Source: Clostridia bacterium (GTDB lineage: Bacteria > Bacillota > TC1 > UBA5767). Taken from it: a stretch of DNA of 47,507 nt. Position numbers and translations under genes: made by a program. Below are positions 1 to 47,507 of the stretch, piece after piece. The stretch's first letter is position 1, and the number at the start of each line of letters is the position of its first letter. A model generated the notes under the pieces. It was not told the DNA's origin. It saw only the letters and a list, made by a program, of their open reading frames with translations, and did no database searches. Where the stretch lies: NCBI GenBank assembly GCA_030625965.1, contig DAOUPV010000010.1:1-47507 (forward strand), written 5' to 3'.

Positions 1-1
1 C

Positions 2-361
2 TTTGACTTGAAGAACATCATCTCCGGCATGGGCACCTGCCCCATCGCACCGCCGATCCGCGACGAAGTAAAAGCCATGGACCGTGTAAACACCGCGCTC
101 CTTTACGGCGTGACCGTACGCTACACCGTGGACTGCAAGGATGAGGAAATCTTAGAGATTCTGGAATCACTGCCCTTTAACGCCTCCAAACGCTTCGGTG
201 AAGATTTCATCGATATTTTTGAAGAAGGCGAACGTGATTTCTATATTGTGGACAAGGACATCCATACGGTAGCCCGTTACGAGTTCACCAATATTGCCAC
301 CGGCAACAGCTTCGCAGCCGGTGAATTACGCGAAGATAAGCTGCAAAAATCCTTATTCTAG
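2..361 (+). CDS. mch: Methenyltetrahydromethanopterin cyclohydrolase homologue, C-terminal part
   Basis: The gene enters from the left edge, so only about the last 119 residues are visible. Mch reversibly hydrolyses the methenyl bridge of methenyl-tetrahydromethanopterin to the formyl form. The visible part lines up end to end, from memory, with the C-terminus of methylotroph Mch: FDLxxI, GMGTCPIAPP, AMDRVNTALLYG, a VD strand, an LPxxxS segment, an IF...DFY turn, and a closing TGxSFxxGxL...SF. The family is classic in methanogens and C1-oxidising Proteobacteria, so a Firmicute copy is unusual. The stop lies 37 bp before an FAD oxidoreductase on the same strand. Family membership is strong; whether the substrate is a methanopterin, a folate or another cyclic amidine is unknown. 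Confidence 0.85.
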   Translation, partial: FDLKNIISGMGTCPIAPPIRDEVKAMDRVNTALLYGVTVRYTVDCKDEEILEILESLPFNASKRFGEDFIDIFEEGERDFYIVDKDIHTVARYEFTNIATGNSFAAGELREDKLQKSLF

Positions 362-398
362 ATGTCTGACACGAGCTTGTGCAAAAGGAGCTGATAAC

Positions 399-1553
399 AT
401 GTCTCAAAGCTACGACTATCTCATTATCGGCGCGGGAATTCTCGGAACGTCTCTCAGCGCGGAATTGGCTGGTCGCAACAAAAGTGTCCTAATTCTCGAC
501 CAGCACGGTGTTGCTGGCGGAGCTTCCGGAGGCAACTTGGGTCAGATTTCCCTGATGGACCGCTTCGAGGACTGGCATCTGGATTTGGCGCTTGAGTCGA
601 GTGAGTATTATGCGGAACTGGGTAAGCGCCATCCCATAGGTTACAGACAACATGGCGGATCCATACTGCTGATGAACGACACGCAGATTGCGAGGGCGGA
701 AGAAGTGAAGCGCCTGCAAAATCTACGTGGCCTTTCCATGGAGATCCTTTCGCCTCAGGAAGCGCGCAGTTTGGAACCGAACCTCAAGAAGAATGGGCTG
801 GCGGCCATGGCGTATTGCAAACAGGAAGGCTGTCTGGATCCCTTGGCGCTGACCTTTTACATGTCAGATCTGGCTGTGGCCCGTGGAGCAACCATACAGA
901 CAGGTGAGCGGGTGCTAAGCTTATCAATGTCAGGCAGGGAGATAGGGCGGGTAGTAAGCGACAAAGGCACGTACCGCGCTAAGATCATCATCAACTGTGC
1001 GGGAGGCTGGTCTAGCAACGTTGCGGCCATGGTGGGGGAAGAACTTCCCATCCGCTCCCATAAGGGTACGGCGTTCGTAACCCAACCTATGCCTCCGATG
1101 TTGAGGACCACACTGGTCGGTGGGGGATTCCTGATGGAAGATACCGGAGAGGGTGCACCCGACTACCGGGTAGGCACGGCCATATGCCAACATGAAAATG
1201 GTAGCATCATCATTGGGCAAGCGACCGAAGCGGCGAACGTAGACGAACGGAGCTTGGGACGACGTGGACTCAGTGAGACGGCAAAAAACATTTTGAGTTA
1301 TTTTCCCGTTTTGGAGGGTGCGGATATCATCCGGGCCTGGGCACTATCTACCTCATATTCGGCAGACGGAAAACCGGTGTTGGGTTACAGCCCCAAGGCG
1401 GACAACCTGTTTACTGTGGCAGGATTCAAAGGTGCTTTCACAACGGCACCGGCCGTCGCCAGACGGGCAGCAGCCATGCTACTTTCGGGCGAGACCTTCG
1501 TCCATGAGATTGAACCAGATGGAAGGGAGCTATGTAAAGAACAATGCGGATAG
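399..1553 (+). CDS. FAD-dependent oxidoreductase, glycine/D-amino acid oxidase (DAO) family
   Basis: The 384-residue protein opens with a Rossmann dinucleotide-binding motif (YLIIGAGILGTSL, near residues 8-20) and an acidic strand end (LILDQ). It ends with the family's GFKGAFTTAPAVAR segment that closes over the flavin. Such enzymes oxidise the C-N bond of an amino acid or secondary amine, and relatives include sarcosine and dimethylglycine oxidases. I chose ATG 399 because AAAAGGAG lies eight bases upstream; the reading frame itself is open further upstream inside mch. It overlaps the next gene by 10 bp, which implies translational coupling. In an anaerobe an electron acceptor other than oxygen is likely. 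The substrate cannot be read from the sequence. Confidence 0.8.
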   Translation: MSQSYDYLIIGAGILGTSLSAELAGRNKSVLILDQHGVAGGASGGNLGQISLMDRFEDWHLDLALESSEYYAELGKRHPIGYRQHGGSILLMNDTQIARAEEVKRLQNLRGLSMEILSPQEARSLEPNLKKNGLAAMAYCKQEGCLDPLALTFYMSDLAVARGATIQTGERVLSLSMSGREIGRVVSDKGTYRAKIIINCAGGWSSNVAAMVGEELPIRSHKGTAFVTQPMPPMLRTTLVGGGFLMEDTGEGAPDYRVGTAICQHENGSIIIGQATEAANVDERSLGRRGLSETAKNILSYFPVLEGADIIRAWALSTSYSADGKPVLGYSPKADNLFTVAGFKGAFTTAPAVARRAAAMLLSGETFVHEIEPDGRELCKEQCG

Positions 1554-2329
1554 ATATTCATGTACACGATACGGAACCCATAGAGCTATTGTTGTCTTCC
1601 ATGGAACGGAACGGTTTTGATCAGGCTTTTGTCTGTTCGTCGGCCGTAGCCAAGGGAGAGAAGGTACGTTCCCTGGCAGATGCCAAAGCGGTGCTGGGCA
1701 ATGTAGCTAGAGCCCAGACAGCGGAAGGAAGCAAACGTTCGGTCCAGGAAGTGAATCTGGCCTTGGCGGAGAAACTCACACCTTATGCGGGACGTTTGTT
1801 CGGTTTTGGCAAGGTGGATTTGTACGACCGGGAGATTGAAGCACAGATGCAGTCCATCGTGGATGCCGGTCTCTACGGGGTAGGCGAGATCATCGGTATC
1901 CATGAGCACGTGGATCTGTTAAGACCGGTGCTTAGCTTTTCACAGACGCAGGGGAGCTTTCCTGTATTCATCCATTGTGATTTCCCTGTGGAGAAAGAGG
2001 ACTTGCATGCCCTGTTCGACCTGATCGGAGAATACCCGGTAGCGCGGGTCATTGTGGGCCACTTGGGTGGCAACCATTGGATCGATGCGCTGGAGAGGGT
2101 AGCGGACTTGGACAATTGCATCATCGACATCTCTGAAGTAGTCAATTATGTGCCACTGTCTGTTGCCATCACGGAATATCCGGAGAAGATAGCATTCGGT
2201 TCGGATTTCCCCTGGGACCTGCAGGAAGTGAATCTGGCCAGACTGAACCAGATGGACCTGGACGATAAGACCAAGGGACATGTGCTGGGGCAGAACGTAC
2301 AACGATTTTTGGAGTGGAATCATGAATAA
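1544..2329 (+). CDS. Amidohydrolase-related TIM-barrel hydrolase (PF04909), first of a pair
   Basis: The 261-residue protein carries the metal-dependent amidohydrolase pattern: HxH at residues 6 and 8 on strand 1, His144 (FIHCDF), His173 (VGHLGGNHW) and a catalytic Asp at 221 (FGSDFPW). This is the short PF04909 type, whose members hydrolyse lactones or amides or decarboxylate aromatic acids (for example ACMSD). The start codon lies inside the end of the FAD oxidoreductase gene, and the stop overlaps the next gene's start, so three enzymes are probably translated in step. The substrate is unknown; a ring-opening or hydrolytic step on the same compound handled by the neighbours is an inference. 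Confidence 0.75.
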   Translation: MRIDIHVHDTEPIELLLSSMERNGFDQAFVCSSAVAKGEKVRSLADAKAVLGNVARAQTAEGSKRSVQEVNLALAEKLTPYAGRLFGFGKVDLYDREIEAQMQSIVDAGLYGVGEIIGIHEHVDLLRPVLSFSQTQGSFPVFIHCDFPVEKEDLHALFDLIGEYPVARVIVGHLGGNHWIDALERVADLDNCIIDISEVVNYVPLSVAITEYPEKIAFGSDFPWDLQEVNLARLNQMDLDDKTKGHVLGQNVQRFLEWNHE

Positions 2330-3161
2330 GATTGATATGCACGTACATCTGACACCACCTTGTATTGAGAAACGTTGCGAGGCGATCAATAAGACTGAAC
2401 CCTACTGGCAGATGCTGGCGGAGAGTCCCAAGAACAGTTTCACCGATGCTGAGGGGCTTATTCGTGAAATGGACCGGGTGGGCATCGACAAGTCTGTGGT
2501 TTTCGGATTCTCCTTTTTGGATCCAGGTCTTTGCCGTGAAGTTAATGACTATACCATCGAAGCCATAGGGAAATATCCTGATCGGCTGATCGGATTCATG
2601 TCCGTATCCCCGCAGGATCAGGAGCTGGAACGCGAGATTTCGCGCTGTCAGGACAGCGGACTCAAGGGTATCGGGGAGATGTTTCCAGACGGGCAGCATT
2701 GGGATATCACGGACAAGTTGCAGACCGCGCCGCTGATTGACCTTTGTGCGGAACGTGATCTTCCTGTCATGGTGCATACCAATGAACGGGTGGGCCACTA
2801 CTATCCCGGCAAAGTTTCGACGACGCCGTTAGAAGCATCAAGACTGGCGGAGCATCATCCGGATGCGACTTTCATTTTCGCCCACTGGGGTGGAGGACTT
2901 CCCTTTTATGAACTGATGAAGGAAATCCGGAATAACAATAGGAACGTCTATTACGACACAGCAGCGAGCATCTTTTTGTATGATAATTCCATTTTCCGGG
3001 TAGCCCGGGAATTGGGTGTGCTGGACCGCGTTCTGTTTGCCAGCGACTATCCTTTGGTGTCGCCGGAGCGCTACTTTGATTACATCGACCATAGCGGCTT
3101 GAACCAGGAAGAGCTGGAAGCCGTGTACTATAGCAACGCGCAACGATTATTGGGGGAGTAA
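2322..3161 (+). CDS. Amidohydrolase-related TIM-barrel hydrolase (PF04909), second of a pair
   Basis: The 279-residue protein has HxH at residues 7 and 9 (MHVHLTPP), His152 (VMVHTNER), His188 (FAHWGGG) and Asp242 (FASDYPLVSPERY), the PF04909 metal and catalytic set. It is clearly distinct from the preceding PF04909 protein, so this is not a recent duplication but two enzymes that may act on successive intermediates. ATG 2322 is preferred over the upstream open frame because its ATG overlaps the previous stop, the usual coupling arrangement. The protein is probably cytoplasmic, with no signal peptide. Its reaction (hydrolase or non-oxidative decarboxylase) cannot be decided by eye. Confidence 0.75.
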   Translation: MNKIDMHVHLTPPCIEKRCEAINKTEPYWQMLAESPKNSFTDAEGLIREMDRVGIDKSVVFGFSFLDPGLCREVNDYTIEAIGKYPDRLIGFMSVSPQDQELEREISRCQDSGLKGIGEMFPDGQHWDITDKLQTAPLIDLCAERDLPVMVHTNERVGHYYPGKVSTTPLEASRLAEHHPDATFIFAHWGGGLPFYELMKEIRNNNRNVYYDTAASIFLYDNSIFRVARELGVLDRVLFASDYPLVSPERYFDYIDHSGLNQEELEAVYYSNAQRLLGE

Positions 3162-3164
3162 ACT

Positions 3165-4508
3165 ATGATTTGGATACAAGATCTGGACTATCTGATTCAA
3201 GACGCGGAACGCATCCTCTGCGGTGCGGATCTTCTGATTGACGGGGAGCGGATTGTTGCGGTGGGTAAGGTGGATCCGGAAAGCGCCCGTGGCGCTACAG
3301 TAATTTCGGGAAAAGGCAAAATCGCCATGCCGGGCTTCGTAAACACTCATACACATCTTTACCAGAATATGCTGAAGGGAATGGGTGACATGCTAAGGCT
3401 GAAGCCCTGGTGCGAACAGGTCACATTTCCTTTTGCCAGCATAATCCACCAGGAGGAGCGGGAAACCGATGAGCCTCAGCTGGGTTACCATTGGGCAGCG
3501 CTGGGAGCCATGGAAATGGTACGTAGCGGCATCACCAGCTTCGTGGACATGGACATCGTGCAAGACGGCGTGCTTAGGGCCTGGCAGGATGTTGGTGTGC
3601 GGGGCAACCTGGCATTGCAGCTGGTAAACCGTTGGGTACCGAAGGAACTGATGGTACCGGACGAACAGAGGAAGGAAAAGGCGCTGGGTATCATCGAGCG
3701 TTGGCATAACCGAGGGAAACTGAGTGTTTCTATGGCGCCATCTACGCCGTTTGCCTGCACGCCGGAGTTCCTGCTGTGGATCGCCAAGACCGCCGAAGAA
3801 AAAGATCTCCAAATCTATATCCATATTTCGGAAACCAATTGGGAAGTGCAACAAGCCAAGGACGAGACGGGATTCACCCCTTTCGGTTATTTGGAAGATG
3901 TTGGCTTCTTCACGAAACCGGTTCACGCCGTACACTGTGTTTGCGTGGAACCGGGCGATATTGAAATCATGAAGAAAAGGGGGATTGATGTCATCTACAA
4001 TCCCAAGAGCAACGCCAAACTGGGTAGCGGCATCGCGCCCATTGAGACGTATCTCAAGAACAAGATACCCGTCGCTGTATCGACTGACGGGCCGGCCTCC
4101 AACGACATGTTGGATATGTTCGAAGAGATGCGATTCGGACAGTTGCTACAAAAGGCAGCCAATTGCGATCCCCTGGCGGTAAGCGTCAAGGAGATGTTCA
4201 ATATGGCGACCAAAGAGGGCGCCAGGATGATGGACATCGAGGCAGGTGTGCTTGAAGAAGGCAAACTGGCAGATGTAGTCTTATTGGACGACAGTGGGGT
4301 GCATATGCAGCCCATGAACGGTGTCCTGCAAACAGTATTCTATTGTGCCAAGTCCCAGGATGTAGACTGCGTAATTATCGGGGGGGAAGTAGTTCTGCAG
4401 GACAAGGCATTTGTAACAGTGGATGAAAAAAGCATAATCAATAAAGCGGTTGAACTGAGAAACCGGGCGAAACAGCATGTTGGCGAGAAACTTGATGCGG
4501 ACTTTTAA
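3165..4508 (+). CDS. COG0402 metal-dependent deaminase (SsnA/TrzN/pterin-guanine deaminase superfamily)
   Basis: At 447 residues this is a full-length amidohydrolase-superfamily deaminase. Visible ligands are HTH at residues 62-64 (PGFVNTHTHLYQ), His220 and Glu223 (IHISET), His257 (AVHCVC) and Asp308 (STDGPASND). An N-terminal and C-terminal beta-sandwich flanks the barrel. Family members remove an amino group from N-heterocycles such as guanine, 8-oxoguanine, S-adenosylhomocysteine, s-triazines and pterins. With mch and an AbgB-like hydrolase as neighbours, a pterin deaminase role is plausible but unproven. It follows the second PF04909 gene by 3 bp and precedes ecfT by 19 bp, so it sits inside the transporter operon. 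A second, divergent COG0402 protein is at 22501. Confidence 0.8.
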   Translation: MIWIQDLDYLIQDAERILCGADLLIDGERIVAVGKVDPESARGATVISGKGKIAMPGFVNTHTHLYQNMLKGMGDMLRLKPWCEQVTFPFASIIHQEERETDEPQLGYHWAALGAMEMVRSGITSFVDMDIVQDGVLRAWQDVGVRGNLALQLVNRWVPKELMVPDEQRKEKALGIIERWHNRGKLSVSMAPSTPFACTPEFLLWIAKTAEEKDLQIYIHISETNWEVQQAKDETGFTPFGYLEDVGFFTKPVHAVHCVCVEPGDIEIMKKRGIDVIYNPKSNAKLGSGIAPIETYLKNKIPVAVSTDGPASNDMLDMFEEMRFGQLLQKAANCDPLAVSVKEMFNMATKEGARMMDIEAGVLEEGKLADVVLLDDSGVHMQPMNGVLQTVFYCAKSQDVDCVIIGGEVVLQDKAFVTVDEKSIINKAVELRNRAKQHVGEKLDADF

Positions 4509-4527
4509 GGACTGAGAGGGGAAAAAA

Positions 4528-5349
4528 ATGAGTATCTTAGACTATCATTACGGTGATTCATACATACATCGGATGGATCCCAGAGTTAAAATGATTTTAT
4601 TGATATTATTAACCATTGTGGTATTTATGATCAGTAACTTCTACGTATTGTTGGCAATGTTTGCCCTGGTGATGTTGGTGTGGAAGACGGCGAATCTCCC
4701 ACTTAAGAATATCATCGGGTATATGAAGTTCTTACTCAGCTTGGTTGCTTTTCTGATTGTTCTGCAGGGATTGTTCTTCTCTTCAGGCAGCAATCCGATT
4801 ATCCTAGTGCATCCCATAATACCTGAATCGGTGCCCGTGATCGGTGGTCACGGAACGGTTTATCTGGATGGTATCCTATTCGGATTGATTCTGGGATTCC
4901 GCCTGCTGACTCTTGTATGCATCATGCCCATCTTTGTTATGACGACGACCATCGGTGAGACGGCGCTGGGTTTGGTTAAACTGGGAATGAATTATAAATA
5001 TGCTTATATGACCACTACCGCGCTAAATCTGATTCCTACCTTGCAAGACGAGGCCAGAGTGGTAATGGATGCTCAGAAAATGAGAGGATTCCAAGTCTTT
5101 GAAACAGGCAAGTTCATGGAGAAGATGAGAGCATATAGCACCTTGGTGGTGCCCTTGGTTGTCGGTGCTATGCGCCGGGCCCAATTGATGGGCGTGGCCA
5201 TGGAAGCCAGGGCTTTTGGTGTGAAAAAGACCAGGACTTACCGCGACGAGCTGAACATGAGAAAAATTGACCTGGCGGCCGGCGTTCTTGTTGCATTCAT
5301 ATGTGTCGGAATGGTTTATTTCAATGGCTTGTTGGGAGGTTGGTATTAA
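4528..5349 (+). CDS. ecfT: Energy-coupling factor transporter transmembrane protein EcfT
   Basis: The 273-residue membrane protein is the scaffold of an ECF vitamin transporter, linking the ATPases to an S component. It shows the EcfT N-terminus (HRMDPRVKM), several hydrophobic helices, and two cytoplasmic coupling motifs with the Ala-Arg-Gly-like pattern (AQKMRGFQV near residue 185 and MEARAFGVKKTR near 230) that contact the ATPases. It precedes the first ATPase with a one-base stop/start overlap (TAATG). The transported compound is set by the S component; two candidate S genes lie 3 kb downstream in the same direction. Confidence 0.92.
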   Translation: MSILDYHYGDSYIHRMDPRVKMILLILLTIVVFMISNFYVLLAMFALVMLVWKTANLPLKNIIGYMKFLLSLVAFLIVLQGLFFSSGSNPIILVHPIIPESVPVIGGHGTVYLDGILFGLILGFRLLTLVCIMPIFVMTTTIGETALGLVKLGMNYKYAYMTTTALNLIPTLQDEARVVMDAQKMRGFQVFETGKFMEKMRAYSTLVVPLVVGAMRRAQLMGVAMEARAFGVKKTRTYRDELNMRKIDLAAGVLVAFICVGMVYFNGLLGGWY

Positions 5350-6221
5350 TGGGAACGATTATTGAGGCAAAAGAGTTTAGCTATTGCTATCCCCGTAGGG
5401 ACAATCAGGTCCTGAAGGATCTGAATTTCTCCATAGAAGAAGGTGAATTCATCGCCATCATGGGCAGGAACGGAGCAGGTAAATCCACTTTGTGCCAGGC
5501 TTTGGACGGTGTAATTCCCCATCTGCACGGCGGTACGGTCTGGGGGGACATCATCGTGGATGGTCTGAACACCCAGGAAGTCGAAGTGGCCGATATGGCC
5601 CAGAAGATCGGAATCGTGCTGGAAGATCCTGAGGCTCAGCTGTTCACGACCCGCGTGGATGATGAGATGGCCTTCGGCATTGAAAATCTATGCCTGCCCA
5701 GAGAAGAAATCATTAAGCGAATCGCATGGGCGACCAAGGTCGTTCGTTTGGAAGGCTATTCGGACAGAGAACCCACCGCACTTTCCGGGGGGCAGAAACA
5801 ACGTTGCGCCATCGCGGCCACACTGGCCATGAAGCCCAAGATCATGGTGCTGGACGAACCTACGTCCCAACTGGATCCCATCGGCACCTATGAGGTGTTT
5901 GATGTCATCAAGAGCCTCAAAGAGGAGTACGGCATGACCATCTTGATCACTACCCACAAGAGTGAACATATCGCCCAATACGCGGATAGAATCATGGTGA
6001 TGGAAGAAGGTAAGATTGTGGCCTTCGATACGCCGCAGGTCATTTTCCGGGATGCCAGGCTGCTCTCACACGTAGCGGTACGTCCGCCCCAGGTGTCTTC
6101 CTTGGCGGGTTACTTGAACAGCAACGGGCAGAACATCAAAAGGGAGGACTTCCCGATTCTGGTCGAAGAGGCAGAAGAAATGATTCGCAGTCTGATGGGG
6201 GGTAAAAAAGATGGCCAATAA
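5349..6221 (+). CDS. ecfA: Energy-coupling factor transporter ATPase, first subunit
   Basis: The 290-residue ABC ATPase has Walker A at residues 39-47 (GRNGAGKST), the canonical signature LSGGQ at 146-150, Walker B with catalytic Glu170 (IMVLDE) and a switch His (ITTHKSEH). It would pair with the next gene product as a heterodimer energising EcfT. ATG 5349 overlaps the ecfT stop by one base; upstream codons in this frame lie inside ecfT and were discarded. The stop overlaps the second ATPase start by 11 bp. The ecfT-ecfA-ecfA order embedded among catabolic genes, rather than in the ribosomal operon, points to a dedicated transporter rather than the shared group II module. Confidence 0.92.
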   Translation: MGTIIEAKEFSYCYPRRDNQVLKDLNFSIEEGEFIAIMGRNGAGKSTLCQALDGVIPHLHGGTVWGDIIVDGLNTQEVEVADMAQKIGIVLEDPEAQLFTTRVDDEMAFGIENLCLPREEIIKRIAWATKVVRLEGYSDREPTALSGGQKQRCAIAATLAMKPKIMVLDEPTSQLDPIGTYEVFDVIKSLKEEYGMTILITTHKSEHIAQYADRIMVMEEGKIVAFDTPQVIFRDARLLSHVAVRPPQVSSLAGYLNSNGQNIKREDFPILVEEAEEMIRSLMGGKKDGQ

Positions 6222-7044
6222 GATTATTGAGGTAAAAAACCTGAATTATCGCTATATGGACAACGGACCACTTTGTGTGAACAACATCAATCTGGAAGTA
6301 GAAGAGGGGGATTTCATCGGTATCATCGGGCAGAACGGGGCGGGCAAATCCACTCTGATGAAGGCCCTGACCGGACTGTTGCGTCCCAGCGAGGGACAGA
6401 TTTTCATCAATGGTGAGGATATTGCGGATATACCGGTTTCGGTGATTTCCAATACTTTGGGATACGTTTTGCAAAATCCTGACCGACAGCTGTTTGCTGA
6501 GACGGTACGGGAAGAGCTGGCCTTCGGACCGACGAATCAGGGTGTTTCCGAGGAGGAAATCGAAAAACGCACAGACTATATTCTGGAGTCGGTTGGAATC
6601 TTACATCTGGCAGATGAGTATCCTCCAGCATTGTCAAAAGGTGACCGGGCCAAAGTGGTCATCGGTTCAGTGATGGCCATGGAGCCAAAGATCATCATCT
6701 TGGACGAACCCACGGGCGGTCAGGACTACATCGGACGCTACCAGATTATGGATATTGCCAAGAAATTCAGGGAAAAAGGCCATACAGTTGTGGTGGTAAC
6801 CCACGCCATGAGCCTGGTTGCAGAATACTGCAATCGTATCGTCGTATTGTGCAACGGAGAAATCCTGATGCAAGGAACCAGCAGAGAAGTATTTTCACAG
6901 CCCGAGAAATTACAGCAGACCTTTATCAGACCACCCCAGATTACCGAATTGGCCAATGCCATGAAGGAAGAACTGCACATCGAAGAAACGCTGCTTTGCG
7001 TGGAAGAGATGGGGGACAAGGTGCTGGAGCATATTGAAGCATAG
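6211..7044 (+). CDS. ecfA: Energy-coupling factor transporter ATPase, second subunit (variant signature)
   Basis: The 277-residue ABC ATPase has Walker A at residues 40-48 (GQNGAGKST), a Q-loop (LQNPDRQLF), Walker B with Glu166 (IIILDE) and a switch His (VVTHAMS). Its signature reads LSKGD at 141-145 instead of LSGGQ, which would make one of the two composite ATP sites of the heterodimer non-canonical. I recall this variant from other dedicated ECF systems, so it is probably functional asymmetry rather than decay. It overlaps the first ATPase gene and is followed by an AbgB-like hydrolase 27 bp downstream. Confidence 0.9.
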   Translation: MANKIIEVKNLNYRYMDNGPLCVNNINLEVEEGDFIGIIGQNGAGKSTLMKALTGLLRPSEGQIFINGEDIADIPVSVISNTLGYVLQNPDRQLFAETVREELAFGPTNQGVSEEEIEKRTDYILESVGILHLADEYPPALSKGDRAKVVIGSVMAMEPKIIILDEPTGGQDYIGRYQIMDIAKKFREKGHTVVVVTHAMSLVAEYCNRIVVLCNGEILMQGTSREVFSQPEKLQQTFIRPPQITELANAMKEELHIEETLLCVEEMGDKVLEHIEA

Positions 7045-7071
7045 GATGGCAATCAATAAGGAGCATGCATC

Positions 7072-8403
7072 GTGAAAAAAGCTCTTGAATTTATGGAAGA
7101 ATTAGAAAAAGATGTGGGCATGCTGGCGTCGGAGATCTGGAGTCATCCCGAACTGGGACTGGAAGAAACCTTCGCAGTAGCCTTATATGAAGAGTATTTC
7201 CAGAAGCAGGGATTCTGTGTCAGCAAGGTGGAGGAGCTGCCTACGGCGCTGATCGCCGAGTATGGCAGTGGTACCCCTGTATTGGGTGTGTTGGGCGAAT
7301 ATGACGCACTTCCAGGGCTCTGGCAGTCCGTTTCCAGTCGAGAAGATGGATCCGAGGGAAAACCAGGTCATGGTTGCGGACACAATCTGCTCGGTGCCGC
7401 TTCGGCGGTTGCCTGTGTAGCCATAAAGAAATACTTAGAGGAAAATCAGGTACCGGGCACCATTAGATTCTACGGTTGTCCGGCCGAAGAGCTGGGCAAG
7501 GGTAAGATCCAGATGGACGAACACGGACTGTTCAACGATCTGGACGCATGTTACACCTGGCATCCGGGGTCCTGGAACGCGGTGACGGGCAGCAAGCTCA
7601 GCGCCCTGATCAAGGCGGAGTTCTTTTTTACAGGTCGCAGCGCGCATGCAGGCGCCCATCCCGAACTGGGACGGAGCGCGTTGGACGCGGTCGAGCTGAT
7701 GAATGTAGGGGCCAACTATCTGCGTGAGCATATACCGCAAGGCGCCAAGCTGCATTATGTCATTACCAATGGCGGCCAGGCGGCCAATATCGTACCTGCA
7801 GAAGCGAGTGTCCAATACATGGTCCGCGCACCCCGCCAGGCGAGCGCCCATGACGTATATGAGCGGTTGTTGAAAGTAGCCAATGGGGCCGCCATGATGA
7901 CCGAGACCAGCGTGCAGGTCATCAAGGAAAAAGACAACTATGACACCTTGAACAACCAGGTCTTGGAAGACTTGACTGACGAGGTATACCGGGAATGCGG
8001 GGGGATAACCTTTAGCCGGGAAGAATGCGAACTGGCCAAAGCCCTGGTTGAATCGTTGCCGGCGGAGCATTATGCAAATGCAAGGAATGTATACAAGAGT
8101 CCGGAAGGAATCTATCTGGATGGAGAAGCCAGGGGTATCCTGGGGCGGGGGGGAAGCTTCGGTGCTTCTTCCGATGTGGGACAGGTGTCGTACCGGGTTC
8201 CGACGGTTCAATGCTCTGCTGCATGCTTTCCGTTGGGGGTTCCGCTGCATACTTGGCAGACGACGGCTAGTGCCGGTTCGGATTTCGGTATTCGTGGTGC
8301 CACCTACATGGCTAAGATCATCGCGCGCAGTCTGGAACGGTTGTTGGAGGACGATACGGGTATCTTACAAAAAGCGAGACAGGAATTTCTGGCAGAAAGA
8401 TAG
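7072..8403 (+). CDS. M20 metallopeptidase, AbgB-like p-aminobenzoyl-glutamate hydrolase
   Basis: The 443-residue M20 enzyme matches AbgB closely in recognisable stretches: LGEYDALPGL, GHGCGHNLLG (His100, Cys102, His104), FYGCPAEELGKGK (Glu139/Glu140), TWHPGSWNAV (His164), the dimerisation-domain motif GRSAHAGAHPELGRSALDAVELMNVG (split here over residues 190-216) and a C-terminal TASAGSDFG. AbgB with AbgA cleaves p-aminobenzoyl-glutamate, a folate breakdown product, to p-aminobenzoate and glutamate. No abgA partner is visible, so it may act alone or on another amide. The start is GTG 7072 with AAGGAG eight bases upstream. Its position between an ECF core and ECF S components suggests that it processes what the transporter imports. 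Confidence 0.82.
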   Translation: MKKALEFMEELEKDVGMLASEIWSHPELGLEETFAVALYEEYFQKQGFCVSKVEELPTALIAEYGSGTPVLGVLGEYDALPGLWQSVSSREDGSEGKPGHGCGHNLLGAASAVACVAIKKYLEENQVPGTIRFYGCPAEELGKGKIQMDEHGLFNDLDACYTWHPGSWNAVTGSKLSALIKAEFFFTGRSAHAGAHPELGRSALDAVELMNVGANYLREHIPQGAKLHYVITNGGQAANIVPAEASVQYMVRAPRQASAHDVYERLLKVANGAAMMTETSVQVIKEKDNYDTLNNQVLEDLTDEVYRECGGITFSREECELAKALVESLPAEHYANARNVYKSPEGIYLDGEARGILGRGGSFGASSDVGQVSYRVPTVQCSAACFPLGVPLHTWQTTASAGSDFGIRGATYMAKIIARSLERLLEDDTGILQKARQEFLAER

Positions 8404-8444
8404 GTTATGAAATCTGCTAAGAAAATGAAATAGAGGCCGTTTAT

Positions 8445-8468
8445 GTTTCGAGAGCGCCAGCTTGAAAC
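8445..8468 (+). promoter_or_regulatory. Leader hairpin with AGCGCCAG loop before S component copy 1
   Basis: GTTTCGAG and CTTGAAAC form an 8-bp stem (one G-T pair) around the 8-base loop AGCGCCAG, extendable by an A-T and T-A pair. A perfect outer pairing, AAAATGAA at 8422-8429 with TTCATTTT at 8471-8478, could enclose it with a one-sided internal loop. It ends about 25 bases before the ribosome binding site. The same loop and a stem preserved by substitutions occur before copy 2, which supports a structured RNA. I cannot assign it to a known riboswitch class. Confidence 0.5.
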
Positions 8469-8509
8469 ATTTCATTTTGTTTTTTGGTTTTATAGGAGAG
8501 GTGACTATT

Positions 8510-9229
8510 TTGGCTGAAGCAAAGAAGTATGAAGGAAAAACGAACTTTGCCGTATACGCGGTATGGGCAGCACTTATTTCTGTAGCATCCTTGCTACCTT
8601 CCATCCCTATGGTCGGTACAGGGGGCACATTCAGTTTGAAAGCAATTGTATTGCCGTTGGCAGGCATCTTGTTCGGCCCTGCCGCCGGAGCTATCATTTG
8701 TGCCATCGGAGGCTTCATCGGACAGATGCTGGCTCCGCACACGGCATGGATGGGCATTGCAACCTTTATTACAGGTATCTTCACCGGAACCATCGCTGGA
8801 TTCGTATCCAGAGGCAACTGGAAAGTACCATTGGGCCTGCTAATTGTCTTTACCGGCCTATGGCTTAGTACTCCCATTGGTAGAGAAGCCATTATTTTCC
8901 CGGCTGTATTCTATTCATTGGGAGTCGTCACCATTATTCTCGGCGGAATCTTCGCTAGAAAATGGTTACTGGGCAGCAATCCTGCCTTGCGCGGCGCAGC
9001 CATCTGGCTGTCGGCATTCTCAGGTTTTGTATTGGCGGCGGGATATGCCAACTATGTGGGCGGTATACTGATGTTACAATTGCCTGCACAGGTTTGGGCA
9101 GGTCTGGCTTTTATTTCACCCATTGAGAGAGCGGTCTTTTCCTTGGGCGCAGCCATCATCGGGGTTCCCCTGCTGGTCGGTCTGCCTAAGATTGGTGTCT
9201 TTGTTGGCCCCAAGCCTGAGGGAGAGTAG
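8510..9229 (+). CDS. ECF transporter S component, copy 1
   Basis: The 239-residue, highly hydrophobic protein has the look of an ECF substrate-binding S component. It has a short charged N-terminus, the helix AVYAVWAALISVASLL, then a Gly-rich stretch (FSLKAIVLPLAGILFGPAAGAI) typical of S proteins, and further helices ending in GPKPEGE. I chose TTG 8510 because AGGAGAGG lies eight bases before it; the open frame extends upstream with no better site. It is 227 of 239 residues identical to the tandem copy downstream. The substrate is unknown; the neighbouring ecfT-ecfA-ecfA genes very likely supply its energy module. It has its own leader hairpin and terminator, so it can be expressed apart from the core. 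Confidence 0.8.
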   Translation: MAEAKKYEGKTNFAVYAVWAALISVASLLPSIPMVGTGGTFSLKAIVLPLAGILFGPAAGAIICAIGGFIGQMLAPHTAWMGIATFITGIFTGTIAGFVSRGNWKVPLGLLIVFTGLWLSTPIGREAIIFPAVFYSLGVVTIILGGIFARKWLLGSNPALRGAAIWLSAFSGFVLAAGYANYVGGILMLQLPAQVWAGLAFISPIERAVFSLGAAIIGVPLLVGLPKIGVFVGPKPEGE

Positions 9230-9248
9230 AAAAAAAATTACTGGCGCT

Positions 9249-9277
9249 GGTGCAGGGTTTATCCCTGCACCTTTTTT
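9249..9277 (+). terminator. Intrinsic terminator after S component copy 1
   Basis: GGTGCAGGG pairs perfectly with CCCTGCACC over a 5-base loop and is followed by TTTTTT. The same hairpin, with a changed loop, follows copy 2. Confidence 0.9.
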
Positions 9278-9404
9278 ATTTTTACCGCGGTAATCGGTGC
9301 GGATGCTTGAAACTAGTCAGATTACTGGGGCTAAGAGCAAAGAATTTCATGCAGGAAACTAAGTCTTGCAGGAAAATTGCTATAAATATAGAAGTTAAGT
9401 AACG

Positions 9405-9434
9405 TATAATGTTTTGGGAGCGCCAGCTCGAGAC
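9405..9434 (+). promoter_or_regulatory. TATAAT box and AGCGCCAG hairpin before S component copy 2
   Basis: TATAAT at 9405-9410 is a perfect -10 sequence but no convincing -35 lies 16-18 bases upstream. Directly after it, GTTTTGGG (9411-9418) pairs with CTCGAGAC (9427-9434) around the loop AGCGCCAG. If the box is used, the hairpin would sit at the extreme 5' end of the message. Confidence 0.45.
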
Positions 9435-9478
9435 GCATATTTCTGCATTTTTTTGATTTTATAAGAGAGGTGATTATT

Positions 9479-10198
9479 TTGGCTGAAGCAAAAAAGTATG
9501 AGGGAAAAACGAACTTCGCTGTTTATGCAGTATGGGCAGCACTCATTTCTGTAGCATCCCTGCTACCTTCCATTCCAATGGTTGGTACTGGTGGTACGTT
9601 CAGCTTGAAAGCAATTGTATTGCCGCTGGCCGGTATTTTATTCGGACCGGCTGCCGGAGCCATCATTTGTGCTATCGGGGGCTTCATCGGACAGATGTTG
9701 GCACCACACACAGCTTGGATGGGCATTGCAACATTTATTACTGGAATCTTTACCGGCACCATCGCCGGCTTCGTATCCAGAGGCAACTGGAAAATTCCGT
9801 TGGGCCTCTTGGTAATCTTCACGGGACTATGGCTCAGTACCTCGATCGGTAGACAAGCCATCATCTTCCCAGCCGTATTCTATACACTGGGTGCCATTAC
9901 CATTATCCTCGGCGGAATCTTCGCTAAGAAATGGCTGTTGGGTAGCAATCCTGCCTTGCGCGGCGCAGCCATCTGGTTGGCTTCGTTCTCAGGTTTTGTA
10001 CTGGCGGCAGGCTATGCCAACTATGTGGGGGGCATTTTGATGCTACAACTGCCTGCACAGGTTTGGACCGGTCTGGCTTTCATTTCACCCATTGAAAGAG
10101 CGGTATTTTCCTTGGGTGCAGCCATCATCGGGGTTCCCCTGCTGGTCGGTCTGCCTAAGATTGGTGTCTTTGTTGGCCCCAAGCCTGAGGGAGAGTAG
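9479..10198 (+). CDS. ECF transporter S component, copy 2
   Basis: This 239-residue near-twin of the S protein at 8510 has a TTG start and the ribosome binding site AGAGAGG eight bases upstream. The first 105 or so residues are identical to copy 1 despite many silent DNA changes. All 12 replacements lie in the second half (for example Pro to Ser, Glu to Gln, Arg to Lys and Ala to Thr). This pattern means both copies have been under selection for function. The copies may bind slightly different substrates, or serve dosage. It shares the ECF core at 4528-7044. Confidence 0.8.
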   Translation: MAEAKKYEGKTNFAVYAVWAALISVASLLPSIPMVGTGGTFSLKAIVLPLAGILFGPAAGAIICAIGGFIGQMLAPHTAWMGIATFITGIFTGTIAGFVSRGNWKIPLGLLVIFTGLWLSTSIGRQAIIFPAVFYTLGAITIILGGIFAKKWLLGSNPALRGAAIWLASFSGFVLAAGYANYVGGILMLQLPAQVWTGLAFISPIERAVFSLGAAIIGVPLLVGLPKIGVFVGPKPEGE

Positions 10199-10214
10199 AA
10201 AAAATTACTGGCGC

Positions 10215-10243
10215 AGGTGCAGGGCTAAGCCCTGCACCTTTTT
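10215..10243 (+). terminator. Intrinsic terminator after S component copy 2
   Basis: AGGTGCAGGGC and GCCCTGCACCT form an 11-bp stem with a TAA loop followed by TTTTT. It separates the transporter locus from divIC. Confidence 0.92.
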
Positions 10244-10269
10244 CATGCTATAATGGGATGGAGGGTTTT

Positions 10270-10632
10270 ATGGATAAAAGAGAAGAGTACGGGATCTACG
10301 ATGACCCCGGCAGAAGGGCCAAAAAGAAAAAAAGAAAACCGAAGATCAAGCGGACATTCATCACTGTGCTGCTGGGTCTGGTCTTTCTCTATGCTATATT
10401 CATGATTACCAAGACTCAGTGGAATCTCTACCAGACCAACCAGGAAGTGGAAGCCCTGCAAGAGGAACTGGATCAGGTGCAGCAGGAGCAGGAAGCCTTG
10501 GTGGAAATGAAGGATTACGTGGGTAGCGATGAATATATCGAGTATAAAGCCCGCAAAGAATTGGGTCTGATAAAGCAAGGGGAACATCTTATCGTGCTGG
10601 CTGAACCGTCAGATAGCACGGGAGAAAAATAA
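10270..10632 (+). CDS. divIC: Septum formation initiator family protein (DivIC/FtsB)
   Basis: The 120-residue bitopic membrane protein has a very basic cytoplasmic N-terminus (RRAKKKKRKPKIKR), one transmembrane helix (FITVLLGLVFLYAIFMI), then a coiled coil (EVEALQEELDQVQQEQEAL) and the conserved tail YIEYKARKELGLIKQGE. That is the DivIC/FtsB layout of the divisome subcomplex with FtsL and DivIB. I prefer ATG 10270 to ATG 10258, because the first ATG overlaps the GGAGGG that serves as the ribosome binding site. A TATAAT at 10249-10254 may belong to its promoter. DivIC near tilS and ftsH is the standard Firmicute arrangement. Confidence 0.88.
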   Translation: MDKREEYGIYDDPGRRAKKKKRKPKIKRTFITVLLGLVFLYAIFMITKTQWNLYQTNQEVEALQEELDQVQQEQEALVEMKDYVGSDEYIEYKARKELGLIKQGEHLIVLAEPSDSTGEK

Positions 10633-10646
10633 TTTCATAAATACTA

Positions 10647-10675
10647 TTGACAATCTGTACGTAAGCGTTGATAAT
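10647..10675 (+). promoter_or_regulatory. Sigma-70-type promoter for the tRNA-Met pair
   Basis: TTGACA (10647-10652), a 17-bp spacer and GATAAT (10670-10675) lie 13 bp before the initiator tRNA. This is close to consensus and correctly placed for stable RNA expression. Confidence 0.85.
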
Positions 10676-10687
10676 AAGTCTTGTCGT

Positions 10688-10763
<76 letters not shown>

Positions 10764-10774
10764 CTTTTTTATTT

Positions 10775-10851
10775 GGCGGTGTAGCTCAGCTGGTTAGAGC
10801 ATACGGCTCATACCCGTAGTGTCACAGGTTCAACTCCTGTCACCGCTACCA
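10775..10851 (+). tRNA. Elongator tRNA-Met (CAT)
   Basis: The 77-base gene has a paired GGCGGTG acceptor, encoded CCA and a CAT anticodon. The acceptor and the TACGG...CCGTA anticodon stem resemble elongator tRNA-Met of Firmicutes rather than the lysidine-modified tRNA-Ile2, although tilS lies directly downstream. Confidence 0.88.
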
Positions 10852-10860
10852 TGACATTTT

Positions 10861-10888
10861 ACAGACTGTTGTCAGTCTGTTTTTTTTT
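10861..10888 (+). terminator. Intrinsic terminator after the tRNA-Met pair
   Basis: ACAGACTG and CAGTCTGT form an 8-bp stem over a TTGT loop, followed by a run of T residues. It lies between the tRNAs and tilS. Confidence 0.92.
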
Positions 10889-10911
10889 ACCGTTTTTCAG
10901 GAGAGGGATTT

Positions 10912-12288
10912 ATGTTACGCGAACAACTGGAAGAAATTATCCGACAACGGAATATGCTGCAGGACGGGGACACCGTGGTATTGGGGTTGTCCGGTGGATT
11001 GGATTCCGTCTGCCTTTTTCACCTGCTGCGCCAGATGAATAAGACCCACGGCTATCGCCTGATCGCCGTGCATCTGAACCACGGGCTTCGAGCGGAAGCG
11101 GATGCGGATGAGGATTTCGTCACTAAACTCTGCCTCACTCATGGTGTTGAACTGGTAAGCCGGAAAAGAGATATTCAGGACTTGGTGCATGAGTCAGGTT
11201 TGGGAATCGAAGAACAAGCTCGTAACGAGCGCTACCGCCTGTTTGAGGAGACAAGAAGCGAATACGGCGCTAGTGCCATCGCGCTGGCCCATCACCGGGA
11301 GGATCAATCGGAAACCGTGCTACACCACCTGATCCGCGGATCAGCGCTGCGCGGCCTGGGTGGCATGCGCCACAAGAGGGACTGGATTATCCGTCCGCTC
11401 TTGTCCATCGGCAAGGCGGAACTGAGGACATATATGCTGGCGGAGGGCTATGAGTGGGTGGAGGATGAATCCAACAGGGATTTGGCCTACACCAGGAACC
11501 GTCTGAGGCATCAGATATTACCGTTGCTTCGGGCTATCAATCCCAGTGTGGACGAGCAGTTTCTTCAAACCAGCCTGCTACTGCAGGAGGATGAGGAAAC
11601 GTTGGAGGCGTTGAGCCGGAAATGGATGCAGGAATGCGCCACCTTCTATGGTCGGCTGGGTGTCTCGATGAACTTTACGGACTGGGAGGCTGCGACGTTT
11701 TCATTCCGATCGCGTTTCTACCGGCAAGCCTATCTGAATCTGACAGGACGGGGATTGGAGAAGAAGTACGTAATCCTCATGGATAAACAATTGCAGGAGC
11801 GCAAGCTAGTGGACCTCCCGGGCGGTATTTTTGCCAAGGTGAGCAAGGGACGTCTGATTGTAGGATCCAAGCTGAGAAGAAAGATACCATACCAGGTAGA
11901 ACTGGAAACGCCGTGTGAAATAGAACTGGCGATCGGTCTGACGGTCAGAGCCAGTTTGGTGGATACGGCAGACTATTACGGACTGCCGGAAGAAGAACGG
12001 GGTAGTACGTTAGATTTCTATGCCGATCTGCAAGAGCTGGGTGAAAAGATCGTGCTTCGAAACCGCACCTCAGATGATGCCTACAGGATGCTGGGAGCTG
12101 CGGGTCAGTCCTCGGTCAAGAAGCTGTTTTCTGCCTTGGGCTTGGGAGCCTATGCCAGCCAGAACCTGCCGGTCATCTGCTCTCCTGCAGGTAGAATCGT
12201 ATGGGCGGCCGGTGGAAGGATCCATCCGGAATACCGCGTTACACAAGAAACCAGGCAGATTGTTCATGTTGAGCTCGTCCCTCATTGA
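10912..12288 (+). CDS. tilS: tRNA(Ile)-lysidine synthase
   Basis: TilS converts C34 of tRNA-Ile2 (anticodon CAT) to lysidine with ATP, which lets it read AUA instead of AUG. The 458-residue protein has the PP-loop SGGLDS at residues 27-32, the conserved LNHGLR, RNERYRLF, AHHREDQSETVL and TRNRLRHQILP segments, a middle substrate-binding domain and a C-terminal TilS domain (RTSDDAYRM...VKKLFSALG). The length is normal. GAGAGG lies upstream of ATG 10912. It follows the tRNA terminator and precedes ftsH by about 70 bp, the usual tilS-ftsH order; the hpt gene often found between them is absent. Confidence 0.95.
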   Translation: MLREQLEEIIRQRNMLQDGDTVVLGLSGGLDSVCLFHLLRQMNKTHGYRLIAVHLNHGLRAEADADEDFVTKLCLTHGVELVSRKRDIQDLVHESGLGIEEQARNERYRLFEETRSEYGASAIALAHHREDQSETVLHHLIRGSALRGLGGMRHKRDWIIRPLLSIGKAELRTYMLAEGYEWVEDESNRDLAYTRNRLRHQILPLLRAINPSVDEQFLQTSLLLQEDEETLEALSRKWMQECATFYGRLGVSMNFTDWEAATFSFRSRFYRQAYLNLTGRGLEKKYVILMDKQLQERKLVDLPGGIFAKVSKGRLIVGSKLRRKIPYQVELETPCEIELAIGLTVRASLVDTADYYGLPEEERGSTLDFYADLQELGEKIVLRNRTSDDAYRMLGAAGQSSVKKLFSALGLGAYASQNLPVICSPAGRIVWAAGGRIHPEYRVTQETRQIVHVELVPH

Positions 12289-12361
12289 AAGTACAAGGCC
12301 GATATGTTAGTATATTGTAGTATATGCTATAAGGAAATGAGCTCGAAAGGATAAATGATAA

Positions 12362-14299
12362 ATGGGAAAAAATACTAAGAATATAACGTTCTTCCTACTG
12401 CTGGCCCTGCTGCTCTTCACGATGCTGCGGTTCAACATGGGAACGACAACGGAACCTACCGTACTCACCTACAATGAGTTCAACAATCTGGTAGAAAGTG
12501 GACAGGTGGAAGAAGTTTCCCTGGAAACGGATGATGGTGACATAGTCAATATCAGCGGAACCTTGGATGATGGGTCTGAATTCGCTTTCACGGCCTTGAA
12601 ATCTGACGATCTTGCAGGCTGGCTCATAGAGAACGATGTGAGGATTGAAAATGCAGGAGCGGCACAGGATCCCTGGTGGTTTGGTATAATCGGGTACCTG
12701 TTCCCCGTGGCTCTGCTGATCGGTATGCTGGTATTCATGTCCCAGCAGGCCCAGGGTGGCAACAAGGCCATGCAGTTTGGAAAGAGCAAGGCTAAACTGC
12801 AGAACGAGATGACCAAGAAGGTTACCTTCAAGGAGGTGGCCGGTTGTGACGAAGTGAAAGAAGAATTGGAGGAAATCATCGATTTCCTCAAGAGCCCCGA
12901 GAAGTACACCAAGCTGGGTGCTAAGATTCCTAAGGGTGTATTGCTCTTTGGAGCCCCTGGTACCGGTAAAACGCTGCTGGCCAAAGCAGTGGCCGGCGAG
13001 GCCGACGTGCCGTTCTTCACCATCAGCGGATCCGATTTCGTGGAGATGTTTGTGGGAGTGGGTGCGTCTAGGGTGCGTGACCTGTTCGCGCAGGCCAAGA
13101 AGAGCGCTCCGTGTATCATTTTCATCGACGAGATCGACGCGGTCGGCAGACAGCGTGGTGCCGGTCTTGGTGGCGGTCATGATGAGCGGGAACAGACGCT
13201 GAACCAGCTGCTGGTGGAGATGGATGGATTTGAGACTAATGAAGGCATCATCATCATTGCAGCCACCAACCGCCCGGACATTCTGGATCCGGCACTGTTG
13301 CGACCAGGTCGTTTTGACCGTCAGATCACAGTCGACGTCCCTGATTTGAAGGGAAGAGAAGAAATTTTGAATGTCCATGCCAAAGGTAAGCCATTGGCGG
13401 AGGACGTAAATCTTTCGGTACTGGCCAAGAGGACACCGGGATTCACCGGTGCGGATCTGGCCAACCTGATGAACGAGGGTGCATTGCTCACGGCCAGGAA
13501 GAACGGATTGCGCATCAGCATGGAAGAGTTAGAATCCTCTATCGAACGTATCATCGCCGGACCGGAGAAACGTTCCAAGGTCATGAGCGACAAGGAAAAG
13601 AAACTGGTGGCCTATCATGAAGCGGGCCATGCGGTGACCAGCCATTATCTGCCCAATACGGACCCGTTGCACAAGGTGTCCATCATCCCCAGGGGTGCGG
13701 CCGGCGGCTATACGCTGCTGTTGCCTGAGGAGGACCGCAACTACGTGACCAAGGAGCAGATGTTCGAGCAGGTCTGCATGTTGCTGGGCGGTCGAATCGC
13801 CGAAGCACTGGTGTTGGATGACATCTCTACAGGTGCCTCAAACGATCTGGAACGGGCGACAAGCACTATCCGTAGCATGATTACTGCATACGGCATGAGT
13901 GAAGAACTGGGCAGCCTGACATTCGGCAACAATGCGGATCACCAGGTCTTCCTGGGCCGCGATATATCTAAGGACAGAAATTACAGTGAGGAAATCGCTT
14001 ATAACATAGACAAAGAAGCCAAACGTTGGATGGACAACTGCTATAAGCGGACTGAAGCCATCCTGAATGAGCATATGGACAAACTGGTTCTGCTAGCGGA
14101 AAACCTGATGGAACGAGAGACCATTGATGCGGAAGAATTCCTTCTGTTGATGGAAAAAGGTGAAATCACCGAGACTGTACCGGAGACTCAAGAAGCTCCT
14201 GCGGTAGATTCGGGATCCGTGCCTGAAATCCAAGAGGAAATCGTACCTGAGAGCAAAGAAAAAATCGCAGTAGATCTGGCATCTGAGCCCATCGCTTAG
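12362..14299 (+). CDS. ftsH: ATP-dependent zinc metalloprotease FtsH
   Basis: The 645-residue, membrane-anchored AAA+ protease degrades misfolded and regulatory membrane proteins. Visible in order are TM1 (residues 9-24), an extracytoplasmic domain, TM2 (about 106-126), Walker A GAPGTGKT at 197-204, Walker B ([12 protein letters not shown]), the second region of homology ([19 protein letters not shown]) and the zinc site HEAGH at 419-423. The C-terminal tail after about residue 600 is acidic, with an imperfectly repeated VPE(T/I)QE pattern of no known role. It has its own weak ribosome binding site (AAAGGA). Ndk follows 32 bp downstream. Confidence 0.97.
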
Positions 14300-14331
14300 A
14301 CCGGAATGAATAAATTCTAAGGAGACCAATA

Positions 14332-14745
14332 ATGGAAAAGACTTTTGTAATGCTTAAACCGGATGCGGTTGAGCGTAACCTGATGGGAGATATCCTATCA
14401 AGAATCGAGAATAAAGGGTACCGTATTGTGGCCATGAGAATGGAAGTGCTTTCGGATGACCAAGCTAAGAAGCATTATGAAGAACATGTGGAGAAGCCCT
14501 TCTTCCCAGAACTGCTGGAATTCATCACCTCTGGCCGTGTGGTGGATATGGTGATCGAAGGCGAAAAGGCAGTGGCTGGCATGAGAAAGATGCTGGGTGC
14601 GACTGATCCCAACGAAGCGGAAGCGGGCAGCATCCGTGGAACTTTCGGTTTCAGCAAGTCAACAAACCTGTTACACGCTTCTGACAGTCTAGAGAGCGCC
14701 AAGAGAGAAATTGACCTGTATTTCACAGAAAAAGAGATTTTTTAA
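14332..14745 (+). CDS. ndk: Nucleoside diphosphate kinase
   Basis: Ndk transfers the gamma phosphate from ATP to other nucleoside diphosphates through a phospho-histidine. The 137-residue protein has the start MEKTFVMLKPDAVERNL, the nucleotide loop RGTFG and the active site NLLHASDS. The usual Gly after the catalytic His is Ala here, a tolerated change. The length is typical. It lies just after ftsH and ends in its own terminator. Confidence 0.97.
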   Translation: MEKTFVMLKPDAVERNLMGDILSRIENKGYRIVAMRMEVLSDDQAKKHYEEHVEKPFFPELLEFITSGRVVDMVIEGEKAVAGMRKMLGATDPNEAEAGSIRGTFGFSKSTNLLHASDSLESAKREIDLYFTEKEIF

Positions 14746-14790
14746 TAGCATTTAAAAGTGGATTAAATTTAAATTATGCAGTGATAATTA

Positions 14791-14822
14791 AGAGCGGGTG
14801 AAAACTTTCACCTGCTCTTTTC
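14791..14822 (+). terminator. Intrinsic terminator after ndk
   Basis: AGAGCGGGTGAAA pairs with TTTCACCTGCTCT (one G-T) over a very short loop, followed by TTTTCTT. It isolates fhs from the ftsH-ndk unit. Confidence 0.88.
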
Positions 14823-14832
14823 TTAAAATCGT

Positions 14833-14889
14833 TTGACAAGAAGGCGCAAAATTTGATTAAATGGTATCGAATAGGCTATCAATGATAGC
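14833..14889 (+). promoter_or_regulatory. Promoter region of fhs with an inverted repeat
   Basis: TTGACA at 14833-14838 is followed at about 17-18 bp by an ATTAAAT-type -10. Downstream, GCTATC AAT GATAGC (14875-14889) is a perfect 6-3-6 inverted repeat near the expected start of the message. It could be an operator or a 5'-end stabilising hairpin. Confidence 0.55.
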
Positions 14890-14935
14890 GAATAAAGGGG
14901 TACCTTTAAATAAATTTTTTTAAGGAGATGCAAAG

Positions 14936-16606
14936 ATGCTTACAGATATTGAAATCGCTCAGAAGGCGAAAATGTTGCCGGTCCTAGAGATCGCTAAAGG
15001 CTTAGGATTGTCCGAGGATGACCTAGAGCTATACGGTAAGTACAAAGCTAAGATTTCCATGGAGACCATTAAAGGTCTTAGTGACCGCGAGGACGGAAAA
15101 CTGGTATTGGTAACTGCCATCAACCCGACTCCAGCCGGTGAAGGAAAAACCACCACTTCTGTTGGTTTGACCGACGGTTTGAGAAAATTGGGTGAGAACG
15201 CCATGGTTTGCTTGAGAGAGCCTTCCTTGGGACCGAGCTTCGGTGTTAAAGGCGGAGCCGCTGGTGGCGGGCTGGCACAAGTAGTACCGATGGATGAGAT
15301 CAACCTGCACTTCACTGGTGATATCCACGCCATCACTTATGCACACAACCTGTTGGCTGCTATGGTAGACAACAGCTTGAAGCAAGGCAATCCTTTGAAC
15401 ATGGATCCGACCAGAATCGTGTTCAGACGTGTTATCGACCTGAGTGACCGTGCTCTGAGAAACACCGTTATCGGTATGGGCGGTCCGGCTCACGGCGTGC
15501 CTAGACAAGATGGATTCGACATCACTGTAGCATCTGAGATCATGGCCATCCTTTGCTTGTCTGATGACCTGATGGATATGAAGAAGCGTTTTGCCGACAT
15601 CGTTGTAGCTTATACCTATGACAGAAAACCGGTAACCGCTGCCCAGTTGGAAGCTCAAGGCGCCATGACTCTTCTGATGAAGGACGCCATCAAGCCTAAC
15701 CTGGTACAAACTCTGGAGAACACTCCTGCATTTATCCACGGTGGCCCGTTCGCGAACATTGCTCACGGTTGTAACTCCGTTACTGCTACCAAGACTGCTT
15801 TGAAACTGGCTGACATCGTTGTAACTGAAGCTGGATTCGGTGCTGACCTGGGTGCTGAGAAATTCTTCGATCTGAAATGCCGTTTTGCTAACCTGAAACC
15901 GGCTGCAACCGTTATCGTAGCTACCGTCCGCGCTCTGAAGATGCATGGCGGCGTAGCCAAAGCTGATTTGGGTGATGAGAACCTGGCTGCTCTTGAAGCG
16001 GGTTTCGCTAACCTGGAGAAGCACATCGAGAACATAGGCAAATTCGGCGTACCTGCTCTAGTAGCCGTAAACAAGTTCCCGACCGACTACGATGACGAGA
16101 TTGACTTGGTAATCAAGAAATGCCAAGACATGGGCGTAGAAGTTGCACTGTCCGACGTATGGGCTAAAGGTGGAGAAGGCGGAAAAGAATTGGCCGAGAA
16201 AGTTCTCAAGACCATTGCTGAAAAGCCCTCTAACTTCAAGGTTCTTTACGACGAGAAGCGACCAGTTGTTGAGAAGATTGAAACCATCGCCAGAGAAGTA
16301 TATGGCGCTGACGGCGTAATCTTCGAGACTGCTGCTATGAAGAGCATCAAGCAGTACACCGATATGGGTTACGGCGATCTGCCCATCTGTATAGCTAAGA
16401 CACAGTATTCCTTGTCTGATGACGCTTCCAAACTGGGAAGACCTGAAAACTTCACCATCAGCATCCGTGAAGTAAGACTGTCTGCTGGTGCTGGATTCAT
16501 GGTTGCCATTTCCGGTAACGTAATGACTATGCCAGGCCTGCCCAAGAGACCGACTGCTTGCAATATCGATATCGATGAAAACGGCGTAATTACCGGCTTG
16601 TTCTAA
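14936..16606 (+). CDS. fhs: Formate-tetrahydrofolate ligase
   Basis: Fhs makes 10-formyl-THF from formate, THF and ATP, or runs in reverse to gain ATP in purine- and glycine-fermenting anaerobes. The 556-residue protein is full length and highly conserved: the P-loop [10 protein letters not shown] near residue 64, [46 protein letters not shown] and the C-terminal [17 protein letters not shown] is eight bases upstream of ATG. Codon choice is strongly biased (GCT, GTA, AAC, ATC) relative to neighbours, a sign of high expression. It is monocistronic between two terminators. In this setting it could recover energy from C1 units released in purine breakdown, or simply supply C1 units. Confidence 0.98.
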
Positions 16607-16618
16607 AAAACCAACTGA

Positions 16619-16648
16619 AGCGAACGCGAAAGCGTTCGCTTTTTTTTT
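16619..16648 (+). terminator. Intrinsic terminator after fhs
   Basis: AGCGAACGC and GCGTTCGCT pair perfectly over a GAAA tetraloop and are followed by nine T residues. This is a very strong terminator. Confidence 0.97.
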
Positions 16649-16699
16649 CCTGAATTGCATAGCAAGTTGAACTAGTGTACCTGTAACATAGGGTATTGT

Positions 16700-16804
16700 T
16701 CATGATGTTGCCAAACATCGTACTTCAGCTGTAAAGGCTTCATCAGGAGTTCGGTATCCTAGGATTTTTCTGGGTAATGAATTACACCAGGTTTGAACTC
16801 TTTC
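16700..16804 (-). pseudogene. IS30-family transposase C-terminal remnant
   Basis: The reverse strand encodes about 33 residues ending at a stop at 16700-16702. They include the IS30-type signature SLPRKILGYRTPDEAF. Nothing of the DDE catalytic core is present, so only the extreme 3' end of a transposase survives. It abuts a second transposase remnant and marks the left edge of the AT-rich block. Confidence 0.75.
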
Positions 16805-16809
16805 GAAGG

Positions 16810-16976
16810 AGAAAGCTTTGTCCTTATTTTTTATAGTCCCGAACCATACGGTTCACATGCCTTTTGGTACACCTCAACTTTAGAGAAGCGGTGTTCTTAT
16901 TACCATTCGATTCGACCAGTTTCCAAATCACTTCGTACTTGTAATTTTCATGCAGGTTCAATTCGACCTTTCGCAT
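16810..16976 (-). pseudogene. ISNCY-type transposase N-terminal remnant
   Basis: Reading leftward from ATG at 16974-16976 on the reverse strand gives 50 residues beginning MRKVELNLHENYKYEVIWKL and ending VNRMVRDYKK, the helix-turn-helix N-terminus of ISNCY-type transposases. A slip in the run of six A residues leads to a stop at 16824; the other frame continues as KDKAFSF before merging with the IS30 remnant. The gene is truncated and frameshifted. From here to the next promoter (16977-17083) I see nothing coding. Confidence 0.65.
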
Positions 16977-17083
16977 GTTGATAACCTCGCTGTCTTTATT
17001 ATTCGCGAAGTAATATACTACATCCCTACCGGGGCATTATCACTTGTGCATTACTCTAAATCATTTGACAGGAATAAGGATAT

Positions 17084-17112
17084 TTGACATTAAACAAGAA
17101 ACATTATATAAT
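17084..17112 (+). promoter_or_regulatory. Consensus sigma-70 promoter for the iclR leader
   Basis: TTGACA (17084-17089), a 17-bp spacer and TATAAT (17107-17112) form a perfect consensus promoter. The message would begin near 17119 and carry a leader of about 210 bases before the iclR start. Confidence 0.85.
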
Positions 17113-17130
17113 CTAAATGAGCAAAATCAG

Positions 17131-17143
17131 GAAACGCAGTTTC
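17131..17143 (+). promoter_or_regulatory. Candidate IclR operator O1 (GAAACGCAGTTTC)
   Basis: A perfect 5-3-5 inverted repeat lies about 13 bp after the predicted transcript start of iclR. The same motif, with one central change, occurs upstream of the lipoprotein gene (18111-18123). The position fits autorepression. A second hairpin, CTAAGG/CCTTAG, follows directly (17144-17161). Confidence 0.5.
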
Positions 17144-17330
17144 TAAGGAAGAAACCTTAGCGACGTTAGAATAGTTGATATTATTATGAGATTAAAGGCG
17201 ATATCCACTGTGATGGAAAAATCGTGATCTTAAATGAAGTTCTCTATGGGAAATGTCTTTTCATCAAGAATGGTATAGTGATAATGAGGACTTTGCTTTT
17301 TGTGTGGTATCTCATAGAAAGGGCATATTA

Positions 17331-18092
17331 ATGGAAAACAAGAACATAAAATCTTTAGCTAATGGCATACAGGTCCTGCTAGCAATCCCGCATGGAAGGA
17401 TGGTTTCAGTGACTGAATTAAGTAGAAATTTAGGCATTACGAAAGGCTCTATAAGTAAAATACTCGCTACATTTCGGAGCTTTGGATTTGTTATACAAGA
17501 TGAACAAACTAAGAAGTACAGTTTAGGACCAGCTTTAATCACTTTAGGTTATCAAGCATTAAATCAGTTGGATATACGTGAATTAGCTAAACCTCATATG
17601 AAACATCTAACGAATAGATACAATGAAAATTCTATGCTAATGGTAATTCAAAACGAGCAGGCTATTGTTATTGAACAAAGTGAAGCAAGTGGTCCGATCA
17701 AGTTGACTGTGAAGATGGGTGAATCTCATCCGTTATACTGTGGCGCGATACCAAAATTACTTTTAGCGTTCATGCCTGAAGAAAAGATAAGAAGCATTGT
17801 CGAGAAGCTTGAGTTTAAACCATTAACAGAAAATACTATAATAGAACCTGAAATTCTCTATGAAAAGTTAATAGAAATTAGGAAGACCGGTTACAGTGTA
17901 AGCATTGAAGAGATGACCGAAGATGCAATGGCAGTAGCTGTGCCAATTAAAGATGTTAGCGGTGAAGTAATTGCAGGATTAGGTATTTCAGGACCAAAGA
18001 ACAGGATGGAAAGCCACGAACTAGAATCATTAGTTCAAGACCTTCTGATCAGCGCAGAACGAATTTCTAAAGAATTAGGTGCAAAAGCCTAA
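17331..18092 (+). CDS. IclR-family transcriptional regulator
   Basis: The 253-residue protein has an N-terminal winged helix-turn-helix (VSVTELSRNLGITKGSISKILATFRSFGFV, split around residues 24-54) and a GAF-like effector domain. The IclR-typical C-terminal pattern IRKTGYSVSIEEMTEDAMAVAVPIKD leads to GLGISGP. I took ATG 17331 because the sequence before it in the same open frame does not resemble the family. It is the first gene of the AT-rich block and faces the BMP lipoprotein gene, which is probably its target together with itself. The effector is unknown; a purine or a purine catabolite is a guess from context. Confidence 0.88.
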   Translation: MENKNIKSLANGIQVLLAIPHGRMVSVTELSRNLGITKGSISKILATFRSFGFVIQDEQTKKYSLGPALITLGYQALNQLDIRELAKPHMKHLTNRYNENSMLMVIQNEQAIVIEQSEASGPIKLTVKMGESHPLYCGAIPKLLLAFMPEEKIRSIVEKLEFKPLTENTIIEPEILYEKLIEIRKTGYSVSIEEMTEDAMAVAVPIKDVSGEVIAGLGISGPKNRMESHELESLVQDLLISAERISKELGAKA

Positions 18093-18099
18093 TTTTTTT
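18073..18099 (+). terminator. Weak intrinsic terminator at the iclR 3' end
   Basis: AATTAGG and CCTAATT form a 7-bp stem with an 8-base loop followed by seven T residues. It overlaps the last codons of iclR. Confidence 0.6.
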
Positions 18100-18140
18100 G
18101 AAACAAGTGAGAAACGAAGTTTCGCAAGAGGAAACGCAGG
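18100..18140 (+). promoter_or_regulatory. Candidate IclR operator cluster O2 upstream of the BMP lipoprotein gene
   Basis: GAAACGAAGTTTC (18111-18123) is a perfect 5-3-5 inverted repeat matching O1. Extra GAAAC half-sites lie at 18100 and 18131 (GAAACGCAG), giving spacing of about one and two helical turns. A possible promoter (TTGAGA at 18161 with TAATAA near 18182) lies downstream, so activation from upstream is conceivable. Confidence 0.5.
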
Positions 18141-18219
18141 GGGTGAGACAGCGAATTAGTTTGAGAGCAAAGTTGTGTATTTAATAAGTTGCGTATTTGA
18201 AAAATAGGAGGAGAACATC

Positions 18220-19245
18220 ATGAAGAAAAGATTAGTTTCGCTACTAGCTGTTTTTATGGTTCTTGCAATATTGCTGACGGGATGCGCTGGAGCTCAAGAG
18301 GATGCAGCTGGTGTTGAAGAACCAACTACGGTTGAAGAGCCAACAGAGGAAGTAGTTGAAGAACCTCTTAAAGTTGCACTTCTGTTACCCGGTACTCTTG
18401 CGGACCAGGGTTGGAATGCTATGGGTTACAAAGGCATAAAGACTGTCGAAGAAAAGTATGGGGTTGAGATTTCTTTTACTGAAAGTGTAACTCAGTCAGA
18501 CATGGAAGAAATTTTCGTAAATTATGCCAATTTGGGCTATGATCTGATCTTTGGACATGGTTCATCGTTTGCTGACAGCGCTATAATCGCATCGGAGAGA
18601 TTCCCTGAAGCTAAGTTTGTAATAATCAACGGTATTGTAGCCACAGATAATGTAGTTTCTATTAAGACAAGCGGTCATCATGCAGGATTCTTAACAGGGG
18701 CATTTGCTGCATTAATGTCGGAAACAGGTACAGTCGGTATGGTTGGCGGGAAAGAGATCCCTCCTATAATTGATGCCGTCAAAGGTTTCGAAGTAGGTGC
18801 TAAATATGTTAATCCTGATATTGAAGTATTAACTACTATAATAGGTAGTGGCACCGATGCTGCAAAAGCAAAAGAAACCGCGTTAGCCTTTATTGATAGA
18901 GGAGCTGATATTGTAGCACCCCTTGCTGACGTAGCTGGATTAGGTGTTTTCGAGGCATGCAAGGAAAGAGGGGTATATGCTATTGGTGGGAATAGTGACC
19001 AATATGAGCTAGCTCCAGAGAATATTTTAGTAAGTGTTATTAAAGATCTCCCGGTATCTTACACTTTTGCATATGAGAAATTGCTAGAAGGTACTCTTTC
19101 TAATGAAGTCTTTAATCTAGGTGTTGGGGAAGAAGTTATTTACTTTTCCTCTTATCATGATCATGCAGATAAAATATCAGATGAGGTTCAAGATGAGCTG
19201 AATCTTATAATTGCAGATCTTATAGATGGGAAAATTGAATTCTAA
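18220..19245 (+). CDS. BMP/PnrA-family substrate-binding lipoprotein
   Basis: The 341-residue exported lipoprotein has a basic start, a hydrophobic core and the lipobox LLTGC with Cys22 as the lipidation site. An acidic Glu/Pro/Val-rich linker (residues 25-48) follows. The binding domain then shows the BMP pattern: VALLLPGTLADQGWNAMGYKGI, DLIFGHGSSFADS, GHHAGFLTGAFAALM, GMVGG and an ADIVAPLADVAGLGVFEA stretch. PnrA-type proteins deliver purine nucleosides to ABC importers. The cognate permeases and double ATPase are most likely those at 29067-33699, about 10 kb away. AGGAGGAG precedes the ATG. The DNA is AT-rich like its neighbours. Confidence 0.9.
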   Translation: MKKRLVSLLAVFMVLAILLTGCAGAQEDAAGVEEPTTVEEPTEEVVEEPLKVALLLPGTLADQGWNAMGYKGIKTVEEKYGVEISFTESVTQSDMEEIFVNYANLGYDLIFGHGSSFADSAIIASERFPEAKFVIINGIVATDNVVSIKTSGHHAGFLTGAFAALMSETGTVGMVGGKEIPPIIDAVKGFEVGAKYVNPDIEVLTTIIGSGTDAAKAKETALAFIDRGADIVAPLADVAGLGVFEACKERGVYAIGGNSDQYELAPENILVSVIKDLPVSYTFAYEKLLEGTLSNEVFNLGVGEEVIYFSSYHDHADKISDEVQDELNLIIADLIDGKIEF

Positions 19246-19302
19246 ATAGAAATAACTGCTTGTAGCACTTTTGACACAATTTCAAACGATGGTAGGAAAT
19301 AA

Positions 19303-19342
19303 TTGCTAATTCCCTGGACCAAAGCGTTTAGGGAATTAGCAA
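19303..19342. other. Strong inverted repeat between lipoprotein and flavoprotein genes
   Basis: TTGCTAATTCCCT and AGGGAATTAGCAA are a perfect 13-bp inverted repeat with a 14-base spacer. No T-run follows on either strand, so it is not a clear terminator. It may be an mRNA processing or stabilising hairpin, or an operator. Confidence 0.6.
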
Positions 19343-19464
19343 ATATTAAATCAATATTTCAATTGAACGGAATAAGAAAGATATGTGATAGGAAATTAAT
19401 TAGAAATAATATTCGACAATGAATTTGATAAGTTAAGAAGAAAAATTTTTGTAAGGAGGTTAGT

Positions 19465-20064
19465 ATGACGAAAATATTGGGAATATCTGCTAGTCCTAGA
19501 AATGAAGCTACAGATTTCGTTGTAAAAAGAGCTTTAGAAAAGGCTCAAGAGTTTGGAGTAGAAACAGAATATATATCTTTAAGAGGAAAAAAGATCAAAA
19601 ATTGTAATCATTGCGATTATTGTATGAAAAACAAAACTGGGTGCATTATTAACGATGATATGAAATGGATTACCGAAAAATTTTTGGAAGCTGATGGATA
19701 TATTATTGGTTCACCGGTTTATACATACAATCCAACCCCTGAGATTATTTCATTTTTTAATCGTTTGCGGCCTATGCGCTTTCTACCTAAAATTGGTTCA
19801 AAGTTTAAAGTTGGTGGTGCAATCAGCGTAGGTGGTACTAGAAATGGTGGACAGGAAATGACAATTAATTGTCTGATAAATTGTTTTTTAGCAAGGGAAA
19901 TTATGGTTATTGGTGGTTCTATGGGAAATTATTCTGGTGGGAAGGTATGGACTGATAATCAAGGAAAAATTGGGGCTGAGCACGATGAATTAGGATTACT
20001 AAGTGTTACTGATTTAGGACAAAGAGTTGCTGAAGCAGCTTTGCTTTTACGAGACAAGAGATAA
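19465..20064 (+). CDS. Iron-sulfur flavoprotein (Isf-like, NADPH-dependent FMN reductase fold)
   Basis: The 199-residue flavodoxin-fold protein has the FMN phosphate loop GISASPRNEATD at its start and a compact cysteine motif CX2CX2CX6C (Cys47, 50, 53, 60) that in Isf proteins binds a 4Fe-4S cluster. Later motifs are IIGSPVYTYNPTPE and GGTRNGGQE. Isf proteins pass single electrons between ferredoxin and FMN in anaerobes. AAGGAGG lies upstream of the ATG. It sits between the lipoprotein and an aldehyde ferredoxin oxidoreductase, so it may be an electron carrier for that enzyme. Paralogues are at 31479 and 47252. Confidence 0.88.
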   Translation: MTKILGISASPRNEATDFVVKRALEKAQEFGVETEYISLRGKKIKNCNHCDYCMKNKTGCIINDDMKWITEKFLEADGYIIGSPVYTYNPTPEIISFFNRLRPMRFLPKIGSKFKVGGAISVGGTRNGGQEMTINCLINCFLAREIMVIGGSMGNYSGGKVWTDNQGKIGAEHDELGLLSVTDLGQRVAEAALLLRDKR

Positions 20065-20423
20065 CAGACTCAAGATTAGGTTCATATAATATTGGATGAA
20101 TCTGCAGTGGTAATTTTGAGGTTAAAATTTACTTCTATGAGTAATTAGCTTGATAAATTGATATGTTAGCAAACAGTGATGGTTATTAAATATTGTCAAT
20201 GTGAAGGGTAAGTTGAAGCAGGATGCTGAAATATTAAGACTAATAATTTATTCATAATTTCGTTTATTCGGATACAACAAAATATAACGGTCTAAGAGTA
20301 ATTAAGCAATAGTTTATTAAGTGTGAAAAATAGAATTTCAATTATTTAGTTGCTGTATGAGACTAAGAACTGAGCGATTGAAATGAAAATAATTGTTATT
20401 TAGATAGCATTAAGGAGAAATCA
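20065..20423. other. Intergenic stretch without recognised features
   Basis: About 360 bp of very AT-rich DNA separate the iron-sulfur flavoprotein from the aldehyde oxidoreductase gene. I see no open reading frame with a ribosome binding site, no convincing terminator and no tRNA. AAGGAG near 20411 serves the next gene. Confidence 0.5.
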
Positions 20424-22265
20424 ATGAATCCAATTTTAGTAATCAATTTGAGTGATAAGACTTTTTCTTATCAGGATCTACCTAATACCATAGTAGATAA
20501 CTATATAGGGGGGCGTGGTCTTGGTATTGCTCTTCTTTCTAAGTATGGTAATGGGAACAGAGCATATTCACCAGAAAACCCCCTGATTTTTACTGTTGGA
20601 CCATTCACTGGAACTAGTTTCCCTTCTAGTGTACAGTGGCAGGTCACAAGCAAATCACCATTAACCAACGGATTAGGTGGTGGGTTTTCTTGGGGAGAAT
20701 TTGGAATAGGACTCATAAGAACTGGATTAAGTGGAGTGGTCTTTATTGGGAAACTGGATGAGACAGGTTATGTTTTCATTAGTGAGAATGAGGTTATATT
20801 CAAAGATGCATCTTTTCTTAAGGGAAAAGATACTCGTAAGACTACTGAAGAATTAAAAAATATTCATCAAAAAAGTAATGTAGTTACTATCGGACCAGCA
20901 GGTGAAAAGATGTCTGGGTTAGCAAGTATTATATCTGATAGTTACCATATGGTTATCCGGACGGGGTTGGGAGCCATTATGGGTAGTAAGAATTTAAAAG
21001 CAGTGGTTATAAGTGGAGAAAAAGAGACTGAGGAAAATGACAGTTTTATTGAATTGTCCACGGAACTTTCAGAGCAAGTGAAGAATTTCCCGGCCTCCGT
21101 ACGACTTAGGGATGAAGGGAAATCTATGCTCATACGTAGCAAGAATCAGGTCGGGGATCTAGCTACTAATAATCATCAGCAAACAAGCTTTGAGCATGTT
21201 GATAATATTGATGCCGACGCACTGAAAAAATATACAGTAGGTAATGTTTTCTGTCCAGGTTGCTCAATAGGATGTATAAGAAAAAGTAAAATTGGAAGAG
21301 ACACAATAGAAGGACCTGGATATGAGACTATATGGGCTCTTGGACCAAGAATAGGTAATGGTGATCTCGAATTCTTAATTGATCTATATAATAGATGTCT
21401 TTTAGAAGGTGTTGACCCAATTTCATTAGGTGGTGTGTTAGCATTTGCCATTGAATGTATAGAGAAGGATCTGATTAAATCAACATATGATTTGTCATGG
21501 GGAAATAAAGAGGGTATTAATAAATTCTTCGAGGAATTAGTTGAGGGAAAAGGATTGGGTGGAGATTTAAGAAATGGAACCAAGGAATATTATCTTAAAT
21601 ATCCCGAGACCAAACCATATGCAATGGAAGTTAAGGGAGTAGAATTGTCAGGACAGGAGCCTAGACAAAGTAAAGCATTCGGACTTTCACTTGCAGTAAG
21701 TAACTGGGGAGCAGATTGGGGTTATGGATTACCTACGATGGATGTTGCTCATAACGTTGATGCTGCAGAGCAAATTTTCCCAAGACTCGTTCCTGAGATC
21801 CTTGAGGTGACAGAGGAACAATACAAAGCTGAACTCGTTAAATTTTCTGAAGAATTTAACGCTATATCAGATTCTTTAGGGATTTGTAAATTCGCCTGTC
21901 CAGAAACTTTTGCTTTAATGCCGGATGATTTAGCTAAAAGCTATAGCGCGTATTTTAATAAAGAGATATCAACAGAGGATTTACTTTTAATAGGTGAGAG
22001 AATTATTAACCTGGAAAGAATATTCAGTTTGAATGAAGGCCTGACTGCTGAAGATGACTATTTGCCAGAGCGCTTTACATCAGATCCCATTATTGTTGAT
22101 GTTTACTCTGGTGATAGACTAAAGGGACTAGAAAAAACAGGTGATAAAAAAAGCCTTGTGAACAATATAAGCATAATGAAAAGTGAATATTATAAGTTAA
22201 GAGACTGGCCCAATGGAGTTCCTTCTAAGGAAAAAATGTGCCAACTGAAGATTAATGATATGTAG
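20424..22265 (+). CDS. Aldehyde ferredoxin oxidoreductase family tungsten/molybdenum enzyme
   Basis: The 613-residue protein is a full-length AOR family member. It has the N-terminal YIGGRGLGIALL, the cofactor-binding segments PLIFTVGPFTGT and TSKSPLTNGLGGGFSWGEFG, and four cysteines for a 4Fe-4S cluster: Cys277, Cys280, Cys284 (CPGCSIGC) and Cys488 (SLGICKF). The KNLKAVVISG motif is also typical. Such enzymes oxidise aldehydes, or reduce acids, with ferredoxin using a bis-pterin tungsten cofactor, but the family includes members with other substrates. The true substrate here is open. It lies between the flavoprotein and a COG0402 deaminase in the AT-rich block, so a role on a heterocycle or its aldehyde product is possible. 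Confidence 0.9.
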   Translation: MNPILVINLSDKTFSYQDLPNTIVDNYIGGRGLGIALLSKYGNGNRAYSPENPLIFTVGPFTGTSFPSSVQWQVTSKSPLTNGLGGGFSWGEFGIGLIRTGLSGVVFIGKLDETGYVFISENEVIFKDASFLKGKDTRKTTEELKNIHQKSNVVTIGPAGEKMSGLASIISDSYHMVIRTGLGAIMGSKNLKAVVISGEKETEENDSFIELSTELSEQVKNFPASVRLRDEGKSMLIRSKNQVGDLATNNHQQTSFEHVDNIDADALKKYTVGNVFCPGCSIGCIRKSKIGRDTIEGPGYETIWALGPRIGNGDLEFLIDLYNRCLLEGVDPISLGGVLAFAIECIEKDLIKSTYDLSWGNKEGINKFFEELVEGKGLGGDLRNGTKEYYLKYPETKPYAMEVKGVELSGQEPRQSKAFGLSLAVSNWGADWGYGLPTMDVAHNVDAAEQIFPRLVPEILEVTEEQYKAELVKFSEEFNAISDSLGICKFACPETFALMPDDLAKSYSAYFNKEISTEDLLLIGERIINLERIFSLNEGLTAEDDYLPERFTSDPIIVDVYSGDRLKGLEKTGDKKSLVNNISIMKSEYYKLRDWPNGVPSKEKMCQLKINDM

Positions 22266-22500
22266 CCTTTTCATAATTTGAATAGTTTGAACAATGCAAA
22301 TTTTGACTTCAGTGAATACATTAGAATTAAATTATGTTTTTTATATTTGATAAACTTACTCAGAATAATCCTCCCAGTGATTTGAAAGTTTTTGTTTAAA
22401 CGTAGCCGAATAGCATACTGCTACAAGTGCTATCAGTTCAAATAGATAATGGGTAAGTTTATCTTTTACTCAGATTATTGAAAAAGAGGAAATTAAAGGA

Positions 22501-23847
22501 ATGAAACAGCTAATAGATAATACATGGGTACTGACTTTCGATGAAAATTGGAAGGAGTACAAAAATGGATATATATATATTGTGGATGATTTAATCTGTG
22601 ATGTTGGGGATGATGAAGAGAAGAGAAAAAAATATTTACAAGTATCGGATACTATTCACAATGCCAATGGCCGTTGGACTATGCCAGGACTTATTAATGG
22701 CCATACACACTTATTCCAGACTTTCATGCGTGGTTTGGCAGATGATAAACCATTAATGAGATGGCTACAAGAGGTGACTTTCCCATTCTGTAGTCTTGCA
22801 GAAGAAGAGGACCATTATCTAGCCGCATTGCTGGGATGCGTAGAAAATTTGCAAAATGGGGCGACAAGTGTAATCGATCAACATTACGTGCATACTAGTC
22901 CGAAAAATTCTGAGAATGTATTTAGAGCTATGGAAAAATCTGGGATAAGAGGATGTAATTGTAGAACGTTTAGTAATAATTCTCCGTATAAACCTCTCTC
23001 TGAGAGCAAGGAGGCTATTCTGTATGAGAGTGAACGTATTAGACAAGAGTGGCATGGCAAGGATAATGGTAGATTAAAGTTAATGATAGGGCCAGTAAAT
23101 CCTTGGAGTTGTTCCATTGATTTATTCAGAGAATCCTTTGCGTATGCTGAAGAGCATGATTTATTATTTCAAATACATACTGCTGAAACACAAAGTGTTG
23201 TAAAAGCCACTATGGACAAATATGGTAAAAGGAATGTTGAGTTTCTCGATGAATTAGGTTTAATCAGCACACGTACACAACTAGCTCATGCCGTTTGGTT
23301 AGATCAAAAGGAAATTGAAATAGTAAAGAGTAGAGGAGCAATGGTGGTACATAATCCGGTATGTAATATGTTTTTGGGCTCTGGTATAGCGCCTATACCG
23401 GAATATCTCGAGGTTGGTGTTCCTGTTGCTTTAGGAACTGACGGTGCCGGTAGCAATAATTCCAATGATATGTTGGAAGTGCTAAAAACTACAGCTCTTC
23501 TACATAAGCTAAACAAAATGGATCCAACAATATTATACCCAAAGGATATCATCAGAATGGCGACATTGAGGGGTGCTAAGGCCCTGGGAAGAAATGATAT
23601 AGGTATGATCAAACCTGGTTACAAAGCTGATTTACTCATAGTGGATTGGAAGAAAACACATATCCAACCTGTTCATGAGGCTAATTCAGCAATTGTATAT
23701 AATGCCAATGGAAATGATGTAGATTCAGTGTGGGTAGATGGTAAACTCGTAGTTAAAGAAAAGCGTTCGACATATGTTGATGAAGAAGCATTATTGGAAA
23801 TCTGCCAAGAGAGAGCTGAGTATTTATACAAGAAACTGACGAACTGA
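22501..23847 (+). CDS. COG0402 metal-dependent deaminase/hydrolase, second paralogue
   Basis: The 448-residue amidohydrolase has HTH at residues 68-70 (INGHTHLFQTFMRG), His226 with Glu229 (IHTAET), His263 (LAHAVW) and Asp314 (GTDGAGSNN). The loop LADDKPLMRWLQEVTFPF resembles 8-oxoguanine, S-adenosylhomocysteine and triazine deaminases. It shares domain order with the protein at 3165 but differs clearly in sequence and is encoded by AT-rich DNA. With a nucleoside-binding lipoprotein and a xanthine-dehydrogenase-like enzyme nearby, deamination of a purine such as guanine is the likeliest job. The 235 bp before it hold nothing I recognise beyond a weak ribosome binding site. Confidence 0.82.
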   Translation: MKQLIDNTWVLTFDENWKEYKNGYIYIVDDLICDVGDDEEKRKKYLQVSDTIHNANGRWTMPGLINGHTHLFQTFMRGLADDKPLMRWLQEVTFPFCSLAEEEDHYLAALLGCVENLQNGATSVIDQHYVHTSPKNSENVFRAMEKSGIRGCNCRTFSNNSPYKPLSESKEAILYESERIRQEWHGKDNGRLKLMIGPVNPWSCSIDLFRESFAYAEEHDLLFQIHTAETQSVVKATMDKYGKRNVEFLDELGLISTRTQLAHAVWLDQKEIEIVKSRGAMVVHNPVCNMFLGSGIAPIPEYLEVGVPVALGTDGAGSNNSNDMLEVLKTTALLHKLNKMDPTILYPKDIIRMATLRGAKALGRNDIGMIKPGYKADLLIVDWKKTHIQPVHEANSAIVYNANGNDVDSVWVDGKLVVKEKRSTYVDEEALLEICQERAEYLYKKLTN

Positions 23848-23923
23848 TAACAATTTAACAGTGTCTAGTATTTCGATGTGAGTGTGGATAATAACTCAGT
23901 TATGCGATCTTCCTACAGCAAGG

Positions 23924-23977
23924 TTGACAAATGTCTGTAAGAGACATTAAAAGCTAACTACCGAACGGTCGTTAGCT
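23924..23977 (+). promoter_or_regulatory. Promoter and palindromic operator of the broken tetR gene
   Basis: TTGACA (23924-23929), a 17-bp spacer and TTAAAA (23947-23952) form a promoter. A 26-bp palindrome at 23952-23977 (AGCTAAC...GTTAGCT around ACCGAACGGT, one mismatched pair plus an AA centre) starts at the -10 end. This is a typical TetR autoregulatory operator and it is intact although the gene is not. GGAGGAGGTGA follows as the ribosome binding site. Confidence 0.75.
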
Positions 23978-24002
23978 TATGTTTTGTAGGAGGAGGTGAC
24001 AT

Positions 24003-24585
24003 ATGGCTACACCTAAATTGATAAGGGAAACAGCCATGAAGTTGTTTGCGAAGTATGGTTATGCCGGAACATCCATTAGTAACCTGGCTTCAGAAGTAGG
24101 GAGCCAGAAAGCATCCATATACTCTCATATAAGCAGCAAAGAAGAACTCTACCTATCCATCCAGGATGACATCCATGACTGGAACAGAGAATATTATTGA
24201 AATCTACTGGAAAAGAATCGGAATCTGGATGTCAAAGAGAAATTCGGGCTGTTGCTCAAGCACTTCATCCTGACATACTTGGAAGAACCAGAAAAAAACG
24301 AGGTTCTTAAACCGAGCCATATTGTACCCTCCTGAGTTCCTGCAAGATGATTATCAGGAGATATTCAAGAATAAGGAGATGCTCTTCACCTCGATGCTAC
24401 TCGGTCTAATACAAGAAGGCCAAGAAAAGTCAGTCGTAAGAGATCTGCCAGCAGAAAATATTGTTGCACTGCTCTATTGCACTATAGATGGCCTGTTCAT
24501 TCAGTCCCGCTACTATACCAAGGACGAGTTCAGCAAGAAGGCCGAAGCAGTAGGTCAGATGTTTTGGCAGGCTATAAAGGCATAA
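24003..24585 (+). pseudogene. TetR/AcrR-family regulator, disrupted
   Basis: The first 65 residues are a good TetR DNA-binding domain (MKLFAKYGYAGTSISNLASEVG, then SIYSHISSKEELY). An in-frame TGA at 24198-24200 interrupts translation. The same frame then continues as NLLEKNRNLDVKEKFGLLLKHF to near 24320, where a one-base shift is needed to enter the C-terminal part (YPPEFLQDDYQEIFKNKEML to WQAIKA, ending at 24585). One nonsense codon plus one frameshift argues for real decay rather than one sequencing error. The DNA has returned to the GC content of the wider chromosome. Confidence 0.85.
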
Positions 24586-24628
24586 CCTGAAATGACTCAA
24601 AAGTGAAGCATCAAGTTGGACGGTATAA

Positions 24629-24979
24629 GAGATTCTCAACAGCCTGAGAGATGAATGTGATTACGTAATAATTGACCACCCGCCAAATCTAAATGAAGCA
24701 TCACTACAAGGGCTGATTGCTTCTGATGAAGTTGTAATATTAACTGATGTAGAAACATTCAGCATGGACAATCTTGACGATCTTCTTGAAGACCTGATAA
24801 CTGTAAAATTAGAGTTGAGCGAGAAATTAAGGATCACAGGAATCATAGCCAACAAGGTGGATCTGAGGAGAAACCTTACCAAGAAGAAACTGGGTGAGCT
24901 AAATAATGTCATGGGAGCCAACCTTTTTGCTCGCTTTTTTTTATGCGACGGCAGCGAAAGAAGGTGTGAAAGGGGCTAA
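24629..24979 (+). pseudogene. ParA/Soj-type partition ATPase fragment
   Basis: An open frame without a plausible start encodes EILNSLRDECDYVIIDHPPN, then an LIASDEVVILTDVE strand and a stretch ending in GIIANKVD. This is the second half of the ParA/MinD nucleotide-binding fold; the P-loop half is absent. Similarity ends near 24915 and the frame stops at 24979. ParA genes often travel on plasmids and integrative elements, so this looks like residue of a lost element. The remaining DNA up to the lacI operator (about 160 bp) holds nothing I recognise. Confidence 0.7.
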
Positions 24980-25142
24980 GAGGGGGAGAATGAAGGGCCT
25001 GCAATGGTGTATGCTGGAGCTGGTTACTCGTTAAAGTTAATTTCTTCACAATGCAGGAAATTATGTCTGGAGGGAGAATAGTAAAAGTTATATAGATGTC
25101 TAACAACTTAAAAAAGCAAGACTTTTTCTTTTTATACATATT

Positions 25143-25190
25143 GTTAAACGATTAGATAAATGGTAAACTAGTCCTAGTTAAACGATTAAC
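25143..25190 (+). promoter_or_regulatory. Twin candidate LacI-family operators
   Basis: GTTAAACGATTA occurs at 25143-25154 and again at 25177-25188, where it extends to GTTAAACGATTAAC with GTTAA/TTAAC arms and a central CG, the LacI-family operator form. The second copy abuts the ribosome binding site of the lacI-type gene. Autorepression is likely. Confidence 0.65.
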
Positions 25191-25199
25191 GGAGGATTT

Positions 25200-26186
25200 A
25201 TGGCAACCATTAAAGATATTGCGGAGCGGGTGGGTGTAAGCACCTGTACAGTATCCCGTTACATCAACCGCAAAATTGTAGTAAAAGAAGAGACAGCCAG
25301 GAAGATAGATGAGGCCATCAAAGAACTCGACTATCATAAGAACTATATGGCGGTCTCGCTGAAGACCAGAAGCAGCAAAATGATTGCTCTGGTAATCCCA
25401 TCACTGAAAAACATCTTTTTCGCGGAAATTGCTGATAACATCGCGTCCGGTCTGGAAAAGCAAGGCTATTCCATGATCACCTTCACAACGGACAACAACT
25501 ACGAGAAGGAACTGGCGACCTGCAACAAGCTGCTGGAAATGGGCGTGGCTGGGGTCATATTCATGACCAAACCGTTCGATTACCTAAATGACCAGCACCT
25601 GAAGCGATTAGAGAATCATAACATCGTGACATTGATGATCAACCGCTTTTTCGAACCTGCTGAATTTCCTGGTGTAAGCACCAATTTCAAGAATGGTGTA
25701 CAGCAGGTGACCCGGATGCTGATCGAGAAAGGTCGCAAGAACATCGGCATCATCGTGGGCGCAGAGGATCATCCCCAATCTGATATTTACCGATATCCAT
25801 TTATAGAGGTTATGCAGGAAGCCGGTTTCTCATCCGACTCCTATCACATCAAGACATGTCACTTCAGCTCTAAGGAGATGGAACGGGTGACAGAGGAGCT
25901 GCTGGACGAAGGCGTGGACGCCATCTTCGGTATTTCTGACTTCACCACACTCTCGGCACTCAAGGTCATTGAGCGGCGGGGGCTGAAGATGCCAGAAGAC
26001 ATCATGTTGGTCGGTTCGGGGAACACTCAGTTCTCGGAGCTGGTCAATATCTCTTCATTGGATTCCAGGACGGACCTGCTGGGCCAGAAGGGTGCTGAGA
26101 TGCTTCTCAAACTCTTGCAAGGCAAGCAGACTGAAACTTTCATCCTGGTAGAGCCCAACATCGTGGAACGGGCTTCCACCAACTAA
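25200..26186 (+). CDS. LacI-family transcriptional regulator
   Basis: The 328-residue protein has the LacI helix-turn-helix at its start (ATIKDIAERVGVSTCTVSRYIN), a hinge region (YMAVSLKTRSSKMIALVIPSL) and a periplasmic-binding-protein-like effector domain ending in LVEPNIVERAS. GGAGG sits four bases before the ATG, and the operators lie directly upstream. It precedes a molybdoenzyme operon by 80 bp and is the likely regulator of that operon and itself. LacI members bound to purines (PurR-like) exist, but nothing here fixes the ligand. Confidence 0.92.
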   Translation: MATIKDIAERVGVSTCTVSRYINRKIVVKEETARKIDEAIKELDYHKNYMAVSLKTRSSKMIALVIPSLKNIFFAEIADNIASGLEKQGYSMITFTTDNNYEKELATCNKLLEMGVAGVIFMTKPFDYLNDQHLKRLENHNIVTLMINRFFEPAEFPGVSTNFKNGVQQVTRMLIEKGRKNIGIIVGAEDHPQSDIYRYPFIEVMQEAGFSSDSYHIKTCHFSSKEMERVTEELLDEGVDAIFGISDFTTLSALKVIERRGLKMPEDIMLVGSGNTQFSELVNISSLDSRTDLLGQKGAEMLLKLLQGKQTETFILVEPNIVERASTN

Positions 26187-26218
26187 TTCGCTACTATCTT
26201 AACTTTACTCCCTGTGGA

Positions 26219-26244
26219 GCTGCTCTGCCTTCTGGCGGAGCAGC
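26219..26244 (+). other. Hairpin between lacI and the xanthine-dehydrogenase-like operon
   Basis: GCTGCTCTGCC and GGCGGAGCAGC pair as an 11-bp stem (one T-G) with a TTCT loop. No T-run follows, so a terminator is doubtful. It could be an attenuator or a transcript-end hairpin. Confidence 0.5.
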
Positions 26245-26266
26245 ATCCATATCGAAAGGAGATTTC

Positions 26267-26746
26267 GTGAACAATATTAAATTGAAAATTAATGGAAGAA
26301 TTTATGAAGTCAAAGTGGAAAAGAACTATACGTTGTTGTACGTTCTGCGGGATATGCTGGACATCACCGGCCCCAAGGAAGGTTGTGGCACTGGAGACTG
26401 CGGCGCATGTAAGGTCTTGATCGACGGACAGGCCCTCAATGCCTGCACTACCTTGGCTGTCAAATGTGAAGGCAAAGAAATCATTACCATCGAAGGCATT
26501 GCCGATGGACCCAACTTGCATCCCATCCAGGAATCCTTCGTAGAAAAGGGAGCCGTGCAGTGCGGGTTTTGCACGCCAGGCATGGTCATCTCGGCCAAGG
26601 CTCTGTTGGATCAGAATCCAAAACCCACCAGGGACGAAATCAAGAAAGCATTGAATAACAACTTGTGCCGTTGCACCGGTTACGTGAAGATTGTGGACGC
26701 CATAGAGGATGCCGCCCAGAAGATGAGAGGTGATAACCATGAGTAA
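26267..26746 (+). CDS. Xanthine dehydrogenase family 2Fe-2S subunit
   Basis: The 159-residue small subunit of a molybdenum hydroxylase carries two 2Fe-2S clusters. A plant-type cluster is bound by Cys40, Cys45, Cys48 and Cys60 (GCGTGDCGAC...C), and a second by Cys99, Cys102, Cys134 and Cys136 (CGFC...CRC). It moves electrons from the molybdenum site to the acceptor. The start is GTG 26267 after GAAAGGAG. Its stop overlaps the large-subunit start by eight bases. No separate FAD-binding subunit gene is present in this operon. Confidence 0.93.
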   Translation: MNNIKLKINGRIYEVKVEKNYTLLYVLRDMLDITGPKEGCGTGDCGACKVLIDGQALNACTTLAVKCEGKEIITIEGIADGPNLHPIQESFVEKGAVQCGFCTPGMVISAKALLDQNPKPTRDEIKKALNNNLCRCTGYVKIVDAIEDAAQKMRGDNHE

Positions 26747-29033
26747 GGATCTGCGCATCATCGGCGGCAGCCAGCCCATCTTCGACGCCTACAACAAGGT
26801 GACAGGCAAGACCTGCTATACCGGAGACATGAAACTGAAGAACATGCTCTACGGCAAACTGGTGCTTTCTACCAAAGCCCACGCCCGGGTGGTCTCCATC
26901 GACTCCTCGGAAGCCGAGAAGCTGGAAGGCGTGGTGGCCATCGCTACTCCGTTCAACACCTCAAACAAGAAATATAACAGTGCATTACGCTTCGCCGACC
27001 ATGATATTCCTCAAACGGAGACCGTATTCTCAGAAATCGTTCGGTTCGTGGGAGATAGGGTCTGCGCTGTAGCTGCCATCGACCAGAAGGTTGCCGATAA
27101 GGCCGCCAAGCTGATTCGGGTGGAATATGAAGAGCTTCCGGCGGTACTCTCCGTTGAGGAAGCTATCGAGGAAGAAGCTGTTCAACTGCACGACAACGTG
27201 AACAATCGCCTGAACGACATTAAGAACCAGGTAGGAGATGTGGAGAAGGGCTTCGCAGAAGCTGACCATATCTTTGAGGATGAATACAGAACACCCATCG
27301 TCAGTCCCATGGCCTTGGAAAACCATGTGAGCATTGCGGATTATGACGAGCAGGGCAAACTAACCATTTATTCCAGCACCCAGAACGCCTTTGCAGTGCG
27401 TAACATCATCAGCGCTGTCTTCAATTTGCCGCAGAGCAAGGTGCGAATCGTGAAACCTACGCTGGGTGGAGCGTTCGGTAGCAAAATTCCGGCAGTACTG
27501 GAAGGACCGGCTGCAGCACTCTCCATGATGACCCATAGACCGGTGAAGATTGACCTGACCCGCAAGGAGAACCTGATCGCCTCCCGGACCAGACATGGCT
27601 CGATCGTCCGTCTGAAGACTGGTGTGATGAAGGACGGCACCATCGTGGCCCAGCAGTACAACGTGCTGACCAATACAGGCGCTTATGTGGGTTCGGCCTA
27701 CAACGTGATCGGGGCCATGAGCCACAAGGTGTTCAAGACCTACAAGATCCCCAATATGCTATACGTTGGTACACCTGTGCTGACCAACCTGCCGATTGCC
27801 GGTGCTATGAGGGGTTACGGATCACCTCAGGCCATTTTTGCCCAGCAGCGACAGTTACATGCCATCAGCGTGCGATTGGAAATAGACATCGTTACCTTGC
27901 AAAGGAAGAACTTGATCCGCCCGGAAGACGTAGACCTGGAAAAAGTGGGAAATCCCAGACCGCTGGACTGCATGGAGCGAGGATTAGAACTATTTGACTG
28001 GTCAGTCAAAAATAAATGGAAGTTAAATAAAAAAGAAGAAAATAATTCTAATTTAAGGCAGGAACATCGGGATTCAGGTAGAAACAATAAGAGAGGCATA
28101 GGTTTTGCCATCGGTTGCCACGGCAACGGCGTCTACGGCGCCCATAGAGATTTCGTGGGATTGCGGCTCAAACTGAACGACGATGGCACCATGGTGTTTG
28201 AGAGCGGGACACATGATATGGGTAATTCACTGATCACTTCGCAGATGATGATCCTCGCGGAGGAACTCGGGTTAGAAGTGGAAGACATTGCGGTAGTGGA
28301 ATCGGATACGGACCTCACACCTTGGAATCTGGGAGACTACTCCAGCCGAGGCGTGTTCGTCACCGGAGCGGCCTGCATCAAGCTGGCCGGGATAATGAGG
28401 GAGAAACTTCTCTTACTAGCTTCCGCCATGCTAGAAGAAGCTGAAGAAAATCTGCAATTGCAGGAAGGCAAGAAAATTATCAGTGCCTCCGGCAAGGAAG
28501 TATCCTTCGCAGACCTGTTACTTTATTCCCACCGGGAACTGCAAGAGGATGTCATGGTTTCTACCTCTTACGGATCACAGGCGGGTAGGACTTCGTTTGG
28601 AGCCCATTTCGCTCAGGTGGAAGTGGACGAGGAGCAAGGAACCGTACGCTTGCTGGATTATGTGGCCGTTCACGATGTGGGGCAGGCCATCAACCGCTTG
28701 TCGCTGGAAGGTCAGTTGGAAGGTGGTATCCAGATGGGACTAGGTTATGCGCTATCCGAGAAGATGGAGTTTGACGAGCAAGGCAGGTTGAAAAATAGCA
28801 ACCTGAAAAAATACAAGATGTTCAAGGCATCAATGATGCCCGACATAAAGCTTGACTTTATAGAGGAAGGAGAAGTCCCCGGACCGTTCGGGGGAAAGAG
28901 TATTGGCGAATGTGCAACGGTACCAGTGGCACCGGCCATAGTCAATGCGGTAGCTGATGCTTTGGGTTTTGATTTTCACTGCATGCCGCATGATGCGGAA
29001 GGATTGTTGGAAATCGTAGGATGTGAATCATAG
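26739..29033 (+). CDS. Xanthine dehydrogenase family molybdopterin-binding subunit
   Basis: The 764-residue catalytic subunit has the family motifs in order: YTGDM near the start, PTLGGAFGSK around residue 247, AMRGYGSPQ around 350, GTHDMGNS, and the C-terminal GGKSIGECATVPVAPAIVNA, which carries the catalytic Glu. ATG 26739 follows GAGAGG at eight bases. A locally AT-rich, Asn/Lys-rich linker (codons near 28005-28090) interrupts the more GC-balanced gene between the two halves of the domain. Substrate could be xanthine, hypoxanthine, nicotinate or a pterin; context favours a purine. A flavin subunit is missing, so the acceptor may be another protein, for example the iron-sulfur flavoprotein nearby. 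Confidence 0.92.
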   Translation: MSKDLRIIGGSQPIFDAYNKVTGKTCYTGDMKLKNMLYGKLVLSTKAHARVVSIDSSEAEKLEGVVAIATPFNTSNKKYNSALRFADHDIPQTETVFSEIVRFVGDRVCAVAAIDQKVADKAAKLIRVEYEELPAVLSVEEAIEEEAVQLHDNVNNRLNDIKNQVGDVEKGFAEADHIFEDEYRTPIVSPMALENHVSIADYDEQGKLTIYSSTQNAFAVRNIISAVFNLPQSKVRIVKPTLGGAFGSKIPAVLEGPAAALSMMTHRPVKIDLTRKENLIASRTRHGSIVRLKTGVMKDGTIVAQQYNVLTNTGAYVGSAYNVIGAMSHKVFKTYKIPNMLYVGTPVLTNLPIAGAMRGYGSPQAIFAQQRQLHAISVRLEIDIVTLQRKNLIRPEDVDLEKVGNPRPLDCMERGLELFDWSVKNKWKLNKKEENNSNLRQEHRDSGRNNKRGIGFAIGCHGNGVYGAHRDFVGLRLKLNDDGTMVFESGTHDMGNSLITSQMMILAEELGLEVEDIAVVESDTDLTPWNLGDYSSRGVFVTGAACIKLAGIMREKLLLLASAMLEEAEENLQLQEGKKIISASGKEVSFADLLLYSHRELQEDVMVSTSYGSQAGRTSFGAHFAQVEVDEEQGTVRLLDYVAVHDVGQAINRLSLEGQLEGGIQMGLGYALSEKMEFDEQGRLKNSNLKKYKMFKASMMPDIKLDFIEEGEVPGPFGGKSIGECATVPVAPAIVNAVADALGFDFHCMPHDAEGLLEIVGCES

Positions 29034-29066
29034 GATTCACAAGATATATGTATTGGGGGGAACGAC

Positions 29067-30179
29067 TTGGAAGAGAAAAAGCGATCATGGGGTAGCTCAG
29101 AGATGCTACTCAAGAAACTAGGGATACCCTTTATAGCCGTAATGGCTGCACTCCTAATTGGAGCGGGTGTCATCAAGTTCATCGGTGTGGATCCGTGGCT
29201 AGCTTACAAGAGCTTGTTCATGGGATCACTTAGCAACACGAACGCAATAGCGGAGACGTTGGTCAAGACGACACCGCTTATATTTACAGCTCTCAGTTTC
29301 GCCTTTGCCGCTCGCTGTGGCTTGGTAAACCTGGGTGCGGAAGGTCAGCTTTATATAGGGGCGATATTTTCGACAGCTGTCGCCATCTATCTGACTGGAC
29401 TTCCGATGGTTATCCACTTGCCCTTGGCAATCACGGCCGGATTTATCGGTGGTGGACTCTGGGGTCTGTTGGCAGGCTGGCTGAAGGTTCGGTTCGGAGC
29501 ATCTGAAGTTATCACCACTATTATGCTGAGTTATATCGCAACACATTTCTTAAGTTTCTTGGTAACCGGGCCCATGATTGAGCCACCGGGAAGCTTTCCA
29601 CAGACACCACAGGCACAACTTTCGGCTATCCTGCCGAAGATCATACCAGGTACCAGATTGCATGCCGGTTTCCTGATAGCACTTTTGACTATCGTTTTCT
29701 ACTATTATTTCCTTTGGAAGACGACCACAGGCTACGAAACCAGAGTAGTAGGTCTCAATCCTACAGCAGCTGAATATGCGGGTATCAACCCGACTAAGAA
29801 TGCATTGCTCGCCATGTTCATCGCGGGCGGATTCGCCGGTCTGGCGGGAACCTGTGAGATCTTAGGTATCCAGCTCAGAATGTTCCAGAACTTCTCACCA
29901 GGATATGGTTTTGACGGTATCGCCGTAGCCCTTCTGGGTGGCGGAGCACCGATAGGCATCCTGATTGCCGGTATCCTCTTCGGAATCCTTAGAAGCGGAG
30001 CCAACATGATGCAGATGCTGGCCAGAGTGCCCATCGCCATCATTTATATCATTCAAGCTTTCGTAATTATTTTTGTAATCTCAAGCGGATACTTCGAAGA
30101 AGCATATAACAAACGTAAATTAGAGAAAATAGCGAGACAAGGAGGTACTAAAGATGGAATTTCTAACAGCGATCGCTAA
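29067..30179 (+). CDS. Nucleoside-type ABC transporter permease (BMP system), first subunit
   Basis: The 370-residue integral membrane protein of the BPD_transp_2 type has many hydrophobic helices, the motif AARCGLVNLGAEGQLYIGA and the coupling-loop region YETRVVGLNPTAAEYAGINPTKNALLAM. These match the YufP/NupB branch of purine nucleoside importers. The start is TTG 29067 behind GGGGGG. It overlaps the second permease gene by 26 bp. It would work with that permease, the ATPase at 32170 and the lipoprotein at 18220. Confidence 0.9.
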   Translation: MEEKKRSWGSSEMLLKKLGIPFIAVMAALLIGAGVIKFIGVDPWLAYKSLFMGSLSNTNAIAETLVKTTPLIFTALSFAFAARCGLVNLGAEGQLYIGAIFSTAVAIYLTGLPMVIHLPLAITAGFIGGGLWGLLAGWLKVRFGASEVITTIMLSYIATHFLSFLVTGPMIEPPGSFPQTPQAQLSAILPKIIPGTRLHAGFLIALLTIVFYYYFLWKTTTGYETRVVGLNPTAAEYAGINPTKNALLAMFIAGGFAGLAGTCEILGIQLRMFQNFSPGYGFDGIAVALLGGGAPIGILIAGILFGILRSGANMMQMLARVPIAIIYIIQAFVIIFVISSGYFEEAYNKRKLEKIARQGGTKDGISNSDR

Positions 30180-31080
30180 ATTTATCGCCGCAGATCTTCG
30201 GACTGCTACTCCCTTGATTCTTGCAGGTATGGGCCTGGTATTCAGTTCCCGTGCCGGAATAGTTAACATCGGTGTGGAAGGTATGATGCTGGTGGGGGCA
30301 CTGTCCGGCGTAGCCGGTTCCTGGTGGTTCGGATCCGCCTGGTACGGCGCCCTGTTCGCCATGTTTATGGCGGGACTCATCGCGCTGATCTTCGCGTATC
30401 TCGCGGTAACCGTTAAAGCAAACCAAATCGTAATCGGGGCGGCCATCAACATTCTGGGTCTTGGTCTAACGACCACCTTTGCCAGAACCTTGTTTGGACT
30501 GAACACGGCACCGCCGGATGTTGATTCTTTCGAAATCATCGCGATACCGATTCTTTCTAAGATACCGGTGATCGGCCCGGCGTTGTTCCAACAGAACGCA
30601 CTGGTCTACCTGGCGCTTATATTGGTGCCCATCGCTAGCTTTATTATGTTCAAGACGGACATCGGCCTTAAAGTACGGGCGGTTGGTGAGCATCCCAAAG
30701 CCTGTGACACTGTGGGTATCAACGTGTATCTGGTGCGCTACGTGACCATTTTCATTTCCGGTCTCTTCAGCGGCCTGGCAGGCGCATACGTATCCTTGGG
30801 TCTCTTGAGTTTCTTCACTGAGAACATGATCGCTGGCCGTGGTTTCATGGCGTTGGCTGCAGTTGTGTTCGGTAAGTACTCTCCGAAAGGTGTCCTATTT
30901 GCGGGTATCATCTTCGGCGCGGCTGAGGCCATTCAGTTCAGGCTGCAAGCTGCCGGAACGGCCATTCCGTTCCAGTTCCTGCTGATGCTGCCATACGCGC
31001 TCACCATCTTCGCACTGGCCGGTTTCGTAGGGAAGTCCAGGGCACCGGCTGCAACAGCCAAGCCTTATCACAAGGACTAA
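30154..31080 (+). CDS. Nucleoside-type ABC transporter permease (BMP system), second subunit
   Basis: The 308-residue permease has the related motif SSRAGIVNIGVEGMMLVGA, the coupling loop GLKVRAVGEHPKACDTVGI and LSFFTENMIAGRGFMALAAVVFG, the YufQ/NupC branch. AAGGAGG lies just before ATG 30154, inside the end of the first permease gene, so the two are coupled. The ATPase expected next is displaced by about 1.1 kb, with a probable gene remnant and an iron-sulfur flavoprotein gene in between. Confidence 0.9.
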   Translation: MEFLTAIAKFIAADLRTATPLILAGMGLVFSSRAGIVNIGVEGMMLVGALSGVAGSWWFGSAWYGALFAMFMAGLIALIFAYLAVTVKANQIVIGAAINILGLGLTTTFARTLFGLNTAPPDVDSFEIIAIPILSKIPVIGPALFQQNALVYLALILVPIASFIMFKTDIGLKVRAVGEHPKACDTVGINVYLVRYVTIFISGLFSGLAGAYVSLGLLSFFTENMIAGRGFMALAAVVFGKYSPKGVLFAGIIFGAAEAIQFRLQAAGTAIPFQFLLMLPYALTIFALAGFVGKSRAPAATAKPYHKD

Positions 31081-31216
31081 GAAGAAAACTAAGAGCTATA
31101 TCAATATATCCAATCGAATGGTGCGCTGCACCAGGGTCCTTGCTGTCTGACCGAAAAAGCAACAGCTAGTTTTTTCTGTTTGACAATGCGGCGAACGCAG
31201 CTGGAGGAATTCTTAA

Positions 31217-31473
31217 CAGTTGCGATTTGAGTTGGGAGACATGGTTGTGATGTACGGTGTTGCCGATATGAACCAAGTGTTTACAGATGGCCAAGAGCAG
31301 TATCCTGGTCACCGAAACTGGTTTCCTAGGAAGAATTTGCTGAAATCAACGGGATTTACGAAATGACAAGTCCGGGGAATTGGTCCCGCGGACCCAATGA
31401 ATCAGAAACATTCAATTTCCTAATGCGCCTGCTTCGGCGGGCGCAATCCTTCCAAAAGTTGAGAGGAGCATAG
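31217..31473 (+). pseudogene. Possible decayed coding remnant upstream of the flavoprotein gene
   Basis: Two adjoining open segments in different frames read protein-like: RFELGDMVVMYGVADMNQVF up to about 31334, then EEFAEINGIYEMTSPGNWSR continuing to a TAG at 31471. They need one frameshift to join and I see no start codon with a ribosome binding site. I do not recognise the family. A 9-bp hairpin with a TTCG loop (TGCGCCTGC/GCGGGCGCA, 31424-31445) lies inside. The preceding 31081-31216 holds nothing I can name. Confidence 0.3.
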
Positions 31474-31478
31474 TAAAA

Positions 31479-32147
31479 ATGGCGGTCATATTAGGTATCA
31501 GCGGCAGTCCCAGAAAAGGGGCGACCGAGTTCGCAGTTCAAGAAGCATTGAGAGAAACAGAAAAAGTGCCCGGCATCGAGACCATATACTGGTCGGTAAG
31601 GGGTAAGAAGATCGGTTACTGTGTACATTGCGACGCCTGTATTCGCAGGAACAGCATGTGCATCATCCAGGACGATTTACAGGAACTGGAAGCACTGATC
31701 TTGAAGGCAGACGGATTCATCATTGGATCACCTGTCTATGACATGAACATCACGGCGCAACTGGCGGCCGTATTCAACAGGTTACGTCCCATGTACTTGG
31801 TGCACCCCGGACATTTGCAGAATAAAGTGGGAGCAGCGCTCTCGACCGGCGGCACGAGGCATGGGGGACAGGAAATGGCCAATCTGGCAATCATCAATTA
31901 TTATTTGATGCACGAGATGTTGGTCAGTGGTGGTTTGGGCGGTTGCTATAACGGCGGTACCGTGTGGACCAGGGACAACAAGAAGGACGGCGTTTTGGAA
32001 GATGCACCAGGTTTGGATACAATCAAGCGTTTGGGTATGGGGGTCGCTGAAGCAGTAATGGTGACAGAGCACGGAAGAGCGAAATGGGAAGAGATGAAAA
32101 AAGATCTCGGCCTAATAGAAGACAAATCACCGCTCCGCGACCACTAA
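31479..32147 (+). CDS. Iron-sulfur flavoprotein (Isf-like), second paralogue
   Basis: The 222-residue flavodoxin-fold protein has the FMN loop GISGSPRKGATE, CX2CX2CX6C at Cys48, 51, 54 and 61, IIGSPVYDMNI and STGGTRHGGQE. It is clearly homologous to the product of 19465 but encoded by GC-richer DNA, so the two were not copied from one another recently. It sits inside the nucleoside transporter locus between permeases and ATPase. It may shuttle electrons for the xanthine-dehydrogenase-like enzyme, which lacks its flavin subunit; that link is inferred from position only. Confidence 0.88.
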   Translation: MAVILGISGSPRKGATEFAVQEALRETEKVPGIETIYWSVRGKKIGYCVHCDACIRRNSMCIIQDDLQELEALILKADGFIIGSPVYDMNITAQLAAVFNRLRPMYLVHPGHLQNKVGAALSTGGTRHGGQEMANLAIINYYLMHEMLVSGGLGGCYNGGTVWTRDNKKDGVLEDAPGLDTIKRLGMGVAEAVMVTEHGRAKWEEMKKDLGLIEDKSPLRDH

Positions 32148-32169
32148 AAGATGATTTGGGGGAGAACCT

Positions 32170-33699
32170 ATGGCTGAAAATATTTTAGAAATGCGAGAGA
32201 TCGTCAAACAGTTTCCCGGTGTTTTGGCGAATGACCACGTAACATTCAAGGTGGAAAAAGGCGAAGTGCATACCCTTCTGGGTGAGAACGGCGCCGGCAA
32301 GTCCACACTTATGAATATTCTGTACGGGCTATATAGCCCGACATCGGGAGAAGTTTGGCTGCATGGCAAGAAGGTGGATATCCATTCACCCAAGGTTGCC
32401 ATCGAGAACGGCATCGGCATGGTGCACCAGCACTTCATGCTGATTCCCGCATTGTCCGTAATCGAGAACGTGGTACTGGGCATGTCGGAAAACAAGCAAG
32501 TGCTGGATTTGGAAGGCGCCTCAAAGGCGTTGGTGGAACTGGCCGAAAAATACAACATGAAGATAGATCCCCATGAAATGGTGGAGAATCTGACAGTGGG
32601 AGAGCAGCAGAGGATTGAGATCCTGAAAGCACTCTACCGTGGTGCGGACCTTCTTATCTTGGATGAGCCGACAGCGGTTCTGACACCGCAAGAGGTTGAA
32701 GAGCTATTCAAGATAATCAACAAACTGACCGGTGAGGGACATACCGTAATCTTTATTTCTCATAAATTGAATGAGGTTATGAATATCTCCAACAGGGTCA
32801 CTGTTCTTAGAGGCGGTAAGTCTTGTGAGACTGTAATGAAAGAAGACACCGACAAGCACCAACTGGCCAAGCTGATGGTAGGTAGAGAAATCGACTTGGA
32901 CCGTGTACTTGAGGAACCCAAGCTGGGCGATGTTGTCCTAGAGATGAAGGATGTCGAGTGCATGGGAGACAAGGGCGTGTTAGCCTTGAAAGGATTCAAC
33001 CTGACCTTGAGAAAAGGTGAGATCTTAGGTATCGCCGGCGTAGACGGTAACGGGCAGGATGAGATGCTGGACGTAATGACAGGTCTGAGAAAAGTGACCA
33101 AAGGAAGCATCAAAATCTGCGGTGCAGATGCAACCAATGCCAAACCCAGGGATATCCTGGAGCGTGGCGTGGCCCATATTCCGGCCGACCGTCATAAACG
33201 GGGTATGATCAAGGACATGAGCATCAAGGAAAACCTGATGCTGATCAACTACTATAAACCGCCTTTTGCCAAAGGCAAGATCTTGGACTGGAAAGCCATT
33301 GAAGAGGTTTCCGAACGCATGGTTAAGGATTTCAACGTGAAAACCCCGACCATCGAGACGGCCGGTGGCAGTTTGTCCGGTGGTAACCAACAGAAGATGG
33401 TTCTGGCCAGAGAGCTGGACCGTGACCCTGAGTTCCTGATTGCGGCCCACCCGGTTCGTGGTCTGGACATCGGTGCTACAGAGTACGTACATGAACGTCT
33501 GGTTGAGGAACGCGCCAAGGGTGCCGGCATCCTGCTGGTATCCACCGAGTTGGAGGAAGTAATGACTCTGTCCGACCGGATCGCGGTTATCTATGAAGGC
33601 GAGATCATGGGTGTGGTCGATGCTGAGGAAGCTACGGTTTCCGAGCTTGGTCTGATGATGGCCGGCTCTAAGAGGCATGAAGCCGTAAAGGGCGAATAG
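32170..33699 (+). CDS. Nucleoside-type ABC transporter ATPase, two-domain (BMP system)
   Basis: The 509-residue protein carries two ABC domains. The N-terminal half has Walker A GENGAGKST, signature LTVGEQQR and Walker B LLILDEPTA. The C-terminal half has a degenerate Walker A region (GVDGNGQDE), signature LSGGNQQK and a changed Walker B (FLIAAHPVRGLD), as is normal in the RbsA/YufO group. VHQHFMLIPALSVIENV marks the BMP/nucleoside branch. It completes the importer with the two permeases and the distant lipoprotein. A strong terminator follows. Confidence 0.93.
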   Translation: MAENILEMREIVKQFPGVLANDHVTFKVEKGEVHTLLGENGAGKSTLMNILYGLYSPTSGEVWLHGKKVDIHSPKVAIENGIGMVHQHFMLIPALSVIENVVLGMSENKQVLDLEGASKALVELAEKYNMKIDPHEMVENLTVGEQQRIEILKALYRGADLLILDEPTAVLTPQEVEELFKIINKLTGEGHTVIFISHKLNEVMNISNRVTVLRGGKSCETVMKEDTDKHQLAKLMVGREIDLDRVLEEPKLGDVVLEMKDVECMGDKGVLALKGFNLTLRKGEILGIAGVDGNGQDEMLDVMTGLRKVTKGSIKICGADATNAKPRDILERGVAHIPADRHKRGMIKDMSIKENLMLINYYKPPFAKGKILDWKAIEEVSERMVKDFNVKTPTIETAGGSLSGGNQQKMVLARELDRDPEFLIAAHPVRGLDIGATEYVHERLVEERAKGAGILLVSTELEEVMTLSDRIAVIYEGEIMGVVDAEEATVSELGLMMAGSKRHEAVKGE

Positions 33700-33731
33700 C
33701 CCCGAGTGACAAAAGATTAGTTAAGAATCAG

Positions 33732-33767
33732 GAAAGCAAAAGCTCTTGGGCTTTTGCTTTCTTTTTT
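33732..33767 (+). terminator. Intrinsic terminator closing the nucleoside transporter locus
   Basis: GAAAGCAAAAGC and GCTTTTGCTTTC form a perfect 12-bp stem over a TCTTGG loop, followed by TTTTTT. Confidence 0.95.
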
Positions 33768-33832
33768 GATATACTCAGTATGACGGCACGCAGTTGCGGC
33801 TGTACATTGGGCCCGAAAGGGTTGGAGGAACT

Positions 33833-34366
33833 ATGAAATTCAATACGAGACAGATTGCCATCGTGGGGTTGTTAGGAGCCATCACCGTGGTGCTGGGTAG
33901 CACAACACTGGGATTCATACCCATTCCTTTTTCACCAGCTGGTCGGGCGACCATTATGCACATACCAGTAATCCTGGCTGCCATTCTGGAAGGACCTGTT
34001 GTCGGAATGCTGGTGGGCTTGATCTTCGGAATGTTCAGCTTCATGCAACAGGCCAGTCCGCTGTTCGCTGATCCCCTGATCGCTATCGTACCCAGGGTGT
34101 TAATTGGATTGACATCCTATCTGGTGTTCGTACCATTTGCCAAGATGGACAGGAAACCGATGGGATCCGTAGTAGCAGCTGTGGCGGGCACACTTACCAA
34201 TACCATCGGGGTATTGGGTCTGGCACTCTGGCGGGGGTTCTTTCCTGACTGGAGGGTGGCTGGCATGATCGTGGTGACCCATGGGCTTCCTGAGGTACTG
34301 GTGGCGGCGATCCTAATCTACTTTATATACAAGGCGGTTAACCGCTATCTGGAGAATGTAAGATGA
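33833..34366 (+). CDS. panT: ECF transporter S component, probable pantothenate transporter PanT
   Basis: The 177-residue hydrophobic S component has the PanT-like pattern PIPFSPAGRATIMHIPVILAAILEGPVVGMLVG (split, residues 29-62) and a long GLIFGMFSF helix. ATG 33833 follows GGAGG. It overlaps coaX by the ATGA arrangement, and coaX encodes pantothenate kinase, which supports pantothenate or a precursor as substrate. The S protein is of a different subfamily from the pair at 8510 and 9479. It probably uses a shared ECF module encoded elsewhere, or the one at 4528. Confidence 0.82.
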   Translation: MKFNTRQIAIVGLLGAITVVLGSTTLGFIPIPFSPAGRATIMHIPVILAAILEGPVVGMLVGLIFGMFSFMQQASPLFADPLIAIVPRVLIGLTSYLVFVPFAKMDRKPMGSVVAAVAGTLTNTIGVLGLALWRGFFPDWRVAGMIVVTHGLPEVLVAAILIYFIYKAVNRYLENVR

Positions 34367-35130
34367 TACTATTGATTGATATAGGCAATACAAACACCGT
34401 AATCGGTGTGATAAACCAAGATGATGTGGAAACGAGCTGGCGTATCGAGACGGTCAAACATAAGACCGAAGATGAATACCTGGTGCTGATCCAAGGCCTG
34501 TTCGCTCTGGAGGGGTTGGACCCGGAGGACATCGAGGACAGCATTGTCTCATCGGTGGTTCCGGAGCTGAACGAACCCTACCGCACGCTGCTTCGGAAGC
34601 TGTGCGGCAAAGAGCCGCTGTTTCTGGGGCCGGGCGTCAAATCCGGCATGCCCATTCTGCTGGACAATCCACGCGAGGTAGGGGCGGACCGCATCGCCAA
34701 CGGGGTGGCAGCCTACGATTATTGTAAGGGTGCCTGCCTAGTCATTGATTTCGGCACGGCCACTACATTTGACGTAGTATCTGCCAAGGGCCAGTACCTA
34801 GGGGGCGCCATCTGCCCGGGCCCGAGAATGTCCGTAGAGGCGCTTGGTCGCATGACATCCAAGCTACATGTGGTGGAAATCGAGAAGCCGGCAAATGTGA
34901 TCGGTAAGAATACCACGGATTCCATTAAATCCGGCATATTTTATGGCTATTTGGGTGAGATAGAAGGTCTTATCAAAAGGATCAGCGAAGAACTGGGAGA
35001 AAAGCCCCAGGTCATTGCCACCGGTGGCTTGGCCGAGATGTTCGCGTCTAGCACCGAGCTCATCCATGGTGTTGACAAGAATCTGACCCTCAAGGGTCTG
35101 AAAATCATATACGAACGGAACAGAAGATAG
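34363..35130 (+). CDS. coaX: Type III pantothenate kinase
   Basis: CoaX phosphorylates pantothenate in the first step of coenzyme A synthesis and needs a monovalent cation. The 255-residue protein has LLIDIGNTNTVIG (phosphate loop), NPREVGADRIANGVAAY, LVIDFGTATTFD and the substrate loop GGAICPGPRMSVEAL. The start overlaps the panT stop. dusB begins immediately after its stop. Confidence 0.95.
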   Translation: MILLIDIGNTNTVIGVINQDDVETSWRIETVKHKTEDEYLVLIQGLFALEGLDPEDIEDSIVSSVVPELNEPYRTLLRKLCGKEPLFLGPGVKSGMPILLDNPREVGADRIANGVAAYDYCKGACLVIDFGTATTFDVVSAKGQYLGGAICPGPRMSVEALGRMTSKLHVVEIEKPANVIGKNTTDSIKSGIFYGYLGEIEGLIKRISEELGEKPQVIATGGLAEMFASSTELIHGVDKNLTLKGLKIIYERNRR

Positions 35131-36111
35131 ATGTGGAATGTAGGGAATATTAACATAGAGAACCAGGTGGTCTGTGCGCCGCTGGCGGGTGTGTCGGATA
35201 AGGCTTACCGCATCATCGTCAAGGAGATGGGCTGTGGAGCGGTCTACACCGAGATGATCAGCGACAAGGCTCTGGTGTATAGCAACAAGAAGACTTTCGA
35301 CCTAATGGATACCACGGGAGAGATGGATCCCATCGCGGTGCAGATTTTTGGAAGAGAACCGGAGAGTCTGGCCCAAGCAGCCAAGATCATGGTCGATCGG
35401 GGTGCGAAATGGATCGATTTCAACATGGGTTGTCCTGCGCCCAAAGTGGTGAAGAACGGAGAGGGATCAGCCCTGATGAAGGAACCTGATGTGGCCTACC
35501 GGGCAGTGGATGCCCTGGTGAACGCTGTTCCCGTACCGGTAAGCGTCAAGCTGCGTAAAGGGTTCCATGGGGATGAGAACATCGTTGGCCCGATTGCCGC
35601 CAAGATGTCTGGTCTGGGTGTGGCCTGCATTGCGGTGCACGGGCGGACCAGGGAACAGTACTATGCGGGACAGGCTGACTGGGACTGCATCCGAGAGGTG
35701 GTGTCCCGGGTAACGGTCCCGGTCATCGGCAACGGGGACATTATGAAGCCTGAGGACGCGAAACGGATGCTGGAGCACACCGGTTGCACGGCGGTGATGA
35801 TCGGTCGGGGTGCTTTTGGTAACCCTTGGCTTATCCGACAGAACCTTCAGGTGTTGGCCGGTGAGGAACCGGACTATCCCGATATGGAAGAGAAGATCAC
35901 GCTGGCCAAGCGTCATCTGCTGATGGCTTGTGAATTCAAAGGTGAGCGCATCGGGGTTCGTGAGATGAGGAAACAGTTGGCTTGGTATATCAAGAATGGA
36001 CGGGGCGCCGCACATTACCGGGATATCATCAACCAGACAGTGAAAGTGGATGAGCTGATCCGCCTGCTGGATGAGTACCTGTTGCTACAGGAGGAAGAAC
36101 ATCATGGCTAA
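35131..36111 (+). CDS. dusB: tRNA-dihydrouridine synthase, DusB type
   Basis: The flavin enzyme reduces uridines in the tRNA D-loop. The 326-residue protein has APLAGVSDKAYR, the catalytic Cys101 within NMGCPAPKVVKNG, KLRKGFHGD, the conserved HGRTREQYYAGQADW and GRGAFGNPW. The ATG directly follows the coaX stop, and the end overlaps the radA start by eight bases. coaX-dusB adjacency is common in Firmicutes. Confidence 0.93.
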   Translation: MWNVGNINIENQVVCAPLAGVSDKAYRIIVKEMGCGAVYTEMISDKALVYSNKKTFDLMDTTGEMDPIAVQIFGREPESLAQAAKIMVDRGAKWIDFNMGCPAPKVVKNGEGSALMKEPDVAYRAVDALVNAVPVPVSVKLRKGFHGDENIVGPIAAKMSGLGVACIAVHGRTREQYYAGQADWDCIREVVSRVTVPVIGNGDIMKPEDAKRMLEHTGCTAVMIGRGAFGNPWLIRQNLQVLAGEEPDYPDMEEKITLAKRHLLMACEFKGERIGVREMRKQLAWYIKNGRGAAHYRDIINQTVKVDELIRLLDEYLLLQEEEHHG

Positions 36112-37450
36112 GACAAGAAGCGTTTTCGTCTGCTCCGACTGTGGGCAGGAATCACCCAAGTGGATGGGCAAGTGCCCCGGTTGCGGGGCTTGGAACACAC
36201 TGCATGAGGAAAAGTCAGTCAATCTGACCAAGAATACCCGCTCCCAGAAAGAAGGAAAGGTGCAATCTCTGGCCCAGGTGAGCGGAGAGAATCGCCAGAG
36301 GTTGCTGAGCGGTCTGGTGGAACTGGACCGGGTGCTGGGGGGCGGTTTCGTACCGGACTCCTTGGTGCTCTTGGGCGGCGATCCGGGTATCGGGAAATCT
36401 ACGTTGCTATTGCAGAGCGCGGAAAAATTGGCGGCTCAGGAGCCGCTTCTTTATGTGTCAGGAGAGGAGTCCGCCAGCCAGATCAAGATGCGGGCGGAAC
36501 GGTTGGGAGTGGACGGGGAGAAAATTCTGCTTCTTCCGGAGAACAATATGGAACGCATCCTTGCCAGGATTACCAAGGAAAATCCCAAGGTCGTCATCGT
36601 GGACTCCATACAGACGGTCTTTACCGAGGAAGTTGAGAGCGCCCCAGGCAGTGTTACCCAAGTTCGGGAGTGCGCCATGAAGTTGCTTCTCGAGGCCAAA
36701 GGTTCTGACCGTATCGTTATATTGGTGGGACATGTCACCAAGTCCGGCAATCTGGCCGGTCCCCGGGTCTTGGAGCACATGGTGGACACCGTCCTTTATC
36801 TGGAGGGTGACAAGAACGAGGAATTCCGCATCTTGCGCGGCACCAAGAACCGTTTCGGTTCCACGCACGAGATCGGTCTCTTCGAAATGAAGGAAAAGGG
36901 CCTGATGGGGGTAGACAATCCGGGTGAATTGTTCCTTTCGCGCAAACACAACTCATCAGGGATGGTGGTCTATCCCGCCCTGGAAGGTTCGCGCATTTTC
37001 TTGCTGGAAATCCAGGCGCTTTGCGCCAAGAGCCCATTTGGCAATCCCAGAAGACTGTCCAGTGGATATGACCTGAACCGCTTGCATCTGATGCTGGCCA
37101 TATTGGAGAAGAAGATGCACTTCATGCTGGCGGACCAAGATATCTACATCAACGTGGCTGGCGGCATGAAAATCCAGGAGACCGCTGCGGATCTGGCCGT
37201 GTGTCTGGCCATCGCATCATCCTTAAAGGAAAGACGTTTCGATGCGGCCACACTGGCGCTAGGAGAAGTGGGGCTGGGTGGCGAAATCCGAAGTGTCCCA
37301 CAGGTAGAGAAACGGGTGCTGGAGGCGCACAGCCTGGGTTACAGACGTGTGGTTCTACCGCAGGATATGGCTGAAAAACTGGCTCCTGCAACGTCAATCG
37401 AGCTAATTGGTGTCAGGAATATCCGAGAGGCTGTCGAACGCTTCAGTTAG
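36104..37450 (+). CDS. radA: DNA repair protein RadA (Sms)
   Basis: RadA is a RecA-like ATPase that drives branch migration of recombination intermediates. The 448-residue protein has an N-terminal zinc finger (Cys10, 13, 24, 27), Walker A GDPGIGKST, the RadA-specific KNRFGSTHEIG and a C-terminal Lon-like domain with GEVGLGGEIR. ATG 36104 overlaps the dusB end and follows AGGAGGAAG; upstream codons in frame belong to dusB. The DisA gene often found next in Firmicutes is not here. Confidence 0.97.
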   Translation: MAKTRSVFVCSDCGQESPKWMGKCPGCGAWNTLHEEKSVNLTKNTRSQKEGKVQSLAQVSGENRQRLLSGLVELDRVLGGGFVPDSLVLLGGDPGIGKSTLLLQSAEKLAAQEPLLYVSGEESASQIKMRAERLGVDGEKILLLPENNMERILARITKENPKVVIVDSIQTVFTEEVESAPGSVTQVRECAMKLLLEAKGSDRIVILVGHVTKSGNLAGPRVLEHMVDTVLYLEGDKNEEFRILRGTKNRFGSTHEIGLFEMKEKGLMGVDNPGELFLSRKHNSSGMVVYPALEGSRIFLLEIQALCAKSPFGNPRRLSSGYDLNRLHLMLAILEKKMHFMLADQDIYINVAGGMKIQETAADLAVCLAIASSLKERRFDAATLALGEVGLGGEIRSVPQVEKRVLEAHSLGYRRVVLPQDMAEKLAPATSIELIGVRNIREAVERFS

Positions 37451-37453
37451 CGA

Positions 37454-37483
37454 TTGACACTAGGGGCCGTAGTATGATATTAT
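37454..37483 (+). promoter_or_regulatory. Sigma-70-type promoter before the carD-type gene
   Basis: TTGACA at 37454-37459 with TATTAT at 37478-37483 (18-bp spacer). A second TATACT at 37504-37509 lies closer to the gene but lacks a good -35. Confidence 0.65.
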
Positions 37484-37537
37484 GTATTCTTAATTTTTTA
37501 TGCTATACTGATTAAACACAGATGTGGAGGTCAGATT

Positions 37538-38029
37538 ATGTATAAAATCGGACAAAAAGTAGTATATCCTATGCACGGTGCCGGTGAGATTCTGAGTATT
37601 GAAAAGCAGGAAGTCATGGGCGAAGAAAAAGAATATTATATAATCAGTTTGGAAATAAACGACATGCAGGTTATGGTGCCGGTTGGTAATGCGGATAAAT
37701 TGGGACTCAGAGAAGTGAACAATGAAGCAGCGTTGCAGAAAGCCTTTGGAGTGCTCGTGGAAAAGAGCAGAGACCTATCGGACAATTGGAACCACCGCTA
37801 CCGGGCAAACATGGAAAAGTTGAAGACCGGTGAGATTGAAGAAATTTCTGAAGTAATCAAAGATTTGTATATCCGGGACTGTGAAAAGGGTCTGTCTGCT
37901 GGAGAGAAAAAGATGCTGGACAACTCGGTCGGCATCCTGACCAGCGAGATTTCTCTTGCCAATGATATCAAACCGGATGAAGCGAAGGAATTGATTTTCA
38001 GTTACTTGAAGCAACACCAGCAAGAATAG
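37538..38029 (+). CDS. CarD/CdnL-type RNA polymerase-binding regulator
   Basis: The 163-residue protein starts with the CarD-TRCF Tudor-like RNA polymerase interaction domain (IGQKVVYPMHGAGEILSIE...YYIISL...MQVMVPV). An alpha-helical DNA-contacting domain follows (WNHRYRANMEKLKTGEIEEI, KGLSAGEKKMLDN). Such proteins stabilise open promoter complexes, notably at rRNA promoters. GGAGG precedes the ATG. It lies between radA and yacL where Clostridia usually carry a carD-like gene. Confidence 0.92.
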   Translation: MYKIGQKVVYPMHGAGEILSIEKQEVMGEEKEYYIISLEINDMQVMVPVGNADKLGLREVNNEAALQKAFGVLVEKSRDLSDNWNHRYRANMEKLKTGEIEEISEVIKDLYIRDCEKGLSAGEKKMLDNSVGILTSEISLANDIKPDEAKELIFSYLKQHQQE

Positions 38030-38192
38030 TATTGCGCAAATAGTCGGCCTGGGTTATTCTTTAGATAATTGAATATTGTTTACATTATCACTTATTACCA
38101 TGCTCACTATTATATTATTTATTATTTTTCTAATTTTCCCATTATTTCTTTTATTCATTTTCTATTTTATTCGAACTTTTAAGGAGAGACGC

Positions 38193-39263
38193 ATGTTGAA
38201 GAACATTATTAGGTTTGTTATGACCGGTATGGTGACTGTACCACTGTACCTGCTTATTGGGGTGGGATTCCGTACTTATCTGGCTACTGAGTTGGAGGCC
38301 AATATCGGTTATATGGTGTTGGCAGTGATCGGAGCTGCCCTGTCGGGATATGTAGTAGCACATTTTATGTTAATTGGATTGGAGAAACTAACCAGGATTA
38401 TCCGTACCAGCTTTGACAATATGTCGCCCCAGGAGATGCTTAGCGGTCTGGCAGGCATGGTCGTCGGTTTGGTAGTGGCTTTGCTTCTGGGCAATTCCAT
38501 ATACAAGCTACCATTCGTGGGACCATACTTCTATGTATTGGTTGCCTTTTTCTTTGCCTATATAGGCTGGATGATTGGTACCCGCCGTCGTGAAGATTTC
38601 ATGAGTATCTTCCCCAGCATCGTTACACGTGGCAGATCGGGCCGACTGAAGACACCTATAGTTCAACCCATGGGCATCAACAAACTGGTGGATACCAGCG
38701 TGATTATCGATGGAAGAATCTATGATATCGCCAAGAGTGGTTTCATCGATGGTTCACTGGTGGTACCCAATTTCGTACTGGAGGAACTGCAGAAGATCGC
38801 TGACTCGTCCGATTCGCTGAAACGTAACCGGGGCCGGAGTGGTCTGGACATCCTGGGTATGATGCAGAAGGAAGATGACATCACCGTAGAGATCGAGGAG
38901 TCGGATTATCCCGAGATCCACGAAGTTGACGCTAAACTGGTAAAAATGGGACAGGACAAGGGCATGCCCATCCTGACCAATGATTATAACCTGAACAAGG
39001 TCGCCCAATTACAGGGTGTGAAAGTACTGAATATCAATGAACTGGCCAATGCTCTGAAACCGGTGGTGCTGCCAGGCGAGGAATTCGGTGTCAAGATTAT
39101 GAAAGAAGGCAAGGAAGCCAGCCAAGGTATCGGTTATTTGGATGACGGAACCATGGTGGTCATTGAGAATGGAAAACAGCTGGTCGGAAATATCGTCAAT
39201 GTGGAAGTGACCAGCGTCTTGCAGACAGCGGCTGGCCGCATGATCTTTGCCAGACCCAGGTAG
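38193..39263 (+). CDS. PIN/TRAM domain membrane protein, YacL family
   Basis: The 356-residue protein has about four N-terminal transmembrane helices (from GMVTVPLYLLIGVGF to YFYVLVAFFFAYIGWMIG), then a PIN nuclease-like domain (INKLVDTSVIIDGRIYDI ... LTNDYNLNKVAQLQGV) and a C-terminal TRAM RNA-binding domain. I chose ATG 38193 because AAGGAGAG precedes it. The open frame upstream to 38076 reads as an unlikely extra hydrophobic leader from a T-rich, non-coding stretch. The function is poorly defined; its place before ispD is conserved in Firmicutes. Confidence 0.9.
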   Translation: MLKNIIRFVMTGMVTVPLYLLIGVGFRTYLATELEANIGYMVLAVIGAALSGYVVAHFMLIGLEKLTRIIRTSFDNMSPQEMLSGLAGMVVGLVVALLLGNSIYKLPFVGPYFYVLVAFFFAYIGWMIGTRRREDFMSIFPSIVTRGRSGRLKTPIVQPMGINKLVDTSVIIDGRIYDIAKSGFIDGSLVVPNFVLEELQKIADSSDSLKRNRGRSGLDILGMMQKEDDITVEIEESDYPEIHEVDAKLVKMGQDKGMPILTNDYNLNKVAQLQGVKVLNINELANALKPVVLPGEEFGVKIMKEGKEASQGIGYLDDGTMVVIENGKQLVGNIVNVEVTSVLQTAAGRMIFARPR

Positions 39264-39269
39264 GTGAAA

Positions 39270-40427
39270 ATGAGAGTAGGCGTTGTAGTAGTGGCCAGCG
39301 GTAAAGGATTGCGCATGGGACAGACGGTTCCCAAGCAATTTCTTAAAGTAGGCGCTAAAACCATACTGGAATACAGTTTGGAATTTTTTCATAATGATGA
39401 AGCGACGGATGAGATCGTTTTGGTCTTGCCTGCAGATGAAATGACTGATAGAGCCCGGGAACTGAAAGAGCGGTATGGGAAGATCAGTGAAATCGTCGCA
39501 GGGGGCAAGGAACGCATCGACTCAGTACGCAGCGGCGTGCGTGGTGTTTCATCGCAAATGGATATTGTGGCTGTACACGATGGTGTGCGGCCTTTTGTTT
39601 CGACTGCCCTATGGCACAGGCTGCTCGCAGCTTGCGAAGAAGGGGCCGTTGCCGTGGTGCCGGGCATTCCGGTCAAGGACACCATAAAGAGGGTTCGCGG
39701 CGCCTTGGTGCTGGGAACCCTGGATCGCTCCGAACTGCAAGCGATTCAGACGCCGCAGGTGTTCAAGCGTACTCTTTTACAGCAAGCGCTACAGAAACCG
39801 GCAGACGCTGCTTATACGGATGAAGCCTCGCTTCTGGAGGCTCAGGGCAAGCTTGTCCGTGTGGTGCCTGGAGATGAGACCAACAGGAAGATTACGGAAC
39901 CGGAGGATTTGGCCTGGATGAAGAGCAAGGTGGAGATTCCCGATATGAGAATCGGAACAGGCTATGATGTGCATAAACTGGTGCCAGAACGCAGGTTGGT
40001 CCTGGGCGGGGTGGACATCCCCCATGAAAAGGGCCTGCTGGCTTATTCAGACGGCGATGTGTTGGTGCATGCCCTGATGGATGCTCTATTGGGCGCGCTG
40101 GGACGCGGCGACATCGGGGAACATTTCCCTGACAGCGATATGGCCTACAAGGATGTATCCAGTCTCGAGCTCTTGCGCCAAGTGGCCAAGCTGCTGCCGG
40201 AGGCCGGTTACGAGCTTCTCAATGCGGATATGATCCTGATTGCGGAACGACCGAAACTCATGCCGTACAGAGAGCGGATGAGAAAGAATATAGCGGATTG
40301 CCTAGGTGTTGAAGTGGAGCGGATCGGTGTCAAAGCCACCACCACGGAAGGACTGGGCTTCTGTGGTCGGGAAGAAGGCATCGCCTGCCAAGCAGTTTGC
40401 TGTATTAGGACAAAAACTAATGGCTGA
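39270..40427 (+). CDS. ispDF: Bifunctional IspD-IspF fusion (MEP isoprenoid pathway)
   Basis: Residues 1-220 are IspD, the 4-diphosphocytidyl-2-C-methylerythritol synthase (ASGKGLRMG, PKQF, VHDGVRPF, AIQTPQVF, YTDEASLLE). From residue 226 IspF follows, the 2-C-methylerythritol 2,4-cyclodiphosphate synthase (GTGYDVHK with Asp233 and His235, SDGDVLVHALMDALLGA, FPDSD, KATTTEGLGFCGR). Fusion of these non-consecutive pathway enzymes is known in several bacteria; many Firmicutes keep them as separate neighbours. ATG 39270 is preferred to GTG 39264, which is too close to any ribosome binding site. Confidence 0.95.
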   Translation: MRVGVVVVASGKGLRMGQTVPKQFLKVGAKTILEYSLEFFHNDEATDEIVLVLPADEMTDRARELKERYGKISEIVAGGKERIDSVRSGVRGVSSQMDIVAVHDGVRPFVSTALWHRLLAACEEGAVAVVPGIPVKDTIKRVRGALVLGTLDRSELQAIQTPQVFKRTLLQQALQKPADAAYTDEASLLEAQGKLVRVVPGDETNRKITEPEDLAWMKSKVEIPDMRIGTGYDVHKLVPERRLVLGGVDIPHEKGLLAYSDGDVLVHALMDALLGALGRGDIGEHFPDSDMAYKDVSSLELLRQVAKLLPEAGYELLNADMILIAERPKLMPYRERMRKNIADCLGVEVERIGVKATTTEGLGFCGREEGIACQAVCCIRTKTNG

Positions 40428-40479
40428 AAATGACCCTTATGATACAATAGAATGAATGTTTTTTAGAGGAGGAAGTAGT

Positions 40480-41937
40480 ATGGACCGAGTTAGATTAAGA
40501 TTCGCACCCAGCCCCACAGGGCCGTTGCATATCGGGGGAGCGAGATCGGCATTGTTTAATTATCTCTATGCCAAGAAACATGGCGGGGATTTCATCTTAA
40601 GAATTGAAGATACGGACCTGGAGCGATCATCCAGAGAATCGGAAGAGAACATCAAGGATGCACTCAAGTGGATCGGTATCCATTGGAACGAAGGCATCGA
40701 TGCAGGCGGGGACTACGGACCCTACCGTCAGACCGAGCGATTGGAACTGTATAACCGCTACGTGGATGAGCTTTTGGAAAAAGGCTTTGCCTACAAGTGC
40801 TACTGCTCACCGCAGGAGCTGGCGGATATGCGTGAGGAGCAGAAGAGCCGGAGCGAGATGCCTCGCTACGATGGCAGCTGTCGTACGCTGACCAAAGAAC
40901 AGGAAGAGGCCTTCGTGGCTGAAGGCAGAAAACCGGTCATCCGTTTCAGGGTTCCCGAGGGACAGGACATCGTAATTGATGACCTAGTGCGCGGTACGGT
41001 AACCTTTGAATCCGACGGTATCGGCGACTATGTCATCGTCAAGTCAGATGGCATCCCCACATACAATTTCGCCGTGGTCATCGACGACTCCACCATGAAG
41101 ATCTCCCACGTGGTCCGGGGTGAGGAACATCTCTCCAATACACCCAGGCAGGTGATGATCTACCAGGCCTTGGGATTGGAGCAACCGAAGTTCGCCCACG
41201 TATCCCTGATTCTGGGCAAGGACCGCAGCAAGATGAGCAAGCGTCACGGATCCACCTCGGTGGTCAACTATGTGAACGCCGGCTTCCTGCCGGAGGGTCT
41301 TGTGAACTTCCTGGTGCTGCTGGGCTGGTCTCCTGAAGGAGAAGAAGAGCTCTTCAGCATGGAAGAACTGGAGCAACTGTTCGATTTAGACCGGGTGGCC
41401 AAGAATCCGGCTGTCTTTGACAATGACAAGCTCAACTGGATTAACCACCAGCACATACAGAGAGCCGATGACGACAGGCTGACTGAGCTGGCAATGCCCT
41501 ACCTGGTACAGAACCGTTATCTGGAAGATATGGATGACGAAGCGGCTTACCAGAAGGTGAAACGCATCGTGTCGGTGATCAAGACCGGACTAGACCATAT
41601 GTCCCAGATCGGTGAGAAAGCCGAGCTGTTCTTCGCCAGCAAGCCCCTAGAGGACGAGAAGGCCAAGGAAATCATCGCTCAGGACTTCATTCCGGGCATG
41701 CTGAAGCAATTCGTGCAGGCACTTTCTGAGAAGGAAGAGCTTACGCCAGAGGTGGTCAAGAAGTGTTTCAAGGAGACCATGAAGGCGCTGGATCTCAAAG
41801 GTAAGCAGGTTTTCATGCCGGTGCGGATCGCACTAACAGGCGTGATGAGCGGCCCGGAGATGCATGAGCTGATTCCGGTGCTGGGTGTTGAGGAAATCAA
41901 AGAGAGAATTTTCGCGAATACCGAAATTCGCATATAG
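40480..41937 (+). CDS. gltX: Glutamate-tRNA ligase
   Basis: The class I synthetase charges tRNA-Glu, and in many Firmicutes also tRNA-Gln for later amidation. The 485-residue protein has RFAPSPTGPLHIGGAR (HIGH motif), RIEDTDLERS, a zinc-region CYCSPQEL...C, and GKDRSKMSKRHGS (KMSKS loop). ATG 40480 is preceded by AGAGGAGGAAG; the frame opens 24 bp earlier within that leader. No T-box is seen in the 52 bp upstream. Confidence 0.96.
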   Translation: MDRVRLRFAPSPTGPLHIGGARSALFNYLYAKKHGGDFILRIEDTDLERSSRESEENIKDALKWIGIHWNEGIDAGGDYGPYRQTERLELYNRYVDELLEKGFAYKCYCSPQELADMREEQKSRSEMPRYDGSCRTLTKEQEEAFVAEGRKPVIRFRVPEGQDIVIDDLVRGTVTFESDGIGDYVIVKSDGIPTYNFAVVIDDSTMKISHVVRGEEHLSNTPRQVMIYQALGLEQPKFAHVSLILGKDRSKMSKRHGSTSVVNYVNAGFLPEGLVNFLVLLGWSPEGEEELFSMEELEQLFDLDRVAKNPAVFDNDKLNWINHQHIQRADDDRLTELAMPYLVQNRYLEDMDDEAAYQKVKRIVSVIKTGLDHMSQIGEKAELFFASKPLEDEKAKEIIAQDFIPGMLKQFVQALSEKEELTPEVVKKCFKETMKALDLKGKQVFMPVRIALTGVMSGPEMHELIPVLGVEEIKERIFANTEIRI

Positions 41938-41945
41938 GTGAGAAT

Positions 41946-43343
41946 ATGTTAAAAGTATACAATACCATGGATAGGGCAAAGGTTCCGTTCGAGACAGTAA
42001 GAGAAGGCAAGGTCTCCATGTATGTCTGCGGCCCGACTACCTACAACTACATCCATATCGGCAACGCCAGACCCATGGTGGCCTTCGATGCCATCCGTAA
42101 GTACTTAATCTACAAGGGTTATGAAGTGACCTATATCCAGAACTTCACCGATATCGATGATAAGATCATTAAAAAGGCGCTGGAGGAAGGCGAGGAGCCT
42201 GTTTCCCTAGCCGCCCGCTATATCGAGGAATACAGGAAGGATGCCGAGTCCCTAGGCGTTCTGGAAGCAGATATGCACCCCAAGGTCAGCCAACATATGG
42301 ATGATATCATCGATATGGTCAAGACTCTGGAAGCCAAGGGCTACGCCTACAATATTGACGGCAACGTCTATTTCGAGGTGCGTAGTTTCGAGGGATACGG
42401 AAAGCTGTCCAAGCGCGACCTGGATGATCTGAAGTCCGGTGCCCGTGTGGACGTGGACAATGAGAAGAAGGATCCTCTGGACTTTGCTCTGTGGAAGAAA
42501 GCCAAACCGGGTGAGCCTGCCTGGGACAGCCCCTGGGGCAAAGGAAGACCCGGATGGCATATAGAGTGCTCAGCGATGAGTCTCAAGTATATCGGACCGA
42601 CCTTTGACATCCACGGCGGTGGCTACGACCTGATCTTCCCGCACCACGAGAACGAGATCGCCCAGTCCGAAGGGTACACCGGACATACCTTCTCCAACTA
42701 TTGGCTGCACAACGGATTCATCACGGTCAACGAGGAGAAGATGAGCAAGTCGGTTGGCAACTTCTTTTTGGTACGTGAAGTGCTGGAACAATTCCCTGGG
42801 GAAGTCGTACGTTTCTTCCTGCTGGGAACCCATTACAGAAGCCCCTTGGATTTCAGTGACAGTAAGCTTAAGGAAGACCAAAAAGCGCTGGGCAAACTGC
42901 AGAAGACCTGGAACCGTATGAATACGGCCGATCTTGCGGAAAACGACAACGTGGACGAACGTTGGAAAACATACCGCGATAAGATGGAAGAGGCCATGGA
43001 TGACGATTTCAATACGGCACTGACCCTTGGAATATTGTTCGATCTGGCCAAGGAGGTCAACCGAGCACTGGACGCCCAGAATACGGATACACTTGTCGGC
43101 GCAAGAGACCTCTTCAAGGACTTTGCCATAGACATCATGGGGATTGTCCAAGAGGAACCAGTTGAAGATCAGGTGGACGATGCGTTGGCTTCCCAACTGA
43201 TGGAGCTACTGCTCGAGATGCGCAAGAATGCTAAGAAAGATAAGAACTATGCTTTGGCGGACCAGATCCGCGACGGACTCAAACCCCTGGGCATCACCAT
43301 CGAGGACACCAGGGAAGGATCGGTCTGGAAAGTAGAGAAATAG
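41946..43343 (+). CDS. cysS: Cysteine-tRNA ligase
   Basis: The 465-residue class I synthetase has [18 protein letters not shown] (first zinc Cys and HIGH motif), [19 protein letters not shown] (second zinc Cys), [14 protein letters not shown] (His/Glu zinc ligands), [11 protein letters not shown] and a C-terminal anticodon domain. It starts 8 bp after gltX and ends directly at the mrnC start, so the genes are co-transcribed. cysE, often between gltX and cysS, is absent. Confidence 0.97.
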
Positions 43344-43751
43344 ATGGAAGCAATGACGCCTATGGACGCTAGGCAGATTGCGCCCTTGATGCTCGCTTAC
43401 ATCGGAGATGCGGTCATTGAGCTTCGGGTCAGACGAAGGGTCCTGACCCATGGATGCTACCGTATGAATGCGGTCAACCAGAAGGTGGTGGCTTACGTTC
43501 GGGCAAGCGCTCAGGCGGCAGCGTACCATATGCTGGAAGATATCACCTCAGAGGAGGATATGGCCATCGCCAAACGCGGCAGAAACGCCAAGTCCAGGCA
43601 TACACGTAAGAATGCTGACATGACTGAATACAAATTGGCCACTGGTTTTGAGGCAATCATCGGCTACTATGAGCTGACGGTGCAGACTGAGAAACTAGAG
43701 CAGGCCATGGACTGCCTCTACCGCGTGGTGGAGGGACCAGAGGGGGAGTGA
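43344..43751 (+). CDS. mrnC: Mini-ribonuclease III
   Basis: The 135-residue protein is an RNase III catalytic domain without the double-stranded-RNA-binding domain: APLMLAYIGDAVIELRVRR near the start and KRGRNAKSRHTRKNADMTEYKLATGFEAIIGYYEL. It matures the 23S rRNA precursor in Firmicutes. The ATG directly follows the cysS stop, the standard cysS-mrnC coupling. Confidence 0.95.
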   Translation: MEAMTPMDARQIAPLMLAYIGDAVIELRVRRRVLTHGCYRMNAVNQKVVAYVRASAQAAAYHMLEDITSEEDMAIAKRGRNAKSRHTRKNADMTEYKLATGFEAIIGYYELTVQTEKLEQAMDCLYRVVEGPEGE

Positions 43752-43758
43752 CCGACTG

Positions 43759-44451
43759 ATGAAAATCGTAAAAGCTTCTGTGAGGATACCCGAAGATCAA
43801 CTGGACCGAAAAATACTCAAACGGTTGGAGCGATGTGCTAGGATCTGTTATAAGTCGGAAGATAAGATGCAGAGTACGAGCAGTGAGAGCTTCATCAGGA
43901 GCATCATGAAAAGTGGCCATGAGTCGGTAATCGAACATGAGAAGATTACCCTGATGATGGTGACTGACCGTGGTGTGACCCATGAGGTGGTACGCCACCG
44001 CATCGGCAGCTATTCCCAAGAATCGACCCGCTACTGCAATTACCATAAGGAAAAGTTTGGCAGCGAGATTAAAGTCATAGAGCCCTGCTTTTATGAAAAG
44101 GACGATCCCCGCTACGAGCTGTGGCGCCAAGGATGTCTGGATGCGGAGAAGAACTACTTCGCCATGCTTTCGGCGGGGGCGACTGCCCAAGAAGCCAGAA
44201 GCGTTCTGCCTAACTCTTTGAAGACAGAGATCGCTGTGACCTACAATATGCGGGAGTGGAGGCATTTTCTGCGCCTTCGGGCAGACAGAAGTGCACATCC
44301 CCAGGCCAGAGAAGTGGCCATACCCATCCTGAAGAAATTCCAGCAGGTGTTGCCGGAACTCTTCAGCGATATACCTTACGATGAAACGTTCCCCAAAGAG
44401 CAATATGCTCAGGTTATAATAACTGATGAACTGTTCCAGGAGCGGGATTAG
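43759..44451 (+). CDS. thyX: Flavin-dependent thymidylate synthase ThyX
   Basis: ThyX methylates dUMP with methylene-THF and reduced FAD, releasing THF rather than dihydrofolate. The 230-residue protein has the diagnostic RHRIGSYSQESTR at residues 79-91 (RHRxxSxxxxSxR), an N-terminal ESFIRSIMKSGHESVIEHEKITL and the C-terminal NMREWRHFLRLR. It lies in the mrnC-thyX-rlmB order common in Clostridia. Use of ThyX means this organism may not depend on dihydrofolate reductase for dTMP synthesis. Confidence 0.96.
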   Translation: MKIVKASVRIPEDQLDRKILKRLERCARICYKSEDKMQSTSSESFIRSIMKSGHESVIEHEKITLMMVTDRGVTHEVVRHRIGSYSQESTRYCNYHKEKFGSEIKVIEPCFYEKDDPRYELWRQGCLDAEKNYFAMLSAGATAQEARSVLPNSLKTEIAVTYNMREWRHFLRLRADRSAHPQAREVAIPILKKFQQVLPELFSDIPYDETFPKEQYAQVIITDELFQERD

Positions 44452-44459
44452 GAAATATT

Positions 44460-45191
44460 ATGGATGAATTGATTTATGGCAGAAACCCGGTGCTTGAAGC
44501 ACTGGCAAGTGGAGCCAATTTGCAACGGATCTATGTGTTAAAAGACAACCCGAAGAACAAGGATATCTTGGCGGAAGCTAAGAAAAATGGCTTACCAGTG
44601 GACTACCATGACCGGCAGTCCCTGACCAGGCTCTGCGGAACGGAGAACCACCAGGGTGTGGCAGCCCAGATGGCACCTCTAGCCTATGTTGAATGGGAGG
44701 ACATCCTGTCTGTGGCCGCTGAAAAAGGAGAAGTACCTTTGGTGCTGATCTGCGACCACCTGGAGGATCCCCACAACCTGGGGGCCGTTATCCGCTCGGC
44801 TGTGTGTTTCGGGGTGCATGGTATCATTCTACCCAAGAAGCGTAGCGTGAGTGTCACCTCAGCGGTCCTGAAGGCCTCTGCCGGGGCGGCCATGCATATT
44901 AAGATAGCTCGGGTATCCAATCTGGCCCAGACCATGGATCGTCTGAAGGAAGAAGGTTTTTGGATTGCCGGTACGGATGCTGACGGGGAATCGCTGGTAG
45001 ACAATAAAGCGCTAAAGGGACCCTTGGCCATCGTGGTGGGCAGTGAAGGAAAAGGCATGAGTGCGCTCACTCGCAAGAAGTGTGACTTTGTGCTCAGGAT
45101 TCCCATGGAAAGTACCATCAACTCCCTGAATGCTTCTGTGGCCACGGGTATCGTACTCTATGAGGCCAGCAAACTGCGAAACCAGGAGTAG
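44460..45191 (+). CDS. rlmB: 23S rRNA (guanosine-2'-O-)-methyltransferase RlmB, TrmH family
   Basis: The 243-residue SPOUT methyltransferase starts with an RNA-binding domain (LIYGRNPVLEALASGANLQRIYV). The knotted catalytic domain follows, with DHLEDPHNLGAVIRSAVCFGVHGIILPKKRSVSVTS (split across residues 98-134), VVGSEGKGMS and IPMESTINSLNASVATGIVLYE. RlmB methylates G2251 of 23S rRNA. It starts nine bases after thyX. Confidence 0.93.
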   Translation: MDELIYGRNPVLEALASGANLQRIYVLKDNPKNKDILAEAKKNGLPVDYHDRQSLTRLCGTENHQGVAAQMAPLAYVEWEDILSVAAEKGEVPLVLICDHLEDPHNLGAVIRSAVCFGVHGIILPKKRSVSVTSAVLKASAGAAMHIKIARVSNLAQTMDRLKEEGFWIAGTDADGESLVDNKALKGPLAIVVGSEGKGMSALTRKKCDFVLRIPMESTINSLNASVATGIVLYEASKLRNQE

Positions 45192-45193
45192 AT

Positions 45194-45694
45194 ATGAAAC
45201 GACTGATCATCATCGACGGATACAACCTGCTGCATTATGCGGGTGAGAAGCATCTGATCGAGTTTGAGATCCTGGAGGAGGGCAGGGACCACCTAAAGGG
45301 CCTGCTTATGAACTTTGCGGCCTTCCAGAACCAGGACCTCATCCTAGTCTATGATGGCGCCGGGAAAAAGGAAGACATAGAGGAATACAAACATCTGCAG
45401 ATTGTCTATAGCAAGAAGGATGAGACAGCAGATACATACATCGAGAAAGCGACAGCCACTTTCGTACGTCAGGGATACGGTGTCACAGTGGTGACATCGG
45501 ACTACGAGGAGCAGAAGAGCATCTTCGGCTCAGGAGCCATCCGGCTGAGCTCTAGGGAATTCATGGAGGATCTGAGCAGTAGCAAGAAGCGTGAGAAGAA
45601 CTATTTCCGTGACCAGGCGGGCCAACGAAACTATCTTGATTCCGGCATGGATGAAGAGGTCATACAGGTCTTGAAGGAAATGCTGAACCGCTAG
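45194..45694 (+). CDS. NYN-domain ribonuclease, YacP/Rae1 family
   Basis: The 166-residue NYN (PIN-like) nuclease has IIDGYNLLHYAG at the start, LILVYDGAGKKE, the metal-site region YSKKDETADTYIEKAT and VVTSDYEEQKSIFGSGAIRLSSREF. In Bacillus, Rae1 cleaves mRNA within the ribosome A site. It follows rlmB by two bases. Its context (rlmB-yacP-sigH) is the Bacillus and Clostridium order. Confidence 0.92.
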   Translation: MKRLIIIDGYNLLHYAGEKHLIEFEILEEGRDHLKGLLMNFAAFQNQDLILVYDGAGKKEDIEEYKHLQIVYSKKDETADTYIEKATATFVRQGYGVTVVTSDYEEQKSIFGSGAIRLSSREFMEDLSSSKKREKNYFRDQAGQRNYLDSGMDEEVIQVLKEMLNR

Positions 45695-45698
45695 TTTC

Positions 45699-45727
45699 TT
45701 GAAGTATACACCGAGTTGGTTTATAAT
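45699..45727 (+). promoter_or_regulatory. Sigma-70-type promoter of sigH
   Basis: TTGAAG (45699-45704), a 17-bp spacer and TATAAT (45722-45727). The position allows sigH expression apart from the upstream operon. Confidence 0.8.
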
Positions 45728-45762
45728 AGTCCTTACGCAGAAGTTTATACGGAGGAGTCTAC

Positions 45763-46398
45763 ATGAATTCAGACCTGACTATGGATACGGACGAATATAT
45801 TCTGTTGACCGACGAAGAGCTGGTAGTTAAGTCCCAGAACGGTGACTGCTATGCCCAGGAGTTTTTGATCAATCGGTACCGGAATTTTGTCCGGGTGAAA
45901 TCTCGCTCCTATTTTCTCATTGGTGCGGACAAGGAAGACATCATCCAAGAAGGGATGATCGGCCTGTACAAAGCGACCAGGGACTTTAAATATGAGAAGC
46001 TGGCCTCTTTCCGTGCGTTCGCGGAGTTGTGTATTACTCGCCAGATCATCACGGCCATCAAGACGGCCACGCGTCAGAAGCATATCCCGCTTAATTCTTA
46101 TGTATCACTCAATAAACCCATCTATGACGAGGAGTCGGACAGAACGCTTCTGGACGTCATATCCACGACCAAGATTACTGATCCGGAGGATCTCCTGATC
46201 TCTCGTGAGGAGTTCGCCAATATCGAGGAAAAGATGAGCAAGGTGCTCTCGCCTCTCGAGTGGAAAGTCCTTAATTCCTACCTGGAAGGCAAGTCATACC
46301 TGGAGATTGCGGCCGATCTGGATCGCCATGTGAAGTCCATTGACAATGCGCTGCAACGGGTCAAAAGAAAACTGGAAAAAGTCATCGAAAAGAAGTAA
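45763..46398 (+). CDS. sigH: RNA polymerase sigma factor SigH
   Basis: The 211-residue sigma-70-type factor has region 2 (NRYRNFVRVKSRSYFLIGADKEDIIQEGMIGLYKATRDF, split over residues 39-78), LASFRAFAELCITRQIITAIKTA, and a region 4 helix-turn-helix (LEGKSYLEIAADLDRHVKSIDNALQRVKRKL). SigH directs early sporulation or transition-state genes in Firmicutes. GGAGGAG precedes the ATG. It is normally followed by rpmG, secE and nusG; here a tRNA remnant and an AT-rich island follow. Confidence 0.93.
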   Translation: MNSDLTMDTDEYILLTDEELVVKSQNGDCYAQEFLINRYRNFVRVKSRSYFLIGADKEDIIQEGMIGLYKATRDFKYEKLASFRAFAELCITRQIITAIKTATRQKHIPLNSYVSLNKPIYDEESDRTLLDVISTTKITDPEDLLISREEFANIEEKMSKVLSPLEWKVLNSYLEGKSYLEIAADLDRHVKSIDNALQRVKRKLEKVIEKK

Positions 46399-46405
46399 AA
46401 ACATA

Positions 46406-46433
46406 TTGACAAACATCGCGAAATTCGTATTAT
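46406..46433 (+). promoter_or_regulatory. Sigma-70-type promoter before the tRNA-Thr remnant
   Basis: TTGACA at 46406-46411 and TATTAT at 46428-46433 (16-bp spacer) lie 15 bp before the tRNA-like sequence. The arrangement is that of a stable-RNA promoter. Confidence 0.7.
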
Positions 46434-46448
46434 AGTAGATGTAGAATC

Positions 46449-46492
46449 GCCAACATAGCTCAGCATGTAGAGCGTCGCCATGGTAAGGTGAC
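46449..46492 (+). pseudogene. tRNA-Thr (GGT) remnant, 3' part lost
   Basis: GCCAACA (5' acceptor strand), GCTC/GAGC (D stem) and TCGCC ATGGTAA GGTGA (anticodon stem with GGT anticodon) form the 5' two-thirds of a tRNA-Thr. The D-loop lacks the usual GG pair. After about 46492 neither a T-arm nor the TGTTGGC acceptor strand can be formed, and no CCA is found. I read this as a tRNA broken by integration or deletion. Confidence 0.65.
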
Positions 46493-46593
46493 GACTCAGG
46501 CTCAGAAACGTTGATGTTACTAGGTTTTAGAAGCATATCAGCAGATTTTGACACACTTTTTGACACAATTTGTAATAAAATAAGAGAATTTTT

Positions 46594-46642
46594 ATGCGAC
46601 ATTTCTTCCGTGAAGATAATAGGAAGATAGTGTCGCATTTTT
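46594..46642 (+). other. Long hairpin with T-run in the island edge
   Basis: ATGCGACA pairs with TGTCGCAT and, inside, CTTCC with GGAAG, followed by TTTTT. It could terminate transcription entering from the tRNA-Thr promoter. No gene lies between that promoter and this hairpin. Confidence 0.55.
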
Positions 46643-46757
46643 ATTGTGCGATAATGTGGCATATTAATAATCTCAGGCACAAATATTGAAACTACATTTC
46701 TTTTAACCATCCGCAGCCAATCAATAACCATCCAAGTCAATTTTAGTAAGACTCGTG

Positions 46758-46837
46758 CGAATAATTGCCTAGAATCAATTGAAACCACATTTATCCAAGG
46801 ATGGATATTACAATAGATTCTAGGTTGATTATTTGCG
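46758..46837. repeat. Imperfect 80-bp inverted repeat in the island edge
   Basis: CGAATAAT..CCTAGAATC.ATTG on the left is mirrored by CAAT.GATTCTAGG...ATTATTTGCG on the right. TATCCA/TGGATA forms an inner stem near 46793-46808. The whole could fold as one long interrupted hairpin. The rest of 46493-47251 is AT-rich and contains no gene I can support. Confidence 0.55.
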
Positions 46838-47251
46838 ATAAAACATAATGGAATAGGATTGTGAGAAACGTTGAAAAAAGGATGAAGGTGAACCAAACGA
46901 TATTTCTTAGATGGACAATTAGAGACAGAATATTTGCAAAATAATCTATAGTTGGTTATGAACTGTGATGGGTGGGCCCTAGAACCCTTAATTGAGAGTT
47001 ACAATGCTTTTCAATTAGGCGGACATTACACAAATAGTTCACAGATGACAAAAAAAATAAAGAAAGTTTACGAATAGTGAAGGAGTTTCGGGTGAAAGGT
47101 CGTATATATAGAGTTAGGGGGGCTGATATTTTAAATATGATAGGAAAAAGTTAAGTAGAAATTTAATTATGGCATAAGAACTTTTCACAAAAAAACCTAC
47201 AGATATTCAAATATCAAGTTAACAATAAATAAATGAAAGAGGGGGAAAATA

Positions 47252-47507
47252 ATGACTAAAGTTAAAATTTTAGGTATTTGCGGAAGCCATCGTAAGGACG
47301 GTGCAACTGAGTATTGTGTGAAAGAGGCTTTGAAGTCAGCGGAAACAGTTCCTAACGTGGAGACAGAATTCGTATCACTCCGAGGGAAAAAAATAGCACA
47401 TTGTAATCATTGTAATAAATGTATTAAAGATGGAACCTTGTGTGTAATAAAAGATGATTTCCAAGAAATACAAGAAAAATTTCTAGAAGCTGATGGTTAC
47501 ATACTAG
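47252..47507 (+). CDS. Iron-sulfur flavoprotein (Isf-like), third paralogue, N-terminal part
   Basis: The gene runs off the right edge, so 85 residues are visible. It shows the FMN loop GICGSHRKDGATE and the cysteine motif CX2CX2CX6C at Cys51, 54, 57 and 64, then DDFQEIQEKFLEADGYI as in the paralogues at 19465 and 31479. GAGGGGGA precedes the ATG. It is AT-rich, like the 19465 copy, and is the first gene of the island after sigH and the tRNA-Thr remnant. Confidence 0.85.
   Translation, partial: MTKVKILGICGSHRKDGATEYCVKEALKSAETVPNVETEFVSLRGKKIAHCNHCNKCIKDGTLCVIKDDFQEIQEKFLEADGYIL

Follow-up and report, generated by a model that had tools for sequence, protein, structure and literature searches.

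An Mch-containing operon of a Clostridia bacterium as a candidate module for tetrahydropterin import and degradation in anaerobic Bacillota

The window analyzed here, a stretch of 47,507 nucleotides from a Clostridia bacterium, starts with an operon that is probably one module of a wider system by which anaerobic Bacillota import and degrade tetrahydropterins; the substrate of this particular module may be a folate-like conjugate. We are fairly confident that the substrate belongs to the pterin class, for which the comparative evidence is strong but indirect. It is possible, though rather doubtful, that it is specifically a folate-type conjugate. We trust the folate variant less than the broader pterin hypothesis because the AbgB-like M20 gene and the MeTr-like gene are confined to the genus and are not conserved outside it.

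The window corresponds to contig C145 of host genome G000 (2.57 Mb in 148 contigs; 98% complete). An earlier, sequence-only reading had listed a set of genes on one strand, and all of them were indeed found on the plus strand, each matching its family above the curated Pfam cut-off (Table 1). The same reading described the genes as mostly overlapping or within 30 bp of each other. This is accurate from the DAO gene to the M20 gene, where the spacing ranges from -11 to +27 bp, but the distances are larger between Mch and DAO (37 bp), M20 and the first S gene (97 bp) and the two S genes (240 bp). The mch gene had been assigned to the correct family; however, it is truncated by the start of the contig, and its N-terminal part is located on contig C64 (locus L036), together with a GntR regulator gene and a MeTr-like gene. 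The order of the operon in a complete congeneric genome is GntR, MeTr-like, Mch-like, DAO, two PF04909 genes, COG0402, ECF T/A/A, AbgB-like M20 and S. The operon is intact in this genome, G002 (L038), as well as in that of Peptococcaceae bacterium UBA5767 (L040/L054), and in both cases the 5' end consists of a gene for a GntR-UTRA regulator, a MeTr-like PF00809 gene and then a full-length Mch gene. A THF riboswitch, looked for as a possible control element of the operon, was not found.

Table 1. Genes of the operon at the start of the window, with their positions and the matches on which their assignment is based.
Feature	Position	Strand	Matches and remarks
Mch-like protein (clade C), C-terminal 119 residues	2..361	+	PF02289 126 bits (cut-off 25), profile positions 194-310 of 311
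DAO-family FAD amine oxidoreductase	399..1553	+	PF01266 197 bits; ATG, AAGGAG upstream
PF04909 amidohydrolase a	1544..2329	+	PF04909 58 bits; nearest solved structure 3cjp, E 1e-30
PF04909 amidohydrolase b	2325..3161, start within 2280-2325	+	PF04909 118 bits
COG0402 aminohydrolase/deaminase	3165..4508	+	PF01979 206 bits; metal-site motifs HTH, HISE, HC, STDG intact
ECF transporter T component	4528..5349	+	CbiQ PF02361 121 bits
ECF ATPase 1	5349..6221	+	ABC_tran; TIGR04520 270 bits, below cut-off 315
ECF ATPase 2	6211..7044	+	ABC_tran; TIGR04521 258 bits, below cut-off 330
M20 amidohydrolase, AbgB-like	7072..8403	+	TIGR01891 228 bits, cut-off 154; 40% identity to E. coli AbgB
ECF S component copy 1	about 8501..9229	+	PF07155 41 bits, cut-off 27
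ECF S component copy 2, tandem duplicate	9470..10198	+	95% protein, 87% DNA identity to copy 1

The structure nearest to PF04909 amidohydrolase a, 3cjp, is that of a protein of unknown function, and amidohydrolase b is distant from ACMSD-type decarboxylase structures.

The Mch fragment of the window is 94% identical to the full-length MchC protein of G002, which matches PF02289 with 332 bits, and G000 contains six PF02289 matches, including fragments at contig edges. Full-length relatives are about 36-42% identical to the solved archaeal Mch enzymes. Arg183 and Glu186 of A. fulgidus Mch, which we take to be catalytic residues, have equivalents in all full-length relatives; in the window gene, this region lies off the contig. 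Position 94 is a Phe in the window's clade, a Lys in archaea and mostly a Tyr in bacterial C1 MCH, and because of the latter we dropped this position as a marker of lost function. The predicted structure of MchC (pLDDT 50) was too poor for use. In a maximum-likelihood tree, 29 of 29 full-length non-C1 Mch proteins fall in one clade, apart from the archaeal and bacterial MCH of C1 pathways (support 99). This clade is divided into subclades A to D that track gene context, and the window's protein belongs to clade C. Within a sample of the phylum, any PF02289 protein was present in 25 of 398 genomes; it was present in 8 of the 10 genomes of the window's class, including all 7 near-complete ones, and a decayed copy was found in G005.

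Each subclade has its own set of neighbors. Genes of clades A and B flank an E1-alpha/E1-beta/E2 complex. An SDR and a GntR-FCD regulator are encoded there as well, and the modules of several genomes add a lipoate ligase, a BMP-ABC transporter, an FMN reductase and a COG0402 enzyme. Clade D genes are accompanied by an FMN reductase, FolB, a BMP-ABC transporter and a short paralogue of Mch in which the equivalent of Glu186 has been lost, and often by COG0402, AFOR or Fe-ADH. The clade D FolB exceeds the cut-off of TIGR00525 and has retained three presumably catalytic residues, Glu, Tyr and Lys; in four genomes the FolB of the module is a second copy, another FolB being encoded elsewhere in each. 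Clade C loci, which were found in UBA5767, Clostridia AS08sgBPME_225 (L055), Lachnospiraceae SUG1151 (L056) and Oscillibacter (L057), pair DAO, COG0402 and PF04909 proteins with an ECF or BMP-ABC importer; no PF04909 gene was seen at L056. RibD_C (DHFR-fold) reductases are encoded in several of the modules.

To place these neighbors in perspective, 21 non-C1 Mch loci were compared with 11 control loci containing a C1-type or unassigned MCH. GntR regulators were present at 17 of the non-C1 loci and at none of the controls, BMP-ABC transporters at 12 versus 1, FMN reductases at 10 versus 0, and E1 at 9 versus 0, counts whose p-values overstate the case because the loci are related. FolB, present at 5/21 and 3/11 loci, respectively, does not discriminate by itself because methanopterin (C1) clusters also carry one. 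The constancy of Mch across the loci is by construction, since they were mostly found through Mch. Searches for FTR homologues and for FolB are free of this bias. The former yielded loci with COG0402 genes and importers, one of which also has a DAO gene; the latter yielded host contig C133 (L091), which encodes XDH, an FMN reductase, RibD_C, COG0402, a tandem FolB-like protein and FolB. These results give good support to the direction proposed from the window alone, namely pterin chemistry: relatives of its Mch occur with FolB, RibD_C reductases, COG0402 enzymes, importers and regulators of the GntR and LacI types, and this lineage of deaminases is also found with FTR homologues. The sequence-only reading had offered, as a way to refute it, that conserved neighborhoods elsewhere lack mch and abgB, a check that it passes by half. 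Mch-like genes do recur in conserved neighborhoods of other families, which is partly by construction as the search was made with Mch, whereas no AbgB accompanies them beyond the genus.

The COG0402 profiles nearest to the window's deaminase include deoxyadenosine and 8-oxoguanine deaminases, and its sequence is closer to ATZ/MTA/SAH-type members than to 2paj, also among the matches, which we take to be an isoxanthopterin deaminase. COG0402 pterin and isoxanthopterin deaminases are known from the Raushel laboratory, and a pterin deaminase paper is cited in PMC5788505. In a phylogenetic analysis, the window's deaminase grouped with those encoded in the Mch-C and FTR modules, its closest relatives being the deaminases of the FTR-homologue loci (support 91; 99 for the group that includes L096 and L097). 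The nearest profiles would suit the breakdown of a heterocycle resembling a purine or a hydantoin, in which the Mch-like protein would have been recruited to hydrolyse an imidazoline-type ring. The BMP-type transporters of many sister modules, usually nucleoside importers, and the XDH-type enzymes that occur in related clusters argue in the same direction. We nevertheless consider this closest rival unlikely, as it leaves unexplained why Mch, FTR, MeTr, FolB and RibD_C are jointly found around the same deaminases. COG0402 enzymes, BMP transporters and XDH being typical of purine use as well counts against a pterin, as does the finding that the window operon itself contains no pterin side-chain enzyme.

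In the window operon, the DAO gene stands alone. At other clade C loci it has redox partner genes, namely Fer2_4, Pyr_redox, BFD and Fer4 in L056 and L057, and Pyr_redox, BFD and Fer4 in L055, and complete redox sets are encoded elsewhere in the host genome (contig C40, L106) and in G002 (L104). Some redox-partner genes seemed to contain TGA codons in frame, but recoding was rejected as an explanation: these codons reflect read-through upstream of the true start.

The label AbgB-like is appropriate for the M20 protein, whose similarity to E. coli AbgB extends over 437 residues, almost its whole length, versus 28% identity over 272 residues to AbgA. No AbgA partner was found in the window operon or in three congeneric copies, each of which has one M20 gene. 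Since neither AbgB nor MeTr extends beyond the genus, amide cleavage is the weakest part of the proposal, and the absence of AbgB elsewhere means that the folate-amide step is either a lineage-specific addition or wrong. The transporter genes constitute a complete ECF set, with a CbiQ T component, two ABC_tran ATPases and a PF07155 S component. Both S components noticed earlier are present, although they are a tandem pair, differing by 73 synonymous and 12 non-synonymous codons, and the three congeneric operons have a single S gene each. The S component scores 22 bits against the FolT family TIGR04518 (cut-off 60) and is nearer to the riboflavin-S profile than to the FolT profile, a point against the proposed reading. 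Its predicted structure, of middling quality (pLDDT 64), gave weak S-fold matches, with FolT near the top among other S components.

ECF systems typically import vitamins, which would fit salvage, in which folate or a pterin is imported and trimmed, yielding p-aminobenzoate and hydroxymethylpterin from which the cell would make its own folate. A 2007 title cited in PMC4814558 points the same way. Salvage is quite improbable, however, because the deaminase would destroy the pterin for use in folate; moreover, the GntR/LacI regulators, the several parallel modules per genome, and the aldehyde oxidoreductases and E1/E2 complexes of the sister modules point to bulk degradation.

The host genome, 98% complete, lacks beta-RFAP synthase (methanopterin synthesis, TIGR00144), G000 gave no match to FTR (PF01913), and FolD is present. 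Therefore, we rejected the possibility that Mch serves methanopterin C1 metabolism. C1 genes typical of C1-type loci are also absent from the neighborhood of the window's mch. The MeTr-like PF00809 protein scores 229 bits against NCBIfam PRK07535 (cut-off 259) and matches PDB 2YCI with an E value of 6e-44. Genomes G000-G002 and G004 contain no true match to CdhD/AcsD (PF03599), only weak MeTr-type ones, and a role in acetogenesis, as AcsE in the Wood-Ljungdahl pathway, was therefore rejected for this gene. The conserved Arg and Glu equivalents, and haloarchaeal Mch being thought to act on tetrahydrofolate (PMC8305020), would permit a methenyl-H4F or methenyl-H4MPT cyclohydrolase for energy or housekeeping with incidental neighbors, but this is very improbable in view of FolD, the missing beta-RFAP synthase, FTR and CdhD/AcsD, the several Mch paralogues per genome, their separation from the C1 MCH clade and the catabolic neighborhood.

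For the preferred reading, degradation of a tetrahydropterin, we infer the substrate and every reaction from the chemistry of the families concerned. The order suggested earlier, import, amide cleavage, deamination and ring opening, is plausible. The pterin would enter the cell through the ECF transporter and its S component, and a glutamate or aminobenzoyl amide would be cut by the AbgB-like M20 enzyme. The next step would fall to the MeTr-like and Mch-like proteins, which descend from proteins that bind the tetrahydropterin nucleus and might strip off one-carbon groups or act on the reduced ring by hydrolysis. DAO, perhaps assisted by redox subunits from other loci of the genome, could dehydrogenate a C-N bond, for example C9-N10 of folate, which would leave a pterin aldehyde and an arylamine. 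The COG0402 enzyme would deaminate the pterin, and the two PF04909 hydrolases would process the opened ring. In the sister modules, FolB may take off a neopterin-type side chain, the SDR together with E1/E2 may convert a biopterin-type side chain into acetyl-CoA and pterin aldehyde, and AFOR could oxidise this aldehyde.

Breakdown of pterins and folates without oxygen is poorly known, and the open papers that we searched contained nothing on target about anaerobic pterin catabolism or about Mch in such operons. If correct, the proposal would name genes of such a pathway, give two enzyme families of methanogenesis a new role, and account for "methanopterin" genes in bacteria that make no methanopterin. 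The modules of Lachnospiraceae and Oscillibacter could bear on the effect of these bacteria on folate and biopterin. More broadly, and tentatively, it is quite possible that an anaerobic Bacillota lineage consists of dedicated pterin and folate eaters, in which Mch- and FTR-like enzymes derived from the C1 metabolism of methanogens have been turned to dismantling tetrahydropterins in an as yet undescribed pathway. Both the enzymes that remove the side chain (FolB, SDR plus E1/E2, or a DAO dehydrogenase) and the importers (of the BMP-ABC or ECF type) would be exchangeable parts of it.

The operon resembles several known systems in part. Its Mch-like protein belongs to the same family, PF02289, as Mch of archaea and methylotrophs, and its full-length relatives show the identity to the solved archaeal enzymes given above and keep the Arg183/Glu186 equivalents; however, it belongs to a separate clade with Phe instead of Lys/Tyr at position 94, occurs in a host without a methanopterin pathway, and its neighbors are import, deaminase and amine-oxidoreductase genes. 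The deaminase belongs to the same superfamily as the COG0402 pterin and isoxanthopterin deaminases, but is nearer to the ATZ/MTA/SAH-type members. Relatives of its DAO occur with Pyr_redox, BFD, Fer4 and often Fer2_4, as in the heteromeric DAO dehydrogenases of the hydroxyproline/octopine/HcnABC type, whereas the window operon has no partner subunits and the complete sets are elsewhere in the genome (L106). As for E. coli abgTBA, the analogy lies in the import and amide cleavage of a folate fragment and in the M20 subunit related to AbgB; in contrast, the operon lacks AbgA and AbgT, uses an ECF importer, and has deaminase and Mch-like genes in addition. Finally, the proposed anaerobic degradation of a heterocycle and the deaminases are shared with the clusters of purine-fermenting clostridia, as are the XDH-type enzymes and BMP-type importers of the sister clusters, but the window operon contains no XDH, and the families involved, Mch, FTR, FolB, RibD_C and MeTr, set the system apart from those clusters.

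Locus L006 (G000:C9) of the host bin carries another copy of this operon, which has 73.5% DNA identity to window positions 1-10500 and adjoins the same DivIC-type gene as the window operon. The initial 140 nt of the Mch fragment are identical in L006 and the window. Either the bin holds a second congeneric genome, or there are two copies with the repeat collapsed at the break.

A further gene cluster, separate from the 2-10198 operon, is located at window positions 17253-33699 (see table) and looks like an additional module of the pterin or purine type. Another contig of the host's own genome carries a cluster (L091, G000:C133:8000-27900) encoding XdhA/B, an FMN reductase, a RibD_C reductase, a COG0402 protein, FolB and a two-domain FolB-like protein of 239 aa, the latter being present too in the compared genomes G002, G004 and G083.

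Positions of features in the second window cluster and of the short Mch paralogues
Feature	Location	Position
IclR regulator	window	within 17253-33699
BMP protein	window	within 17253-33699
FMN reductases (two)	window	within 17253-33699
AFOR	window	within 17253-33699
COG0402 deaminase, additional to that of the operon	window	22501-23847
LacI	window	within 17253-33699
XDH-type molybdenum subunit	window	26730-29033
BMP permeases (two) and ATPase	window	within 17253-33699
Short Mch paralogue	L045	8722-9537
Short Mch paralogue	L058	15669
Short Mch paralogue	L061	9965
Short Mch paralogue	L062	9897
Short Mch paralogue	L068	8558

In the relative G005, the copy of the Mch/BMP/COG0402/RibD_C/SDR module (L043, G005:C1:1192000-1211000) is decayed, with short broken frames and an internal stop; the system is undergoing loss there. 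In the tree, the Mch of L066 (G160:C3:3724000-3743900) groups on the C1 side, yet it adjoins a BMP-ABC transporter; its placement is long-branch, and it possibly represents an independent recruitment.

In four loci (L093, L098, L101 and L102), COG0402, two Zn-alcohol dehydrogenases and ECF genes accompany an FTR homologue, the longer loci additionally containing a sugar kinase and L093 a URO-D family protein. The substrate of this module is perhaps a pterin or flavin that bears a polyol side chain.

The short Mch paralogues are 240-271 aa long, have lost the equivalent of Glu186 of A. fulgidus Mch, and each adjoin a full-length clade D Mch; they may be non-catalytic partner subunits.
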